The notes beneath the pieces are model-generated. The model did no database searches and was not told the origin of the DNA. It saw only the letters and a program-made list of their open reading frames with translations. Of a DNA stretch of 64,000 nt, positions 1 through 64,000 are shown one piece after another. The stretch comes from Desulfoscipio sp. XC116. GTDB lineage: Bacteria > Bacillota > Desulfotomaculia > Desulfotomaculales > Desulfallaceae. Position numbers and translations under genes: made by a program. Every line of letters starts with the position of its first letter. Position 1 is the first letter of the stretch. The stretch spans positions 558,001-622,000 of the forward strand of contig NZ_CP156660.1 in NCBI RefSeq assembly GCF_039851975.1. Reading direction: 5' to 3'.

Positions 1-40
1 TTAAAATATTATAAGTAAAGTGTATTTATGGAGGCAAAGG

Positions 41-877
41 ATGGAATACCTCAGGGTGCTGAAAGATAACCTCAGTCTTAATTTGGACTTGTTTAATATA
101 GTCAGTATTATTGATATTTTAATCGTGGCCTTTGTACTTTATCGTTTAATTATGCTTATCCAAGGCACACGGGCTGTGCAATTGATTAAAGGTTTGGTGG
201 TTCTGCTCGTAGCCACCGCGGTGAGCAGTCTGCTTAATTTGAACACCGTGCATTGGTTGCTTAGATATACTATGACAGGCCTGTTTGTGGCGCTGCCCAT
301 TGTATTTCAGCCGGAGCTGCGCCGTGCTCTGGAAAAGCTGGGCGGCGGCGACTTCTTTGCCCGTCCGCTGACTCAGATGGCCGAAGGTGATCGGAGTGCC
401 TTAATTAATGAGGTGGTGCGGGCGGCCCTTAATATGTCCGCTACCAGAACCGGGGCGCTGATTGTACTGGAACGCACCATAGGCCTGCAGGAATTTGCGG
501 ATACGGGTGTCAAGATAGACGGTATGGTATCAGCGGAGCTGCTGATGAACATTTTTATCACCAAGTCGCCGCTGCACGACGGAGCCGCCATTATCCGGGG
601 AGACAGGCTTGTCGCCGCGGCCTGCGTTTTGCCGTTATCCGAAAGCAGGGAATTAAGCAGGGAGCTGGGCACCAGGCACCGGGCCGCCGTGGGATTGACG
701 GAGCAATCGGACGCTCCGACGGTGGTGGTATCGGAAGAAACGGGCAATGTATCCATGGCCCTGGAAGGAACCCTTTACCGGCGTTTGAATGAGGCGGGAT
801 TGCGTGAGCTGCTGATTAAGTTTTTACAACCTGCCACCACACGCAGTGCTCTGTCTTCACTGTGGCAGAGGAGGTGA
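41..877 (+). CDS. cdaA: Diadenylate cyclase CdaA
   Basis: Membrane enzyme that condenses two ATP into cyclic di-AMP, the second messenger for cell-wall and potassium/osmolyte homeostasis. The N-terminal ~90 residues contain about three hydrophobic segments. The DisA_N catalytic domain follows, with the DGA motif (residues ~180-182, in SPLHDGAAI) and the RHR motif (~212-214, in GTRHRAAVG), both intact. At 278 aa it is the usual CdaA length. I chose ATG 41 over the in-frame GTG at 20 because GAGG at 31-34 is correctly spaced from 41. The stop lies inside the ribosome-binding site of cdaR, so the pair is translationally coupled, as in other Firmicutes. glmM, the usual third gene, is displaced to 11.5 kb. 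Confidence 0.96.
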   Translation: MEYLRVLKDNLSLNLDLFNIVSIIDILIVAFVLYRLIMLIQGTRAVQLIKGLVVLLVATAVSSLLNLNTVHWLLRYTMTGLFVALPIVFQPELRRALEKLGGGDFFARPLTQMAEGDRSALINEVVRAALNMSATRTGALIVLERTIGLQEFADTGVKIDGMVSAELLMNIFITKSPLHDGAAIIRGDRLVAAACVLPLSESRELSRELGTRHRAAVGLTEQSDAPTVVVSEETGNVSMALEGTLYRRLNEAGLRELLIKFLQPATTRSALSSLWQRR

Positions 878-878
878 T

Positions 879-1838
879 ATGCCGATGGCTTTTCGCTGGC
901 GGGATAATTCCATAAGGATACTGGCTGTTTTTATGGCTTTGGTGCTCTGGGTATATGTGACTAATGAGCAAAACCCGGTAATCAACCGCACCTACCATAT
1001 TCCCCTAACGGTACAGGGAAAGCCAACAGGTTATGTGACAAGCGGAGTGCCGGAAAAAATATATATTAAGGTGCAAAGCCCCAAAAGCATTGGCGCTACC
1101 CTGGGGGCGGGTGATTTCACCGCCCGGGTAAGCCTTTTGGGTATTACAGAGGGTGAGCGGGAGCTGCCCGTACAGGTTACCGCACCTCCGGGTGTGGAGG
1201 TGCTGCAGGTAACGCCTCAGGCGGTTCGGGTTCTGGCGGACAGGATAACAGAAAAGAACGTACCGGTAGCGCTTAACCTGAAAGGGAAAGTCTCGCATGG
1301 ACTGCAAAAAGGCGAGCCTGTTTTAAAACCGCCGGTAGTAACTTTACACGGACCCAGTAAGCTGTTGGCCGAAATTAACCGTATCGGCGTTACGGTGGAT
1401 GTTTCCGGAGCGGCTGACACTTTAGTACGGGATGTGGCCGTACAAACAGGTGTTAAGGGCGTAACCGTCAGTCCCGGCCGGGTTTCGGTGACTGTGCCGG
1501 TGGCGTCATTGCCTGCCGGTGAATTGCCTGTACGCGTTAAGCTTACCGGTGAACCGGCGGAGGGGTATGCGGCGGGTGATCCTCTGGTGCAGCCTGCTTT
1601 TGTACAGGTGACCGGGCCGCAGCAAGTGCTTGACAGCCTTATCTCGGTGAACACTATGGCGGTCGATATCTCCGGTGCCGCTGAAAATGTGGAAAAAGAA
1701 GTTGTGCTTATGCTGCCGGACGGGGCTGTATCGGTACGGCCCGACCGTGTGCATGTTACGGTGCGTATTGCGCCGGTGGAAACGGAACAGCCGCCGCCAC
1801 CGGTGGAAGAAGAGAACCCGGAAAGTGAGAACGGTTAG
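879..1838 (+). CDS. cdaR: CdaA regulatory protein CdaR (YbbR domains)
   Basis: Membrane-anchored regulator of CdaA with extracytoplasmic YbbR domains. One N-terminal membrane segment (ILAVFMALVLWVYV) is followed by several tandem YbbR-type beta repeats of about 80 residues, recognisable by recurring V.V.G.....G.. patterns. The tail is Pro/Glu rich (QPPPPVEEE). The start is ATG 879 or ATG 885: GAGGAGG at 868-874 lies 4 nt from the first and 10 nt from the second. The gene begins immediately after cdaA, so a single transcript is expected, ended by the hairpin just downstream. Confidence 0.93.
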   Translation: MPMAFRWRDNSIRILAVFMALVLWVYVTNEQNPVINRTYHIPLTVQGKPTGYVTSGVPEKIYIKVQSPKSIGATLGAGDFTARVSLLGITEGERELPVQVTAPPGVEVLQVTPQAVRVLADRITEKNVPVALNLKGKVSHGLQKGEPVLKPPVVTLHGPSKLLAEINRIGVTVDVSGAADTLVRDVAVQTGVKGVTVSPGRVSVTVPVASLPAGELPVRVKLTGEPAEGYAAGDPLVQPAFVQVTGPQQVLDSLISVNTMAVDISGAAENVEKEVVLMLPDGAVSVRPDRVHVTVRIAPVETEQPPPPVEEENPESENG

Positions 1839-1861
1839 CCTAAAGACGGTAATTTTAAATG

Positions 1862-1902
1862 TCCCGGGACTTCTCAATAAGGAGGATCCCGGGTGTTTTT
1901 TT
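1862..1902 (+). terminator. Intrinsic terminator after cdaAR
   Basis: CCCGGGA (1863-1869) pairs with TCCCGGG (1887-1893) around a 17-nt loop, and is followed by TGTTTTTTT. It lies 24 bp after the cdaR stop. Confidence 0.85.
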
Positions 1903-2200
1903 GGGGGGATAAAAACTTTTGTAAATATTATTATACAAAATATTTTTAAAAAATTTAAATACTTGCAGGAGAAAAATAAATCACAATAGAAAATTATACA
2001 CCATATTTCCTACATTAACAAAAAGATACATTTTTTTTGACAGGTTAAGGGACTGGTGTCGTAAAGCAGGGAAAAGGTCAGATGGTCGCGGCATATTAAA
2101 TGTAACAGCTATGGAGGCGGCACTGTAAGGATATGACCAGGCGCCGGCGGATTTAAGGGGAGTACAGCGACATCGTTGTCGAAAAGGAGGTTTAAAAGTA

Positions 2201-2224
2201 ATGCAAATAGATAAGATGTATTGA
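2201..2224 (+). CDS. Possible 7-codon leader ORF upstream of the chemotaxis gene
   Basis: A strong AAAAGGAGG (2181-2189) is spaced ideally for ATG 2201, but the frame encodes only MQIDKMY and stops. In the next frame a TTG-started 31-codon ORF (2221-2316, containing FAWILTW) overlaps the chemotaxis-gene start as ATGA at 2313-2316. This could be a leader peptide or a small membrane peptide broken by a frameshift. A short hairpin (CGACA/TGTCG, about 2167-2180) sits just before the Shine-Dalgarno. The rest of 1903-2200 is AT-rich to 2040, then GC-balanced, with no recognised gene or riboswitch. Confidence 0.3.
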   Translation: MQIDKMY

Positions 2225-2312
2225 CTGAATTAATAGAATGGCGCGGTAATTCGGCGGGTATTATGTTCGCCTGGATACTTACATGGTTCCAAGGGAGAGG
2301 AGGAGTAAACCG

Positions 2313-3437
2313 ATGAACATTAAGAAATTAACGCTGACTAGATACATACTCAGAACTGCTATTTTAGCCATGCCGGGTGGCGCGATTATAGGTTTTGTTG
2401 CTTTTACTTGTTTTAGTACGGTGATCGGTGCTTTGATATTTGGCGGCATAGGCGCGTCATTAATTGGCATAGGCATTAGTACTAAAAATTACAAGCAGCT
2501 TATTGACCCAATGAAAACGATCATGGGTGATTTGGACCTGCTTATTTCTCGCAGCAATATAAAGGACGTCAAGGAAATCAAAACCATAGAGGATATTAAC
2601 AGGGCATTCGGGCTGGTTATTGATAATCTTACCGGTAATTTAAACGTTATGGCGGAGAGAATCGAAGAAACCTCAAAGCAAATTATTCAATATGTAGAGC
2701 AAAGTACCGCCGGGGCGATAGGGACAGCTTCCTCAATAGACCAGGTATCCGGCAACGTGCAGCAGGTGGCGGCCAATTCTCAAAATATCGCCAAAACCGC
2801 CGATGATACTGCCGTGAAGGTCCAAAAAGGCCATGAGGGTATTGAACGCATATTGGAGCAAATGGATGCTATAAAAAATGCGGCGTCCAGCAGCGGAGAA
2901 GAGAATAAGTCATTGCATGAATCGACTACTAAGATATCCCAAATTGCTGAATTAATTACCCAAATTGCCGACCAAACCAACTTGCTGGCGCTCAATGCCG
3001 CTATTGAATCGGCCAGGGCCGGGGAACATGGCCGTGGATTTGCCGTGGTGGCCGAAGAAGTGAGGAAACTGGCTGAACAATCTGCGAACGCGGCCAGGGA
3101 AATCCATGATCTTATCAACACTACTCAACAAAAATCCCATAAGGTACTCCAGGTTATGACGCAAGGGGCGGAACAGGTAGCAGCTAGTACACAAGTTGTG
3201 CATGATGTGGAGAACACGTTTAATAGTATTATTGAGTCCGTGCAGCATTTGGCAGGTGATGTAAAGGCAGTGGCGTCGGCCTCGGAAGAAATTTCTTCGG
3301 CCATACAGAATGTGTCTGCGACGGCGGAAGAGCAGTCGTCCTTAATGGAGCAATTTGCCGGCACTGCGCAAATACTTAATGATTTAACGGAAGATATAAC
3401 AGCACTTGCAAAGGGGTTTAAAGAGCACAGGCAGTAG
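2313..3437 (+). CDS. Methyl-accepting chemotaxis protein without a large sensor domain
   Basis: Signal transducer that would couple to CheW/CheA. Two closely spaced hydrophobic segments (residues ~12-60: [16 protein letters not shown] and [16 protein letters not shown]) leave almost no extracellular loop. A coiled-coil signalling domain follows, with the canonical hairpin tip [20 protein letters not shown] and [15 protein letters not shown] around residues 215-265. The 374 aa length is short for the family because no Cache, TarH or similar ligand domain is present; it may sense through the membrane or a partner. I chose ATG 2313 because GGAGAGGAGG (2293-2302) precedes it; an in-frame ATG at 2283 lacks a good site. 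No chemotaxis kinase genes lie nearby. Confidence 0.9.
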
Positions 3438-3548
3438 GCCGGTGCAAGTACGCAGCAGGATTGGGGTCAGGCACTACAACGAAAAGTATGTGATTTTGGC
3501 GTGCCAACGAAAGAGTTATCCATTTCTTTCATCCTCTATGGCGCCGCG

Positions 3549-3570
3549 CAAGCGGCATGCAAGCGGCATG
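3549..3570. repeat. 11-bp tandem repeat
   Basis: CAAGCGGCATG occurs twice back to back, at 3549-3559 and 3560-3570, between two convergent genes. No function is evident. Confidence 0.6.
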
Positions 3571-3580
3571 GGTGTCCATG

Positions 3581-3634
3581 AAAAAATTAGGCTGTGCCTG
3601 AACGCCCGGCATGTTGTCCGGGCGTTCAGGCACA
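3581..3634 (-). terminator. Strong terminator of the CpaE-like gene
   Basis: A perfect 17-bp stem (3593-3609 with 3618-3634) and an 8-nt loop are followed, on the minus strand, by GCCTAATTTTTT. It lies directly after the minus-strand stop at 3643. The plus-strand side is not U-rich, so it serves mainly the minus-strand gene. Confidence 0.85.
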
Positions 3635-3642
3635 ATGAACGG

Positions 3643-4377
3643 TTATGGATGAACAGCAGTAAATTTGTCAAATAACTCGATGAGGATTTTATTAAATTCA
3701 TCTTCGCTGCTGATCTCCCTGTTTTTGTCAACCTCGGGTAATACGCCTAGCACGGGTATTTTATATTCCTGAGCCACTGCTTCAGGCATATCCTCGATAG
3801 GGGAAGGCTTCCGGTTAAACAGTAATTTGATTTTTTCCAGGGGGAAATGTACATATTCGAGATCCCAGATGAAGTGCTGCAATAGTTTGAGATTGTATCT
3901 AAAGGTATCTACCACAAATATGGGCAGATTCACGTCTTCCAATACCATGTAAGTGAAGCTGGTGGGAATATTGCTCATATCAAAAATAATAACATCGTAG
4001 TCACTTGCTTTTAGGGAGTTGTAGATGATTTTTATTTCATAATAAATGTTTCCATAACCGGGCAGTTTTTTATTGGAGCTGGTGGTCAAAATGTCCAGGC
4101 CGGACGAATGCTTTTGTAAAAATTGCGTCCACCGGGCCTGGGTATATTTTACGTCAATAATGGGCGTTTGTCTGCTGGCCAGGTAAATGTCTTCACACCA
4201 GTCACTAATGTTGGGATGCCGGTTAAGCTGCAGCCATTTGGTTACGTCGCCGGTATGAATATCCAAGTCTACCAGTAGTGTCTTAAACCCTTTTTTCTGG
4301 CTGATTAAGGCTAATTCTACAGCTATGGTGGTATTGCCGCTGTTTTTAGCGATTCCGTACACCGAAATTGTTTTCAT
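3643..4377 (-). CDS. CpaE/MinD-like ParA-family protein with degenerate P-loop
   Basis: The protein follows the SIMIBI ParA/MinD fold. It has the N-terminal strand and deviant Walker A region (YGIAKNSGNTT, residues 6-16), a DLDIHTGD switch I and an IIFDMSN Walker B-like strand near residue 130. The family P-loop is KGGxGK[ST]. Here the signature lysine is present (K11) but the nucleotide-contacting lysine is Asn (KNSGNTT), so ATP hydrolysis may be lost or altered. CpaE-like proteins of this kind usually position pili or other machinery, but no pilus genes are adjacent. AAAGGAG lies 8 nt before ATG 4377 on the minus strand. The gene is monocistronic, divergent from the FGGY kinase and ended by a strong hairpin. 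The specific function is unknown. Confidence 0.7.
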   Translation of the reverse strand: MKTISVYGIAKNSGNTTIAVELALISQKKGFKTLLVDLDIHTGDVTKWLQLNRHPNISDWCEDIYLASRQTPIIDVKYTQARWTQFLQKHSSGLDILTTSSNKKLPGYGNIYYEIKIIYNSLKASDYDVIIFDMSNIPTSFTYMVLEDVNLPIFVVDTFRYNLKLLQHFIWDLEYVHFPLEKIKLLFNRKPSPIEDMPEAVAQEYKIPVLGVLPEVDKNREISSEDEFNKILIELFDKFTAVHP

Positions 4378-4576
4378 AAGTCATCTCCTTTATATTATTT
4401 TTTACTACCCGGTTATCCCTTAAAAGGTTTATAATTCATTACATGATAAGTTGCATGATTCTATTAAGGATTAGTATTAAATGCTTTGTTAATTATTTAA
4501 CACATTATAATATGCATGACACTTTGAATAAAGGGTTTTTTTGCGATTAACGCACTTTTAACGGGAGCTGAACGGC

Positions 4577-6148
4577 ATGCGAAAAGAATTGGTTTTAGCT
4601 ATCGACGTAGGTACTCAAAGTGTGCGGGTCCTGGCTTTCGATGCCCGGGGACTACTGATTGACAGCGCCAGTATTGTTTATCCGCTGCCTTACCGGTCGC
4701 CCCGGCCCGGGTGGGCGGAGCAGGATCCCGGCTATTACTGGCAGTGTCTTGCCGAATCCTGCCGCAAATTATGGAGCGCGGGATTGGTATCTCCCGATGC
4801 GCTAGCCGCGGTATCTGTCACTACTCAGCGGGCAACTATGGTGAATCTTGACGGACAGGGAAACCCACTGCGTCCGGCCATTGTCTGGCTGGATCAGCGC
4901 CGCGCGGGGCAACTGCCGTCTTTGGGCTGCCCGTGGCGTATTTTATTTCGCCTGGCGGGTCTGTTCGACACGCTGCATTATTTGCAGGCTGAAGCTGAAG
5001 TAAATTGGCTGCGGGAGAACCAGCCTGATATTTGGGAAAAAACAGCCCATTATCTTTTCCTGTCGGGCTATCTTGCATACAGATTAACCGGTAATTTTGT
5101 GGACTCCGCGGGCTGCCAGGTGGGTTATATGCCCTTTGACTTTCGCGAGCAGCAATGGGCGGCCCCCTCCAACTGGAAGTGGCAAGCCATTCCGTTAGAC
5201 CGGGAAATTCTGCCCGAGCTGGTGTCTCCCGGGACACGCCTGGGCAATATAACCAGGGAGGCGGCCCGTGCCACCGGGCTGCCTCACGGTCTGCCCGTAA
5301 TTGCCGCCGCTTCGGACAAGGCCTGCGAAGTGCTGGGCGCTGGTTGTTTGGAGGCTCACCAGGGCTGTGTCGGCTACGGTACCACCGCTACCATTAATGT
5401 GAATGTGCGGCAATATATTGAACCCATTCGGCTGATACCGCCCTATCCCAGCGCCTGTCCCGGAGCATATAACATGGAGGTGCAGATTTACCGCGGTTTT
5501 TGGATGGTATCCTGGTTTAAGGAGGAGTTCGCCTGGCATGAGCGAAACCTGGCCCGGCAGGCGGGGGTGCGCACAGAGGAATTGCTGGAGGAAATGGTAG
5601 CTAAAGTGCCCCCCGGTTCGATGGGTTTGATACTGCAGCCTTTCTGGTCACCGGGGGTCAGATACCCGGGTCCGGAGGCCAAGGGCGCCATGATAGGCTT
5701 TGGAGGGGTACATACCAGAGCCCACATGTACCGGGCACTGCTGGAAGGTTTGGCCTATGCTGTCCGGGACGGGCGGGAGAGGATTGAAAAACGCACTAAA
5801 GTTCCGATCAGAGAGCTTTTTGTGTGCGGGGGCGGGTCTAAAAGCGATCAAATGATGCAGATTACCGCCGATGTGTTCGGCCTGCCGGCTGCCCGGACCG
5901 CGGTTTATGAGGCTTCGGGGTTGGGCGCCGCCGTACTGGCGGCGTTGGGTGCCGGTCTGCATGCGGATTTGGAAACAGCGGTGCGGGAAATGACGGCGGT
6001 GGGCCGGGTCTTTGCGCCCCATGCCCGGTCGGTGGAGATTTACGATAAGCTTTACCGTAAAGTGTACCGGCACATGTACGGAAAGCTGCGCCCTTTGTAC
6101 AAGGCTATTCAATATATTACCGGGTATCCTAAAAAGGCGGGAAGATAA
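4577..6148 (+). CDS. FGGY-family carbohydrate kinase
   Basis: ATP-dependent sugar or polyol kinase. The N-terminal phosphate-1 motif AIDVGTQSVRVLAFD (residues ~8-22), WAEQDP and the TTQRATMV region mark the first actin-like domain. A second domain contains the signature around LFVCGGGSKSD (~420) and GLGAAVLAALGAG (~455). At 523 aa it is typical of xylulose/glycerol kinase-like enzymes. No sugar transporter or isomerase flanks it, so the substrate cannot be named. The start at 4577 follows ACGGGAGCTG at suitable spacing. It is divergent from the CpaE-like gene, and both promoters must lie in the AT-rich 4378-4576 interval. Confidence 0.88.
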   Translation: MRKELVLAIDVGTQSVRVLAFDARGLLIDSASIVYPLPYRSPRPGWAEQDPGYYWQCLAESCRKLWSAGLVSPDALAAVSVTTQRATMVNLDGQGNPLRPAIVWLDQRRAGQLPSLGCPWRILFRLAGLFDTLHYLQAEAEVNWLRENQPDIWEKTAHYLFLSGYLAYRLTGNFVDSAGCQVGYMPFDFREQQWAAPSNWKWQAIPLDREILPELVSPGTRLGNITREAARATGLPHGLPVIAAASDKACEVLGAGCLEAHQGCVGYGTTATINVNVRQYIEPIRLIPPYPSACPGAYNMEVQIYRGFWMVSWFKEEFAWHERNLARQAGVRTEELLEEMVAKVPPGSMGLILQPFWSPGVRYPGPEAKGAMIGFGGVHTRAHMYRALLEGLAYAVRDGRERIEKRTKVPIRELFVCGGGSKSDQMMQITADVFGLPAARTAVYEASGLGAAVLAALGAGLHADLETAVREMTAVGRVFAPHARSVEIYDKLYRKVYRHMYGKLRPLYKAIQYITGYPKKAGR

Positions 6149-6294
6149 GTAAGGGAAATATATCACAACAGAATGTCCTTAAATTTGGGGCAATTGGCTA
6201 TACGGCGCTGCCGGGTCCGGTAAGCACGGCGGAATATTTACGGGGCTGTGGTGAAAAGGGTTCGGTCTATGTGCTTTTGAGTTGCAAGTGCCGG

Positions 6295-6378
6295 TTAATG
6301 CGGCACTTTAAATATATATATGTAGGCGGCAATGGCCAGCATGGTAAATGCTATGGTGAAACGTACTTTGTCGGGCAT
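6295..6378 (-). CDS. 27-residue single-pass membrane peptide
   Basis: On the minus strand, GGGAGAGGAGG lies 6 nt before ATG 6378 and opens a 27-codon frame, MPDKVRFTIAFTMLAIAAY continuing IYIFKVPH, ending TAA at 6295-6297. It has a charged N-terminus, about 17 hydrophobic residues and a basic C-terminal tail: the layout of a small membrane protein. An 8-bp hairpin (AAGTGCCG/CGGCACTT) overlaps the stop. No homologue is recognised; the very strong ribosome-binding site is the main argument that it is translated. The remainder of 6149-6565 shows no other gene. Confidence 0.6.
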   Translation of the reverse strand: MPDKVRFTIAFTMLAIAAYIYIFKVPH

Positions 6379-6565
6379 ATAAGTCCTCCTCTCCCTTTTT
6401 TGGTATCATTTTAACCGGTTTCGGAAGAAAACTCAACCGGATCCGGATGCTGCCGGTTACCTTGCAAGACCCATAAAACAACTTTGCTTTTAGTATGCAT
6501 ACGGCGACATATCGCTAAAGCCGGTAATTTGTTGACTAAGTTTAGATTAGAACCGGGTGATTTTT

Positions 6566-7891
6566 ATGAACGAAGGTTTTTCTTTTATTCACGCGGCGGA
6601 TTTGCACTTGGACAGCCCTTTTCGCGGTTACGGCCAAATTGATTTTGCGGACGCGGCCACCCGGGAAAATGTGCTCCGGCAGCTGCGGGATTGTACCTTT
6701 ACGGCTCTTGACAATATAGTGCGGGCCTGCCTGGCCCGCCGGGTGGATTTTTTGGTGCTGGCAGGCGATATCTATGATCTGGCCGACCGCAGCCTGCGGG
6801 CGCAGCTGCGTTTTCAAAACGCCATGGAACAACTGGCCGAGGCGGGCATCCCTGTTTTTGTGGCCCACGGCAATCATGACCATGATGATGGCCGGTGGGC
6901 TGCGCTTACCTGGCCGGACAGCGTTTATTTTTTTTCGCCGGGTGAGGTTGCGGCCCGGCCCGTGGTGCGCCGGGGGCTGGAAATCGCGCGTATCTACGGT
7001 ATCAGTTACCCCCGGCGGGATGTGCACGAGAACTACGCCTCTTTATTTAAGCGCGAGCCAAACGTCCCCTTTGCTTTGGCCGTTTTGCACTGCAACGTGG
7101 GAGGAAATGCGGAACACGCCAATTACGCGCCTTGCGGGCTGGAGGAGCTGGTGCGTGCGGGTTTTGATTACTGGGCATTGGGGCATGTGCACAGCCGCCG
7201 GCTGTTGTGTAAACAAAATCCCTGTGTAGTTTATCCCGGCAACCCGCAGGGGCGCAACCCCCGGGAAACCGGTGCCCGGGGCTGTTACCTGGTCCGGGTG
7301 AACACCGGCGGCGCGATAAAGCTTGAGTTTTTAGCAATGGACGGTGTGCGCTGGGAGCAAGTGCGGGTACCCATTGACGGGCTGGCAACGGAACAGGAAC
7401 TGCTGGAGAGAATTGATGAGCAGCTGGCCGTTTTGCGTTATCGGCATGACGGCCGGTCGGTGGTGGCGCGGCTGGAGCTTACCGGGCGCGGTGTGCTGCA
7501 CCGGTCATTGCGGTATGACGGTGTGCCGGAAGGAATATTGGAGGAAATGCGCTGCCGCTTTGCCGGGCCCGAAGGCAGCTTTGTATGGTTGGAATCCATT
7601 CGCTGCAGCACCGGCTTAGCGGTGGATAAAGAGGCGCTGCGCAATAGTGAAACTTTGCTGGGGGATTTGCTGGCTATCAGCCGGCAGGCCCGGGAATCGC
7701 GCGGAACGGCGGGAGGCCGGGACGGGGAGATGCGGGATATGCTCCGGCAGGTGCTTGCCCCGCTGCACCATCGGATTGCCCGGCATATACCCCTGCCGGA
7801 GGATGATGAATTTGACGCTCTGCTGGAAGCGGCCGAGGATATGGCTCTGGACCTGCTTTGGGAGCAAGAGGATAATGAAGGGAACGGTTGA
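6566..7891 (+). CDS. DNA repair exonuclease, YhaO/SbcD-like metallophosphoesterase
   Basis: Calcineurin-like nuclease expected to act on DNA ends together with the ATPase encoded next. Metal-ligand motifs appear in order: D-x-H in HAADLHLDSPF (~residue 10), GDIYD (~70), GNHDHDD (~105), and GHVHS (~205). The C-terminal ~200 residues form the helical/capping region typical of YhaO. I chose ATG 6566 over GTG 6557 because GGGTGA sits just upstream of 6566. The 441 aa length matches the family. The stop abuts the TTG start of the yhaN-like gene, so the two are one operon. Confidence 0.9.
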   Translation: MNEGFSFIHAADLHLDSPFRGYGQIDFADAATRENVLRQLRDCTFTALDNIVRACLARRVDFLVLAGDIYDLADRSLRAQLRFQNAMEQLAEAGIPVFVAHGNHDHDDGRWAALTWPDSVYFFSPGEVAARPVVRRGLEIARIYGISYPRRDVHENYASLFKREPNVPFALAVLHCNVGGNAEHANYAPCGLEELVRAGFDYWALGHVHSRRLLCKQNPCVVYPGNPQGRNPRETGARGCYLVRVNTGGAIKLEFLAMDGVRWEQVRVPIDGLATEQELLERIDEQLAVLRYRHDGRSVVARLELTGRGVLHRSLRYDGVPEGILEEMRCRFAGPEGSFVWLESIRCSTGLAVDKEALRNSETLLGDLLAISRQARESRGTAGGRDGEMRDMLRQVLAPLHHRIARHIPLPEDDEFDALLEAAEDMALDLLWEQEDNEGNG

Positions 7892-10800
7892 TTGACTGTG
7901 CGGTTGGTGGGACTGTATATAAAGGATTATGGCTTGCTGCATGATTTTTCACTCACTGAAAAGGAGCTGTGCCCCGGTCCCTGTATAATTTATGGACTGA
8001 ACGAGGCCGGTAAATCCACACTGCTGTCTTTTATACGGGCGGTGCTTTTTGGTTTCAAAGCGGAAGGCAGTCCGGGCGAGCCGGTATGGGGCGGGCCAAA
8101 CGGCGGGCGCTTGCTTCTGGAGGAAAACGGGGAAGTTTACCGTGTGGAACGCCACGGGCGGGGCAACGGCCGGGTGGCGGTGGAATTGCCCGATGGCAGC
8201 CGTGCCGGGGAGGAACTGCTCAAGACACGGATTCTTCGCGGTGTAAGTCCGGTACTATTTAAAAACATTTTTGCTTTTGGCATGGATGAATTGCGCAGAC
8301 TGGAAGAACTGGCCCGGGACGAGGTTAGCGCCCATATTTACGGGGCGGGCACGGGCACCGGCCCGCAGCGCCTGACAGATGCCGCCGCCTGGTTGGACAA
8401 GACCGCCGGCACATTGTTCAAGCCCAGGGGAAGGACATTGGTGTTGAATAAGCTGCTAGCCGAGTTGGATAGCCTGGAGCGCGAAATAAGGGAATTGGAA
8501 CAGCAGCCTGAACGATATAACACCATGCGTGATCAACTAAAAGAACTGGAGCGTCAAAAAGATTATCTCCGGGGTGAACGCGATAAAGGGCAAAGGCGGC
8601 TGCGCCGTCTGGATAATTTGCTTAAGGCCCGGGCGCCCTGGAATGAGCTGCGGCATTGCCTGGCCAAGCGGCGGGCCGGTGCGTGCGGTGATTTAACATC
8701 ATCGGCTGTCGGCATTGCGTCTCCCATACAGTTCCCCGAGGACGGTACGGACAGATTGGGCCGGCTGGAGGCCAAGCGGGATGAAAAACAAGCCGAGGCG
8801 CGGGCCTGGGTTGAAAAAGTACATGTCATAGACGCCAAGCTGGCTGCTATACAGGTGCATGAAAAAATAATATCTTATGCCGCGGGGATTGAAGAATTGG
8901 CGGAGGAGCGTTCCCTGTACCTGGAGAAAAAACAGACGCTGGCGGAACTGCAGGCCCGAGTTGGCGGGAGCGAGCGGGCGGTGCGGGAAAAGATAGCTTC
9001 CCTGGGTCCGGGTTGGAATGCGGACAAACTCGTACTGCTGGATACTTCACTGGCTGCCAGGCGACAGGTAGATGATTTTAGCCGGCGTTTCCGAGCTATA
9101 GAACAAAATGTGATTGTTTTAACCGGCCGTCTGACCGGTATCGGCAAGGAAGCGGCTGAAAGACGGGCTGCCGGAGAGGCCTGGGCGGACCGGCTTGCCG
9201 CTTTGCCCGTACCGTCCCGGACAAGTGATACAGCCCCGGAACAGAGACTGGAAATGCTGGAGCAGGCGGCTCTGGAGCTGGAAAGGCAAAGTCATTGCCG
9301 GTCGCTGCTGGAGGTACAGCATAATCAGCTGGCCGGGATTAATGACCGCCGGCAAAAGGTGGAGACGCTGCTGCGTCAGACAACGGGTGCCAAGAAGCCG
9401 CCCTGGGCGGTGCTGGTGGCGGTATTGTCGTGCTGTCTGGGCGCCGGGGCGGCGTCTTACAATATTTTATTGGGTTTATTGATCCTGGCCGGCGGTATGG
9501 GTCTGGCTGTGCTGCTACACAGTATACTGGCCAAACAGGCCGGGGAGCTGCGCACCCGGACGGAGGAACTGAGCGAGGAAATAGATGCCCTGGAAAAGAC
9601 CCGAACCGCGGTGGAGCTGGAAGTGGCCCGGCTGGGTGAAGAAATGGAAGCCGGGTCCGCCAGGCTGCGCCGGGTGGCGATGACTGTGCACGGGCGGGAA
9701 ACTCTGGCCCGGGAGGATATCCCCGGGCTGAGGCGCCGTTTAATGGCGGAGCTGGAAACCGAGCGCCGGAGGCGTGAGCTGGGTGATCGGCTGGAGCAGG
9801 CCGGCCGAGCGTTATCTCGGGCCGGCAGAGAACTGCGGCAAATGGAAGAAGAGCTGGCCGGGCAAAAAATAGCGGAGCGGCAGCTGCAAAATGAATGGCG
9901 GCAGTGGTTGGACCATAAGGGGCTGCCGCTGCTGGACACTGCCGGGGCCGCAGATTTTATGTCGCTGGCGGAAAGAATTGCCGACACGGTCGGGGGCTTG
10001 CAGACGGAAAGAAAAATGTTGGAACAAGCGGATGCCGTTGTGCAAACGTATGAGCGACGGGTCACTGAGCTGGCGGCTGTGCTTGATGATGACCGGCCGG
10101 TCCGAGAGCAGGTGTCTGGTTACGTAGGGCGCCTGGCTGATTTATTAAATGAACAGCGGGCAGCTTGCGCTCAGCGCCGGCGTTATGTCGAGGAACTGGA
10201 GGAGGCGCGGGAAGAAAAGAAGTTAGCCGAGGATAATCTGGCCGCGGTTGAACAAGATATCCGGGCACTGCTGGCTTTGGGCGGTGCCTGCGATATAGAG
10301 GATTTTCGCCGGCGTATGGCGGCTTACCTGGAACGGCGGGAGCTGGACCGGTGCATTGAGGCGCTGCAGGGACAGCTGTTGAATATTGCCGGGTCGGCCG
10401 GGGAACTGCGGGAACTGCAAGAAGAATTAAGGAGTACGACCCGGGGGGAGCATGAGGTGCAAATCGAGGCGCTGGAAGCCTCCCTGGCTGAAATAGAAGA
10501 TGAGCTGGCCCGGCTGGGTGATGCCGCGGCTGATCTAAAGCAGCAAATGCGGGTGCTGGAAAACGGTGAGGAACTGGCCCGGGCCAGGCAGCGGCGGGAT
10601 ATGCTGCGGGAAAGCCTGACGGCCTGCGGCCGAAAGTGGCAGGTGACGGTTCTATGTGCCGGGCTGCTGGAAATGGCCAGGGAAAAGCATGAGCGGGAAC
10701 GCCAGCCCGCCGTTCTGGCCCGGGCATCCGGGCTGATCAGTCCTATGACCCGGGGGCGGTATACCCGTGTGGTAGCCCCGGTAGGGGAAGCGGCCGGTTT

Positions 10801-11134
10801 AGTGGTGGAAGAACCGGGGGGAAGCCGGGTGCCTGCTCCGCTTCTCAGCAGAGGCGCGGCGGGTCAGCTTTATCTGGCCGTGCGCATGGCGCTGGCCGAT
10901 CACTTTAGCGCGGCGGTTGCCTGCATGCCTATTATACTGGACGACATATTGGTAGATTTTGATGCCGGGCGTTTGCGGGGGGCACTGCAAGTAGTTAATG
11001 AAATGGCTAAGAAGCATCAAGTTATATTATTTACCTGCCATGATTATATTTTGGACGCCGCCCGTGAACAGCTGGACGGTTTTAACCTGGTCAGGCTGGA
11101 GAGCGGGGTAAAGGAACAGCCGGTAAATATATAA
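7892..11134 (+). CDS. YhaN/SbcC-like SMC-type ATPase
   Basis: Large ATPase partner of the nuclease upstream, expected to form an Mre11-Rad50-like complex. Walker A GLNEAGKS is at residues 35-42; two long coiled-coil stretches rich in Glu/Arg/Leu follow; a signature-like region LLSRGAAGQLYLAVRMAL and Walker B PIILDDILVDFD lie near the C-terminus. A hydrophobic pair of segments around residues 505-550 (AVLVAVLSCCLGAG, LLGLLILAGGMGLAVLL) interrupts the coiled coil. This is characteristic of YhaN rather than SbcC and suggests membrane attachment. The start is TTG 7892 immediately after the previous stop, with GAAGGGAACGG upstream. 1080 aa. Confidence 0.88.
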   Translation: MTVRLVGLYIKDYGLLHDFSLTEKELCPGPCIIYGLNEAGKSTLLSFIRAVLFGFKAEGSPGEPVWGGPNGGRLLLEENGEVYRVERHGRGNGRVAVELPDGSRAGEELLKTRILRGVSPVLFKNIFAFGMDELRRLEELARDEVSAHIYGAGTGTGPQRLTDAAAWLDKTAGTLFKPRGRTLVLNKLLAELDSLEREIRELEQQPERYNTMRDQLKELERQKDYLRGERDKGQRRLRRLDNLLKARAPWNELRHCLAKRRAGACGDLTSSAVGIASPIQFPEDGTDRLGRLEAKRDEKQAEARAWVEKVHVIDAKLAAIQVHEKIISYAAGIEELAEERSLYLEKKQTLAELQARVGGSERAVREKIASLGPGWNADKLVLLDTSLAARRQVDDFSRRFRAIEQNVIVLTGRLTGIGKEAAERRAAGEAWADRLAALPVPSRTSDTAPEQRLEMLEQAALELERQSHCRSLLEVQHNQLAGINDRRQKVETLLRQTTGAKKPPWAVLVAVLSCCLGAGAASYNILLGLLILAGGMGLAVLLHSILAKQAGELRTRTEELSEEIDALEKTRTAVELEVARLGEEMEAGSARLRRVAMTVHGRETLAREDIPGLRRRLMAELETERRRRELGDRLEQAGRALSRAGRELRQMEEELAGQKIAERQLQNEWRQWLDHKGLPLLDTAGAADFMSLAERIADTVGGLQTERKMLEQADAVVQTYERRVTELAAVLDDDRPVREQVSGYVGRLADLLNEQRAACAQRRRYVEELEEAREEKKLAEDNLAAVEQDIRALLALGGACDIEDFRRRMAAYLERRELDRCIEALQGQLLNIAGSAGELRELQEELRSTTRGEHEVQIEALEASLAEIEDELARLGDAAADLKQQMRVLENGEELARARQRRDMLRESLTACGRKWQVTVLCAGLLEMAREKHERERQPAVLARASGLISPMTRGRYTRVVAPVGEAAGLVVEEPGGSRVPAPLLSRGAAGQLYLAVRMALADHFSAAVACMPIILDDILVDFDAGRLRGALQVVNEMAKKHQVILFTCHDYILDAAREQLDGFNLVRLESGVKEQPVNI

Positions 11135-11417
11135 TTGACTGCACTGCGAAAAGCCCGGATTCAAGCAATTGTTGTCTATATATAGCTAATAGATAATATA
11201 GCTAATAGATAGTTTTGGCGGTTATGCAAGGTCTGACTTGATAACCCTCGTTTTTATGTACTATTGACGTATATAAAAAATAAGGCCATATTTAAACAAT
11301 AAAGACATAACCGAACGTCGGTAGTGAGTGGGGCATATAATAAGGTATAGCGGAAAATTAAAAAGTAAAAGATTAAAAAGTAAATGAAAGTAAATGTTTA
11401 CTCGTTTTTACTTTAAA
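11135..11417. other. Intergenic region with short repeats
   Basis: AT-rich spacer between yhaN and the glmM promoter. ATATAGCTAATAGATA is tandemly repeated near 11180-11210, and AAAGTAAA-type repeats occur near 11360-11395. No gene is seen. Confidence 0.5.
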
Positions 11418-11447
11418 TTGACACGTGGATGGTGTAAAAGATATAAT
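11418..11447 (+). promoter_or_regulatory. Candidate sigma-A promoter of glmM
   Basis: TTGACA (11418-11423), an 18-bp spacer, then TATAAT (11442-11447), both perfect hexamers, 111 bp before the glmM start. Confidence 0.75.
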
Positions 11448-11558
11448 TATTGTTGTTTATTAAGAAAACTTTCAGTTGAAAACAAATAAAATTAAAATAA
11501 AATGAGACAACCCCAGGGCTTTATTAATTGTTTACTGCTTCAGGAGGTAGTTGTATTA

Positions 11559-12893
11559 ATGACACGGTTATTCGGCACCGATGGCGTACGCGGTGTTGCC
11601 AACAAAGATCTTACCCCCGAGCTGGCTTATAGATTAGGCAGGGCCGGGGCATGTGCGCTGGCGGAAGGCGGTGCGCCGGGGCGACTGGTAGTGGGCCGGG
11701 ACACCCGGATCTCCGGGGATATGCTGGAAGCGGCTCTGTCCGCCGGTATCTGCTCGGCCGGTGTGGATGTATTGACAGTGGGAGTTATTCCCACTCCCGC
11801 TATAGCACTGTTAACCGGGGAGTTGGATGCCGCCGGGGGCGTGGTGATATCAGCCTCGCACAATCCCGTGGAGGATAATGGCATAAAATTTTTCGGTCCC
11901 AGCGGTTATAAACTGACTGACGACAAGGAGCAGCAGATTGAAAAGCTGCTGCAAAACGGAGATGCCGGGTTACCTTCGCCGGTGGGGGCCGCCGTGGGAC
12001 GGATACAAAGGGTGACGGATGCCGATGACCGTTATATTGCGTTCTTAAAAGGAACGATTGCCGGCGATCTCGGCGGGCTTAAAGTGGTGGTAGACTGTGC
12101 CAATGGCGCGGCTTACCGGGTGGCTCCCCGGGTGCTGGCTGAACTGGGGGCCGAGGTAACAGCTATTTTTAATACCCCGGACGGGGTGAATATTAACGCC
12201 GGATGCGGCTCCACCCACCCGGAAAAGCTGTGTGACGCGGTGGTCAGGCACGGAGCCGACCTGGGGCTGGCCCATGACGGGGATGCCGACCGGCTGATTG
12301 CCGTGGATCACCAGGGCAGACTGGTGGATGGGGATCAGATTATGGTTATTTGCGCCCGGCATTTGAAATCACAAAACCGTCTGCCCCAAAATACCGTGGC
12401 GGTTACGGTGATGAGTAACCTGGGCCTGCATTTGGCCATGCGGGAAGCGGGCATTGAGGTGCTGCAAACCAAGGTGGGGGACCGTTACGTGCTGGAGGAA
12501 CTGCTGCACAGCGGAGCGGTTTTCGGCGGCGAACAGTCCGGGCATATACTGTTTTTGGAACACAGCTCCACGGGTGACGGGCTGTTAACCGCGCTTCAAC
12601 TACTGGCGGTGATAAAAGCCACCGGGCGCAGCCTGGCCGAATTGGCGGGGCAAATGGAACGCCTGCCCCAGCTGCTGGAAAATGTTCGCGTGGCGGATAA
12701 ACACCGGGTAATGACCAGTTCAGTGTTGGAGCAAAGCATTGCGGAAATGGAAAGGCAGCTGGCCGGCCAGGGCCGGATATTGGTGCGTCCCTCGGGCACC
12801 GAATCGCTGGTGCGGGTAATGGCGGAGGGGCGGGACATGGAGCAATTGCGGGCTGTGGTAGGTGAGCTGGTGCATATAGTCGAAGGGCTTTAA
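11559..12893 (+). CDS. glmM: Phosphoglucosamine mutase GlmM
   Basis: Converts glucosamine-6-phosphate to glucosamine-1-phosphate, the second step of UDP-GlcNAc synthesis for peptidoglycan. The phosphoserine loop SASHNP (catalytic Ser100), the Mg-binding loop DGDADR (~240), the sugar-binding GEQSGH (~325) and the phosphate-binding [12 protein letters not shown] near the C-terminus are all present. 444 aa, standard length. I chose ATG 11559 because CAGGAGG (11541-11547) precedes it; an in-frame ATG at 11502 has no such site. It is the partner of GlmS encoded 660 bp downstream, and is functionally tied to cdaAR at the window start. Confidence 0.97.
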
Positions 12894-13240
12894 AGCCTTT
12901 TAACTGGTGGTGCTTTGGTATGCTTTAGTTTAAACGGTGCTTTATGCGGCGTCGGTGCAAAGAGGGGTATAGAGGGGTATAGGGGAATCCTAAGCTGCCC
13001 GGCTGCCTGGCACTGTGGTTTGGATATTACTATGCGGTGACGGTACCTGCCTGTTCAGTGACATACATAGTATGTCTTTTAGCAGACTCCTAATGGATGC
13101 ATGGGTGATATCTGTAGCACTTGCAACTGGGACTTAGATCCGGTATGGGAGGTGGTATTTATTAAAATACACCCGCTTTAGCTCGCTGATATTTTTAATG
13201 ACCGAGCAGATATTAAAAGAGAGCGTCCGGTATGTTGACA
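12894..13240. other. Intergenic region upstream of the glmS ribozyme
   Basis: No gene or convincing promoter pair was found. AGAGGGGTAT is repeated directly at about 12961-12980. The transcription start for the ribozyme leader should lie in the 3' part. Confidence 0.4.
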
Positions 13241-13244
13241 ACTA

Positions 13245-13402
13245 AACAGCAAGCGCCAGAGCCCGGTTAACCGGGCTGACGAGGAGGGAGTTTATCGAAA
13301 TTTCGGCGGATGCTCCCCGGTTCAGTCACAACCGTCAGAGGTACCACAAAGCCTGCGGGTAATCGCGGGGACAAAGGGTGCCGGGTGACTGGTCGAAGGC
13401 TA
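13245..13402 (+). ncRNA. glmS ribozyme-riboswitch
   Basis: Self-cleaving leader RNA that uses glucosamine-6-phosphate as cofactor to shut down glmS. The core is recognisable: AAGCGCCAGAGCCCGG (from 13251) and the stem AGCCCGG/CCGGGCT; then GACGAGGAGGGAG, TTATCGAAATTTCGGCGG and ATGCTCCCCGG, matching the conserved core of the Bacillus ribozyme almost base for base. Cleavage is expected between A13252 and G13253. The 3' end is approximate. Confidence 0.93.
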
Positions 13403-13413
13403 TAATACCGACT

Positions 13414-13453
13414 AAAACCGTCAGGAGAGGTATGCCCTTTTGGCGGTTTTTTT
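13414..13453 (+). terminator. Terminator-like hairpin between ribozyme and glmS
   Basis: AAAACCG (13414-13420) pairs with CGGTTTT (13444-13450), followed by TTT, between the ribozyme and glmS. This may be an attenuator on top of ribozyme control. Confidence 0.6.
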
Positions 13454-13555
13454 ATTTCATTATTATAATTGTCTGCAATACTTATAAAGAATACGAAGAG
13501 TTATGTTAATAATGGTATTTTTAAAAAATAAGCGATTAAACGGAGGTTTAAATAT

Positions 13556-15385
13556 ATGTGCGGTATAGTAGGATATATCGGCAGCCGTCAGGCGGCGCCT
13601 ATATTATTGGATGGATTGCAAAGACTTGAATACCGTGGCTACGATTCGGCCGGTATCGCTGTAATTCAGGACAGCGCCATAGAACTGCAAAAGAAAACGG
13701 GTAAATTAGTTGAGCTGCGGACCCAAATGAAAGATTATCTGCCTGATTCCACTATAGGCATCGGGCACACCCGCTGGGCCACCCACGGCCGGCCCAGCGA
13801 TGCCAACGCACATCCTCACCCGGACTGCTCGGGCCGGTTTGCGGTGGTGCATAACGGTATCATAGAAAACTACCTTACCCTGCGGGAATGGCTGATTTCC
13901 CAGGGGCACGTGTTCCGTTCGGAAACCGATACCGAGGTGCTGCCGCACTTGATTGAGGAGTTTTACATGGGTGATTTGGTAGAGACCATGCGGCGGGTGC
14001 TCAAGAAAGTGGATGGCTCATACGCAACAGTGGTGCTGTCTCTGGATGAACCCAACCAGCTGGTGGCAGCCCGCCATGACAGTCCGCTGGTGGTGGGACT
14101 GGGGGACGGGGAAAACTTCCTGGCCTCCGATATACCGGCCCTGCTGGCTCATACCCGGCAGACCTATATACTGGAGGACGGGGAAATAGCCGTACTCACC
14201 CGGGAGCGGGCCCAGGTGCTGGACCGGACCGGCCAATCGGTGGATAAGCAAATATTCACCGTCGATTGGGAGGCCAAACAAGCTGAAAAGGACGGCTATG
14301 CACATTTTATGCTCAAGGAAATTTACGAACAGCCCCGGGCGCTCAAAGATACCCTCAGCGGGCGCATTGCCGCGGATGGCGGCAGTGTGACTCTTAAGGA
14401 AATAAACATCCCGGACGAACAGCTTCGGGAGACCAACAAAATATTTATTACGGCCTGCGGTACAGCCTACCACGCCGGACTGGTGGGCAAACATATTATT
14501 GAGTCCCTGGCCCGCATTCAGGTGGAAGTAGATATCGCCTCGGAATTCCGCTATCGCAATCCACTGCTGGACCGGCATTCCCTGGTGATTGTAGTCAGCC
14601 AGAGCGGCGAGACCGCCGATACCCTGGCGGCGCTGCGGGAAGCCAAACGCAAAGGGGCCCGGGTACTGGCGGTAACCAATGTGGTGGACAGCTCAGTGGC
14701 CCGGGAAGCCGATGATGTGCTTTATACCTGGGCCGGTCCGGAAATTGCCGTGGCTTCCACCAAGGCTTACACTACCCAGCTCGTCTCCATGTATCTCATC
14801 GGCCTCCATCTGGCCGAGCGGCGCGGCACATTAGAGCCGGAGGAATTAGCCCAAATTGTCACCGGTCTGCGCAAGCTGCCCGACAAGGTAAGCGCTGTTT
14901 TGGAAAACGGCAGGGATATAGAGAATTTTGTCCGGCAATACTGCCATTGTTCCAGCGTATTCTTTATTGGCCGGGGCCTGGACCACGCTGTGGCTATGGA
15001 AGGGTCGTTAAAACTTAAGGAAATATCCTACATCCACGCCGAGGCCTATGCCGCGGGTGAACTGAAGCACGGCACTCTGGCCCTCATCGTCAAGGATGTA
15101 CCCGTTATCGCACTGGCCACCCAGGCGACACTTTTTGAAAAGATGATCAGCAATATAAAAGAAGTCAAGGCCCGGGACGCCATGGTGCTGGCCGTGGCCA
15201 TGCGGGGACTGGAAGAAGTGGCCAAAGAAGCCGACCAGGTCATGTATATTCCCCGCACCCATCAGGTGCTTGCCCCTGTGCTGGCAGTAATACCACTGCA
15301 GTTATTGGCTTACCACATGGCTGTGGTCCGGGATTGTGACGTTGACCAGCCGAGGAATTTGGCCAAGAGCGTGACGGTGGAGTAA
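13556..15385 (+). CDS. glmS: Glutamine-fructose-6-phosphate aminotransferase GlmS
   Basis: Makes glucosamine-6-phosphate from fructose-6-phosphate and glutamine, the entry step to amino-sugar synthesis. The N-terminal glutaminase domain starts MCGIVGYIGSR, with Cys2 as nucleophile after Met removal. Two SIS isomerase domains follow (about 290-420 and 460-600), with SQSGETADT and the C-terminal RNLAKSVTVE. 609 aa, full length. CGGAGG lies 9 nt before ATG 13556. Expression is controlled by the upstream ribozyme; a terminator follows. Confidence 0.98.
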   Translation: MCGIVGYIGSRQAAPILLDGLQRLEYRGYDSAGIAVIQDSAIELQKKTGKLVELRTQMKDYLPDSTIGIGHTRWATHGRPSDANAHPHPDCSGRFAVVHNGIIENYLTLREWLISQGHVFRSETDTEVLPHLIEEFYMGDLVETMRRVLKKVDGSYATVVLSLDEPNQLVAARHDSPLVVGLGDGENFLASDIPALLAHTRQTYILEDGEIAVLTRERAQVLDRTGQSVDKQIFTVDWEAKQAEKDGYAHFMLKEIYEQPRALKDTLSGRIAADGGSVTLKEINIPDEQLRETNKIFITACGTAYHAGLVGKHIIESLARIQVEVDIASEFRYRNPLLDRHSLVIVVSQSGETADTLAALREAKRKGARVLAVTNVVDSSVAREADDVLYTWAGPEIAVASTKAYTTQLVSMYLIGLHLAERRGTLEPEELAQIVTGLRKLPDKVSAVLENGRDIENFVRQYCHCSSVFFIGRGLDHAVAMEGSLKLKEISYIHAEAYAAGELKHGTLALIVKDVPVIALATQATLFEKMISNIKEVKARDAMVLAVAMRGLEEVAKEADQVMYIPRTHQVLAPVLAVIPLQLLAYHMAVVRDCDVDQPRNLAKSVTVE

Positions 15386-15466
15386 AAAAGGATAGTAACT
15401 GACGCGCCTGTTGTAGAATAAAATTGTTGTACGATATATAAAAAAGTATTACAATATCTCATCTTT

Positions 15467-15508
15467 GACACTTATGTAGATAAAAAGGACACTTATGTAG
15501 ATAAAAAG
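15467..15508. repeat. Perfect 21-bp tandem duplication
   Basis: GACACTTATGTAGATAAAAAG occupies 15467-15487 and again 15488-15508. The second copy runs into the 5' arm of the glmS terminator. It may be an end of the insertion-sequence remnant that lies just downstream. Confidence 0.8.
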
Positions 15509-15546
15509 CCTGTATCCTTTAGTAATAAAGGGTCATAGGCTTTTTT
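15503..15546 (+). terminator. glmS terminator
   Basis: AAAAAGCCT and CCTTT pair with AAAGG and AGGCTTTTTT in one long hairpin ending in a T run. Confidence 0.8.
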
Positions 15547-15573
15547 CATATCCTATAAAAATGAGTAATGTTT

Positions 15574-15726
15574 TTACTTCTTAGTGATGTCGTTAAACTT
15601 CCGGTTGGCGGTACTGGCAAGGCCGGCATCAGTGCAGACAACAAATTGAGAGAATTTAAAATTGGCAAGGATTTTCCGTTCTAAAGGTTTCAGGGTCACC
15701 CGCTCATTGGTATTTTCGGGATGAGC
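15574..15726 (-). pseudogene. IS1634-family transposase remnant
   Basis: The minus-strand frame reads ENTNERVTLKPLERKI, then FSQFVVCTDAGLASTANRKF, and stops at 15574. The TLKPLE.KI and VCTDAGL.STANRKFN patterns are typical of the central region of IS1634-type transposases, which are normally ~500 aa or more. Only about 50 codons survive, bounded upstream by an in-frame stop near 15730. No intact inverted repeats are seen; the 21-bp tandem repeat nearby may be a leftover. Recognition is from memory of the family motif. Confidence 0.65.
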
Positions 15727-15820
15727 TAATTCTTATGAGCCAATTTTGCTGGCTAAAAAGGCTAAGGATCTGGCCGAAGAGGCTCGTAAGAAATTCTTGT
15801 TACCTTGAACAAGGCAAAAG

Positions 15821-15854
15821 AATAGCTTGCTGACAGACTTTGTCAACAAGCTAT
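15821..15854 (-). terminator. Terminator of the minus-strand catabolic operon
   Basis: ATAGCTTG (15822-15829) pairs with CAAGCTAT (15846-15853), extended by TGACA/TGTCA. On the minus strand it is followed by TCTTTTG. It lies 43 bp past the MFS gene stop. Confidence 0.7.
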
Positions 15855-15896
15855 CCCGTATTAATTAAACATGATTTATAAATTTAAAACTTACAC

Positions 15897-17228
15897 TTAA
15901 AAATCCACATCTTTTGTTTCCGGCCCCCATGCTGCACCTATAATTATAAGTATACCGCCCAAGACTAATAATACTATTTGAGTATACTCATAAGGCATTA
16001 TAGATCCAAGTCCCAACATGTAAAACGAATAAAATGACGGGATCATAACCGAAAGACTCCATCCAAGCCCAAAACCAGATGCCCGAACACTAGTCCTAAA
16101 CCTTTCAGTTATATAAGCAAGCCCTATACCCCAAGTTCCCGGCAATACCAACAATTCAATTGCTAATGCTAATAAGAGGAGTCGAGTTGTATTCTCAAGC
16201 GCGCCAGAAACTAAAAGATAATATAAATAAGGTGCAATAGTACATGCTAATATCCCAACACATATTAGCACCATTCTTCTGCCATACTTTTGTCCTAGAG
16301 AACCAACTGCTAAATAAGCAAAGAATAGAATTAAATTCACAATCAAAAGACTATTCGTAACGGCCTTAGCTTCTACGCCTAATACATTAATAAGTACTCC
16401 AGGTAATGTTCCGGTTATAGCATTAAAAGCAAACCACACACCGGTCATCATAACAAAAACCTGCAAAAAGTTACGTAAACTTTCGCCGCTAAACAATTCT
16501 TTAAGGGGAGCTTTTGTCTTCTTAGCTTCGAGCCATAGTTTAGATTCAGGCACAAATTTTAAAAAGTAAATAAAAATACCCATGGAAAAAATAAACCCTA
16601 CAATAAATGGTATTCTCCAACCATACTGTACGTAAGCTGATTGTATTCCCCCAGATGGTGTAAGATAAAGCATTGCAGCAGTAACAAGAGATATTACAAC
16701 ATAAGATAATGGATACCCGCCAATTATAAATGCGCCGATTATACCTCTTTTACTTTTAGGTGCATACTCCATTGCTAGAGGATTTGCAGCCGTGTATTCC
16801 CCACCGAGGAAAATACCGTCTATAAATCTTAAAAATATTATCAAACCAATGCCTAATAGCCCTACTTGCTCGTATCCAGGAAGTACGGCGATACACAATG
16901 TTACTATACTGAAACCAATCATTGATATCAGTGCTGTTTTCTTCCTGCCGATGCTATCTCCAAAGTGACCAAATATTACTGCGCCTAGTGGCCTTCCTAA
17001 TAATGTAGCAGCAAATGTTAAATAGAATAATGTAGTGGTTATAGAAGTTGGTAAATCTTTAGGCGTAAAATAAATCATAGCTGGAGCTAATGCTACTATA
17101 GGAAGATAGATATCAAACATGTCCACAAAAAATGCAAGATGAGCAGCTAGTATTGTTCTTTTGCCTTCAGGAGAGATACCCGGTTCAGGTTTTAAATTTG
17201 TATTTACTGTAGTTTCCACCGTTTCCAT
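15897..17228 (-). CDS. MFS transporter (metabolite:H+ symporter-like)
   Basis: Twelve-segment secondary carrier, probably importing an organic acid for the operon. Motif A reads GHFGDSIGRKK between segments 2 and 3, and the sugar-porter/MHS signature RFIDGIFLGGEYTAA with YAPKSKRG lies near residue 140. Length 443 aa, normal for the metabolite:H+ symporter group. Last gene of a five-gene minus-strand operon and followed by a hairpin terminator. The substrate is not evident from the sequence; it presumably feeds the hydrolase and dehydrogenase genes upstream. Confidence 0.85.
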   Translation of the reverse strand: METVETTVNTNLKPEPGISPEGKRTILAAHLAFFVDMFDIYLPIVALAPAMIYFTPKDLPTSITTTLFYLTFAATLLGRPLGAVIFGHFGDSIGRKKTALISMIGFSIVTLCIAVLPGYEQVGLLGIGLIIFLRFIDGIFLGGEYTAANPLAMEYAPKSKRGIIGAFIIGGYPLSYVVISLVTAAMLYLTPSGGIQSAYVQYGWRIPFIVGFIFSMGIFIYFLKFVPESKLWLEAKKTKAPLKELFSGESLRNFLQVFVMMTGVWFAFNAITGTLPGVLINVLGVEAKAVTNSLLIVNLILFFAYLAVGSLGQKYGRRMVLICVGILACTIAPYLYYLLVSGALENTTRLLLLALAIELLVLPGTWGIGLAYITERFRTSVRASGFGLGWSLSVMIPSFYSFYMLGLGSIMPYEYTQIVLLVLGGILIIIGAAWGPETKDVDF

Positions 17229-17276
17229 TTCCCCCTTTTTGGATAAAAATTAGAACTTAATACTATCCTCCTTTCC

Positions 17277-18002
17277 TTATGGAATTTTTTCTTCATCCAT
17301 AAACATTGGATCATGGCATGGAATTAAAATCTCAGCTTCTTTCTTAACCCTAAGAGCACTGTCATAGACTTCACGGCAATCCGTATGCAATCCACACGCA
17401 GCTACCTCAAGGCCTCTTTCTTTCATAGAAGGTGTCTGTATAAAAGTACTCATTTGAGAACAGAACCCAGTAATGATCGCTTTTCCTTTTTTCGTTTCTA
17501 TTTGAACAGATTGTCCTCCTGGACTATGGCCTGGTGTAAGAAGAACTTTCACTCCAGGAATTATTTCCGTATCCCCATCAACAACTTGTAGTTTTATTCC
17601 TTCAAAGTACGACGGATTATAATCTACCGCATTAAATACGTGAGGGTTTCTAGCAAAATCCAGTTCTTTTTTTTGGACAATAAATGTAGCGTTTTTATAT
17701 CTATTTGAGAGAGCTATATGGTCAAAATGCATATGGGTAACAATAATAAGATCAATATCGTTTGGTTTAAGGCCAACCTTGGCCAGACCCTCATCAAGAG
17801 GAACACGCGTAGTCATTGGGAATTCAGGATTAAAATGTTCTCCCTGAGCACCGGCATCAACCAGAATTTTAGGGTTTGACCCCTCTATGTACCAAACGTA
17901 ACAGGCGCTTTTAACCTTTTTGCCTACGTTCCAACGATAAGTCCACTGTGACATATCTCTGATACCTTCACATAGTACAATAGGTCTAATACTATATTTC
18001 AT
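17277..18002 (-). CDS. Metallo-beta-lactamase-fold hydrolase (lactonase-like)
   Basis: The zinc motif HMHFDH (HxHxDH) lies at about residue 109 in IIVTHMHFDHIAL, with a further ligand His in TPGHSPGGQS (~170). The overall layout resembles the N-acyl-homoserine-lactonase-like branch. The usual metal-bridging Asp region reads ITGFCS, so the bridging residue may differ. At 241 aa it fits that branch. Within the operon a lactone or thioester hydrolase acting on the imported compound or an intermediate is plausible, but quorum quenching is not supported by the context. GGAGGAGC lies before ATG 18002. Confidence 0.78.
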   Translation of the reverse strand: MKYSIRPIVLCEGIRDMSQWTYRWNVGKKVKSACYVWYIEGSNPKILVDAGAQGEHFNPEFPMTTRVPLDEGLAKVGLKPNDIDLIIVTHMHFDHIALSNRYKNATFIVQKKELDFARNPHVFNAVDYNPSYFEGIKLQVVDGDTEIIPGVKVLLTPGHSPGGQSVQIETKKGKAIITGFCSQMSTFIQTPSMKERGLEVAACGLHTDCREVYDSALRVKKEAEILIPCHDPMFMDEEKIP

Positions 18003-18089
18003 TTGCTCCTCCTATAAAAGTTTTTTGAAGATTTTGCCAGTTTATTAATTATAGCTAGTTATTTGATTTGTAATTATTGCACCTTCTTA

Positions 18090-19460
18090 TTAATTACAGT
18101 TAAGTAAGTGTGTTTGAATTTTACTTACATCTTCAATCTGGTCCAGATTTAGAACTATTTCCACAATTCTATCAATTACGTTGTCTTCGTATTTTTGAAC
18201 ACCCCAAGCAGTACACTTTTTAAATTTCCTAATGCATTCTTCCCAGCATAAAGGATTTTCCGGGTGCCCCTTTAAAACATCAATCTTGTCGGTCAAAACA
18301 TCTCCATTCTTAAGGTATACCTTTATAACAGCAGGCTTTAAGTCCCTTTCCCCAATATCTTCACTTGCATAAACATTAATTTTGCCGGCCGCATATTTTC
18401 TCTTTTCGTCGCATATAACTGCATCTTCAAAATCATCAATAAAGGGTTTCCCTTTTGTAAGCGCTACACTCACTGTGTACGGTATGCTAAACTGCGCGTC
18501 AACCTGCGGGTTCTGCCTTATTGCAAACGGCTTACCTACCATTTCCTTGGACATTTTGGATACAAAAAGTTCCGCCTTTTCAACTTCCTCAAAGCTAAAG
18601 CCATATTTTTGCTTAACAGCTAGAGCCGCATCTATGGAGGAATGCGTCATGCGGCAGGAAGGATATGGTTTTATGCTTAACTTCATGCCGAAAAACTCTT
18701 CTCCCAGCCCTTCCAGGCACTTTCCCCGGTCATAGGCGCCACGCTCGTAAAGATTGAAATACCCAAATTTCCCCTCGAACACTTCACGCGCCCCGGTAAT
18801 TCCCATTTCAGCCATTAGTGCTGAAAGGACCCCTGCTCTGGCTGAGAAAGCAGGTTGTATTCTTTTGGCCAATCCCCCGTCTAAAAGGCACTGGGCATTG
18901 CCGGATGTTTGACTGTATGCCACTCCGAAAGTGTTAAGCATGTCCTGTTGTTTTAAGTTTAAAACTTTAGCGGCGGCAGCCGCCGACCCAAAAGAACCAC
19001 AAGTGGCAGTGCGAATCCAGCTTAAGGAAGTCCTGATAGCAGCACCCAGTCGGCAGCTTAAATCAACTCCCAGAGCTACAGCCGTAATAAGCTGTTTTCC
19101 ACTTGCCTTTCTGGCTTCTGCCAGCGACAACGCAGCGGGAAGGACGCTTACGTAACAGTGCATGGCCGCATCATCCAAGGTATCATCAAAGTCCAGCGCA
19201 TGGCTCAGAACACTGTTGACAAACGCTGCACTGTGGCAGGGCAACCGGTGGCCAGAACCAAACAGGGTAGCTTCCTCCTTACCGCCAAAAGAAGCAAAAA
19301 GATTCATGACCTCTATGCTCCCCGAGGCTTTTGTTCCAGCAAACCCGCAGCCTAGAGTATCAATTATAAACTTCTTTGTAGTATCAACTACTTCAGAGGA
19401 AAGGTCGTTAAATTGCAGTTTTGCATACTTTTCGCTAATCTCATTAACCATGTCGCCCAT
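18090..19460 (-). CDS. MmgE/PrpD family protein
   Basis: Member of the 2-methylcitrate dehydratase / cis-aconitate decarboxylase / epimerase superfamily. The all-helical N-terminal domain contains FIIDTLGCGFAGT and NSVLSHALDFDDTLDDAAMH (residues ~30-105), the family active-site region. The smaller C-terminal alpha/beta domain has FGYFNLYERGAYD and KPYPSCRMTHSSIDAAL (~265-290). 456 aa, complete. AAAGGAG precedes ATG 19460. It probably dehydrates, decarboxylates or epimerises a tricarboxylic or dicarboxylic acid; which one cannot be told from sequence. Confidence 0.87.
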   Translation of the reverse strand: MGDMVNEISEKYAKLQFNDLSSEVVDTTKKFIIDTLGCGFAGTKASGSIEVMNLFASFGGKEEATLFGSGHRLPCHSAAFVNSVLSHALDFDDTLDDAAMHCYVSVLPAALSLAEARKASGKQLITAVALGVDLSCRLGAAIRTSLSWIRTATCGSFGSAAAAAKVLNLKQQDMLNTFGVAYSQTSGNAQCLLDGGLAKRIQPAFSARAGVLSALMAEMGITGAREVFEGKFGYFNLYERGAYDRGKCLEGLGEEFFGMKLSIKPYPSCRMTHSSIDAALAVKQKYGFSFEEVEKAELFVSKMSKEMVGKPFAIRQNPQVDAQFSIPYTVSVALTKGKPFIDDFEDAVICDEKRKYAAGKINVYASEDIGERDLKPAVIKVYLKNGDVLTDKIDVLKGHPENPLCWEECIRKFKKCTAWGVQKYEDNVIDRIVEIVLNLDQIEDVSKIQTHLLNCN

Positions 19461-19513
19461 CTAATTCTCTCCTTTGCAATTGGTGAATTCTATTTAAACT
19501 TACTGCTTAAACA

Positions 19514-20929
19514 TTACCTGTGACCTTCGAAAATGCCCGGATTTAAAATATTATTGGGGTCGAAAACTGCCTTAATATTTTTAACCAGGTCGTAGGAGAA
19601 TTGACCATACCTTTTAATAAAGAAAGGTGTCCTTTTGGCAAATTGCCCCCATTCACCGCCGCAGGTGCGGTATTTAAAGTTAATTTCAGTTTCGCGTTGA
19701 AACAATTCGTCTGTCGCTTTTTTGAGCTTGTCATCCTCCCAATCAGCAGGAAGCAGGAACGAAGCATGGATAGCCAAAGCCCCAATATGGCCGAAAAGAA
19801 GGGTAGGTATTTCCTGCAATACGGAAAGGCCTTCGTTGAAGCTCTCGGCATCCCGCATTATTTCCACAAGCTCGGCAAGGTTACCGGACAATTCCGAGGT
19901 AATTAATTTACCTCTCTGCACCTGCATGATATATGACCCGATAACTTCCCTGGTCCCCCAGAGTTTTTCCCATTCATTCATGTCTGTGACCCTGTATGCC
20001 ACAATAACTTTTTCTTTTTTGAAGGACTTAACTTGCTCGTCAACTTTGTACTCGGCCTCTTTCTTAGTTAAGCCCTCTGTAACTGTTAATAGAACAGGTC
20101 CCGGAGGCGCTTCCATGCCCTTAACCTGAAAGCCAATATCTGCAATAGTTTTGGACATGAACTCCATAAATATGGGAACCGGGCGTTTCTCTAAATACAT
20201 TCTTTGCACTCCCCCGGCCAATGCCTCCAAGTCTTTAAAGATAGCTACGCCATATGCCCGTGGCAACAAGGGTAAAAGTCTCATCCGTATTCTTACAATA
20301 ATACCCATAAGACCGTCCCCGCCTACAAAAAATTTGGTTAAATCTGTCCCGGCTGGTTTTCTAAGACCCACCGTGCCGGTTTCAATGATTTCACCGGTAG
20401 GGAGCACTACTTCCAGCCCATGCACGTAATCACCAGGCTTACCGGTATATGTATCGGTAAGGTGTCCGCTGGTGTTGTTTGAAATTAATCCTCCCATACT
20501 AGCAATAACCTGGCTGCCGGGGTAAACGGGCAGCCAGTAACCTAATGCTTTTAACTCATCCGCCATTTCTTTACACCTGACGCCGGGTTCACATTCAAAA
20601 TATCCGCCTTTTTCTATAATTTCAAATGAGTTTATTCGCTTGGTGTTCAGCACTATTCCGGGAGCATGCGGTCTGGACGCACCGTTTAGCTGTGTTCCGG
20701 AACACCTGACAAATACGGATATTTTATTTTTATTGGCATATTTCATTATTTCGGAGATTTCTTCTTTGTTTTTTGGCAGTACTACCACATAGGGTATGCT
20801 ATCATTCTTTATGTGGTATGGCATGGGGTCCAGCGCACTTTTTACTCTTTCAAATATGTTGTCTGATACGTACTGCTCCCCAACTATTTGGGCAAGGTCT
20901 TTCTTTATGTCCTGGGCTTGCAAATCCAT
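19514..20929 (-). CDS. FAD-binding oxidoreductase (GlcD/D-lactate dehydrogenase type)
   Basis: PCMH-type FAD-binding flavoprotein oxidising a 2-hydroxy acid. The FAD site is visible as RCSGTQLNGASRPHAPGIVL (residues ~75-95) and GSQVIASMGGLISNNTSG (~138-155). The C-terminal FAD-oxidase domain ends with the family-typical tail KAVFDPNNILNPG. I chose ATG 20929 over the in-frame GTG 20938, because AAGGAG then lies 8 nt upstream. 471 aa. Paired with the Fe-S protein encoded just upstream in the operon, it resembles GlcD-GlcF-type electron-transfer dehydrogenases. Confidence 0.9.
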   Translation of the reverse strand: MDLQAQDIKKDLAQIVGEQYVSDNIFERVKSALDPMPYHIKNDSIPYVVVLPKNKEEISEIMKYANKNKISVFVRCSGTQLNGASRPHAPGIVLNTKRINSFEIIEKGGYFECEPGVRCKEMADELKALGYWLPVYPGSQVIASMGGLISNNTSGHLTDTYTGKPGDYVHGLEVVLPTGEIIETGTVGLRKPAGTDLTKFFVGGDGLMGIIVRIRMRLLPLLPRAYGVAIFKDLEALAGGVQRMYLEKRPVPIFMEFMSKTIADIGFQVKGMEAPPGPVLLTVTEGLTKKEAEYKVDEQVKSFKKEKVIVAYRVTDMNEWEKLWGTREVIGSYIMQVQRGKLITSELSGNLAELVEIMRDAESFNEGLSVLQEIPTLLFGHIGALAIHASFLLPADWEDDKLKKATDELFQRETEINFKYRTCGGEWGQFAKRTPFFIKRYGQFSYDLVKNIKAVFDPNNILNPGIFEGHR

Positions 20930-20966
20930 TATCCTCACTCCTTGTTTTTAATCTGTTCAAACATTA

Positions 20967-22154
20967 TTAAAGGGCCAATGCTTCGGCAAGAAGTTCAGAA
21001 ATATCCACAACTTTTATATTTTCTTCCTGTTCCAAATCTTTTATGGCATTCTGCAGCATGATATGGCACCACGGGCAGGCTACGGCCAGTATGTTGGCTC
21101 CCGCGGCCAGTGCCTGTTCCACACGTTGATTTGCCAGGCGTTTCTCTTCTTTTACTTCCGTCCACATTCTTCCTCCGCCTCCGCCGCAGCAAAGGCTCAT
21201 TTTCCTGTTGTCTTTCATCTCTACCAGCTTGACACCGGGAATAGCTTCTATAATTTCGCGTGGTTCCTCGTAAATTCCGTTGTGTTTACCAAGGTAGCAG
21301 GGATCATGGTACGTTACCACATAATTTAGTTTTTTTTCAAACTTTATCTTTTTGTTAGTTGTCCAATTATGCAGCATATGCACATAATGCTGAATTTCAA
21401 TATTATCCAGGCCTTGATATTCCTTGATATAGGTGTTATAACAATGGGGCGAAGTGGTAACAATGCTTTTTACGCCGCTTTCTACAAAACTCTTGGTGTT
21501 TTGCTGTGACATCTCCTGAAAAAGAAATTCGTCACCCAAGCGGTTGGCGGCACAGCTGCAGCATCTCTCTTTTTCCAATACCCCAAAGTCAGTGCCCTGG
21601 TTTTTCATTAGCTTAACAAGGCTTACGGCAATGTTCCGTATTTCCGGATCGTATGAGACGCTGCAGCCCACATAGTAAAGCATATCCGCTTTTTCATCCG
21701 GGAGTTTTTTAATATTGATGTCTTTTGCCCAGGCCAACCTGTTTTCGGAATCAAAGTTATATGGATTACCTTTGGCATAGATTGCTTTTAAAGCATTGCG
21801 TTGGAAGGGCATCGGACCTATATTGTTGTCCACTAGCAGCTTGCGGCCGTTTTCTATAATTTCCAGCAGCGGTATTCCCGCACTTAATTCTTCACATGCT
21901 ATTACGCATGCGTTGCAGGTTGTACAGGAAAAAAGAATTTCTGTCAAGTTTTTCTTTTGTTCGGCATCATTGAGATTCCATTTTAAGTAGTAGTAAATTG
22001 ACTGGATTATACCGGAAGGGCCATTAACCATAAACCCTTCCATAGATTTATACAGCGGGCACACGGAATAGCAGTAATTGCAGTTTCGGCACCTGAATGT
22101 TGATTTGGAGATCGCTTCTTCTAATTTCTTCTGGTACTCATCGTAATCCAGCAT
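20967..22154 (-). CDS. (Fe-S)-binding CCG-domain oxidoreductase (GlcF/HdrD type)
   Basis: Electron-transfer subunit expected to take electrons from the neighbouring FAD protein. Two ferredoxin-like 4Fe-4S sites are visible: CRNCNYCYSVCP (~residue 20) and CTTCNACVIAC (~75). Two CCG domains follow, with RCCSCAANRLG (~220) and SLCCGGGGGRMW (~340). I chose ATG 22154 because GGGAGGAG is correctly placed before it, giving 395 aa; an in-frame ATG at 22226 has no ribosome site. First gene of the operon; its promoter/operator lies at about 22344-22372. Confidence 0.88.
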   Translation of the reverse strand: MLDYDEYQKKLEEAISKSTFRCRNCNYCYSVCPLYKSMEGFMVNGPSGIIQSIYYYLKWNLNDAEQKKNLTEILFSCTTCNACVIACEELSAGIPLLEIIENGRKLLVDNNIGPMPFQRNALKAIYAKGNPYNFDSENRLAWAKDINIKKLPDEKADMLYYVGCSVSYDPEIRNIAVSLVKLMKNQGTDFGVLEKERCCSCAANRLGDEFLFQEMSQQNTKSFVESGVKSIVTTSPHCYNTYIKEYQGLDNIEIQHYVHMLHNWTTNKKIKFEKKLNYVVTYHDPCYLGKHNGIYEEPREIIEAIPGVKLVEMKDNRKMSLCCGGGGGRMWTEVKEEKRLANQRVEQALAAGANILAVACPWCHIMLQNAIKDLEQEENIKVVDISELLAEALAL

Positions 22155-22242
22155 CGGTACATCTCCTCCCGCAATATGTTTAATGAAAATTTTATTATCA
22201 GCATAAGCCCCTATAAGCCAATTCAATCAAGATAACTATACT

Positions 22243-22319
22243 GTAGCTATTCAGTATTCCTTTCAAGTAGCTGTACTGGGGCTGACCCCAGTTGCGAAGG
22301 CCTTATACTGAATAGTTAC
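22243..22319. repeat. Nested inverted repeat in the operon leader (MITE-like)
   Basis: GTAGCTATTCAGTAT (22243-22257) is inverted at 22305-22319 with one mismatch. An inner perfect hairpin ACTGGGG-CTGA-CCCCAGT spans 22275-22292. Lying between the operon promoter and the first gene, it would fold in the 5' leader. It could be a small mobile-element relic or a leader regulatory structure. Confidence 0.7.
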
Positions 22320-22343
22320 CTCAATTAAAAATAATTGCTTGAG

Positions 22344-22372
22344 ATGTATACAATATTGTATACAATCTTCAA
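22344..22372 (-). promoter_or_regulatory. Operon promoter with GntR operator
   Basis: A perfect 20-bp palindrome TGTATACAATATTGTATACA (22345-22364) sits between a minus-strand -35 (TTGAAG, 22372-22367) and a -10 (ATACAT, 22349-22344, 17-bp spacer). The same palindrome recurs in the gntR promoter, so it is the probable operator of the adjacent regulator; binding would block polymerase. Confidence 0.8.
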
Positions 22373-22430
22373 GAAAAAAAATTCTGCATTGCCTAACGTT
22401 ATGAAACCCGTTTGATAATGCAAAACCCGT

Positions 22431-23078
22431 CTATTCCAGTAATTTTTTGGCGTTTTCCCACGAGCTGGTCATATGGCCGATCGCCTTTTTCGCTGCTAAA
22501 AACTTTTTCCCCATGATAATAGCGTCAACGATGCTCTCATGTTCCTTCAACGCCTTTTGAGCCCTGTTAGGTATCGTCCAAATTGAAATTCGCATTATAG
22601 CCGAATAAACCCTCAAATTATCAAGGATTTGAACTAACATCTTATTCCCGCTAGCCATGGTCAAGCTTGTATGAAAATCATTGTTTAATTTAGCTAAAAG
22701 TTTAAAATCGTTGGCTTGAATTGCGTTTCGTGATAATTTAATATTTTCAGTTAAATTATTTTTTAATTTATCAGTTGCATTTTTAGTTACTAAATATGCA
22801 CATAGAGCCTCAAGCACAGATCTTACTTGGTAGTAATTGTTGATTTCTTTTAAAGTAAATCTTCTTACCATCATGCCCTTGTAGGGTTCCCTCACCAGGA
22901 AGCCCTCTTTCTCAAGGTGTTTTAACGCTTCCCGAATAGGAGTTCTACTTAATTCAAGCTTCTCAGCAATTTCGGATTCTATTAATCTCTCTCCGGACTT
23001 GTAATATCCTGATATTATCGCGCTTCTAATTTCCCTATAGGCCAATTCATCTGAGGTAACTTTATTATTAGTTGCCAT
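22431..23078 (-). CDS. GntR-family regulator, FadR/FCD subfamily
   Basis: Ligand-responsive repressor for the downstream catabolic operon. The N-terminal winged helix has IRSAIISGYYKSGERLIESE followed by LSRTPIREALKHLEKEGFL (residues ~15-60). The all-helical FCD ligand domain fills the rest, with metal-ligand candidates in RSVLEALC, NNDFHTSL and KEHESIVDAI. 215 aa, normal. AAGGGG lies before ATG 23078. Its own promoter and that of the operon carry the same palindrome, which suggests autoregulation. Confidence 0.9.
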   Translation of the reverse strand: MATNNKVTSDELAYREIRSAIISGYYKSGERLIESEIAEKLELSRTPIREALKHLEKEGFLVREPYKGMMVRRFTLKEINNYYQVRSVLEALCAYLVTKNATDKLKNNLTENIKLSRNAIQANDFKLLAKLNNDFHTSLTMASGNKMLVQILDNLRVYSAIMRISIWTIPNRAQKALKEHESIVDAIIMGKKFLAAKKAIGHMTSSWENAKKLLE

Positions 23079-23122
23079 GTTTCCCCTTACCTATTAATAG
23101 TTGCTTAATTAATATCGCTTAA

Positions 23123-23152
23123 ATTGTACGCAATATTGTATACAATTGTCAA
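23123..23152 (-). promoter_or_regulatory. gntR promoter with autoregulatory operator
   Basis: Minus-strand -35 TTGACA (23152-23147), 18-bp spacer, -10 TACAAT (23128-23123). The spacer and -10 contain TGTACGCAATATTGTATACA (23125-23144), 18/20 identical to the operon operator. Confidence 0.8.
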
Positions 23153-23344
23153 GAAAAAACTTTTTGCCCACAGCTAAAACGCGAGATTCTTTAAGCTAAA
23201 TATTAGCAAACTATACCATCCAGCACAATTATGACAGTTACCGGGAAATAATATGCACTAATCAGGCCGGTAAAGTTTGTTCTTATCGAGCAGTGCAAAG
23301 ACCAATTTAAGACGCCGGTTCTAATATAATAAAATAAGGGGAAG

Positions 23345-23491
23345 ATGAAACAGCCTGAAGATGGTGTAAATATTGACTGTCAGTACAGCATACAGCAAGT
23401 GGGTATGGGAATACTTGTTTTGCTGCGGGGCTTCAGGTTTAGAGGAAAAACAACTAATGAAGTTAAATATGAGTTGTGTCAATTATGTTAG
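23345..23491 (+). CDS. Possible small ORF (48 aa)
   Basis: AAGGGGAAG sits just before ATG 23345. The frame runs 48 codons (MKQPEDGVNIDCQYSIQQ...) to TAG 23489-23491 with a short hydrophobic stretch (VGMGILVLL). No family is recognised and codon use is unremarkable; it may be chance. The surrounding 23160-23557 interval shows nothing else. Confidence 0.25.
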   Translation: MKQPEDGVNIDCQYSIQQVGMGILVLLRGFRFRGKTTNEVKYELCQLC

Positions 23492-23557
23492 TATTAGTAA
23501 GTGTTAGTGCGTAATCAAAGCAAATTAGCATGTAATTTATGTTAAATTAATATTATC

Positions 23558-23612
23558 GGGTTTTGGGATGTAACATGTAAGGGTTTTGGGATGTAACATG
23601 TAACATGTTACA
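23558..23612. repeat. 23-bp tandem repeat plus palindrome
   Basis: A 23-bp unit beginning GGGTTTTGGGATG and ending TAACATGTAA occupies 23558-23580 and 23581-23603. The 14-bp palindrome TGTAACATGTTACA (23599-23612) overlaps the end. It could be an operator for the small protein/GNAT pair starting at 23742. Confidence 0.7.
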
Positions 23613-23741
23613 ATGTTTCCAGAAGAAATGTTATTATGTGGAATGTCCTCGGCAAAACTGGCATAGCATTTACGTATATGTCTGTGCTGGGGGTGTGCGA
23701 AAACGGATAAGCTAAAAGATATTAAAGAAGGAGGGAGAAAA

Positions 23742-23894
23742 ATGGCTACACAACTTCAACCAACACCTGTGCTCTATGGCAAAGATGCGAATGATGTATT
23801 AGAACAAATCAAGAAAAAGCCAACTTCCGAACAAATCCGTAGGGCCCAAAAACGCAATGAATTTTTTAAAAGTATTAGGAAAAAAGGTCTGTAA
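23742..23894 (+). CDS. 50-residue basic protein, possible antitoxin of GNAT pair
   Basis: GAAGGAGGGAG (23727-23737) precedes ATG 23742 and a 50-codon ORF: an N-terminal MATQLQPTPVLYGKDAND, then a helical, Lys/Arg-rich C-terminus (EQIKKKPTSEQIRRAQKR...). It ends at 23894, 9 nt before the GNAT start. Size, order and spacing are those of an antitoxin preceding a GNAT toxin, but it is not the classic ribbon-helix-helix DUF1778 family and I do not recognise it. The tandem repeat/palindrome upstream could be its binding site. Confidence 0.65.
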   Translation: MATQLQPTPVLYGKDANDVLEQIKKKPTSEQIRRAQKRNEFFKSIRKKGL

Positions 23895-23903
23895 TTCTTT
23901 ACC

Positions 23904-24377
23904 ATGGCTGCCATCAATACAAAAGCAATTTTACTGGTTAGATTGTCAGAGACAGAAATTCCTGACTTGGAGACATTTGATTGCGGCGACGCCGAAATGA
24001 ATAGATTTTTAAGAAAAGAAGCTTATTCAGAACAAGAAGCAGGTATGAATAGTACTATTTTATTATACTATACTGGTGAGTTGGCTGCATTTTGTTCCGT
24101 ATGTTGCGATTCAATACCTCTCAGTAATAAGGAACGGGAAGAAGAAAAAATTGAGGCACAATATAAGGTCCCTGCAATTAAGATTGCCAGGCTAGGAAGA
24201 AGTATTAGGTTTAGGGAATATGGTCTCGGTGGTTTTTTAATTGACTATATAAAAGATATAGCATATGAACTTAGTACATCAAAAATTGGGGTAAGATTTA
24301 TAACGCTTGATGCTTATCCAGGCAAGGAAAAGTATTATTTAGATAACGGTTTTATACGTAATGAAGGCAATGAATAA
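23904..24377 (+). CDS. GNAT acetyltransferase, possible TacT/AtaT-like toxin
   Basis: A GNAT-fold N-acetyltransferase of 157 aa. The N-terminal ETFDCGDAEMNRFLRKEA (residues ~21-38) matches the F.CG...LN.FL...A opening typical of tRNA-acetylating TacT/AtaT toxins. The acetyl-CoA region includes KIARLGRSIRFREYGLGGFLI (~95-115), where the usual R/QxxGxG/A loop reads REYGLGG. The C-terminal strand contains ITLDAYPGKEKYYLDNGF (~135-150), typical of the fold. Its 50-residue upstream partner and terminator define a two-gene unit. A plain acetyltransferase role cannot be excluded. Confidence 0.75.
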   Translation: MAAINTKAILLVRLSETEIPDLETFDCGDAEMNRFLRKEAYSEQEAGMNSTILLYYTGELAAFCSVCCDSIPLSNKEREEEKIEAQYKVPAIKIARLGRSIRFREYGLGGFLIDYIKDIAYELSTSKIGVRFITLDAYPGKEKYYLDNGFIRNEGNE

Positions 24378-24450
24378 AAGGTCTGATGGTACGGTAAGCA
24401 TGCGGGCAGATATTTTTAATTAATAAAGATAATGTTTAAGCTATAAATAT

Positions 24451-24480
24451 AAAACACTCTCCTAAGAGGGTGTTTTTTTT
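24451..24480 (+). terminator. Terminator after the GNAT gene
   Basis: AACACTCTC pairs with GAGGGTGTT around CTAA, followed by eight T. Confidence 0.85.
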
Positions 24481-24550
24481 ACATTTTTATATATACACAA
24501 CAGTTTTGTTATGTATATATGTTATGTGTCGTTTCTCACAACAACCGTCA

Positions 24551-25502
24551 GTAGGTCTCACAATAATTGTCAGTAATCTTTCTTCAGGTACGCCGCAGAT
24601 GAAATCGGCCGCCCAGTTACTTAGCCTGACCACAAATTTTCCAGTTGGCGCTATTCAAGTGACCACCCCCAATGAGCGGGAAAATTATGGTCAAATAAGC
24701 TATAATGTTGAGGAGACTTGGCTAAATAATATTGATAATGATCCTGAGCTTGAAAGAAATAACAGATCGAAAAAGGTGGTATCTACAAACCTGCGTTTTT
24801 TATTCTTGCGGGAAACTGCTATCAGTAATGTAGAAGCTTATAATTATTTAGCTGCCTTGGATATTTTACATTCAGTACGGGATTTTGTGCCCGAGCAAGC
24901 CATGAGTCTATTAAAAGCTGCCTGCCAGCGAAAGAATATGGATCTCATTGAGGCAGGTAAAGAGGCCAAACAAGCCAACTATGATGTATTTCCGGTGAAA
25001 TCCAGTGATGCCAGAGATTTGTTCGAATATCTATTATTATTGGGTTTGCAGCAGAAGTCCGGGCAATTAATGGACTATGTGCGCGGTATCTCACCTGCGC
25101 TGACCAAACTTTTTGAGTCCTTTCTTGAGGAGAGATGTCGGCGACACATAAAAGAAGATTTTTGCATTGAAGCGCCTCGTGGCTCGGGTTTTTGGAAAGT
25201 GAAGCGTGATAAAATAGAGTCTAATGCACCGGACCTGCTAAACTATTATGATAGCGGTATTGGCCAGAAGCAGACTGATGCGTAACGTGGAAGATAAGAT
25301 AAGAAATCCGGCGGCTCATAATATAAAAGCGATTAAGGAAGATGAATTTAAGAATAAGGCTGGGATATCCAGCAAAAGGTTATTGCAATACATGCAGTGG
25401 ATGTTTAAATACATTTATCCTTATTATTTCAAAGCTGATTTGAATATATGGGAAAGTTACGATTTTATGAACCAGGCGATTATCAATAAATTAAAAAGTT
25501 GA
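24551..25502 (+). pseudogene. csm6: Csm6 remnant (type III CRISPR ancillary RNase)
   Basis: Translated sequence shows the CARF core IIVSNLSSGTPQMKSA, then ITTPN-type linker sequence (QVTTPNERENYGQISYNVEE). A helical middle region follows (YNYLAALDIL), then an HEPN domain with the catalytic R-x4-H as RNPAAH (~25302-25319). These are hallmarks of Csm6, which is activated by cyclic oligoadenylate from Cas10. It is broken: the first part of the CARF domain is missing, and a frameshift near 25258-25270 splits the HEPN part (second frame continues to 25502). No cas10 or csm genes are present. It is probably a leftover of a lost type III system. Confidence 0.75.
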
Positions 25503-25557
25503 TAGCGTTCTTAAAGAGGCAATAATAAACTATAGATTGTTGGGTAACAATTTCGCG

Positions 25558-26120
25558 TTTGCGTTATACTTAAATCCAACGAAGAAGAATTAAACCGCAT
25601 TTTCATCGAAATCTATGGTCTTCAAGACGAGCTGACCCCGGAGGTGGAGGATAAAGACGTGACCATCCGCAAAGCCGATCGCGAACGCGATATCAAATCC
25701 TTCATCTCCTACGCAGTCGGCTGCATGTTTGGCCGCCACTCCATGAACGAGGAAGGCTTGGTTTACGCCGGGGGAGAGTTTGACCCCGGCAGATACAAAA
25801 CCTTTAAGGCCGATGAAGATAATATCATCCCTATAGTAGACGATGTATATTTCGACGAAGATGAAGACATTGTCAGTCGCTTTGTGGATTTTGTCAAAAT
25901 AACTTTTGGTGAGGAAACCCTGGAGGAAAACCTTGATTACATAGCAGAAACCCTAAAGAAAAAATCCGGCGAAACTTCGCGGTAGGCCATTAGAAGGTAT
26001 TTTTTAAATGACTTCTACAAAGACCATGTGAAAACTTATAAGAAAAGGCCGCTTTACTGGCTGTTTGATTCAGGCAGGCATAACGGTTTCAAGGCTTTGA
26101 TTTATATGCACCGTTATTTC
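25558..26120 (+). pseudogene. pglX: BREX pglX (brxX) C-terminal remnant
   Basis: Conceptual translation reads [20 protein letters not shown], then [29 protein letters not shown] and YAGGEFD, and after a stop [20 protein letters not shown]. This is characteristic of the C-terminal half of PglX, the BREX adenine methyltransferase. The upstream methylase domain is absent. An in-frame TAG at 25983-25985 interrupts the frame within TSR-AIRRYF. At the 3' end the frame runs into pglZ sequence at CGTTAT. It cannot encode a working enzyme. Confidence 0.8.
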
Positions 26121-26909
26121 TGATGCGCTGCGCTACGAGGCAGCCAGGGAGTTTAGCGATCTATTAAATACCGAACGAAAAGGTTCCACGCAAGCTTTTC
26201 ATCTGCTGGGTACCCTGCCGTCCAGTACCAAATTTGGTATGGCCGCTCTGTTGCCCCACCAGGATATTAATTATAGCCATAAGGGAGAAATATCGGTTGA
26301 CGGCATTAATATTCAAGGCACCGAGGGTCGCGGCAAGGTGTTGCTTAATTACAGTCAGGGTGCTATAGCGGTAACCTATCATGACATCAAGGATATGAAA
26401 AGGCAGGAATACAAGGACCTGTTTGAAGGCAAGAGACTGGCTTATATTTACCACAATGGCATTGACGCCATTGGCGACCATGCCGCCACCGCGAGAGATG
26501 TTTTCAATGCCGTTGAAAAATCGTTTGCTGATTTGCGGCTGCTAGTTAAAAACCTGATTAATAATTTAAGTGCCACCCATATTTATATTACCTCCGACCA
26601 TGGGTTCCTGTACCGGAGATCGGCACTGCAGGAGTGTGATAAAATTCCCAGGGCTACAGGCGAAGCGGTGGAGGATAACAAAAGGTTTGTTGTTACCGGG
26701 GAAAACGAAGACATCAAGGGTGCACTTTCCTTTTCCATGGAATATTTATTGGGTCAAGCTAACGACCTTAATGTCATCGTACCCAGGGGGTAAATATCTT
26801 CAAAGTGCAGGGCGCAGGGGCTAACTACTTGCACGGGGGGGCCTCTCTGCAAGAGGTTGTTGTTCCGGTAATTAAATTTAAAAACGACCGGAGCAAATCA
26901 AACGCATAG
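26114..26909 (+). pseudogene. pglZ: BREX pglZ C-terminal remnant
   Basis: Begins abruptly at [19 protein letters not shown], which in intact PglZ lies in the middle of the alkaline-phosphatase-like domain. It continues through ITSDHGFLYRR (metal-ligand motif) and SMEYLLGQANDLNVIVPRG. A one-base deletion in a G run at about 26787-26793 creates a stop. The true C-terminus, IFKVQGAGANYLHGGASLQE to DRSKSNA, continues in the next frame to TAG at 26907-26909. The N-terminal half was removed by the same deletion that joined it to pglX. Confidence 0.8.
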
Positions 26910-26985
26910 GTAATAACCTTAACCAGAGGAATGTTACTGCGGTTAGAAAAGCTGTTTCTGGTTCTCTGTAGTGGAGAGTTGTTTT

Positions 26986-27570
26986 TTATAGCTTCGATTC
27001 TGCCTTCTTTGCATCCAGTAGAACCTTTGCTTGTTCTATAAAAAAGCTCTTTATATCATCCCAAGGGGTGCTTTTTTTCAGCATCATAATCTTGTTCCCA
27101 GCCTTCTCGGCGTCCTCAAAATAGGTCAGGCTCATGATCAGGTGTTTGATATTAATTTGCCAGTGGGCGTATTTTTTTTCGTAAAGTTTGAAGATTTCCT
27201 TGAGCGGTATAGATTCACGGGCAATGAAGAAAAGATCGATAAAGTCTTTTCTACTGCCCCGGCTGCCCACAGTGTCCAGTTTAATTGGCGCCAGGTCGGG
27301 CAGATCCGCAACCGGACAGCCATGGTAAAGAAGGGGTGGGAAGACAAGAGGGGGGGCGTAATAGAGAAAGCTTACCTTCACTCCGCCAAAAACGCCGTGC
27401 AGGGTAAGGCTTTTTATATCGGTAATGATAAAATCCCCGGCGTTGTATAATTCGTCCCGCAACAAGACGGCGTCAAATTCCCGAGGCGTAAAGAAGTCAA
27501 AATCCTCGGAAATCCGGTGGCCAAGGTGTAACGCTACGGCGGTGCCTCTGGCAAGATAAAAATTTGTCAA
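26986..27570 (-). CDS. AbiEii-like nucleotidyltransferase (DUF1814), probably 5'-truncated
   Basis: Putative nucleotidyltransferase toxin of the AbiEii/MenA superfamily. The N-terminal FYLARGTAVALHLGHRISED matches the family FYLAGGTALAL.LGHR.S.DFD motif, with the second Gly of GGT replaced by Arg (ARGT), followed by the DFDFF acidic pair. Later VADLPDLAPIKLDTVGSRGS and KDFIDLFFI fit the family's active-site Lys and helix. The start is unclear: TTG 27570 lacks a ribosome site, and family members usually have 20-40 more N-terminal residues. It may therefore be damaged. It follows a DUF6922-like gene on the same strand, a frequent pairing. Confidence 0.65.
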   Translation of the reverse strand: MTNFYLARGTAVALHLGHRISEDFDFFTPREFDAVLLRDELYNAGDFIITDIKSLTLHGVFGGVKVSFLYYAPPLVFPPLLYHGCPVADLPDLAPIKLDTVGSRGSRKDFIDLFFIARESIPLKEIFKLYEKKYAHWQINIKHLIMSLTYFEDAEKAGNKIMMLKKSTPWDDIKSFFIEQAKVLLDAKKAESKL

Positions 27571-27592
27571 GCCTGTATATGCGTCAGACGTT

Positions 27593-27886
27593 CTAAAATT
27601 TGGATCCTGCCCGGTGGGAGAGCTGCTGCAAACACTTTAACTCACCTTCTTTTAAATTAAAATAATTTTTCCAGAAAAGCCCTGTCTTCCGGGAAAGCGA
27701 GCGGCTGCTTTTGACGACGTTCAGAAGAAGCTGGCTGCTGTAATAATTCAGCATCCAGAAGAAGCTTTTGTCATCACTTTGTTCCAGCAACCTTTCTACA
27801 ATAAAAAAATGATCCGCTTCGGTATCCAGGGAGTAAAAGTCCACATCCCAAAAAAAAGGTCTGGTGTATTCCGGGGGCATAGGCAT
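27593..27886 (-). CDS. DUF6922-like protein, partner of AbiEii-like gene
   Basis: A ~97-residue protein beginning MPMPPEYTRPFFWDVDFYSL, continuing FFIVERLLEQSDDKSFFWML and VVKSSRSLSRKTGLFWKNYF. The PFFWD.D...LD pattern followed by SR.LS.KT..FW is that of the small proteins (DUF6922) found next to AbiEii nucleotidyltransferases, where an antitoxin role has been suggested. I chose ATG 27886 because AAAGGAG lies 8 nt upstream; an in-frame GTG at 27895 is too close. It overlaps or nearly overlaps the presumed start of the nucleotidyltransferase gene downstream. Confidence 0.65.
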   Translation of the reverse strand: MPMPPEYTRPFFWDVDFYSLDTEADHFFIVERLLEQSDDKSFFWMLNYYSSQLLLNVVKSSRSLSRKTGLFWKNYFNLKEGELKCLQQLSHRAGSKF

Positions 27887-28043
27887 GGTGACCACTCCTT
27901 TGCAAGAAAAATTATGCGGCGCGTGACGCTGATGGAGTCTGATTTATATAATTTTAGCATATTCGCCAAAAGTTCTCATGGTATAATTAAATAATAAGTA
28001 TACGATATCCGTGATGAGCGGTTTAGCTGAAAGGGCCTGAGTT

Positions 28044-29438
28044 ATGAACAAACGTTTTATCTCCATTATTGGATTTTCTTTTTTTTCCGGCTATCTTTTA
28101 TCGTTCCTGTTTGAAGGACAAGTGCTTTATAGTTTGCTGGGGCTGCATAAAACGGGCCCCTCCGGTTACATGCCGGTCGCTGTTATTGCGCATTTTGCGG
28201 GACTGCTCTCCTGCGGTTATCTGGTGAAGTCTTCAATAGCGGCAAAATATATGCTGCTTGGGAGTATGGGTGTGTGTTTCATGGCAACTACACCATTTTT
28301 TTTTGTTCCGTCTCCGCTATGGGTGGCTGGATTGATCATTAACGGGTATGTGTCGGGCTGTGCTGTGGCTTCGTGGGGCTATTTTCTAAAAGCTTTTACA
28401 CCCCAAAACCAGCGCATCAGATCTTGCGCGGATGTATTGATCTATTCCAACATCATTATGATAGCCGTCAATGTGGTTGCTATAAATTTCTCACCATTTA
28501 TCGGGCTTATCCTTTCTATATTTTGCCTTGTAGTCGGTATGGCATTTTTGGGGGTATTGCCGGTCAACAAGGAAAATGGCTGGCGGGACGAAACGAAAAG
28601 CGAACTGCGTAGCGATATTAAAAAACCGTTAGTTTTATTATGTCTGTTTATCTTTGTTATAACTATCAATTCCGGCCTTATGTATCAAGTCATAAATCCT
28701 GCTTTCGATCATTTAACAGGTTTGGTGAGTTGGTATTGGGCGGTTCCGTATATCGTTGCTCTGGCTTTGATGCGCAACCTGTTGGTGAAGGCGAAACGCT
28801 CAGGGATTTTATACATTGGTATGGCTATGATTATGAGTGCATTTATTAGCTTTATGTTACTGGGACGAACTACTTTTGATTATCTTGTTGTGGACACCCT
28901 GATGTTGGGTGCATGCGGTATTTTTGATTTGTTCTGGTGGAGTATCATCGGGGAAATGCTGGATTATGGGAAAAGCCCCGTGCAGACTTTTGGCATTGGG
29001 CTTTCCGCAAATGTGCTCGGTATTTTATGCGGCGGCGCCTTGGGTATGGCGGTGACCTCTATTGGGCTCCCGGGCGCTGAGGTGGCGGTTATTGCCCTCA
29101 CGGTTGTATGTATTACTTTGGTCATACTCCCGCCGCTTAACCGACAGCTTGTCCTGCTGCTAAAAAGTCATGTTTATCTTACTGTTTATGACAGCATGAG
29201 CGAATTACAACAGACAAATATTATACGGCAGACAAAAACACTTCAAAAACTAACCGTTCGAGAGGAAGAGGTGCTCCAGCATATTCTATCCGGCCAATCC
29301 AATCGTGAAATTGCCCAAGCTTTGTTTATTAGTGAGAGCACAGTTAAAACACATGTAAGAAATATTTTTTCTAAATACGATGTCGGCAGCCGTGCGGAAC
29401 TGATCAGCACTCTACTTAAAAACCAATTAACTTCATAG
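28044..29438 (+). CDS. Membrane-embedded LuxR-type transcription regulator (MFS-like domain)
   Basis: The first ~385 residues form about 12 hydrophobic segments resembling an MFS carrier. The C-terminal ~65 residues are a GerE/LuxR helix-turn-helix: LTVREEEVLQHILSGQSNRE and IAQALFISESTVKTHVRNIF. The architecture is a membrane sensor fused to a DNA-binding domain, known from Desulfitobacterium, Eggerthella and relatives, where such genes commonly sit beside the genes they control. Start ATG 28044, weak AAAGGGCCTGAG upstream. 464 aa. A perfect terminator follows. Likely targets are the surface-protein genes downstream or its own promoter; this is inference. Confidence 0.85.
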   Translation: MNKRFISIIGFSFFSGYLLSFLFEGQVLYSLLGLHKTGPSGYMPVAVIAHFAGLLSCGYLVKSSIAAKYMLLGSMGVCFMATTPFFFVPSPLWVAGLIINGYVSGCAVASWGYFLKAFTPQNQRIRSCADVLIYSNIIMIAVNVVAINFSPFIGLILSIFCLVVGMAFLGVLPVNKENGWRDETKSELRSDIKKPLVLLCLFIFVITINSGLMYQVINPAFDHLTGLVSWYWAVPYIVALALMRNLLVKAKRSGILYIGMAMIMSAFISFMLLGRTTFDYLVVDTLMLGACGIFDLFWWSIIGEMLDYGKSPVQTFGIGLSANVLGILCGGALGMAVTSIGLPGAEVAVIALTVVCITLVILPPLNRQLVLLLKSHVYLTVYDSMSELQQTNIIRQTKTLQKLTVREEEVLQHILSGQSNREIAQALFISESTVKTHVRNIFSKYDVGSRAELISTLLKNQLTS

Positions 29439-29468
29439 CCCCAAAACGTTGTAAACATTGATAAACCC

Positions 29469-29500
29469 GGCCCCTCATACTTAAGTATGAGGGGCCTTTT
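29469..29500 (+). terminator. Terminator after luxR-type gene
   Basis: GGCCCCTCATACTT (29469-29482) pairs perfectly with AAGTATGAGGGGCC (29483-29496), then TTTT. Confidence 0.85.
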
Positions 29501-29582
29501 GACGTAAATTAACCCTTTTGATCAATGGCTTTACTTGTATTCTTAATTAAACTGGATGGTGGGGGGAGGGGGCGTAAGGCAT

Positions 29583-30089
29583 ATGGAGGTGATTAGAAAA
29601 TGGCGTGATGGTTATGCGCTGCTATTTATCGTTAGCATATGTTTCACGATGCTGCTATACGTGAAATATATGATGGAAGCGTTGTTTATTTTAGGGTTTT
29701 TAAATGTTATTTTGCTTATAATTTTGGTTAAGCAAAATTCTATGCTTTATGATGCGGAGCTTATTAGGGAAAATAGCGTTCTTGCCGTGTCATCCGCTTT
29801 CATTACTTTACCGGACGGTCAAAAAAAAAGCGCGGATGCAACCATAGTATCAACTTTTGGTATTTTAATCGGCGGCAAAATCTACAAGTGGGGCTGTGGC
29901 GGTGTGCACGGGGTACAGTTAAAAGCTGTTATGATGGACCGGGCTTGGATTTATCTAACCTTTGGCGATGAAACCGGAACCATACGTGTGGAACTCCTGC
30001 ATGGTTTGACCAAGATGGAGGAAGTAGCGGATATAAAACAAAAACTTTGGCGTGAAACCGGCATAACGGCAATGATCCATGGCTGGTGA
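29583..30089 (+). CDS. Small membrane protein of unknown function
   Basis: About 168 residues with two hydrophobic segments near the N-terminus (YALLFIVSICFTMLLYV and ALFILGFLNVILLIILV), then a soluble C-terminal half of beta-strand character (AFITLPDGQKKSADATIVST, IYLTFGDETGTIRVELL). The layout resembles membrane-anchored PH-like domains, but I do not recognise the family. I chose ATG 29583 because GGGGGGAGGGGG lies upstream; ATG 29556 is an alternative. It lies 57 bp before the SLH gene and may be cotranscribed with it. Confidence 0.6.
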   Translation: MEVIRKWRDGYALLFIVSICFTMLLYVKYMMEALFILGFLNVILLIILVKQNSMLYDAELIRENSVLAVSSAFITLPDGQKKSADATIVSTFGILIGGKIYKWGCGGVHGVQLKAVMMDRAWIYLTFGDETGTIRVELLHGLTKMEEVADIKQKLWRETGITAMIHGW

Positions 30090-30145
30090 TGATGGGCGCA
30101 GTTAAAGTTTCATGCTTAACTTGAAAACGGGAAGGGGAAAAAACA

Positions 30146-33100
30146 GTGCAAAACAAAAAACTACTTTTCATTGCGGTTACCCTGTGTCTGCTACTGGCAT
30201 TTACAGGCTCGGCTGCAATAGCCGAATTTTCCGATGTGTCCGGGCATTGGGCCCGGGAGCAAATCAATAAATGGGCCGATCAAGGCTTGGCCGCAGGCTA
30301 TGGGGACGGTACTTTTAAACCGGGCAGCCAGATTAGCCGGGCCGAATTTGTGGCCATGGTCAACCGGGCATTTGCTATTGATAAAACCGGCGCCACTAAC
30401 GGTTTTACCGATGTTAAATCCGACAAATGGTATTATGGCGACATTGCCGCTGCTAAAGCAGCCGGCTGTATAGGCGGCTATAAGGACGGTACCTTTAAAC
30501 CGGATCAAACCATTACCCGGCAGGAAGTGGCCGGTATTCTGGTTAGACTGCTGCAAATTAGTCCCGCCGCCGAAGGAGCGGCGCAGTTCAGCGATGCCGC
30601 TCAAATCCCGGCCTGGGCCAAAAGCAGCGTTGGCGCCGTGGCTGCCGCCGGTCTGATGCGGGGTATGCCCGACAATACGTTTCAGCCTTTGCAAGGCATC
30701 ACTCGGGCCGAAGCGATAGTTGCACTGGACCGGGCTATGGGAAACATACCGGGAACGCAGCCAAAACCGGGGAAAGAATCTGAACCCGCGGAGCAAAGCG
30801 CAGTGGAAGGTATCGTAACTTTTAAAGACAAGGTATTGGACAAGGTGGAAGTGCGGATATTTAAAGCCGGCAGTTATGAGATATTAAAGGAAGCCAAAAC
30901 CGATAGTCATGGCGTTTTTAAAGTTGATCTGGAAGCTGGAAAATACGACGTCACTGCTGTAACCGGTAGTGCGGTAGCCTATGCGACCGGTGTAAATGTA
31001 TCCGAAAATCAAGTTGCCGGAATAAACTTGGTTTTAGAAGATGCTGCTATTGTTAAAGGAGTTTTAAAAGATAAGAATAATCGGTTGGTCAAGGGCGCTG
31101 TCGTGCTATTTACCGCTAACCCGACTTTTATTGCCGCCACCAATAATAGCGGTGAATACACCATAGCTGTGGCGGCTAACAAAACCTATACCGTCCGTGC
31201 CTATGAATCCGGTAAAAAAGATAAGGCTCCCGGTATTGTTGGCGGCAAATTGGATATCGGTCCCCCGGGCAGTCAGAAAATTCATGACCTCAACTTTCCC
31301 GTGGCCGTCGGCAGCGGCAGCGGCGGTGGCAGCGGCGGCGGCGGAACTATGCAGCCGGAAACAATCACGGTTAAAGATGCCGGCGAATTGACGGCGGCAA
31401 TAAACAAGGCAGATAATGGGGACGCCATAAAGTTAACAGACGATATTGAAGGAGATATTGAACTTAACAAGTTGGTTAATCTCTGTTTAAATGGTAAAAC
31501 ATTAAATGGCGATGTCACTATAAACGCCAATGCATACGGCAGCCTGAATATCGCGGAGGAAACGAATGCGGGCACTATAACGGGCTGTCTAAAAGTAAAC
31601 GCGCCCAATGCCACGGTTAATAACTGGGCAACCGTAGGTGGAAATTTAATAATTGAAGACGTCGCCGGTAATACATGGAACGAGAGAGCTAAAAACAACA
31701 AATTGGTGGCCAACAACAAAAAAGCCATTGTGTTGAATATTATTGGCGGCGTGGCCTCCCTGGAGATAAGCGGTACGGGGAATATCAAGGTTACGTTAGA
31801 TCAGAACGCGGAATTGGCCGGGGCCGGCATAATTATTGACAGCGATGGCGGAGAGGTAATAATAAAAGGTGAAGGCGCCGGCCTGGGTAATGTTAACATA
31901 ATCGTTAACCGCCCGGCTACGATAATTACCCCTGAGCCTATAAGAGTTACCGCCGCGGAGGGTGTAGAAGTAACAGTTAAGCGGGATGAACAAGGTGAAG
32001 GCAAAACCGAGACGGGAACGGGGGAAGAAATGACATTGGAGCCTCCGGTTCCAGCCGCATTCACCCCTGGAGCAGGCGGAGCGATAGCATTCACTCCATT
32101 TGCAGCCTCGGAAGGCAAAATCGGCGGGCTCTATATCGGGAAAAACAGTAAATATTATGACGTTATTTTTGGTGGCAATCCGATATATCATCACTATGTG
32201 GAATTATGGTTTATTCCCGCCGTGGATCTTGGTGCGTCGGGGTATAAGCTCCAGTATTCGGAAGACGACGGGGAAACCTGGGATGATTATTTAAATAGTG
32301 ACTACGAGCCCCTGACTACCGGAGGGGATACTCAAGATAATTTTGTTGTCACTGATCCTTATGGCGAAACCATGTACAGGCTGGTCGTTATGGGCGGGGA
32401 TATGGATGGCTGTACATCCAATGAAGTGACTGCAACCATTCCCAAACCCGGCCTCGAAACTAAATTCACCGGATGGTCTTTGTATGAAGGTATGGATATC
32501 TCCGGGGTAATGCTGCCCTGGGTGGGCAGGGGATTGGAAGCCGGCTTTACGGCGCGGCTTTCGGATTACCCTTCCACAGCAGAAACGGTTTATGAAAATG
32601 TGTATATGGACTATCAGTGGTACAGGGTTAATCCGGTATCGTATGAAACGACAGCTATTCGCGGGGCGACGGAGCTGGAATACATTACTACGGAAGATGA
32701 TGTTGGATATAGTCTTTTGATCAGGGCCGAGGGCGATGATGAAAATATCAGCGGTTTTGCCCAGATTATGTCACACCATGGTATAATGATACCGAACGAA
32801 GCTTATATCAGCGATGTGACGGAAACGGGATTTGTTTTAAACCTGCATAAATCAGTTACCGGAGGGATAGCGCCGCAGGATTTGAAATTAATTGATTATA
32901 ATGGGGATGATGTAACAATAACAGGCGTGAGCCAGGGTGCGAATGCTGCGATCTATAATATTGCAGCGGACCTGGATCCCGCCAGGGGGCCCTTCTACCT
33001 TTGCAACACCTCCGATTTTTGGAAAATAGCAACGGCGCATGTTGGTCATGAACACGGAAATATGCTTATGGAAGGTATTGAGGTATCCTACAGCGTGGCG

Positions 33101-33358
33101 AGGTATAGTATCGATGTGGAACTTCCGGTGGGCGGAGCGGCATCGGTGGGTACTACCCCGAATATCCAGGCGGCAGCGGGCGAAACAATTACAGTGGATA
33201 TTCTAAATATCGAAGAAGGTAAACAGTTTAAATTAATCACGGTTAAAGATGAGGACAACGGGGTGGTGAGCACCACAGAGGTGACGTATGGAGAGGAATA
33301 CACCTTTACCATGCCCGCCAGTGCGGTGACTGTAACGGTCGAGCTGGAAGACGTATAG
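30146..33358 (+). CDS. S-layer-anchored protein with three SLH domains
   Basis: Secreted cell-wall protein, 1070 aa. Signal peptide at residues 1-26 (LLFIAVTLCLLLAFTGSAAIA). Three SLH domains follow: FSDVSGHWAREQINKWADQG (~28), FTDVKSDKWYYGDIAAAKAA (~89) and FSDAAQIPAWAKSSVGAVAA (~150). They bind pyruvylated secondary cell-wall polymer. Two carboxypeptidase-regulatory-like beta domains follow (~215-370), then a Gly/Ser linker GSGSGGGSGGGG (~393), a repetitive beta-rich region and Ig-like folds. The end, EEYTFTMPASAVTVTVELED, is typical of bacterial repeat domains. The start is GTG 30146 behind GGGAAGGGG. Ligand unknown. Confidence 0.85.
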   Translation: MQNKKLLFIAVTLCLLLAFTGSAAIAEFSDVSGHWAREQINKWADQGLAAGYGDGTFKPGSQISRAEFVAMVNRAFAIDKTGATNGFTDVKSDKWYYGDIAAAKAAGCIGGYKDGTFKPDQTITRQEVAGILVRLLQISPAAEGAAQFSDAAQIPAWAKSSVGAVAAAGLMRGMPDNTFQPLQGITRAEAIVALDRAMGNIPGTQPKPGKESEPAEQSAVEGIVTFKDKVLDKVEVRIFKAGSYEILKEAKTDSHGVFKVDLEAGKYDVTAVTGSAVAYATGVNVSENQVAGINLVLEDAAIVKGVLKDKNNRLVKGAVVLFTANPTFIAATNNSGEYTIAVAANKTYTVRAYESGKKDKAPGIVGGKLDIGPPGSQKIHDLNFPVAVGSGSGGGSGGGGTMQPETITVKDAGELTAAINKADNGDAIKLTDDIEGDIELNKLVNLCLNGKTLNGDVTINANAYGSLNIAEETNAGTITGCLKVNAPNATVNNWATVGGNLIIEDVAGNTWNERAKNNKLVANNKKAIVLNIIGGVASLEISGTGNIKVTLDQNAELAGAGIIIDSDGGEVIIKGEGAGLGNVNIIVNRPATIITPEPIRVTAAEGVEVTVKRDEQGEGKTETGTGEEMTLEPPVPAAFTPGAGGAIAFTPFAASEGKIGGLYIGKNSKYYDVIFGGNPIYHHYVELWFIPAVDLGASGYKLQYSEDDGETWDDYLNSDYEPLTTGGDTQDNFVVTDPYGETMYRLVVMGGDMDGCTSNEVTATIPKPGLETKFTGWSLYEGMDISGVMLPWVGRGLEAGFTARLSDYPSTAETVYENVYMDYQWYRVNPVSYETTAIRGATELEYITTEDDVGYSLLIRAEGDDENISGFAQIMSHHGIMIPNEAYISDVTETGFVLNLHKSVTGGIAPQDLKLIDYNGDDVTITGVSQGANAAIYNIAADLDPARGPFYLCNTSDFWKIATAHVGHEHGNMLMEGIEVSYSVARYSIDVELPVGGAASVGTTPNIQAAAGETITVDILNIEEGKQFKLITVKDEDNGVVSTTEVTYGEEYTFTMPASAVTVTVELEDV

Positions 33359-33482
33359 CGGCGGTTGTTCCGGAGTAGGCCAAGTTTGCAGCCTGGAATA
33401 GATCTGCCATTTACAATAACACATGGCGCCTTACTTCCCTAACTAACTTAACCCGTCAGCAGCTGCAAGAGCAAAACACAAT

Positions 33483-33539
33483 AACCCCCGGCAAACTTTG
33501 GAAGCTATCAAGCTTTTAAGGGGCCGGGGGTTTTCTTTT
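33483..33539 (+). terminator. Terminator of the SLH gene
   Basis: AACCCCCGGC (33483-33492) pairs with GCCGGGGGTT (33523-33532), followed by TTCTTTT. Confidence 0.85.
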
Positions 33540-33541
33540 GC

Positions 33542-33952
33542 TTTATGGATACTATGAATGTTAAAATATTTTGTTAGTGTTCTTCCAAAATAAATTCTCA
33601 TACTTCTTAAATAGATATTATCTGCAATTGGTATGTACGTCCTATCTCATTCCGTATGCTATTTAGATAAAGACTATAGTTTTGGTGGACAACAATTTTC
33701 CTTTTTTAAAAGATACTCGGATCTATTAAAATAGATCAGATCTTCATAAAAATAGATAAAACAAGCATAAAAAAGATGTAAATAAGCAATATAATAGTGC
33801 AAATAGCTAATTTTACAAAAAAATGTGAAAATGCTTTAATATTTATTATAATCAATGGATTTGGACGATAACATATTTGCCGCTAATATGGCAATCAATT
33901 AATTAAATAAACAGCTGTCAAGTGCTGTTTAATTATTGAAAAGCACTTTTGC
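33542..33952. other. AT-rich intergenic region
   Basis: Very AT-rich with short repeats of the type AAATAGAT near 33725-33765. No ORF of note. Its 3' end (from about 33926) is loosely similar to the region upstream of the giant-gene riboswitch, marking the start of the duplicated unit. Confidence 0.5.
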
Positions 33953-33999
33953 ATGATAAGCTAAAAATGTAAAAATTGTATAAATGTTTTATTATCAAT
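33953..33999. repeat. Copy 1 of 47-bp promoter-region repeat
   Basis: The 47-bp block starting ATGATAAGCTAAAAATG and ending TTTTATTATCAAT is identical to 37731-37777, which lies directly before the cobalamin riboswitch. Here it joins straight into the 3' end of the giant-gene copy, so the riboswitch and 5' gene body have been deleted. Confidence 0.9.
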
Positions 34000-34786
34000 C
34001 TATGTTGCGGCCGACGGGTCTTCCAAGATCACTGTAACGGCGCAGCCAAAGGACTCCGAGACCATCGACGGGATAACCTACACCTACGAACTGGAGTGCA
34101 TTACGGTCAATCAAAATGGGTCTGAGAAGGACATTACCGAAGACCGGTGGTTTCGGTCGAATTCCGACGCGGAGGTGAAAGCCTCCTTTAAAAAAGAAAA
34201 GGAAAAAAGTAAGAGCGATCCACCCGATGACGACCCGCCGGGCGGACCGGATCCGACACCGCCGAATGAATCGACTCCCAAAGAAAAAAACGATATCGGA
34301 ATCGGTAATGGAATAGGCGAGGGAATAGGCGAAGGAATAGGAGACGTAATAGGCGACATGATAGGTAACGTAATCGGAAACGTAATGGGAAGCGGCGCAG
34401 GCATCGGCGACCTCATCGCCAGCGGCCAGGGCGGTACGGCGGACGCGACGACAACAGACAAAATTGCGGCGCCTTCGCCGAACGGCGAGCAAGCTGCGGA
34501 TCAAGCTGTGACAGTCGCCCGGCAGGCCGATGTGACGGCGGTCAAACAGGATAGTCATCCCACCGAACAGCATGAGGAGAAGAACAGTGAACCGGCCGGC
34601 GGCGGCGGTGGTGGCGGTGGCAGCGAGCTCAAAGAGAAAGACGACAAGCAGCCCGTCATCTTTGAAATTGTCAAGAAGGCCGTGCGGGACAATCCCCTGA
34701 CTGCCGGGATCTTAACGGCAGCCGTTCTGGGGATCTTGCTGAGCGCCGGTTACCGCAGATATAGAAAGCATATGGGAGATCTTTAA
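33998..34786 (+). pseudogene. 3' fragment of the giant GLUG-repeat gene (copy 1)
   Basis: In-frame with codons from about 2747 to the end (3008) of the giant gene at 38163-47189 and nearly identical to it: IYVAADGSSKIT, the proline-rich PDDDPPGGPDPTPP, the GIG-tetrad segment and the C-terminal anchor FEIVKKAVRDNPLTAG. No start codon with a ribosome site exists, though GTG 34175 could open a 203-residue frame. The left junction at 33998 is a deletion point. It may still matter as a leader, because the LRR gene start at 34788 overlaps its end. Confidence 0.9.
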
Positions 34787-35088
34787 GATGGCTGTTCAAA
34801 GGACCCGGAGAAATTTACAACCAAAGAGATTTTCCTTAAGACTGGCCGCAAGCATCTTGCCGGTGTCTTAACAGGACTGCTGTTAGCGCCCTTTGCTTTG
34901 GCCGCGGGCAGTGCCGCAGACAGTGCGGGGACCCGGCAGGTTTCACCTGCCCGGGGTCCCCAAGTCCCTGCCGGTTCGGCCTCGGCCTCCTTGAAGTATA
35001 AGGTTGGAACGACAGGCGCAACTATCACGGACTGCGAGGAAAGCGCGACCGAGATTGCTGTTCCGGCTTACCTTGAAGGTAAGCCGGT
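33998..35088. repeat. 1.09-kb direct repeat, copy 1
   Basis: Near-identical to 46401-47491 (constant offset 12403); I noted one mismatch (GCTTACC here, GCTGACC there). It covers the 3' end of the giant gene and the 5' end of the LRR gene. The ends are the deletion junctions of the two decayed copies. Confidence 0.95.
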
Positions 35089-37663
35089 CACCGCCATAGG
35101 CTACTCGGCCTTCAGCAATTGCGCGGACCTGACGGCTATAACCTTGCCCTCCACCTTAAAGGCCATCGGCGACAGCGCTTTTGTAAACTGCAGCGCTCTG
35201 AAGGCGATCGCTTTGCCGGAAGGCCTGACTCAGTTAGGAGAAGAATCCTTCTTAAATTGTACCTCCTTGAGTGAGTTCAACATCCCGGCCAGCCTGGAGA
35301 GCTTCAGCGGCAATGCTTTTGCCAATTGCCCCAAGATCCGTTTTTCCCTGGCCGGGGCGAATCCCGGTTATATCCTTCAGGGGGGGGTGATTTATACCAA
35401 GGACCAAAAGACTCTCGTTGTGGCCGGGGCTAGCGACAGTCCGAACCCGGTGGTGCCGGATACGGTGACAAAGGTGGGCGACGGGGCCTTTCGGAATAAG
35501 TCCCTCACAGCCATTACCATGGGTTCCCATGTAACCGCTATTGGCAAGGAAGCCTTCAGCGGCTGTTCCCAGCTTGAGGAGGTTAATTTAAACGAAGGCT
35601 TAACAATGATTGACGACAGTGCCTTTGCCGGTACCTCCGCCTTAAAGGCCCTTGAATTGCCCGGCAGCTTGACTTCCTTAGGCATAACGGTTTTCCAAGG
35701 ATCGGGCCTGGAAAGTATTAATCTGTCCGGGACTCAACTGACAACACTGCCGCTGGGGACCTTTTGGGATTGCCTGCACTTGCAGGATATCGTGCTGGGC
35801 GATAAAATCACGGCCATAGAAAAAGGCGTTTTTCGGGACTGCACCTTTAAAACCATTACCTTGCCGGCCCAACTGCGGAGTCTCGGCGGTTGTTTCATCA
35901 ACTGTCCCAACTTGGAAACCCTTACCGTCCCTTACAGTGTCAGAGAGCTGGGAAGCAGTATGTTTCCCAACTGCACTGCCTTAAAGACGATCTATTTCGA
36001 AGGGAACATGCCCCTGCGGGGCGATAAGCCGGAAAACGATAATCGTTTCTATGCCCGGAAGGGTGATTCTTTTGCCCAATTGCCTTTGAAAACGGCGGAA
36101 AACCTGAAAATCTACGTACTCCAGGGGGCTAAAGGCTGGGGAGACTTTTTTGAGGATTATGCCGACGGCTATGCTATGGGGACAACCAAGAGAAGGCATT
36201 TTGAGTACAAGGTGAGCTATTATCCATTAGCTGAAGATGAGACGCCTCATTTAATCCTGCACCCCCCGGAATCTCTGACCGCTTTAGCAGCCGGCAGCTT
36301 CGCGGAAGCTATCGAAGTGGTCAAAGCGGGCATGCCGAAGGATGCGGGACCGGTTGAGTGGAGCCCCTCCGACAGTGGGGTGGCCACAGTCGACTCGTCT
36401 GGCCGGGTTGCGGCGGTTGCCGAAGGGGCAAGTCAAATTACGGCGGCTGTAACCTACCGGGGAACGGTTTATACGGCCGCAGCCGAGGTCAATGTGAGTG
36501 CTGCCGAATCAATTTTTAAGTGGAGCCGGCAAAGCGACGGCACGGTGATTATCAATGGCTTTCGCGATGGCCTGGACAAGGCCCAAATGACCTATCTGGA
36601 GATCCCGGAGACCATTGCCGGCTACCGGGTGAGTGCGATTAAAGATTTTGCCTTTAAAGACAATCTTAATATATTCAGCGTCACAATACCGGGCAGTCTC
36701 AAAACAGTCGGTGCCTATGCCTTTGGAGGCTGTCTTTGCCTAAGCGACATTACCTTGGGGGACGGCATAGAAGCCATAAACGACGGAGCTTTTTCAGCAA
36801 CCCTTATTAGAACGGTCGATATTCCCCGGAGTGTGGCCCGGCTGCAGAATTATGCCTTCAAAGACTGTCCGAGGCTGGAATCGGCCACCGTCGAGTCCGG
36901 CAATCTGGATTATTCCCTCGGTGCGGGGCTATTTTGGAACTGTACCAATCTCAAAAAAGTAAGCTTAGCCGAAGGAATTAAAGAAACCGGCGGTTTAACC
37001 TTTGCCGGCTGCGGCTCGCTGGAATCCATCACTCTTCCTTCGACCCTGCAGGCTCTGAGCTTTAACGACTTCAGCGGCTGTACCGCTCTTAAGAGCATCG
37101 GCCTGCAGAGCTACCTGCTCAAACAGGATATGCGAGATAAACCTCGTGCCAAAGACTACAGCCCGTTTGCGGCTCTAAAGGATGAGTTCCTCGGCCTTGA
37201 CCTGCCTGAATGCAATAAAGTCGTGGTAATTCTACACCCCGACGACGGTAACGACTGGGATATGCTTTTTGACAATCGGGTCAGGACCGAGACCTCGGCG
37301 GCGTTCGGGAACGGGGAAGGCAGGGAGGTAGGGTCGCCAAACCCGCTTGATCCCGGGCCTGAAAATTCAAGCCCGAACGCTCTTGCCGCGTCAAATTCGG
37401 CTCCGGCCCCTGAGACATCTTCCCACGCGGCTCCACCGATGGCTTTAGGCACAGCGGCGCCGGATCTGGACTCTATAAACAGCAGTGGGGCGTCTAAAAA
37501 AGCAACGGACGGTCCGGCTCAAAACAAGATGAAGGTTTTTGAAATTGTCAAGGATGCCGTTGCCGAAAATCCTTTGCTTTCTCTTGCGGCGGGGGCAATC
37601 ATTCTGGCGGTCCTGCTGCTGGGCGGGATAGGGAGATACCGAAGGTATGTAAGAAATCAATAA
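34788..37663 (+). CDS. BspA-like leucine-rich-repeat surface protein with frameshifted signal peptide
   Basis: Secreted protein whose mature part is open from 34898 (TTG) to 37663. It has two blocks of BspA/LRR_5 repeats (KAIGDSAFVNCSALKAIALP-type units, ~residues 45-400 and 540-790), with a Big_2 Ig-like domain between them (WSPSDSGVATVDSSGRVAAV). A low-complexity linker and a membrane anchor FEIVKDAVAENPLLSLAAGA...RYRRYVRNQ follow. The natural start is ATG 34788, preceded by GGGAG, which begins a signal peptide (MAVQRTRRNLQPKRFSLRLA). One base appears missing near 34859, and the hydrophobic part GVLTGLLLAPFALA continues in the frame of the LRR domain. The same lesion exists in the other copy. 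Export therefore depends on slippage, or the gene is crippled. BspA-type LRRs often act in adhesion. Confidence 0.8.
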
Positions 37664-37730
37664 AGCAAGTAATTTATCTTCACGTAACTTCATTGACTTA
37701 TTACCTGATTATTGGAAAGCACCCCTGCGA

Positions 37731-37777
37731 ATGATAAGCTAAAAATGTAAAAATTGTATAAATGTTTTATTATCAAT
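37731..37777. repeat. Copy 2 of 47-bp promoter-region repeat
   Basis: Identical to 33953-33999, with looser similarity extending about 25 bp upstream. AT-rich with TATAAA-like elements; probably holds the promoter of the riboswitch transcript. Confidence 0.85.
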
Positions 37778-37784
37778 AAGTGAT

Positions 37785-37975
37785 TTTGCGTAAAGCAGAA
37801 CTGAAAAGGGAAGCCGGTGCAAATCCGGCGCGGTTCCGCCACTGTGAGGGGGAGCCGGTCTGAAAAGATACCACTGGGGATTACCCGGGAAGGCTCAGGC
37901 CGGCAATGAACCCAAGCCAGGAGACCTGCTTATTGAAGCCTGCCGAAATAACTCACGGGAAATGGGGAGGTATGG
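37785..37975 (+). promoter_or_regulatory. Cobalamin (B12) riboswitch
   Basis: The conserved core is plain: GGGAAGCCGGTGCAAATCCG (from 37808), GCGCGGTTCCGCCACTGTGA (the B12-box region), and later AAGCCAGGAGACCTGCT (~37914-37930), with paired arms between. This is the canonical adenosylcobalamin aptamer, normally found before B12 transport or synthesis genes. Here it precedes the giant surface-protein gene and is followed by a terminator, so high cobalamin would be expected to reduce transcription. The boundaries are approximate. Confidence 0.93.
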
Positions 37976-37992
37976 AAATGTACAGATTACTA

Positions 37993-38021
37993 TGGCCCCC
38001 TTAACTGGAGGGTCTTTTTTA
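37993..38021 (+). terminator. Riboswitch expression-platform terminator
   Basis: GGCCCCCT pairs (one mismatch, one wobble) with GGAGGGTC around TTAACT, followed by TTTTTT. It lies just after the aptamer and before the giant gene. Confidence 0.75.
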
Positions 38022-38162
38022 ATGGAACTGGTTTACATACTTTACATGCTGACCGACCCGGAGGTATCGCTTCTTTTTGAGCAATGCTTTTTCAAAGTTA
38101 GTGTGTTAACCGGGACAAGCCATGGAAGCAAATAGATCATTAAAGAGGAGAACATAAAGAGA

Positions 38163-41100
38163 ATGCAAAAACGGAAGTTAAGGTTTATCTTGAGCATTTT
38201 TCTGTGTATCAACCTGCTGCTGCCGCAGATCATTATGCCGGCGTATGCGCATGGTTTTACCGCCGGTGGCACCGTAAACAGCAGTGTTTACGGAGACGGC
38301 GGCGACACCGGCACCATAAGTAGTGAGGTATATGGAGACAACGGCGATACCGTGGGCGACAGCGTCTACGGTATCGGTCTAGAAGGAATCGGCGTAGCCC
38401 TTTCCACGGCAGCGGCGGTATACGGAGCCTGGTATCTTGACAATCCAGAGGCTACGGCTTTTACCATATCCAACGCGGAAGAACTGCGCTATCTGGCCGA
38501 GCTGGTCAACGGCGAGGCGGTGGACGGGGAAGGGGCACAACTTGACGCCGTAAATTTCTCCGACGACATGATTACCCTGGCCAACGATATTACCCTGACC
38601 GGGGCCTGGACGCCCATCGGAAATTATTCCAATAAGTCCAACCAGTTCAACGGGACCTTTGAAGGCGGGGAGAATACGATTTCCCTGCCGGTTATCGGCA
38701 GTGAGCACAACCCCATAGTCAGTGATTATTACGGTTTGTTCGGCTATGCCAGCGGAGCGGCCATCAAAAACCTGACCGTCAACGGGGCGATCTACGGCAG
38801 CGGACAGTATGTGGGGGGCATTGTCGGCTATGCGGCAGGCAGCACCTTTCAAAACTGCGTTTTCGGTACCGACGCAGCCAGCGGCATCAGCAATTATTAC
38901 AACACCCCCAAAAAAATAGGCTATACCGGTGGTATTGTCGGTAATATGGCAGGTAGCCCTAAGGTAAAAGGCGTAATTGGGGATTGTACAAATAACGGGA
39001 CAGTTCTGAGCTTGGGTAATACCTTCACTACTTATACTGGGGGTATTGCCGGGGCAGCTTCGTCTACTCAGATCACGAACGCCAAAAATACGGGCGGGGT
39101 AGAAGGAAATAGTTATGCCGGCGGAATTGTCGCCTTTGCAAGCTCTTCACCGATTTTGTCTTCAGTCAATACAGGGACTGTGAAGAGCAGCGGCAGTTAT
39201 GTCGCGGGTATTGGCGGTAATATCACCGATATTATAACCGACTGTGAAAACGACGGGGAGATCAGCGGCGGCGCACAATACACCGGAGGTATTGCCGGTA
39301 AGACAACTAAAGCGGTTTCGGGATGCACCAACAATGGCGCAGTCCAGGGGGGAGCAGAATATGTCGGCGGCTTGGTGGGCTATTTTAGTGTATCAGCCGC
39401 CTCCTCCTTCATCAGTGACTGTGTAAACAACGGAGAAGTTTGGGGAGCCTCCGACAATGTGGGCGGTATTGCCGGTTATGCCCAATACAACGGGGCCGAC
39501 AATTGCGGCAATAAAGCCGCGGTTACGGGGAAATCCAATGTTGGCGGCATTATAGGCTATGTGGCTCGCAACGTTAAAGACTGCCAAAACGAAAGCAGTG
39601 TATCCGGCGAACAAAACGTCGGCGGCATCACAGGCTCATTTGTCGGCGGCGGCACTTATAATCTCACCGGCTGCGACACAAGTGCGGAGTCAACTATAAC
39701 AGGAGAATCCAATGTGGGCGGCATCGCCGGTTATGCCACGGGCACGGCGCAAAACAACACCAACCGGGCCAAGGTCACAGGAACCGGCAACGTGGGCGGT
39801 ATCATCGGTGATACAACAGCATTGGTCGCAACGTGTCTCAATGATTCCGGGGCGGTCCTGGCCGGAGGCGCCAATGTCGGCGGCATCGCCGGACGATCGG
39901 CGGCCAAAATTCAAACCAGCTGCAACCTTGCTCCGGCTGAGGCCATAACCGGGGAGGAAGCAGTCGGCAGCATTTTAGGGCAAGCCAATGGAGCGACGGC
40001 GCAAATCAGCGGCTGCTTCTCCTATACAAATCAGGAGTTAAGCGGCAGCGAAGTCAATATCGGCAACAGCTGCTATTTGGCCGGGGAGGACAGTACCTGC
40101 GGCAAAACCGCCGAAAGCTTCAAATACGGTCAAGTAGCCTACATCGTGGACGGCGGCGAAGACACTCACAGCAATGTCTGGCGTCAGGGCGACAACTATC
40201 CGGTCTTCAGCACAACAGGCACGGATTCGGTCTATAAACTGAGCCTCAGCCAACCTGCCGAGTCTTATGCGGCCGGATCGGCAACCTTTGCCGAACTGCC
40301 TGCCGGGGATGAATACAGTCATTGTAAATATTTCACTGCCCCGGACGGCGGCCGGTATATCTACCTGCCCGGCGGTTTGCCGGTAAATTTGCAGGTTCAG
40401 AAAAACGCGGGCTACGAAAACTATATTCCCACCTTCCGTCCGGAGCGGGAGGTAACGGAGGATAACGGCGTTTATACCGTTACCCTTGGCACCCGCAATG
40501 TCGATTTAACCTATGGATTTTTAAATCCCGCGGACAACCCCGGCGGAAGTTCGGCCTGGTACAACAACGGCAAAGGCAATGCCGAGGGGGAATTCATTAT
40601 TGCCACAGAAAGCGACCTAAAATATCTGGCCTCACTGGTCAACGGTACGGCAACCGATGGCAGCGGGGCGGCGCTCAGCGATTCTTTCCAAGACAAGACG
40701 CTGGAACTGGGCGCCAACATTACTTTAAGTCAAAGTTGGACAGCGATAGGGACGGCCGGCAAACCCTTTAAAGGGACCCTGGAAGGCAGCGGCCATACCA
40801 TCAGCGGCCTGTATGTCGATAGCGGGAGCGGCCATCAAGGCCTGTTCGGTTATACCGAAGGCGGCGCAATAAAAGACCTGACCGTAAGCGGCACTGTTTT
40901 CAGCGACGGAGATTGCGCCGGCGGTATTGTGGGCTGCGCCTCGAATACGGCTCTGACCAATTGTACCTTTGGCGGCGCGGCCGAAACAAGTGCGGTCGCC
41001 GGCGCCTCCAACGTGGGCGGCATCGCGGGCAAGGCCACAGGGAACCTTAGCCAATGCAGCAATGCCGGAGCGGCCGTCAAAGGAAGCGGCGCCGGCGTTG

Positions 41101-44100
41101 GCGGTATTGCCGGTACTGCGGCGGGGGCGGTCAGTGATTGCGACAACAGTGGGACCGTGACCGGAAGCGCCGGCAACGTCGGTGGGATAGCGGGCAGTGC
41201 GGACGGCGTGGTGAGCAACTGCAGCAACGAAGGAGCAGTGACCGGGGAACCCGGCTGTATAGGCGGGATTGTTGGCTTGGCTACCAATACGATTACGGAT
41301 TGCCATAATAAAGATACAGCTGTAATTACCGGTGAAGGCAGTACAACGAGCCAGTATGTGGGCGGCATTGTAGGCTGCACAACCATGGGAGTCAAAAATT
41401 GTATCAATTCCGCCGCGGTTACCGGCAGCCAAAATTACATCGCCGGTATCGCAGGTTTTAATAAGTCTAGCGGTACCGAAGATACGGACGGCATGTATGA
41501 CATAATTGAGTGCAGCAATGAAGGGGCGATAAGCGGCGCGGGTTATGTTGGCGGTATTATCGGCGGTGGTATGTCCGGCGGCGGTATGGGGTACGGAATA
41601 AGCGGGTGTACCAATTCGGGGGCCATCACGGGAGTGACTCAGTATATAGGCGGCATAGCCGGCGGTTCGAAAGTAAGCGTCGCGGACTCAAACAAGATGG
41701 GCGCGGAAAATTGTAATAATTACGGTTCAGTTAGCTGCAGCGGGAATACGGAATTACAGTATGTCGGTGGAATTATAGGTTCCCTTCAAGGTAAGATGGT
41801 GGGTTGTCTGAATTCGGGCAGTGTAACAGGCACCATGGATTATGTCGGCGGTATTGTGGGATATGCCTATGTGGGAAGTTGGAATAAAGATATTAATAAG
41901 TGCGGCAACACAGGAGCTATAACAGGCGCCGATTATGTGGGCGGTATTGTGGGATATGGCGAAAAGAAACCGACTGGTTGGACTCTGGAGATTAAAGACT
42001 GCTATAATCTCGGCAGTGTCTCAGGAGCTTTGGGACAGGAAAATGTCGGTGGTATCGCGGGCTGCAATAAAGCGAGTACTAACTGTTCATTCTCTTATGC
42101 CAGCGGGGCCAACGGCATTTGCGGTTCTAATTCCACTCTTCCTTATAACTCCTACTACTTGGTTGATGGCGAAAGCGATGCCTCGGCCGCTAAAAACGCC
42201 GCCGCCTTTAGGAACGGTGAGGTTGCCTATTTGCTGGATTTAAACAAGGCCGCGGCCGACAAGGCCTGGACCCGGGGAGAAGCTTATCCGATGCTTAAAG
42301 GCACGGATACGACGGGTTCGATTTATAAGCTGACCTTAACCAAAGCGGTTGACAGCGCCGCGGGGGCGGGTTCGGTAACTTTTGCTCCACCGGCTGAAGA
42401 CAGTCCTTATGAAATCCTCACTGCGGAGGACGGCAGTCAATACACTTACTTGCCGGCGGGTACGGCAGTTACTTTAAATGCGGACAGGGCTCCCGGCTAT
42501 GAACACTATAATCTCACGTTTGTGCCGGCAGATATAGTTACTATAGCCGGCGAAGAGGGCGGCAGGGTAACTTATAAGTTAACAATGGCGGAGAGTAATG
42601 CGAACGATCTGTCTTTGAAATATAAATTTTCCGTACCGGCTTCCAGTTCCGTGGAGTGGTACAATCCAGACAAGGACAGTTATCATCTGGAGACCTATGC
42701 CGATCTTGTGGGCTTGGCGGAGCTGGTAAACGGGGAAAAGTCGGATGGAACAGTGGTGACGCCTGTTGACTTTAGCGGCAAAACGATTAATTTAGACGCT
42801 GATATCGTGATTAGCGGCGGTTTTGTCCCCATAGGCACCCCTGCCGGGCCTTTCACAGGGATATTTGACGGCAACAATCATACCATTTCGAGCTTGTCCC
42901 TGGATAGTTTGCATGCTTATCAGGGCTTATTCGGATACACAAAAGGCGGGGAAATTAAAAATTTAACGCTGCAGGGAAGCATTAAAAGCAGCAATAATTA
43001 TATCGGCGGAATAGTCGGTTATGCCGGGGGTACGGCGCTTACGAACTGCCAAACGGCCGGCGGCGCCGACGGAACTGCAATCAGCAGTGTAAGCGGCGGA
43101 AATTATGTCGGCGGGATTGCCGGTTATGTTGAAGCCGCGGAAGTCGGAAATTGTACGAATGAGGCAATTGTTAGCGGTTCAGAAGAGGTCGGCGGTATTG
43201 CCGGCGGTATCAACAATGCGGCGCTTACTGATTGTATAAATAATGCTTCAGTCGAAAATTCCAAGGTTGATGGTTATCGTTACCAAACCAACTTTGGCGG
43301 TATCGCCGGACAGGCGAGCGGAACCATCTCAGGCTGTACGAACAAGGGTAACGTAACAGGCAATACAAACAGAAACGCTGGCATTATTGGAGAGCTAACG
43401 GGAACGGTGACCCGCTGCACCAATAGCGGTGCTGTCACGAATGGTGGAGGCATTGTTGGCAGACTATCCTCGGGAACGGCAATTTATTGCAGCAATAGCG
43501 GCGATATCACGGGTGGTGGAGGCATTACCGGCAGTCTATCCTCGGGAACGGTAACTTATTGCAGCAACAGCGGCACTATTGCGGAACGCGGCGGAGGCAT
43601 CACCGCTGGTCTCGGACCGGGAACAATGGTGGCCTATTGCAGCAATAGCGGCGCTATCACTGGAGGCGGCGGAGGTATCGCTAGCAGCAATTACGGTACC
43701 GTCGCGAATTGTTACAACCTCGGGCTAATATCCGGCGACCACGCTACAGGCGGCATTGCCGGCTTATCCTCAGATGGTATTGTTAAATATTGCTATAACT
43801 ATAGTCCTTACGAATCATCGGATGTTAGTTGGGCGGTAATTGCAGGCGTGGGTCCGAGCGACAGCAGCAACATTGTAAATTGTTATTATTGCAGTGATCT
43901 GCTCTCGGGAACTCCTATGGACGGCAATTATGCGACGGCAAAAAGCAAGGAGGAATTTAAAAGCGGTGAAGTGGCCTATCTCCTCGATGGCGGAAACGAA
44001 GCTCTGCGAAAGGGAATTTGGAGCCAATACCGGACCGACACATTGGGCTACCCTGTTTTGGCGGGTGATAGCCAAGGCGTTGTATACAAAGCCGAAATCG

Positions 44101-47100
44101 GGTCGGTAACAGGCGGCAATCTGGAATTTAATTCGGATTATAATTATTTCAACGCCGGTGATGTTGTATCTCTGACGGTCACTCCGGCCGAGGGGATGAT
44201 GCTCAAAACCGTAAAAGTCAGGACCGCTTATTATCCGGTAGACTGCACCAGAGCGGGCCTGGTGTTCACCTTTACCATGCCTGCCGCCGATGTCAAGGTG
44301 GCGGCGGAATTTGTGGCAAGTACCGATGAAGATTGTACCGTAACCTTTGATGCTAACGGCGGTGAATTTTCCGGCGGTAAGGAGACTAATGAGGTAAAGG
44401 TTCGCGCTGGCAGCCAAGTCGTTGCTCCGGCTGCTCCCAGCCGGGAGAACATGGCGTTTTTGGGCTGGTACACGGTAGCGAGCGGTGGTGAAAAATACAA
44501 CTTTGCGGATTCGGCAACCGCTTCTTTCACCCTTTATGCTCACTGGAAGGAAGCGGGCAAAGTCATCGTTACCTTTGACGCCAACGGCGGACTGGTTGAA
44601 GGAGCCGTTGCTTATGAGCAAATAATCGATTCGGGCAGTCAAGCTACAGAACCTGCCGCTCCTTCATTCAGCAGCGACGACAAGACCATTTCGTATACCT
44701 TTGGCGGCTGGTTTACGCAAAGAAGCGGCGGAACGGAGTGGAACTTTGCCGACCCGGTTAATGATGATCTGACGCTGTACGCCCGGTGGACGCCAACGGA
44801 CAATTTAGCCGGGGGGTTTAAGATTATGAGTGCGGAGGATCTGAACGCGCTGAAGGATAGAGTTAAAAACGGCGAGACCTTTGCCGGTAAGCTTTTTGAG
44901 CTGGGGGAAAATATTACTCTCGACTCTGACAATTGGCAGGAAGGTATCGCTATGAATTCTTTGTTGCCGTTTCAGGGAACTTTTAATGGGAATGGCAATA
45001 CAATCACTTTCCAGGACGTCTCAGCTCCTCTGTTTGGTTATATCGGGGATAAGGCGGAAGTAACAGGCCTCACAGTAGAGGGTAGTTTTAACGTTACAAG
45101 TGACAATGTAGGAGCTGTTGCCGGCCACAATGCCGGAAAGATTTCTTGTATCACCGTTGATGTTGACTTTAGTGGAGAATGTCACGACAATATCGGGGGT
45201 GTTGCGGGCATCTTTAGCGAAGGAAGCAAGGATGCCGGATTTACGGATTGTACAAATTCAGGGACTATTTATGGAGCCGATTATGTTGGAGGAATAGTCG
45301 GTAAATCCACCGTGCAGGGGGCTGCTGTTGAACGCTGCCACAACAGTGGTGTTGTTCATGGAGAAGGAGGACAATATATCGGCGGTATTATCGGGGGGGC
45401 AACTTATAGTCTGAGTATTAGCGGATGTACTAATGAGGGCACTCTGCTTTTAGACGGAAAGAAGATAAGTGATAGCGGTGCTGTCGGGACAAGTAATATC
45501 GGCAGTATCGGCGGTATTATTGGTGGTATTCATGGTGGGACAATCACGGATTGCCATAATGAGGGAAATATTACTGATACCGCCACAACTGCTGACCCAC
45601 TTGCTATCACATCTGGCGTAGGCGGTATAGTGGGGAGTGGCAACAATCGAGAAGAAGACTACAGCTCAGGCTACCCTACAATAGATAAATGCAGTAATAC
45701 AGGCAGGATCGAGGCGGAATCAACAGGTGGCGTTGGCGGTTTGGTTGGAACATATGTTTATAATATTTCAGAATCCTCTAATACCGGTGAGATAATCGGT
45801 AAAAACGGGGCTGGCGGATTGTGTGGCAGCTTGCTATACGGTCAAATCAAGAGCTGCTTCAGCACGGGTGATGTAACAGCGGTTCATGGTGTGGCCGGAG
45901 GATTGGTGGGCACTAATGGCTCGGAAGTATATAATTGTTACTGCACCGGTAAGATTCAAGGCGCTACCGGCGCTTATGGTATAGAAGATGTAGGCGCCAT
46001 TCGCAACAGTTACTGGTACGGCCTGTTTCTTACCGCCGCTAACGGGGAGGCCTATGGAATAAGCAGGGCGGGGACGAACAGCGCTAACAATTACTATGGT
46101 CTTCAGGACTCGGATTCAGACTCGGATGAGGGTTCTCCTTCCCTGACGGATCCCAATGACGGAGTAAGCTCCGCCTTAAAGACGGCGGGCCAATTCGCCA
46201 GCGGCGAAGTAGCCTATTTGCTGGACACCGGCAATGACGGAAGCGAGGATGCGCCTAAAAGCTGGACCCAGGACGACACGAAAGGTTATCCGGTCCTGGG
46301 AGAGCCGCATTACTGCAAAATAACCGTCGAAGGAAGCGACGGCGGCACGGTTGCCGTTAGTCTGGAAGGGAGCGGCAAGCAAGGCGACCCGGAAACACCG
46401 ATCTATGTTGCGGCCGACGGGTCTTCCAAGATCACTGTAACGGCGCAGCCAAAGGACTCCGAGACCATCGACGGGATAACCTACACCTACGAACTGGAGT
46501 GCATTACGGTCAATCAAAATGGGTCTGAGAAGGACATTACCGAAGACCGGTGGTTTCGGTCGAATTCCGACGCGGAGGTGAAAGCCTCCTTTAAAAAAGA
46601 AAAGGAAAAAAGTAAGAGCGATCCACCCGATGACGACCCGCCGGGCGGACCGGATCCGACACCGCCGAATGAATCGACTCCCAAAGAAAAAAACGATATC
46701 GGAATCGGTAATGGAATAGGCGAGGGAATAGGCGAAGGAATAGGAGACGTAATAGGCGACATGATAGGTAACGTAATCGGAAACGTAATGGGAAGCGGCG
46801 CAGGCATCGGCGACCTCATCGCCAGCGGCCAGGGCGGTACGGCGGACGCGACGACAACAGACAAAATTGCGGCGCCTTCGCCGAACGGCGAGCAAGCTGC
46901 GGATCAAGCTGTGACAGTCGCCCGGCAGGCCGATGTGACGGCGGTCAAACAGGATAGTCATCCCACCGAACAGCATGAGGAGAAGAACAGTGAACCGGCC
47001 GGCGGCGGCGGTGGTGGCGGTGGCAGCGAGCTCAAAGAGAAAGACGACAAGCAGCCCGTCATCTTTGAAATTGTCAAGAAGGCCGTGCGGGACAATCCCC

Positions 47101-47189
47101 TGACTGCCGGGATCTTAACGGCAGCCGTTCTGGGGATCTTGCTGAGCGCCGGTTACCGCAGATATAGAAAGCATATGGGAGATCTTTAA
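38163..47189 (+). CDS. Giant GLUG-repeat cell-surface protein (3008 aa)
   Basis: Signal peptide at residues 1-29 (LSIFLCINLLLPQIIMPAYA). Three modules of ~700 residues start near 90, 798 and 1498, each opening W..N...-ELRYLAELVNG-like, then W.PIG....F.G.F.G..H.IS. Each continues with many GLUG units (NVGGIAGYA..., C.N.G.V.G) and closes with GEVAYLLD...GYPVL. Two InlB-type B repeats (VTFDANGG...GWYT) lie at ~2058 and ~2135, then a shorter fourth GLUG module from ~2213. The tail has a Pro-rich linker, a GIG-tetrad segment (~2846-2880), a poly-Gly run, and the anchor FEIVKKAVRDNPL + TM + RRYRKHMGDL. GLUG domains occur in adhesins and IgA-protease-like proteins. Start ATG 38163 after AAAGAGGAG. 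Expression is under a cobalamin riboswitch. Confidence 0.9.
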   Translation: MQKRKLRFILSIFLCINLLLPQIIMPAYAHGFTAGGTVNSSVYGDGGDTGTISSEVYGDNGDTVGDSVYGIGLEGIGVALSTAAAVYGAWYLDNPEATAFTISNAEELRYLAELVNGEAVDGEGAQLDAVNFSDDMITLANDITLTGAWTPIGNYSNKSNQFNGTFEGGENTISLPVIGSEHNPIVSDYYGLFGYASGAAIKNLTVNGAIYGSGQYVGGIVGYAAGSTFQNCVFGTDAASGISNYYNTPKKIGYTGGIVGNMAGSPKVKGVIGDCTNNGTVLSLGNTFTTYTGGIAGAASSTQITNAKNTGGVEGNSYAGGIVAFASSSPILSSVNTGTVKSSGSYVAGIGGNITDIITDCENDGEISGGAQYTGGIAGKTTKAVSGCTNNGAVQGGAEYVGGLVGYFSVSAASSFISDCVNNGEVWGASDNVGGIAGYAQYNGADNCGNKAAVTGKSNVGGIIGYVARNVKDCQNESSVSGEQNVGGITGSFVGGGTYNLTGCDTSAESTITGESNVGGIAGYATGTAQNNTNRAKVTGTGNVGGIIGDTTALVATCLNDSGAVLAGGANVGGIAGRSAAKIQTSCNLAPAEAITGEEAVGSILGQANGATAQISGCFSYTNQELSGSEVNIGNSCYLAGEDSTCGKTAESFKYGQVAYIVDGGEDTHSNVWRQGDNYPVFSTTGTDSVYKLSLSQPAESYAAGSATFAELPAGDEYSHCKYFTAPDGGRYIYLPGGLPVNLQVQKNAGYENYIPTFRPEREVTEDNGVYTVTLGTRNVDLTYGFLNPADNPGGSSAWYNNGKGNAEGEFIIATESDLKYLASLVNGTATDGSGAALSDSFQDKTLELGANITLSQSWTAIGTAGKPFKGTLEGSGHTISGLYVDSGSGHQGLFGYTEGGAIKDLTVSGTVFSDGDCAGGIVGCASNTALTNCTFGGAAETSAVAGASNVGGIAGKATGNLSQCSNAGAAVKGSGAGVGGIAGTAAGAVSDCDNSGTVTGSAGNVGGIAGSADGVVSNCSNEGAVTGEPGCIGGIVGLATNTITDCHNKDTAVITGEGSTTSQYVGGIVGCTTMGVKNCINSAAVTGSQNYIAGIAGFNKSSGTEDTDGMYDIIECSNEGAISGAGYVGGIIGGGMSGGGMGYGISGCTNSGAITGVTQYIGGIAGGSKVSVADSNKMGAENCNNYGSVSCSGNTELQYVGGIIGSLQGKMVGCLNSGSVTGTMDYVGGIVGYAYVGSWNKDINKCGNTGAITGADYVGGIVGYGEKKPTGWTLEIKDCYNLGSVSGALGQENVGGIAGCNKASTNCSFSYASGANGICGSNSTLPYNSYYLVDGESDASAAKNAAAFRNGEVAYLLDLNKAAADKAWTRGEAYPMLKGTDTTGSIYKLTLTKAVDSAAGAGSVTFAPPAEDSPYEILTAEDGSQYTYLPAGTAVTLNADRAPGYEHYNLTFVPADIVTIAGEEGGRVTYKLTMAESNANDLSLKYKFSVPASSSVEWYNPDKDSYHLETYADLVGLAELVNGEKSDGTVVTPVDFSGKTINLDADIVISGGFVPIGTPAGPFTGIFDGNNHTISSLSLDSLHAYQGLFGYTKGGEIKNLTLQGSIKSSNNYIGGIVGYAGGTALTNCQTAGGADGTAISSVSGGNYVGGIAGYVEAAEVGNCTNEAIVSGSEEVGGIAGGINNAALTDCINNASVENSKVDGYRYQTNFGGIAGQASGTISGCTNKGNVTGNTNRNAGIIGELTGTVTRCTNSGAVTNGGGIVGRLSSGTAIYCSNSGDITGGGGITGSLSSGTVTYCSNSGTIAERGGGITAGLGPGTMVAYCSNSGAITGGGGGIASSNYGTVANCYNLGLISGDHATGGIAGLSSDGIVKYCYNYSPYESSDVSWAVIAGVGPSDSSNIVNCYYCSDLLSGTPMDGNYATAKSKEEFKSGEVAYLLDGGNEALRKGIWSQYRTDTLGYPVLAGDSQGVVYKAEIGSVTGGNLEFNSDYNYFNAGDVVSLTVTPAEGMMLKTVKVRTAYYPVDCTRAGLVFTFTMPAADVKVAAEFVASTDEDCTVTFDANGGEFSGGKETNEVKVRAGSQVVAPAAPSRENMAFLGWYTVASGGEKYNFADSATASFTLYAHWKEAGKVIVTFDANGGLVEGAVAYEQIIDSGSQATEPAAPSFSSDDKTISYTFGGWFTQRSGGTEWNFADPVNDDLTLYARWTPTDNLAGGFKIMSAEDLNALKDRVKNGETFAGKLFELGENITLDSDNWQEGIAMNSLLPFQGTFNGNGNTITFQDVSAPLFGYIGDKAEVTGLTVEGSFNVTSDNVGAVAGHNAGKISCITVDVDFSGECHDNIGGVAGIFSEGSKDAGFTDCTNSGTIYGADYVGGIVGKSTVQGAAVERCHNSGVVHGEGGQYIGGIIGGATYSLSISGCTNEGTLLLDGKKISDSGAVGTSNIGSIGGIIGGIHGGTITDCHNEGNITDTATTADPLAITSGVGGIVGSGNNREEDYSSGYPTIDKCSNTGRIEAESTGGVGGLVGTYVYNISESSNTGEIIGKNGAGGLCGSLLYGQIKSCFSTGDVTAVHGVAGGLVGTNGSEVYNCYCTGKIQGATGAYGIEDVGAIRNSYWYGLFLTAANGEAYGISRAGTNSANNYYGLQDSDSDSDEGSPSLTDPNDGVSSALKTAGQFASGEVAYLLDTGNDGSEDAPKSWTQDDTKGYPVLGEPHYCKITVEGSDGGTVAVSLEGSGKQGDPETPIYVAADGSSKITVTAQPKDSETIDGITYTYELECITVNQNGSEKDITEDRWFRSNSDAEVKASFKKEKEKSKSDPPDDDPPGGPDPTPPNESTPKEKNDIGIGNGIGEGIGEGIGDVIGDMIGNVIGNVMGSGAGIGDLIASGQGGTADATTTDKIAAPSPNGEQAADQAVTVARQADVTAVKQDSHPTEQHEEKNSEPAGGGGGGGGSELKEKDDKQPVIFEIVKKAVRDNPLTAGILTAAVLGILLSAGYRRYRKHMGDL

Positions 47190-47491
47190 GATGGCTGTTC
47201 AAAGGACCCGGAGAAATTTACAACCAAAGAGATTTTCCTTAAGACTGGCCGCAAGCATCTTGCCGGTGTCTTAACAGGACTGCTGTTAGCGCCCTTTGCT
47301 TTGGCCGCGGGCAGTGCCGCAGACAGTGCGGGGACCCGGCAGGTTTCACCTGCCCGGGGTCCCCAAGTCCCTGCCGGTTCGGCCTCGGCCTCCTTGAAGT
47401 ATAAGGTTGGAACGACAGGCGCAACTATCACGGACTGCGAGGAAAGCGCGACCGAGATTGCTGTTCCGGCTGACCTTGAAGGTAAGCCGGT
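46401..47491. repeat. 1.09-kb direct repeat, copy 2
   Basis: Partner of 33998-35088. It covers the last 262 codons of the giant gene and the first ~300 bp of the LRR pseudogene. Right of 47491 the sequence jumps to what follows the LRR gene of copy 1 (ATGTAAGAAATCAATAAAGC, compare 37646 onward). Confidence 0.95.
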
Positions 47492-47552
47492 ATGTAAGAA
47501 ATCAATAAAGCAAGTAATTATTTTCTTAGTAAGTTTTACCCTCCGTTTTTAA
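47191..47552 (+). pseudogene. LRR surface-protein remnant (copy 2)
   Basis: Same 5' end as the LRR gene at 34788, including the split signal peptide. About 2.56 kb is deleted between GTAAGCCGGT and ATGTAAGAAATC, joining residue ~61 of the mature frame to the last bases of the gene out of frame; it ends at 47552. The LRR domains and anchor are lost. Confidence 0.85.
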
Positions 47553-47666
47553 CTAACTGAATACTTGTTTATAGTGTGATGTAAATCATTGCTATCGACG
47601 GTAAATTATTATAAATTATAATTACTGGATGCGGCAAAGTTCAACTATTATGGGAGGAGCGTGATT

Positions 47667-48488
47667 ATGAAAATAATTGTTCTTATTAAACAAGTTCCCA
47701 GCACAGCCAATACCCGTATGGACCCCGAAAAGGGAACCGTAATCAGAGATGCGGGTGATACGGTACTCAATCCCCTTGATGAACATGCCGTCACCGAGGC
47801 GGTAAAAATAAAGAAATTAATACCGGGCACTAAAATTATTGCGTTAACTATGGGGCCGCCATCGGCTAAAAAGATTTTAAATGAAGCTTGTGCCAGAGGT
47901 GTTGATGAGGGTGTTTTGCTGTCACACAAAGCCTTTGGCGGCTCGGACACAGTGGCGACAGCCCATGTTTTGGCGGCGGCTGTTAAACAAATAGGCAATT
48001 ATGATTTGCTGCTGGCCGGTGAAAAAGCTACAGATGGTGAAACAGGTCAAACAGGTCCCATGACGGCGGCTTTGTTGAATATTCCCGTTATAACCTTTGC
48101 GCAAAGTCTTACCGTGTTGGATAATAAGATCCATGTACAAAGGATGGTGGAAGAGGGAATTGAGGAACTTTCCGTTAACTTGCCGGCACTGGTGACGGTG
48201 ATAAAAGAAATTAATAAGCCCCCTCTCCCCACTATAAGGGGATATTTACTGGCCAAAAAAGTTCCTATCCCAATTTGGGGCCCGGATGATATCAATATTG
48301 AACCCGGCAGGGTAGGACTTAAAGGATCTTCCACGCGCGTAGTTAAAATATTTAGCCCCAGGCTCGTAAGAAATACCAAATTTCGCATCGCCAACACGGA
48401 AGAAGGCATAATCAGTTCGGTAAACACTATCATGGAAGTGCTTACGAACCGCAGTTTAATTAGTAAGGGTGATAATCATGGAAGTTAG
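47667..48488 (+). CDS. etfB: Electron transfer flavoprotein beta subunit
   Basis: EtfB/FixA subunit, binds AMP or a second FAD and partners with EtfA. Opens MKIIVLIKQVPSTANTRMDP, with LNPLDEHAVTEAVKI (~35), ALTMGPPSAKKIL (~70) and the adenine-binding LLAGEKATDGETGQTGP (~120). 273 aa, normal. I chose ATG 47667 because GGGAGGAG is 7 nt upstream. It heads a four-gene cluster (etfB, etfA, FAD protein, sulfite reductase). The pairing with a GlcD-like protein recalls electron-confurcating hydroxyacid dehydrogenases. Confidence 0.95.
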   Translation: MKIIVLIKQVPSTANTRMDPEKGTVIRDAGDTVLNPLDEHAVTEAVKIKKLIPGTKIIALTMGPPSAKKILNEACARGVDEGVLLSHKAFGGSDTVATAHVLAAAVKQIGNYDLLLAGEKATDGETGQTGPMTAALLNIPVITFAQSLTVLDNKIHVQRMVEEGIEELSVNLPALVTVIKEINKPPLPTIRGYLLAKKVPIPIWGPDDINIEPGRVGLKGSSTRVVKIFSPRLVRNTKFRIANTEEGIISSVNTIMEVLTNRSLISKGDNHGS

Positions 48489-49503
48489 AAAAAATGTGAT
48501 GGTCTTAGCGGAAGTACGTCACCGGACGATTCATAATATAACCTTTGAGATGTTAACTTGGGGAAGAATTCTTGCCGACAAGCTAAAAACTGCGCTAACC
48601 TGTGTGCTGATAGGAACAGATCAAGAGAATTTTAATGAGCTGATGGAATGGGGTGCGGATCGTCTGCTGGTATTGAATAACAGCAGACCCGACAATTTTC
48701 TTATTACCCCTGCCGCCAGTCTATTGGTAAGTATTGTTCGAGAAGAACAGCCTGATATTGTCATTGCCCCTGCAACAACATTTGGCAGGACCATTATGCC
48801 AATAGCGGCGGCCCGCTTGGACACAGGTCTTACCGCCGACTGCACGGGACTTGGCATAGACCCCAAGGACCAGTTGCTGCTGCAGACCCGCCCGGCTATT
48901 GGCGGGAACATCATGGCGACCATCAAGACCACACATACAAAGCCGCAAATGGCCACTGTTCGGCCTCGCTCCATTAAACCGGTCAAGCCGGTTAATGGCA
49001 GGCAGGGGAAACTGTTATTTAAAAACTATACTATCAGTGAGAAATATCAGGAAAAATTAATTTCCTTTATACGCAGCGGGGGAGACGGTATTAACCTGGA
49101 GAATGCGGATATCGTCATAACAGGTGGTATTGGAATGAGAAGTAAAGAGAATTTTAGACTCCTGGAGAAATTAGCGGGGCTAACGGGAGCCGGCTTGGGC
49201 GCTACCAGGAATGCCGTGGAGGCCGGCTGGGCGCCATTTGCCCGTCAAATAGGTCTTACCGGGAAAACGGTTTCTCCTAAAGTATATATTGCAGCCGGTG
49301 TATCCGGTAAAATTCAGCACCTGGCCGGTATGATAACTTCAGAATTTGTCATTGCCATCAACGACGACCCCGAGGCCCAGATGTTTAAAGTGGCCGATCT
49401 TGGCATTGTCGGTGATGCTCCAACTATTGTAAATAAACTTATTGAAGCTGTAAATGTTACAGATTCAAAATATGTTGGGGGGGAGCTTGAGGTTAATGGG
49501 TGA
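48478..49503 (+). CDS. etfA: Electron transfer flavoprotein alpha subunit
   Basis: EtfA/FixB, carries the FAD that shuttles electrons. The C-terminal FAD domain is clear: VITGGIGMRSKENFRLLEKL (~215), GATRNAVEAGWAP (~245), AAGVSGKIQHLAGM (~280) and INDDPEAQMFKVADLGIVGD (~300-320). 341 aa; no extra ferredoxin domain. Start ATG 48478 overlaps the end of etfB by 11 bp with AAGGGTGA upstream: translational coupling. The 3' end overlaps the next gene. Confidence 0.95.
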   Translation: MEVRKNVMVLAEVRHRTIHNITFEMLTWGRILADKLKTALTCVLIGTDQENFNELMEWGADRLLVLNNSRPDNFLITPAASLLVSIVREEQPDIVIAPATTFGRTIMPIAAARLDTGLTADCTGLGIDPKDQLLLQTRPAIGGNIMATIKTTHTKPQMATVRPRSIKPVKPVNGRQGKLLFKNYTISEKYQEKLISFIRSGGDGINLENADIVITGGIGMRSKENFRLLEKLAGLTGAGLGATRNAVEAGWAPFARQIGLTGKTVSPKVYIAAGVSGKIQHLAGMITSEFVIAINDDPEAQMFKVADLGIVGDAPTIVNKLIEAVNVTDSKYVGGELEVNG

Positions 49504-50572
49504 TAATAAAGATTTAGTTATGGCACAGCTGGTTTCTTGTCTGGGTGTAAAGAATGTTGTCACGGCGGGGGAAAGCTTTCAGGTTAAACCTTCTTCAACG
49601 CGGGAGATAGTTGATGTAATCCGTGTTGCCACAAAAGAAAATTATCATGTCCAAGCCGACAATTATACGATTGGTCCCACATGCCCGCCGGTTTACGGGA
49701 GAAGTATCGTACTATCATTGGAAAGGATGGACAAGGTAATATTTAACCGGGACGCTCATACCCTATCGGTCCAGCCCGCAGTGAAAACGGGTACCATTAT
49801 TGAATTTGTTAAAGATAATGGTTTTACCTTTACGGGGACCGCCTGTCTGCACCGGAAAAAAACCATTGGTGAAAATGTGGTTGCATGTTTTACCCAAGGT
49901 GAACCGGATTTCAAATGCTCCGACGCTTGTTTATGCGGTTTGGAAATGGTGCTTGGGGACGGAAGGGTTGTTACAGTCGGGGATATGTCCATAAAAGATT
50001 TTGACAACTATCAGCTTTACTATATTTTAGGCGGATACAGGGAAGAGAATGCTATTATCACTGCTGTATACCTTAAGCTTATTTCAGATAAAAAAGACCG
50101 GTTCTGGTTGGTAGAACAAAACAAGGAAATTAACGAATTACTATGTAGAATGGAAAACATTATTAAGAACCACCATAATGACGTTGATAGAGCTTTTATC
50201 GTTAAAACCGGATACGGTTTGGAACTGCCGGACCCATTGCGCGAGCTGCTTTCTCGAACGGATATTAACCAAACAAGTAGTAATCAAAATTACATGATGG
50301 CGGAGTTTAACTGCCCCATACAAAAATTAGCACGGGATTTCGGACAATTAACCGATGCCATAAGCCAGTCGACCAGTAACTCTATTGTATTAGACCCTTA
50401 CCATATACAATTATTATTGGGGTTCTGTAATCCTTTGTTTAGTAATGTAAAGGTTGATTGTAATCCATTATATATACCTGTTCAATTAACAGAGTTAGAT
50501 AGGATAAACCATCATAAAAGTTTAGCGGTAACTTGGACAAAAGGGGAAGGGCCAATGCTTTTATCATTGTAA
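49496..50572 (+). CDS. Short FAD-binding (PCMH-type) protein linked to EtfAB
   Basis: About 358 residues resembling the FAD-binding half of GlcD/lactate dehydrogenases: VKPSSTREIVDVIRVATKEN (~28), then GPTCPPVYGRSIVLSLERMD (~65), GTACLHRKKTIGENVVACF (~120), and the LGDGRVVTVGDMS strand. Compared with normal GlcD (~470 aa) the C-terminal substrate/oxidase domain is shortened. The glycine-rich FAD loop (usually GSGT..., as in the 20929 gene) is weak, so substrate binding may differ. Start ATG 49496 overlaps the etfA stop (ATGGGTGA), so it is coupled. It probably passes electrons to or from EtfAB; substrate unknown. Confidence 0.75.
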   Translation: MGDNKDLVMAQLVSCLGVKNVVTAGESFQVKPSSTREIVDVIRVATKENYHVQADNYTIGPTCPPVYGRSIVLSLERMDKVIFNRDAHTLSVQPAVKTGTIIEFVKDNGFTFTGTACLHRKKTIGENVVACFTQGEPDFKCSDACLCGLEMVLGDGRVVTVGDMSIKDFDNYQLYYILGGYREENAIITAVYLKLISDKKDRFWLVEQNKEINELLCRMENIIKNHHNDVDRAFIVKTGYGLELPDPLRELLSRTDINQTSSNQNYMMAEFNCPIQKLARDFGQLTDAISQSTSNSIVLDPYHIQLLLGFCNPLFSNVKVDCNPLYIPVQLTELDRINHHKSLAVTWTKGEGPMLLSL

Positions 50573-50666
50573 GAGTTGTTGATAGACTGATAGGGCAGCA
50601 TGTTTAAAAGAGGAATTGGCCTGATAAAAATAGAAAATGTATCTATCATTTTAAAGGAGGGCTTTT

Positions 50667-51323
50667 ATGTCGGATAATCCAAAAGGAGCTTTTATCCAAA
50701 GGGATAAAGCTACATATGCTATAGTGCCCCGTACACCAATGGGACTGGTTACCCCGGAAATTCTTGAAAATATTGCCGGAGCCGCTAAAAAATATAGTAT
50801 TCCCATCATAAAAATTACCTCGGCCCAACGCTTTGCTCTGGTGGGCATGAAGCCGGAGATAGTGGATGAAGTATGGAAAGACTTAGGTTTGGATGTGGGG
50901 CCTGCGGTTGAATTGTGTGTTCACTATGTACAGGCTTGTCCCGGGACGGCCGTTTGCAGGTTTGGTCAGCAGGATTCCCTTGGGTTGGCAGCTGAATTGG
51001 AGAAAATTTTTGTCGGCATGGATTTACCGGCCAAGGCTAAAATCGGCATATCCGGCTGTCCCAATAATTGCGCGGAAGGTTTTGTGAGGGATTTTGGCGC
51101 TTTTGCTAAGAAGAGTGGCTGGACTGTGATGTTCGGTGGCAATTCCGGTGGCAGGCCCAGAATAGGTAACGTCCTAGCCGAAGGATTAACCGGTGAACAA
51201 GTTGTTGATTTGGCAAAAAGAAGTTTTGATTTTTATAAAGCCAATGCAAAAACCAAAGAAAGGACAGCGAGGTTTATTGATCGTATTGGTATTGAAGAAT
51301 TCAAAAAAGCTGTTCTGGAATAA
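50667..51323 (+). CDS. Small assimilatory-type sirohaem sulfite reductase
   Basis: A 218-residue single-subunit protein with the sirohaem/4Fe-4S ligands Cys91, Cys97 (CPGTAVC, C-x5-C) and Cys131, Cys135 (CPNNC, C-x3-C). This and its length match the low-spin assimilatory-type sulfite reductase of Desulfovibrio and other anaerobes, which reduces sulfite to sulfide with a low-potential donor. ATG 50667 follows AAAGGAGG. Lying 94 bp after the Etf/FAD genes and before a terminator, it could be cotranscribed; EtfAB as electron source is speculation. Its true substrate in vivo is not proven even in model organisms. Confidence 0.88.
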   Translation: MSDNPKGAFIQRDKATYAIVPRTPMGLVTPEILENIAGAAKKYSIPIIKITSAQRFALVGMKPEIVDEVWKDLGLDVGPAVELCVHYVQACPGTAVCRFGQQDSLGLAAELEKIFVGMDLPAKAKIGISGCPNNCAEGFVRDFGAFAKKSGWTVMFGGNSGGRPRIGNVLAEGLTGEQVVDLAKRSFDFYKANAKTKERTARFIDRIGIEEFKKAVLE

Positions 51324-51411
51324 TGTTTTTAAACCATATAAAATGATTTAAAACAATGTCAAAAATTAAATTTAGCAGATAAGCAGTATAACCAACTGTT
51401 GTATTTGGAAG

Positions 51412-51436
51412 AGGCCGGGGAAACGGCCTTTTTTCT
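51412..51436 (+). terminator. Terminator after sulfite reductase gene
   Basis: AGGCCG-GGGAAA-CGGCCT followed by TTTTTT. Confidence 0.85.
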
Positions 51437-51614
51437 TTTTGGTAGGTACATTGTATTTTTGCTTATCTGTAAGCTATATTGTAACCGGGGGACTTGAATT
51501 AGGCTGCTTGATAGGCTGAGGTGCCATGGCAACAGGTAATAGTTTTTGAAGATTATAAAAAAATGTCTTTTGTGGAAGGAAAATATATGTAAATGTAGAA
51601 ATGAGTAATATTAT

Positions 51615-51650
51615 CACCAGGCTGCGGACATAATTGGCCTGGTGTTTTTG
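51615..51650 (+). terminator. Second terminator-like hairpin before cas6
   Basis: CACCAGGC (51615-51622) pairs with GCCTGGTG (51637-51644), followed by TTTTTG. The rest of 51437-51789 has no gene. Confidence 0.65.
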
Positions 51651-51789
51651 CTTTTATTCGGACACTTTATATAATTGCTTTGGATGATTTTGATAAAATC
51701 TCCAACCTGTTATTTTGCAATGACCAATAGTTGCCTTTACTTCTGGCTAGTATGGAAATATATAAATTTTAGCATACAGGAGGCTTGTT

Positions 51790-52548
51790 TTGTACGCATA
51801 TATTAAGTTTAGAATGGATCCGTCCTCGCCGGCCATACCGGTTCACTACAATTACCTTATCCAGTCGGCTATTTATGCCGCGCTGCCGGAGGACATGGCT
51901 GCTCGTCTTCATGACGATGGTTTTAAAAGCGGCAAGCGCAACTTTAAAATGTTTGCCTTATCCCGGTTGCTGGGGAGGTTTTCCTTAGATCGAACCGCAG
52001 GGACCATTTCCTTTCCGGAAGGGACATCTCTGGTAATTTCTTCACCGGATAGGGCGTTTTTACTTTCGCTGATCAATAATCTGCTGACTAAAGGCACCGT
52101 CCGCCTGGGACAATCTTTATTTTATGTGGAAGAGGTACGTTTTGATGAGCAAAAGGCGGAGGGTGAGGTTCTGGCTGTGCGTACTCTTTCGCCGGTGGTT
52201 GTTTACAGCACTCTGTTGCGGCCCGAAGGGGGCAAATATACCTGCTACTACCAGCCGGGAGAAAGGGAGTTCGATAGGCTGATTACAGCCAACCTGGTTA
52301 AAAAGTACGAGGCTTTCTATGAACTCCGTCCTCCGGAGGGGAAGATAAAGGTACAGCCGCTGGACAGGCCCCGTCTGCACGTAACTACGTATAAGGGCAC
52401 CGTTGTGAAGGGCTGCACCTGTCGACTAAAGCTGAGCGGGCCGAGGGAACTGCTGCAAATGGCCCTGGACGCCGGCCTGGGAGGCAAAGGAAGCCAGGGG
52501 TACGGATGTGTGGAGAAGATTGATAGGGCAAAAGCCGGGAGAGCTTAA
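51790..52548 (+). CDS. cas6: CRISPR repeat endoribonuclease Cas6
   Basis: Processes pre-crRNA by cutting within each repeat, leaving the 8-nt ATTGAAAC handle seen at the repeat ends. RAMP fold: the first ferredoxin-like domain starts with a strand at MYAYIKFRMD, and the C-terminal glycine-rich loop GLGGKGSQGYGCV (~residues 232-244) is characteristic. 252 aa. The start is TTG 51790 with AGGAGG 7 nt upstream (51780-51785). It is separated by 400 bp from the interference operon, so it has its own promoter. Confidence 0.88.
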   Translation: MYAYIKFRMDPSSPAIPVHYNYLIQSAIYAALPEDMAARLHDDGFKSGKRNFKMFALSRLLGRFSLDRTAGTISFPEGTSLVISSPDRAFLLSLINNLLTKGTVRLGQSLFYVEEVRFDEQKAEGEVLAVRTLSPVVVYSTLLRPEGGKYTCYYQPGEREFDRLITANLVKKYEAFYELRPPEGKIKVQPLDRPRLHVTTYKGTVVKGCTCRLKLSGPRELLQMALDAGLGGKGSQGYGCVEKIDRAKAGRA

Positions 52549-52586
52549 CTTGCTTGAGGCGGGGGTGCGCGATAAACAATTGTCTA

Positions 52587-52739
52587 CTAATCAATGCTCC
52601 CGGCTTTTGGGGCTTCGTTTAAAAAGTTTACATAGCATTGCCGGATTTCCGGTTTTTCAAGTAAATGGCTAAGTTCTTTGATTGGAAGGTTGAGGTAATC
52701 CCTGTCCAGGCGGTGCACCATTGGCGTTTGATAACTCAT
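52587..52739 (-). CDS. Possible small ORF or gene fragment between cas6 and cas8b
   Basis: The minus-strand frame of 50 codons begins MSYQTPMVHRLDRDYLNLPI and ends KAGSID, with good coding-like composition but no clear ribosome site before ATG 52739. I do not recognise a family; it may be the tail of a lost gene. Confidence 0.35.
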   Translation of the reverse strand: MSYQTPMVHRLDRDYLNLPIKELSHLLEKPEIRQCYVNFLNEAPKAGSID

Positions 52740-52854
52740 CGTACATCAGCAAAATTATAACCCCTTTTGTAGTTTTATTAACCCTTATAAGTAGACTATC
52801 AACAAAAACAAATGTTTCAATTCCTTGTTCAGGTAATAATATGAAATTTTTATC

Positions 52855-52882
52855 TTGACAATTATTACTTTAAAATTATGAT
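52855..52882 (+). promoter_or_regulatory. Candidate promoter of the cas8b-cas2 operon
   Basis: TTGACA (52855-52860), a 16-bp AT-rich spacer, then TATGAT (52877-52882), 67 bp before the cas8b start. Confidence 0.65.
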
Positions 52883-52948
52883 ATATGCAATATCTATGTA
52901 TAACCGACAAAACCAAATTAAAATAAAAATTTGATTGGAGGTGAAAAA

Positions 52949-54715
52949 GTGATTACAGCGGTTCGGGAACTTGGCACGTTTGCCCTAAATAAATCAGGTA
53001 AAGATAGTCTATCTGCTTTGACCGAAGTTATAAACGCAGATAACTATCCTTATATGCTGGTAATTGAACTGGAAGAACATAAACCTTGTGAATTTATTTG
53101 TGTCAGTGTGGAAGATATGAATGCGGGGGGTGCCGGAAGATATATATACCGCCAGGGTAGTTCAAGGGGTTCAAATTATTCCCCTACAGCTATAATTACC
53201 GATATTAAAAAGACATTGCCTATTAAAATAATTGGGTGGTTTAATTCGGTAAGTAAGCGGAAACTGATGTTTTCCACAGAAGAACAAGGCCATCTTAAGA
53301 TAATTAAAGCATCTCTTGAAAAAAACCAAGCAAAAATTGAATCCGAAATCATAGAAAAATTACAGGACATTGGTAAAAGTTGCGGGTTAACATTAAAAAT
53401 TGGTGGCAAATATATATCGGAGGTTGCTGTTTTTAGAAAAGCTTTTATGCAGTTGGTGTCTGCAAAGGAGGATAGCATATCCGCTTCGGATAAGTTGTGC
53501 TCTCTCTGCGGCCAAAGAAAAATCAAGGTATCAGCCGGTGCTCCCGCTTATAAGTTTTATACTATTGATAAGCCCGGTATGATAAGCGGGCACTTTATTC
53601 AGGAGAAAAGTTGGCGTAATTATCCGGTATGCCAGGAATGTTCAAGGGCGCTTGATGAAGGGAAAAGAATTACGGAACGGAAATTAAAATTTTCATTTTA
53701 TGGTTTGTCCTATACCCTTATTCCCAAATTTCTTTCCGGTAAACCTTCAGACATAATATTAAAAATAATAACCGGCAATCGTATGGACAAAAACATCAAA
53801 ATAAAGACTGAAACCGGCCGGAAACTAGTTAAAACGGAAGATAGCATACTACATCTACTGGCCCGGGAAGAAGATAACTTAATGTATAATTTTCTTTTCA
53901 GTAAGAAAAGTAACAGTGCCGAGAGGATTCTTTTGCTGGTGGAAGATGTGCTGCCTTCACGTCTTCGGGCACTGTTTGCGGCCAAGGGTAAAGTGGATGC
54001 TGTATTTGTGAATGACCCTTTTCATCTGGGAAAAGTTCGCAATTTTTTTGCTAAATCCGACGAAGGTAAGCGCGATAACGATTTGGATAAATATTTTCTT
54101 GAGACAATTGATAAGACTTTTAAAGGCTTGCCAATATCTATGCCTTTTTTGGCAACCCATTTTATGCGGGAAATCAGGCGCGATTTTAATAACCAGGAAG
54201 GTGTTCTCTTTAAAGTTGGTAATGCTATTCAAACCGTTATGTTTTTTGTAAATTTGAGTATGCTTACACCAAAGGAGGTAACTATGGCGGAGACAATCTT
54301 TGATCCTGTTTTTAAAAAATATGAGGCACAATTGGACAGCCGGGAAAAAAGGGGTATTTTTTTGTTGGGTTCCCTGACTAAGATGCTGTTAAATATTCAA
54401 TATACGACCAGACACTCACAACCATTTTTATCACAGTTAATGGGACTTAAAATGGACGAAAGAAATATTAAAGGATTACTGCCCAAGGTAATAAATAAAC
54501 TTCTTGAATACAAAAGATTAGACCACAAAAAAAACCAATTAACTGAAGTAATATCACAATATTTTTTGGAATCACCTCTGAACTGGCGTTTACCAGTTGA
54601 TGAACTAAACTACTATTTTGTTTGTGGGATGAACTTATATAAAGAGATCAACGTAATTCTGTACGGTCAGGAGGAAGTGAAAGAAGAAGAGGAGGCTGAT
54701 GTTGATGTCGATTAG
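52949..54715 (+). CDS. cas8b: Type I-B Cascade large subunit Cas8b (Csh1/TM1802-like)
   Basis: Large subunit of the I-B Cascade, used for PAM recognition and Cas3 recruitment. The 588-residue protein has a zinc-finger-like pair CSLCGQ (~184) and CQEC (~228), typical of Csh1/TM1802 Cas8b. It continues with a long helical C-terminal half ending in an acidic tail (EEVKEEEEADVDVD). Cas8 proteins are poorly conserved; assignment rests on the cysteine pairs, size and position before cas7. I chose GTG 52949 because GGAGGTG (52937-52943) precedes it. It overlaps cas7 by 11 bp. Confidence 0.85.
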   Translation: MITAVRELGTFALNKSGKDSLSALTEVINADNYPYMLVIELEEHKPCEFICVSVEDMNAGGAGRYIYRQGSSRGSNYSPTAIITDIKKTLPIKIIGWFNSVSKRKLMFSTEEQGHLKIIKASLEKNQAKIESEIIEKLQDIGKSCGLTLKIGGKYISEVAVFRKAFMQLVSAKEDSISASDKLCSLCGQRKIKVSAGAPAYKFYTIDKPGMISGHFIQEKSWRNYPVCQECSRALDEGKRITERKLKFSFYGLSYTLIPKFLSGKPSDIILKIITGNRMDKNIKIKTETGRKLVKTEDSILHLLAREEDNLMYNFLFSKKSNSAERILLLVEDVLPSRLRALFAAKGKVDAVFVNDPFHLGKVRNFFAKSDEGKRDNDLDKYFLETIDKTFKGLPISMPFLATHFMREIRRDFNNQEGVLFKVGNAIQTVMFFVNLSMLTPKEVTMAETIFDPVFKKYEAQLDSREKRGIFLLGSLTKMLLNIQYTTRHSQPFLSQLMGLKMDERNIKGLLPKVINKLLEYKRLDHKKNQLTEVISQYFLESPLNWRLPVDELNYYFVCGMNLYKEINVILYGQEEVKEEEEADVDVD

Positions 54716-55661
54716 CAATCGCTCGGAGGTTTTATTTATTTACGACTGTACATTTTCAAATCCCAACGGGGATCCTCTCGATGCCAATAAGCCCAGAATA
54801 GATGAGGAAACAGGCAGGAATATTGTAACTGATGTGCGGTTAAAAAGAACTGTTCGAGATTACTTTCATGACTTGAAAGGTGAGGAAATTTTTATCAGGG
54901 ATATTACCGATGATGATGATCACTTACAGGATGCCAAAATGAGGGCGGAGGATTTTCTAGCGGATAAAAAGGATAAGTCCAAGTTAAGTCTTAAAGAAAT
55001 GCGGGAAACCATCAGGCGAAATATACTATCAAGCTGCATTGATGTCCGGTTGTTCGGTGCTACCATCCCCATTGAGAAGAGCGGTAAAGAAAAGAGTTCC
55101 GTTACCCTTACCGGGCCGGTGCAGTTTAAAATGGGACAATCTTTACACAGAGTTAAATTGCAATTTATCAAAGGGACCGGCGCATTTGCGTCCGGTAGTG
55201 AAAGAACGAAAAAGACTTTTAGAGAAGAGTATTTGCTGCCTTATTCCCTAATATGTTTTTATGGTGTTGTTAACGATTGTGCCGCTGAGCATACGGAACT
55301 AACCGATGACGATGTAAACAATTTAATGGATGCTCTCTGGAACGGAACTAAAAATCTCATTTCCCGGTCCAAGGCGGGCCAGCAGCCCAGATTGTTAGTC
55401 AGGGTGGCCTATAAAGAGAAATTTTATCATATCGGAGAGTTGGATAAATTAGTGGCTTTTCAATCCGATTTGAATGATGAGGGAATAAGGGATATTGAGG
55501 AAGGGTTTCTAGATTTCGAAAAATTAATTAGAATACTTGCTGAGAATAAAGATAAGATTGATTATGTTGAATATGCCATGGATAAACGGGTAAGGCCTAA
55601 ACAAGAGTTGAAAAAAATGTTGTCTGAGTATGGTTTGAACATCCGGGAATTAGTTTACTAG
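54705..55661 (+). CDS. cas7: Cascade backbone protein Cas7 (Csh2)
   Basis: Forms the helical crRNA-binding filament of Cascade. The N-terminus SNRSEVLFIYDCTFSNPNGD followed by DPLDANKPRIDEETGRNIVT is the classic Cas7/Csh2 opening. Later QSLHRVKLQFIKGTGAFASG (~150) and YSLICFYGVVN (~180) fit the family. 318 aa. I chose ATG 54705 over ATG 54699 because AGGAGG ends 9 nt before it. Confidence 0.93.
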   Translation: MSISNRSEVLFIYDCTFSNPNGDPLDANKPRIDEETGRNIVTDVRLKRTVRDYFHDLKGEEIFIRDITDDDDHLQDAKMRAEDFLADKKDKSKLSLKEMRETIRRNILSSCIDVRLFGATIPIEKSGKEKSSVTLTGPVQFKMGQSLHRVKLQFIKGTGAFASGSERTKKTFREEYLLPYSLICFYGVVNDCAAEHTELTDDDVNNLMDALWNGTKNLISRSKAGQQPRLLVRVAYKEKFYHIGELDKLVAFQSDLNDEGIRDIEEGFLDFEKLIRILAENKDKIDYVEYAMDKRVRPKQELKKMLSEYGLNIRELVY

Positions 55662-55671
55662 GGTGATGTTA

Positions 55672-56400
55672 ATGAAAAAGAAGCTGCTCATCTTTGATCT
55701 ATACGGGGACTATGCTCACTTTAGGAAATACTATACAACAACATCCCCTTTAACTTTTTCCATAATACCCCCGGTTACGCTGATGGGGGTACTCGGTGCT
55801 ATACTCGGTCTATCCAATGAAAATAACCTATATTTAGAAACACTGAACGAGGCTGGGACCAAAGTAGGCATACAGTTAATAAAGCCGGTTAAGAAATTCC
55901 GCATGGGTATGAATTTAATTAACACCAAAAACGATTACTGGGTGCCCAAACACAGAACTGAAGGGGCCAGAACGCAGATAAAATATGAATTTCTAAAGGA
56001 TGCGGCTTATCGTATTTATGTGTCCATGGATAATGAAGAATTGCTAAATCAATTGAAGTATAACGTTAGCAGACATAAGTGTGTTTATACGGTTAGTCTC
56101 GGGTTAAGCGAGTTGTTGGCTGATTTTTCCTTTGTTGATGCGCGGGATTTTAATTGGCGGGAAAATGATAGTAGTTTTATTGATATTGTTACGGCAGTAT
56201 CAATGGACGACGTTTTGCAAGGTGGTATTGACATTTCTCCGGGCAGCAGATACTTGAAAGAGAATATGCCAATTAAAATGGATTCAAACAGAGAGGTTAC
56301 CCAATACAGTGAGATGTTGACGGAAACCATGGGAAACCATATCAAACTGAAAATAAATGGATTCTGGGAAAGCCATGGTTTAAATATTAATTTGCTGTAA
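55672..56400 (+). CDS. cas5: Cascade subunit Cas5 (Cas5h/Cas5b)
   Basis: RAMP protein capping the crRNA 5' handle. The N-terminus KKLLIFDLYGDYAHFRKYYT, then SPLTFSIIPPVTLMGVLGAI (residues ~25-45) is the Cas5 signature region, where the first strand is followed by the T..T...PP.T..GLLGA-type motif. 242 aa. I chose ATG 55672 with GGGTGA just upstream; ATG 55666 and GTG 55663 are alternatives. It begins 10 bp after cas7. Confidence 0.9.
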   Translation: MKKKLLIFDLYGDYAHFRKYYTTTSPLTFSIIPPVTLMGVLGAILGLSNENNLYLETLNEAGTKVGIQLIKPVKKFRMGMNLINTKNDYWVPKHRTEGARTQIKYEFLKDAAYRIYVSMDNEELLNQLKYNVSRHKCVYTVSLGLSELLADFSFVDARDFNWRENDSSFIDIVTAVSMDDVLQGGIDISPGSRYLKENMPIKMDSNREVTQYSEMLTETMGNHIKLKINGFWESHGLNINLL

Positions 56401-56476
56401 TTTTTGCCCCCGGCTTTACAGACCGGGGACATTTTCTATTTTTTCAATAGATCTCATGAGATAGGGAGGGTTTGAA

Positions 56477-58906
56477 CTGTCTGCCACACTTTTAAGCCAT
56501 CCTGACCAAGAATTAAGTACTCATCTGCTTGGAGTCGGTAGATGGACGCAAATGCTTAGTGCCGGTTGTGAAGTGAAACTCTGGGATGCCAGTGTTTTGA
56601 ATGATATTTTAAAAATTTTGTCTTTTGCCCATGATTTTGGAAAGGCTACGCTATATTTTCAAAAATACATTGAGAATCCGTATAAACAGAAAAGTGGTCC
56701 TCTGGCCAGACATTCACTTCTATCTGCCGTAGTGGGTTATAGGTTGGCCAAACATTATTTTGAGGGTTACCAAGATGCACAGAGACTAGGCCTGTTTGTT
56801 TACGTGGCTATTAAAAGGCATCATGGTAACTTGCACAGTATTGAAGATGAGTTCCTTACTTTTAGTGAACAGGACCGAGACTTACTTTTAAAACAGGCTA
56901 GATCTATTGACTTTTCAATGCTGGAAGAAACTTGGGAACCTCTCGCTATACAGTTGCCCCCCGGCTTATCCGAGATACTACCCTTTACTTGCGAAAAATT
57001 GGAAAATTGGATTAAAGATATGGAAGGGGAGCTAGATCAAATTAGTTTATGGTGGTTGCTAAACGAAGATAAAAATCAGTCTTTTCTTAGAGATAAAAAT
57101 GAGCCACAGGTTGAGTATAGCCTTGATAATTATTTTAAATTCCTATATATCTACTCTCTTTTATTGGATGCTGATAAGAGCCAGGTGGGGATAAGGGAAT
57201 ACCACAGAAACAGTGTTGGGATATCCGTGAATTTGGTAGATGAATATAAGAGGCATAAGCAAAAGCAATGGGACAGTATCGGGCTTAATGATTTTAGGAA
57301 CATGGCCTATGAAGAAATATCTGATAATTTATCCCTGGCGGATCACGGTAATTTATTTAAGATCACCCTGCCCACGGGTATGGGGAAAACATTGGCTGCA
57401 TATAATTTTGCCTTCAGGTTAAGGGATAAAAGGCTTAAGGATAGGGGCATTCCTCCCAGAATTATTTATGCTTTACCATTTTTAAGCGTTATTGATCAGA
57501 ATTATGATGTTCTATTCGATATCATGAAATTACAAGGATTTACCGGGCATAATATTCTTTTAAAACATCACCATTTAGCTGATCCCGTTTACACAATGGG
57601 AAGGGATGAAGATGAAATAACATATTCACCCAACGCTTCAAAGCTGCTAATTGAAGGATGGGCTTCGGAAGTGGTTGTTACTACTTTTGTCCAGTTGTTT
57701 GAGACTTTAATTGGATGGCGAAATAGTTGTTTGAGACGTTTTCATAATCTGGCCCATTCCATTATCGTTCTTGATGAAATTCAGGCTTTGCCGGTTTCCT
57801 ACTGGCAATTGGCACAGCATGTTTTGGAATACATGATCAACAATATGAATGTGGATATTATTTTGGTTACCGCAACTCAGCCCAAGATATTTACGGGTGA
57901 TATGAACCCCTTCGAACTTGTTAATGCTGAGCGATATTTTGGGAACATGGATAGAATCGCAATGAAAGTAAATTTATTCCCCAGAACCGTGAGCGAATTT
58001 GCGGATTCAATTAAAGATGAATTGCAGGAGCGGGAAGGAAAAAGCTTTTTATTTATATTTAATACCATCGCATCGGCTAAAGAGTTTTATAAACTTTTAG
58101 TGGAGATGGTGGATGAGCCGGTGGCGTTTCTATCCACAGGTGTGGTGATGAAGGATAGAAGCCTTAGAATAAAAGATATTAAGGATAAGAAATATCGTTT
58201 TGCCGTCAGTACTCAGTTGGTGGAGGCGGGTGTGGATATAGATTTCGACGTAGTTTATAGGGACTTTGCCCCTATGGATTCAATAAACCAGGCTGCCGGA
58301 CGCTGTAACCGAAATGGCCAGGGTGAACGTCGCGGGGTTGTAAATATAATTTACCTTGTTCGGGAAAACAAGAAAAGATCATATGCCGGTCTGATATACA
58401 ACAATACTTCCCTTGATATAACCAAAAGGATATTAAAGGGTAAAGGTATGATCTCTGAAAGTGAACTTTTAGGTTTAATAGATTTATATTTCCAACAGGC
58501 CAAGGATATGAGTAGGGCCAGTGAATCTTTTCATTTGTTGGAGGCTTTGCAAAATCTAAGATTTAACTCCGGAGATAATCCAGATGCAGGGGTGAACGAT
58601 TTTAGACTAATTAAACAGCGAGGTAATCGGGTTAATATTTTTGTAGAATTGGATCGGGAGGCGGAAGAAGTATGGTTGGAATATGAAGATATCGTTCAGC
58701 ACTGTAAAGATTTTTATCAACGGCAGGGAAGGTTTGAAACAATTAAAAAGGATTTTTATCAATATGTAATCTCTGTTACTGTTAACGAAGGGATGTTTCT
58801 GCCTCCTGATATTAATAACTTTTGCTATGTTAGTAAATTTCAGCTTAAAAGTTACTATGATAAAAACCTTGGTTTTGATACTTCTAACTATGAAAATATT
58901 TTTTAG
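56477..58906 (+). CDS. cas3: Cas3 nuclease-helicase, probable CTG start
   Basis: Degrades target DNA recruited by Cascade. The HD nuclease domain has H-D in SFAHDFGKA (~residue 50), preceded by SHPDQELSTHLLGVGRW, which carries the first metal-ligand His. The SF2 helicase has Walker A LPTGMGKT (~300), DEIQ (~433), ATQPK and motif VI QAAGRCNRNG (~605). The first ATG (56552) would omit the N-terminal His. The frame is open back to a TAG at 56462, and the only plausible initiator is CTG 56477, 6 nt after AGGGAGGG. From there the protein is 809 aa, normal for Cas3 of I-B. Confidence 0.9.
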   Translation: MSATLLSHPDQELSTHLLGVGRWTQMLSAGCEVKLWDASVLNDILKILSFAHDFGKATLYFQKYIENPYKQKSGPLARHSLLSAVVGYRLAKHYFEGYQDAQRLGLFVYVAIKRHHGNLHSIEDEFLTFSEQDRDLLLKQARSIDFSMLEETWEPLAIQLPPGLSEILPFTCEKLENWIKDMEGELDQISLWWLLNEDKNQSFLRDKNEPQVEYSLDNYFKFLYIYSLLLDADKSQVGIREYHRNSVGISVNLVDEYKRHKQKQWDSIGLNDFRNMAYEEISDNLSLADHGNLFKITLPTGMGKTLAAYNFAFRLRDKRLKDRGIPPRIIYALPFLSVIDQNYDVLFDIMKLQGFTGHNILLKHHHLADPVYTMGRDEDEITYSPNASKLLIEGWASEVVVTTFVQLFETLIGWRNSCLRRFHNLAHSIIVLDEIQALPVSYWQLAQHVLEYMINNMNVDIILVTATQPKIFTGDMNPFELVNAERYFGNMDRIAMKVNLFPRTVSEFADSIKDELQEREGKSFLFIFNTIASAKEFYKLLVEMVDEPVAFLSTGVVMKDRSLRIKDIKDKKYRFAVSTQLVEAGVDIDFDVVYRDFAPMDSINQAAGRCNRNGQGERRGVVNIIYLVRENKKRSYAGLIYNNTSLDITKRILKGKGMISESELLGLIDLYFQQAKDMSRASESFHLLEALQNLRFNSGDNPDAGVNDFRLIKQRGNRVNIFVELDREAEEVWLEYEDIVQHCKDFYQRQGRFETIKKDFYQYVISVTVNEGMFLPPDINNFCYVSKFQLKSYYDKNLGFDTSNYENIF

Positions 58907-59128
58907 CCAATAACAAGTAGGTGTTTAATTTGTAACACTTGGCTTGAATTGGGCTTAAACATGCCGGCTGTCGGGTTTCGTATAGAACCCTACCTTTACA
59001 GGGTCGGCGCCATTGTATACATTACGGCAAAAATGCTTAACTGCCGGGTGGTTACAGGTGAAAGCATTAAATGAGTTGAGGAGACATCATCTTTATATGG
59101 ACACAATTAGCATAGGAGGTTTCTTTGT

Positions 59129-59635
59129 GTGAATGCCAGGGAAATCAATGTTAGCGGCACCCTGGTGTGGTATTACTACATCTGCCCCAGGGAAGTCTGG
59201 TTAATTGGCCATCAGATTACCGCCGACCAGGATGATGCAAATGTGTCTCTGGGACGGTTCATTCAGGATTATACATATCCGCGTGAGCGTAAAGAACTGG
59301 CGGTTGGCCAAAGTAAAATGGATGTTTTTCGGGTCACGGATGAGGGCTTGGTTATCGGAGAGGTCAAGAAGAGCTCCAAGTTTAAAAGCAGTGCTCGTAT
59401 GCAGTTAGCTTTTTATTTAAGCGAGTTAAGGCAACGTGGTATAGAGGCCCGGGGAGAATTGCGTTTTCCCAAAGAAAAGCGTAAAGAGGAAGTAGTGCTG
59501 AACGAGCAGACTGAACGGGAGTTGGACAAGGTATGCCGGGAAATCTTACGTATTCTTTACCTTCCCGCCCCACCGGAGCCTAAAAAGATAAGTTTTTGCA
59601 GAAGGTGTGCTTATGCGGAATTCTGCTGGTCGTGA
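59129..59635 (+). CDS. cas4: Cas4 exonuclease
   Basis: RecB-like Fe-S nuclease that trims prespacers and selects the PAM during adaptation. The Fe-S cysteines are in YYICPREVWL (~20) and CRRCAYAEFC (~157-166). The nuclease core GEVKKSSK (~75) and QLAFYL (~92) is intact. 168 aa, standard. GTG 59129 follows AGGAGG at 59117-59122. It is 223 bp after cas3, a gap with no gene. Confidence 0.92.
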   Translation: MNAREINVSGTLVWYYYICPREVWLIGHQITADQDDANVSLGRFIQDYTYPRERKELAVGQSKMDVFRVTDEGLVIGEVKKSSKFKSSARMQLAFYLSELRQRGIEARGELRFPKEKRKEEVVLNEQTERELDKVCREILRILYLPAPPEPKKISFCRRCAYAEFCWS

Positions 59636-59703
59636 GCGGGCAGTCGGGTATTTGATTGCTTTATAGGGAACAGTCAATTGAATCTATTGGGAAGTGTTAA
59701 TTA

Positions 59704-60696
59704 ATGAAGAAAACTTTATATATATTTTCCAGTGGCGAACTTTCGCGCAAGGATAATACCCTGTTTTTTGAAACAGAAGAAGGCCGGCGTTTCATCCCGG
59801 TGGAAGACACCGGGGAAATTATGATTTTCGGAGAGGTTACCGTTAATAAGAGGCTGTTGGAATTCTTATCTGTAAAAGAGATTATGCTGCATTTTTTTAA
59901 TTATCACGGCTATTACATGGGTTCATTTTACCCGCGCGAACATTTGAATTCCGGATTTATGACATTGAGGCAAGCTGAGCACTATCTGGACGAGGAAAGG
60001 CGTCTAAACATCGCAAAGGAGTTTGTGCGTGGCGCGGCCAGGAACATTCGCCAAGTGTTGAAATACTACCATGGCCGGGAAAAGGATGTGGCGCGTCAAA
60101 TAAACGCTGTTGAGAATTTAATTGCGCCCATAGATGAATGCAAGGACATACCAACGCTGATGGCTTTGGAGGGGAATATCCGCGACCATTATTATCATGC
60201 GTTCGATGAAATAGTGGGCAATCCCGACTTTATCTTCCAAGAACGCACCAGGCGCCCGCCTAAAAATTATTTAAACACACTGATTAGTTTTGGGAATTCC
60301 TTGATGTATACCATTTGCCTCAGTGAAATATACAAGACACATCTGGACCCCCGCATCGGTTATCTGCACTCCACCAATTTTCGCCGCTTTACCCTGAACC
60401 TTGACTTAGCTGAAATATTTAAACCGATAATAGTGGACAGGCTAATATTTTCGCTGCTTGGGAAAAAGATGATTACCAAAAAGAGTTTTGATCGGGTTAC
60501 AGAAGGGATCATGATGAAAGAGAAGGCTAGAAAATGCTTTGTAGAGAACCTGGACGAAAAATTAAAAACTACCATTAAACACAGGGATATTGGGCGTCCG
60601 GTTTCTTACCGCAGGTTAATTCGGCTGGAACTGTACAAGATAGAAAAACATTTGATGGGGGAAAAAGAATATCAGGCTTTTGTGGCCGGGTGGTAG
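59704..60696 (+). CDS. cas1: Cas1 integrase (I-B type)
   Basis: Integrates new spacers with Cas2. The N-terminal beta domain begins TLYIFSSGELSRKDNTLFF. The catalytic triad regions are visible as LMALEGNIRDHYYHAF (Glu, ~155), LHSTNFRRFTLNLDLAEIFK (His/Asp/Glu, ~220-238) and KPIIVDRLIF. 330 aa, complete. ATG 59704 with weak GGGAAGTG upstream. Confidence 0.96.
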   Translation: MKKTLYIFSSGELSRKDNTLFFETEEGRRFIPVEDTGEIMIFGEVTVNKRLLEFLSVKEIMLHFFNYHGYYMGSFYPREHLNSGFMTLRQAEHYLDEERRLNIAKEFVRGAARNIRQVLKYYHGREKDVARQINAVENLIAPIDECKDIPTLMALEGNIRDHYYHAFDEIVGNPDFIFQERTRRPPKNYLNTLISFGNSLMYTICLSEIYKTHLDPRIGYLHSTNFRRFTLNLDLAEIFKPIIVDRLIFSLLGKKMITKKSFDRVTEGIMMKEKARKCFVENLDEKLKTTIKHRDIGRPVSYRRLIRLELYKIEKHLMGEKEYQAFVAGW

Positions 60697-60724
60697 AATA
60701 TAATTAAAGGTTGGTGAAATTACC

Positions 60725-60988
60725 CTGTTTGTCATTGTGGTTTATGATGTTGGGCAAAAGAGAGTGGTCAAGGTTCTGAAAAAATGCCGACAGTATCTGA
60801 ATTGGGTTCAGAATTCCGTGCTGGAAGGTGAGATTTCAGACGCTAATCTAAAAAAGTTAAAAATGGAGTTGGAACGAATTATTCACAAGGACCAAGACTC
60901 GGTCATCTTTTACTCCTTGCGTACAACGAAATATTCTTCCCGGGAGATTATGGGTTTGGAAAAAGGAGGAGATGAAAATATAATCTAG
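60725..60988 (+). CDS. cas2: Cas2, probable CTG start
   Basis: Structural partner of Cas1. The family N-terminus MFVIVVYDV(G) requires translation from CTG 60725 (reading LFVIVVYDVGQKRV). The first ordinary start, GTG 60737, would remove most of the first beta strand (FVIV). GGTGA at 60713-60717 lies 7 nt before the CTG. From there the protein is 87 aa, the usual Cas2 length, with YDVGQKRVVKVLKKCRQYLN and SVIFYSLRTTKY typical. It begins 28 bp after cas1. Confidence 0.9.
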   Translation: MFVIVVYDVGQKRVVKVLKKCRQYLNWVQNSVLEGEISDANLKKLKMELERIIHKDQDSVIFYSLRTTKYSSREIMGLEKGGDENII

Positions 60989-61169
60989 AACAAAGAAATA
61001 GAGTAGGAGAATTTTTGTCGTCGATCTCCGATAGCGCACAAACACCGGGGGGTCGACGACATTCTGTAATTGAAAAAAGCTTATAGTATAAGGTTTTCGA
61101 GAATATTGTCACAGTGGCTTTCAATAAGCTTCTAGTTTAGGAAGCCTTATTTTTAGGTAAACGCGACGG
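60989..61169 (+). promoter_or_regulatory. CRISPR leader
   Basis: AT-rich 181-bp stretch between cas2 and the first repeat. GTCGTCGA (from 61018) is inverted as TCGACGAC near 61054-61061, enclosing CTCCGATAGCGC. The conserved-looking motif GTCGTCGATCTCCG is of the sort seen in leaders of clostridial I-B arrays. It contains the array promoter and the integration-recognition sequence. Confidence 0.75.
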
Positions 61170-62943
61170 GTTTTTAGACTACCTATGAGGAATTGAAACT
61201 ATGGCCCGTGATGCTATTGGGCTCTGGGGAATATGGTTTTTAGACTACCTATGAGGAATTGAAACATGCGTAGTTCAACCATTATATTCACCCAACAACT
61301 AAAGTTTTTAGACTACCTATGAGGAATTGAAACTAAATCAAGCCTTAACCCGTCTACACCGAACAAAAAGTTTTTAGACTACCTATGAGGAATTGAAACC
61401 TCGCAGTATAGCGGCATTTGTCGGAGCAATATTTTGTTTTTAGACTACCTATGAGGAATTGAAACGCACTTTTCCTGTCTTTGAAACTAACTCCGTATAT
61501 TGCGTTTTTAGACTACCTATGAGGAATTGAAACATGTCTGCCGGGCGGCGGCGCTGGCCGGATTCACCACGTTTTTAGACTACCTATGAGGAATTGAAAC
61601 ACTGTTTAAAAGAGCAGCGGGGTCTTGAAAAAACTCGTTTTTAGACTACCTATGAGGAATTGAAACCTGTATGATTCAACCACAATGCGATACAACGGAG
61701 GTGGGTTTTTAGACTACCTATGAGGAATTGAAACTCAACCGCTACTCCAACCCGGGTGAGGTAGTGTTTGAGTTTTTAGACTACCTATGAGGAATTGAAA
61801 CCGCGGCAAAAACAACTGCTCGGGTAGATACCGAAAGTTTTTAGACTACCTATGAGGAATTGAAACCCCAGAGCTATCGGTACAGCGTAAGCTATTGTTG
61901 TTCCGTTTTTAGACTACCTATGAGGAATTGAAACAAATTTTGCCAATACCAAATACTATTTTCTCTATCGTTTTTAGACTACCTATGAGGAATTGAAACT
62001 CAGGTTCAGAGTTCCGATGCGGCTGTTTTGGTTTTAGTTTTTAGACTACCTATGAGGAATTGAAACGCGGGTACGGTGAGAGCGGTCAAATAGTTTGGGA
62101 TAGTTTTTAGACTACCTATGAGGAATTGAAACTATTGCACACCGTTTAACGTAAACACGTGATCACCGGGTTTTTAGACTACCTATGAGGAATTGAAACC
62201 ACCTCCGTCCTGCTGTAAAACCCGTTTCAATGCCGGTTTTTAGACTACCTATGAGGAATTGAAACTGGAGACGCCTTTCGGCAAACATGTTGGAGGCCTT
62301 GCCCGTTTTTAGACTACCTATGAGGAATTGAAACTCTTTTCCCGAGGCCTTAAGATGTAATACACCGCACGTTTTTAGACTACCTATAAGGAATTGAAAC
62401 GGGTAATGACCACCTCGGTACCGCGCACCGAGGCGGTAGTTTTTAGACTACCTATAAGGAATTGAAACCCGGACGATGGAAGTACATGGGAAGTTTCAGG
62501 AACTGTGTTTTTAGACTACCTATAAGGAATTGAAACACGCCTTTTGGATAATTTCCATTGGATGACTGGCTGTTTTTAGACTACCTATAAGGAATTGAAA
62601 CTCGCCCAGCATACCACCTGTTGTACTGACGTTCACGGTTGTTTTTAGACTACCTATAAGGAATTGAAACCGTCGTTTGGCAGCGGGATGCTCCAAAAGT
62701 TATAGGTCGGTTTTTAGACTACCTATAAGGAATTGAAACTTTCTGCTCGGCCCCAAAGCCCCCGGGCATCAACTTTGAGTTTTTAGACTACCTATAAGGA
62801 ATTGAAACCTTGGAAGTTCAAGACACTTAACGGTATTGCCCCGGTCCGTTTTTAGACTACCTATAAGGAATTGAAACGTAGGCACCGACACCAGGCGATT
62901 GGCTGTATGCGAAGTTTTTAGACTACCTATAAGGAATTGAAAC
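61170..62943 (+). CRISPR. Type I-B CRISPR array, 27 repeats, 26 spacers
   Basis: A 30-bp repeat starting GTTTTTAGACTACCTAT and ending GGAATTGAAAC occurs 27 times, with spacers of about 35-41 bp. The 3' ATTGAAAC is the expected crRNA handle, so transcription is from the leader at the cas2 side on the + strand. Repeats 1-18 carry G at position 18 (TATGAGG); repeats 19-27 (from 62371) carry A (TATAAGG). No repeat is truncated. Spacers are mixed GC and all look distinct; I saw none matching elsewhere in the window. Confidence 0.98.
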
Positions 62944-63033
62944 GCACGAAAAATAATAAGGCCTCCGGTAAAGGCACTGTTTAATAGGGAAACTTATTGA
63001 ACTATACCCCAAACCGGTACGGAAAAACAAGAG

Positions 63034-63068
63034 ATAGGCGTTGTCCCGCAAGGGATAGCGCCTATTTT
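63034..63068 (+). terminator. Terminator downstream of the CRISPR array
   Basis: ATAGGCG...TCCC pairs with GGGA...CGCCTAT, followed by TTT. It lies 90 bp after the last repeat. Confidence 0.7.
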
Positions 63069-63165
63069 GTGCTAAAGAGTAAATTGAAGAAATTCGAATT
63101 GTGTATTGCTAAAAGTTATACAATAGAACATAGTATAGAAAAGAAAAATGAAAGGTGAAATCATT

Positions 63166-63465
63166 GTGGCTATTAAAACAGCAAATGTTCTCGCGCGTGT
63201 CGAGCCGGATATAAAAGAAAAAGCAGAATCAATCATGGCAAAGCTGGGGGTTCCGGCTTCCGTTGTAATTAATATGCTTTACAAGCAAATCATCATGACG
63301 AAAAGTATTCCGTTCTCTCTCTCAATCCCTGCCACTCCGGTGATGCTTGATGAAATGGACGTCGCGACATTTGACGCAATCATGCAAAAAGGATTTAATG
63401 AGGCAAAAGCAGACTGTTCCCGTCCTGCTTCTGAGGTATTTTCTGAATTAAGACGAGGGCTATAA
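63166..63465 (+). CDS. RelB/DinJ-like antitoxin
   Basis: The protein from GTG 63166 (~99 aa) opens AIKTANVLARVEPDIKEKAE, then LGVPASVVINMLYKQIIMTK and SIPFSLSIP. This is the ribbon-helix-helix dimerisation and DNA-binding pattern of RelB/DinJ antitoxins, which start with a strand ...ARVEP..K..AE.I...LG...S..I...Y.QI. AAAGGTGA sits 7 nt before the GTG. The C-terminal half (FNEAKADCSRPASEVFSELR) would wrap the toxin. The cognate toxin downstream is only a stub, so this is probably an orphan antitoxin. Confidence 0.8.
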   Translation: MAIKTANVLARVEPDIKEKAESIMAKLGVPASVVINMLYKQIIMTKSIPFSLSIPATPVMLDEMDVATFDAIMQKGFNEAKADCSRPASEVFSELRRGL

Positions 63466-63479
63466 TTGATGGAGGATAA

Positions 63480-63584
63480 GACGTATTTTGGATTGACGAA
63501 GAAAATATTAAGGTTCAAGTTACTGCAGTTATCTATGGCAGGTGTGATCAAATAAAGCAACTCTCACAGATAGATATGGAATAA
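63480..63584 (+). pseudogene. RelE-type toxin remnant
   Basis: A 34-codon open stretch reads DVFWIDEENIKVQVTAVIYG and RCDQIKQLSQIDME before TAA 63582-63584. The V.WIDEE...V.V.AVIYG.RD pattern is the C-terminal strand region of RelE/ParE toxins. A stop lies immediately upstream and the N-terminal ~60 residues are absent, so the toxin is dead. Confidence 0.65.
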
Positions 63585-63679
63585 AGAAAATCAGGAAACC
63601 ATTATCGAACGCAAATACGTCTTTATATAAAAGAGGAAGCTATGGTATTATCAAACCGGGTAAGTTACATGAACCCAAC

Positions 63680-63708
63680 TTGACAAAGCCTTAGTCCCGC
63701 TATATACT
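63680..63708 (+). promoter_or_regulatory. Promoter of the tetR-type gene
   Basis: TTGACA (63680-63685), 17-bp spacer, TATACT (63703-63708). ATACT-GAACG-AGTAT overlaps the -10 and could be the regulator's operator. Confidence 0.75.
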
Positions 63709-63744
63709 GAACGAGTATTCGATATTGCAAAAGGGGGTGAGGCA

Positions 63745-64000
63745 ATGGCACAGGTACTAAAGGATGAAATAAGGGAACGCATTTATGAAGCAGCGCTTGA
63801 TGTATTTTTTCAAAAGGACTTTAAAAGCACTACTATGAAAGAAATCGCGCAAAAAGCGGGTGTGTCCACCAGCCTCACTTATTCCTATTTCAAAAATAAG
63901 GAGGTGCTTTTTAACGAAATCATACAGTCAGTTTTGCTACAGTTTCCGGATATGCTAAAGCAGGCCGTGGAAGCACCCGGCCAAGCTTTTGATAAGTTTG
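63745..64000 (+). CDS. TetR-family regulator (5' part, runs off window)
   Basis: ATG 63745 after GGGGGTGAG opens a frame still open at the window end (85 codons seen). It shows the TetR N-terminal helix-turn-helix: IRERIYEAALDVFFQKDFKS, then TTMKEIAQKAGVSTSLTYSY and FKNKEVLFNEII. The ligand-binding domain lies outside the window, so the target is unknown; the palindrome in its promoter suggests autoregulation. Confidence 0.9.
   Translation, partial: MAQVLKDEIRERIYEAALDVFFQKDFKSTTMKEIAQKAGVSTSLTYSYFKNKEVLFNEIIQSVLLQFPDMLKQAVEAPGQAFDKF

Follow-up and report, generated by a model that had tools for sequence, protein, structure and literature searches.

A cobalamin riboswitch ahead of a giant GLUG-repeat protein gene in Desulfoscipio sp. 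XC116, a likely member of a corrinoid-scavenging surface regulon

In the window, by which we mean the whole 64,000-nucleotide stretch of Desulfoscipio sp. XC116 DNA analyzed here, a complete cobalamin riboswitch lies upstream of the gene for GLUG1, a 3008-residue protein that is predicted to be secreted. The B12-controlled expression of this giant is very likely, as judged from the riboswitch, its expression platform, and related loci. GLUG1 likely belongs to a corrinoid-scavenging surface regulon of this probable sulfate-reducing bacterium, and most likely it would be a scaffold or receptor part of the surface apparatus. Overall, we favor the explanation, at somewhat better than even confidence, that GLUG1 is a corrinoid-responsive giant and a paralogue in a corrinoid-capture surface operon system.

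The cobalamin riboswitch upstream of GLUG1

The Rfam covariance model RF00174 matches positions 37761-37947 (plus strand, as for all window features below) with 116.4 bits (E 1.7e-28). The match spans model positions 1-189 of 189 and lies above the curated gathering score of 31.5 bits, so the element is a complete member of the cobalamin riboswitch family. Its B12 box, AAGCCAGGAGACCTGC, is intact at 37914-37929. A sequence-only reading of this DNA had placed a cobalamin riboswitch ahead of the 3008-residue gene, which agrees with the aptamer, the terminator, and the open reading frame at 38163-47189. The aptamer start given there (37785) falls inside the aptamer, which is real but has another boundary.

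The expression platform at 37948-38020 consists of a terminator hairpin (37994-38014), a U-run (38015-38020), and an upstream segment (37964-37969) that offers an alternative pairing partner for the 5' arm of the terminator. The hairpin has a folding energy of −11.3 kcal/mol in isolation. When the complete leader is folded computationally, the 5' arm is mainly (about 0.77) paired with 37964-37969, so two mutually exclusive structures are possible. The terminator hairpin by itself is weak evidence. The consensus scan gave 11 terminator-like sites in 33300-38300 compared with 6.2 ± 2.5 in shuffles, and the leader fold barely beats its shuffles (z −1.98; 10 of 200 were as good). In the leader of the paralogous giant GLUG2, 66 of 72 aligned platform positions are identical, with one gap. 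Given the terminator, the competing structure, and this conservation, the platform is predicted to be able to control the gene, and we infer that 37761-38020 is a cobalamin riboswitch of the transcription-terminating type. A Shine-Dalgarno-like AGAGGAG follows at 38144-38150. No plus-strand promoter was listed by the consensus scan in the interval from the upstream leucine-rich repeat (LRR) gene to the aptamer.

In Dehalobacter restrictus, transcription behind cobalamin riboswitches that have predicted terminators rises on corrinoid starvation, and the first gene of operon-2, which carries CbiZ and transport genes, changes 346-fold (PMC4285132). The likeness to the window lies in the riboswitches with predicted terminators and in the clostridial lineage; the words "surface" and "S-layer" are absent from the main text of that paper. 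Because the Dehalobacter riboswitches act in this way, higher expression at corrinoid shortage is plausible here. The same expectation in the sequence-only reading, that the protein is made when corrinoid is scarce, is what the riboswitch predicts, and both the paralogues and a second genus retain the association.

Domain composition and structural model of GLUG1

GLUG1 has a hydrophobic leader, GLUG modules that are repeated and set apart by spacers of the InlB/Flg_new type, a Gly/Asp-rich stretch, and a C-terminal hydrophobic anchor, FEIVKKAVRDNPLTAGILTAAVLGILLSAGYRRYRK. Pfam assigns Glug (84.4 bits), Flg_new of the InlB type (96.7 bits), and Flg_new_2 (29.1 bits). The N-terminus was judged by eye to be hydrophobic, as was a C-terminal segment that has a basic tail; together with the domains they agree with the earlier view of a secreted, membrane-anchored GLUG-repeat giant. 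Residues 688-1390 were modeled from a six-row alignment as a plain beta-helix with a mean pLDDT of 75.1. The best PDB match of the GLUG-unit model, and the sole one below E 0.001, is 3n6z, a putative IgA1 protease (E 6.1e-5). With both the GLUG motif and the predicted beta-helix fold, GLUG1 can be classed as a GLUG beta-helix surface protein.

The beta-helix model gives no hint of a ligand. DUF4430 is absent from GLUG1 by Pfam, and our own DUF4430 profile gives E 0.35 in a search among 13 proteins. A hidden corrinoid-binding domain was sought through Pfam, NCBIfam, PDB sequences, and this profile, and none was found; in the PDB sequence search, the InlB-type repeat alone gave a match. Neither DUF4430 nor another known corrinoid-binding domain was found across the GLUG giants. 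A search with a defence-system library gave no match. The genes beyond 47.6 kb encode EtfB, EtfA, a GlcD-like protein, and a NirB-like 218-residue protein. None of them is a B12 gene, and they were rejected as the true B12 target. The statement that the riboswitch controls no known B12 transporter or enzyme is consistent with these results.

Cobalamin riboswitches and surface protein genes in the genome and its relatives

The 4.26-Mb genome contains 19 cobalamin riboswitches. The genes behind them were read off, and many of these, though not the full set, were also searched for families. The first gene is large or secreted in 8 of the 19 cases, namely three GLUG giants including that of the window and five DUF4430-type or related surface loci. 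In nine, the first gene or an early one is CobT, CobU, CbiM, a CbiK-like gene, a CbiZ/CbiS-like gene (two cases), a BtuC-like gene, a NikB-like gene, or a methyltransferase, where the "-like" assignments (CbiK-like, BtuC-like, etc.) are below NCBIfam cut-offs. One riboswitch precedes an ExbB-like gene, and one has no clear gene. Since CobT, CobU, CbiM, and a CbiK-like protein are encoded, the organism may make its own cobamide, a point against the capture proposal.

Searches with N-terminal and C-terminal queries found three full-length GLUG giants, each behind a cobalamin riboswitch; beyond these there are a tail copy in the window and a fourth weak, stop-containing match at C1:2585462. The window aptamer has its nearest counterpart, at 91% identity, ahead of GLUG2 in the second GLUG locus, and it is 78-80% identical to those before two DUF4430-type genes. 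In the alignment of the GLUG1 and GLUG2 leaders, 170 of 183 aptamer positions are identical, with 10 gaps. The GLUG3 riboswitch is divergent and is not among the five nearest to the window aptamer. The GLUG1 and GLUG2 proteins share 1507 of 2825 positions (53%). Conservation in their first 33 codons (88 of 100 bases identical) is close to that of the leader, so part of the leader similarity may reflect recent descent rather than selection.

The link between DUF4430 and cobalamin riboswitches was strong over a wider set of genomes. DUF4430 gave 62 matches in 21 of 41 genomes searched, with several matches per gene counted separately. For 59 of these matches, a same-strand cobalamin riboswitch stands no more than 10 kb upstream, where about 0.8 would be expected by chance from the 148 riboswitches in the 21 genomes; in the reverse-side control, a riboswitch was on the other side for 6 of 62. 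LRR_5 was counted in the same 21 genomes, a sample selected for DUF4430 presence, and gave 29 matches in six genes of three genomes. Five of the six genes are behind cobalamin riboswitches, and the sixth is the LRR gene of the window. LRR_5 and DUF4430 occur in one chain at two loci (L075 and L078). In the present genome, an 1830-residue protein combines a GLUG-like module, DUF4430, and SLH in one chain; the module was recognized by blastp to the Desulfosporosinus giant described below (E 1.6e-12), with Pfam Glug absent.

Some members of this set were named with less certainty. The 412-residue protein behind the riboswitch at 1932624 scores 20.4 bits for DUF4430, which is under the Pfam cut-off, and its 407-residue relative at 3008646 has no Pfam match; both are regarded as DUF4430-type by their alignment. 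A 213-residue protein at C1:3326528, which was guessed by eye to be DUF4430-like, was unsupported by the profile. Searched against the PDB, our DUF4430 profile had transcobalamin-2 as its best match, a weak one (E 0.076), and DUF4430 is described at the C-terminus of transcobalamin (PMC4350170).

B12 scavenging by large Gram-positive surface proteins with SLBB/DUF4430 domains was proposed by Burroughs et al. in 2007 (PMC1796856). Those transcobalamin-like proteins are described as secreted or wall-bound and multidomain, and their operons often include a second surface gene, paralogous to the first, together with CbiO/CbiQ-type genes (PMC1796856). In the present genome the GLUG giants share the riboswitch kind with such proteins but differ from them in having no DUF4430. 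The same kind of riboswitch as that of GLUG1 precedes DUF4430 genes, CbiZ-like amidohydrolases, a BtuC-like permease, and CbiM, and in sharing it with the DUF4430 genes GLUG1 resembles the proposed B12-scavenging surface proteins. This company supports the suggestion of the sequence-only reading that the giant has a role in corrinoid capture, but the GLUG modules, which lack DUF4430 and are modeled as a plain beta-helix, speak against it.

The C-terminal query of the GLUG giant found matches in 15 of 398 genomes of the phylum. The sole strong match outside the own genome (118.7 bits) is in G387, where the 2941-residue frame reaches the contig end; no riboswitch is near it in the sequence at hand, the leader being beyond the contig. 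The other matches are short, weak stretches. Riboswitch lists are complete for three relatives that carry GLUG (G013, G015, and G039), and in these no GLUG match is near a cobalamin riboswitch, which also speaks against the capture role. Because GLUG lies away from cobalamin riboswitches in these three, the B12 link seems to belong to this GLUG subfamily and not to GLUG generally. The search for other GLUG genes behind B12 riboswitches, as proposed earlier, thus succeeded for the three giants of this genome and for Desulfosporosinus sp. SRJS8, but not for these three relatives.

The ExbB-DUF2149-GLUG-LRR operon

In Desulfosporosinus sp. SRJS8 (NZ_JAJDOO010000049.1, our locus L072), a cobalamin riboswitch (109.7 bits) is followed by genes for a MotA/TolQ/ExbB-family protein, a DUF2149 protein, a 3480-residue GLUG giant, and an LRR_5 protein that is cut at the end of the stretch. 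The C-terminal anchor of this giant is closely similar to that of GLUG1. The locus is the only one obtained from a scan of named genomes with narrow peptide patterns. The second GLUG locus of the present genome has the order riboswitch-ExbB-DUF2149-riboswitch-GLUG-LRR, then a riboswitch and a DUF4430-type gene; its ExbB and DUF2149 are 78% and 76% identical to those of SRJS8. By gene order, which was seen in two organisms, the predicted riboswitch-ExbB-DUF2149-GLUG-LRR_5 operon is conserved. As a conserved set, the B12-switched surface genes point to a putative envelope apparatus that gathers scarce B12-type molecules.

Among the relatives there are eight strong DUF2149 matches. A CobN-like gene adjoins at seven of the eight, and a cobalamin riboswitch is ahead of six, which we count in favor of the capture proposal. 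The hmuSTUV heme operon of Bacteroidota has the same CobN-hypothetical-ExbB-DUF2149 set (PMC10434189). In hmuYRSTUV, the ExbB/TolQ-family channel and DUF2149 are likewise in one operon, with a receptor and a chelatase, where the receptor is an outer-membrane TonB-dependent protein and the CobN-like protein is HmuS (PMC10434189, PMC12583661). Here, in contrast, the operon belongs to a Bacillota host, has GLUG/LRR giants, and is under a cobalamin riboswitch, and no match to the CobN-like (HmuS) chelatase of an Hmu-like module was found in the genome. BtuG and BtuH of Bacteroides are also bacterial B12-binding surface or uptake-locus proteins; by their description they differ as parts of Bacteroidetes transport loci from a 3000-residue Bacillota beta-helix protein (PMC6143338, PMC8941943).

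It would be simple to suppose that a GLUG giant replaced CobN in such a module. In our tree, for which a long-branch warning applies, the GLUG-type ExbB falls together with ExbB proteins of other surface-gene clusters and not with the CobN type. Nine surface-gene clusters with a short DUF2149 have a cobalamin riboswitch in none of the nine cases and a Moco riboswitch in three. Both results speak against the simple replacement, and they weigh against the capture proposal as well. In two relatives, molybdopterin-binding domains are present in surface proteins behind a Moco/tungsten riboswitch.

Within the open-licence papers searched, we met no ExbB-DUF2149-GLUG-LRR operon under B12 control, and we found no publication on GLUG/LRR giants under cobalamin riboswitches. 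The words riboswitch, leucine-rich, TolQ, ExbB, and CobN are absent from the main text of the 2007 paper (PMC1796856). What was claimed as new for this architecture therefore divides. B12 scavenging by DUF4430 surface proteins had already been predicted in 2007 (PMC1796856), but the GLUG/LRR/ExbB-DUF2149 combination under B12 fits the word new within the literature searched.

Rearrangement of the window locus

The window carries an exact 1071-bp duplicate (33998-35068 and 46401-47471) and a 47-bp leader duplicate (33953-33999 and 37731-37777), which suggests that a unit of leader, riboswitch, GLUG, and LRR was once doubled here. In the left copy, the leader duplicate at 33953-33999 corresponds to the sequence just 5' of and into the aptamer, and the riboswitch and nearly the whole GLUG gene are deleted; the remaining 3' end at 33998-34786 is identical to 46401-47189 and has a residual frame at 34175-34786. 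The LRR gene of this copy is a 921-residue open frame at 34898-37663 with 323.5 bits for Pfam LRR_5, of the BspA type of surface protein. In the right copy, the LRR interior is deleted, leaving the 5' and 3' ends of the gene as a remnant at 47190-47519, where the gene first stood after the GLUG giant.

In both copies, the reading frame appears to be shifted in what is presumed to be the start and signal-peptide region of the window LRR gene (34789-34897), which probably impairs the gene. Its protein is 51% identical to the 947-residue LRR partner at the second locus, whose intact frame is directly behind the GLUG giant. The idea that the LRR protein was formerly under the riboswitch is right in outline, as judged from the duplications and this arrangement. 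No DUF2149 gene is beside the window giant; the only match of the genome is at C1:1946750, in the second locus. The ExbB-DUF2149 operon is accordingly found at the second GLUG locus and in Desulfosporosinus, and not, on the basis of DUF2149, at the window locus. By its broken LRR neighbor and the lack of an adjoining DUF2149, the window copy is to be read as derived.

Discussion

We propose that the terminator would form when the corrinoid cofactor is plentiful, so that the giant is not made, and that the 9-kb GLUG1 gene would be transcribed at corrinoid shortage, as reasoned from the sequence and from the riboswitches of related bacteria. GLUG1 would then be exported and held by its C-terminal hydrophobic segment, with its beta-helical GLUG modules projecting through the wall. 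It may be regarded as a paralogue of the structural component of the conserved operon, which would build, with coupling to the proton motive force, a scaffold or a receptor of corrinoids or corrinoid precursors. The operon products would work with DUF4430 surface proteins, CbiZ-like salvage enzymes, and BtuC-like transport. Because the LRR partner is lost and DUF2149 does not adjoin, the window copy would be an accessory paralogue.

We offer a wider reading tentatively, as a possibility short of an even chance. The Gram-positive envelope would capture corrinoids by proton-motive-force coupling, with GLUG/LRR giants in the place of the CobN-like chelatase beside ExbB-DUF2149. This would be one case of a rule by which giant surface proteins behind a cofactor riboswitch form the capture system for that cofactor. 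If the rule is true, B12 corresponds to DUF4430 transcobalamin-like domains and the Moco/tungsten riboswitch to molybdopterin-binding domains.

The GLUG/LRR giants could alternatively attach the cell to corrinoid-producing neighbors, with the riboswitch inducing adhesion at corrinoid shortage. GLUG, InlB-type, BspA-type LRR, and Ig-like domains, all present in the surface proteins, are typical of adhesins. In some syntrophic sulfate reducers, cobalamin auxotrophy is predicted and cohesin/dockerin proteins are putative adhesins (PMC10553843). We consider attachment unlikely, since the association with ExbB/DUF2149, DUF4430, CbiZ-like, and BtuC-like genes better fits nutrient uptake. Nothing that we found favors attachment specifically, and this part of the sequence-only reading is not upheld.

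About equally improbable is that the captured molecule is cobalt, a corrinoid precursor, or another tetrapyrrole and not a finished cobamide, with ExbB-DUF2149 driving uptake as in the heme Hmu system. The CobN-like neighbors of DUF2149 under cobalamin riboswitches in relatives, the same partners in hmuSTUV (PMC10434189), and the cobalt-uptake gene CbiM behind a cobalamin riboswitch in this genome would suit it; the genome, however, has no CobN-like match, and corrinoids are what the DUF4430 genes that follow related riboswitches suggest. Least probable of all, we think, is that the aptamer was carried along in the leader duplication, leaving in the window a paralogue in decay that has no present corrinoid function, for although the locus is rearranged, the only DUF2149 match sits elsewhere, and the conserved first codons allow recent descent, the 3008-codon frame is open, the aptamer and platform are kept at 92-93% compared with 53% for the protein overall, and both GLUG3, with its own divergent element, and Desulfosporosinus retain a riboswitch.

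A corrinoid-capture surface system that includes GLUG1 would bear on a poorly known field, the collection of large scarce cofactors by thick-walled anaerobes. If the proposal is true, it would unite binding of the transcobalamin type, energy coupling by an ExbB-type protein, and giant scaffolds in one uptake system. Since RNA switches of known ligand mark giant surface proteins, the ligand of such a protein can be guessed and tested, and the riboswitch ligand would then give a route to the functions of other orphan surface giants.

Results and discussion

In a relative's genome (G039:C1:2077500-2152000, stretches L073-L076), 13 cobalamin riboswitches lie within 75 kb. Surface genes stand behind many of them. 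Dockerins were found in 9 of the 12 proteins scanned from this island and cohesin-SLH proteins made up 2/12, and some dockerin proteins also carry DUF4430, a transcobalamin-like domain, or the BspA-type repeat LRR_5. The island is a putative B12-controlled cellulosome-like assembly. A second island lies in G012 (L077-L079, G012:C20:118000-167000), and the part of it that was retrieved contains six cobalamin riboswitches. Its giant protein combines LRR_5 with two stretches of DUF4430, the domain scan covering 3481 aa of a 3954-aa frame; a toroid match in this giant was weak and under the cut-off.

The window's own genome contains a cobalamin riboswitch (117.4 bits) at G000:C1:3370039-3370222 (L028), and a clear same-strand gene was not found in the next kilobases. 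Six relatives (L091-L096) carry a cassette in which a cobalamin riboswitch is followed by DUF2162-like, ExbB-like, DUF2149 and CobN-like genes, the DUF2162 assignment having been tested in L091 only. ExbB frames were listed for all of them but L094. The cassette resembles hmuSTUV, the heme operon of Bacteroidota.

Elsewhere in the window, a glmS ribozyme (RF00234, 111.7 bits) at 13241-13393 lies upstream of a 609-aa ORF at 13556. Upstream of the GLUG/LRR locus, a 1070-aa secreted-looking protein (30146-33358) matched an internalin-like NEAT model in its N-terminal part, under the cut-off. The region 51790-62943 contains CRISPR-DR2 repeats together with CRISPR genes that matched type I-B models (Cas6, Csh1/Cas8b, Csh2/Cas7 and Cas5), and more CRISPR repeats occur outside the window in L039.

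Moco/tungsten riboswitches (RF01055) immediately precede giant surface proteins of 2340 aa in G002 (L083, 4805-12064) and 2610 aa in G005 (L085, 10376-2310). Two further riboswitches of this family were found in L089 (G004). The molybdopterin-binding domain Oxidored_molyb scored 74.5 bits in the L083 giant and 78.8 bits in the L085 giant, and DUF2149 genes are close to both. These giants behind Moco riboswitches follow the logic of the B12-switched giants with a different cofactor.
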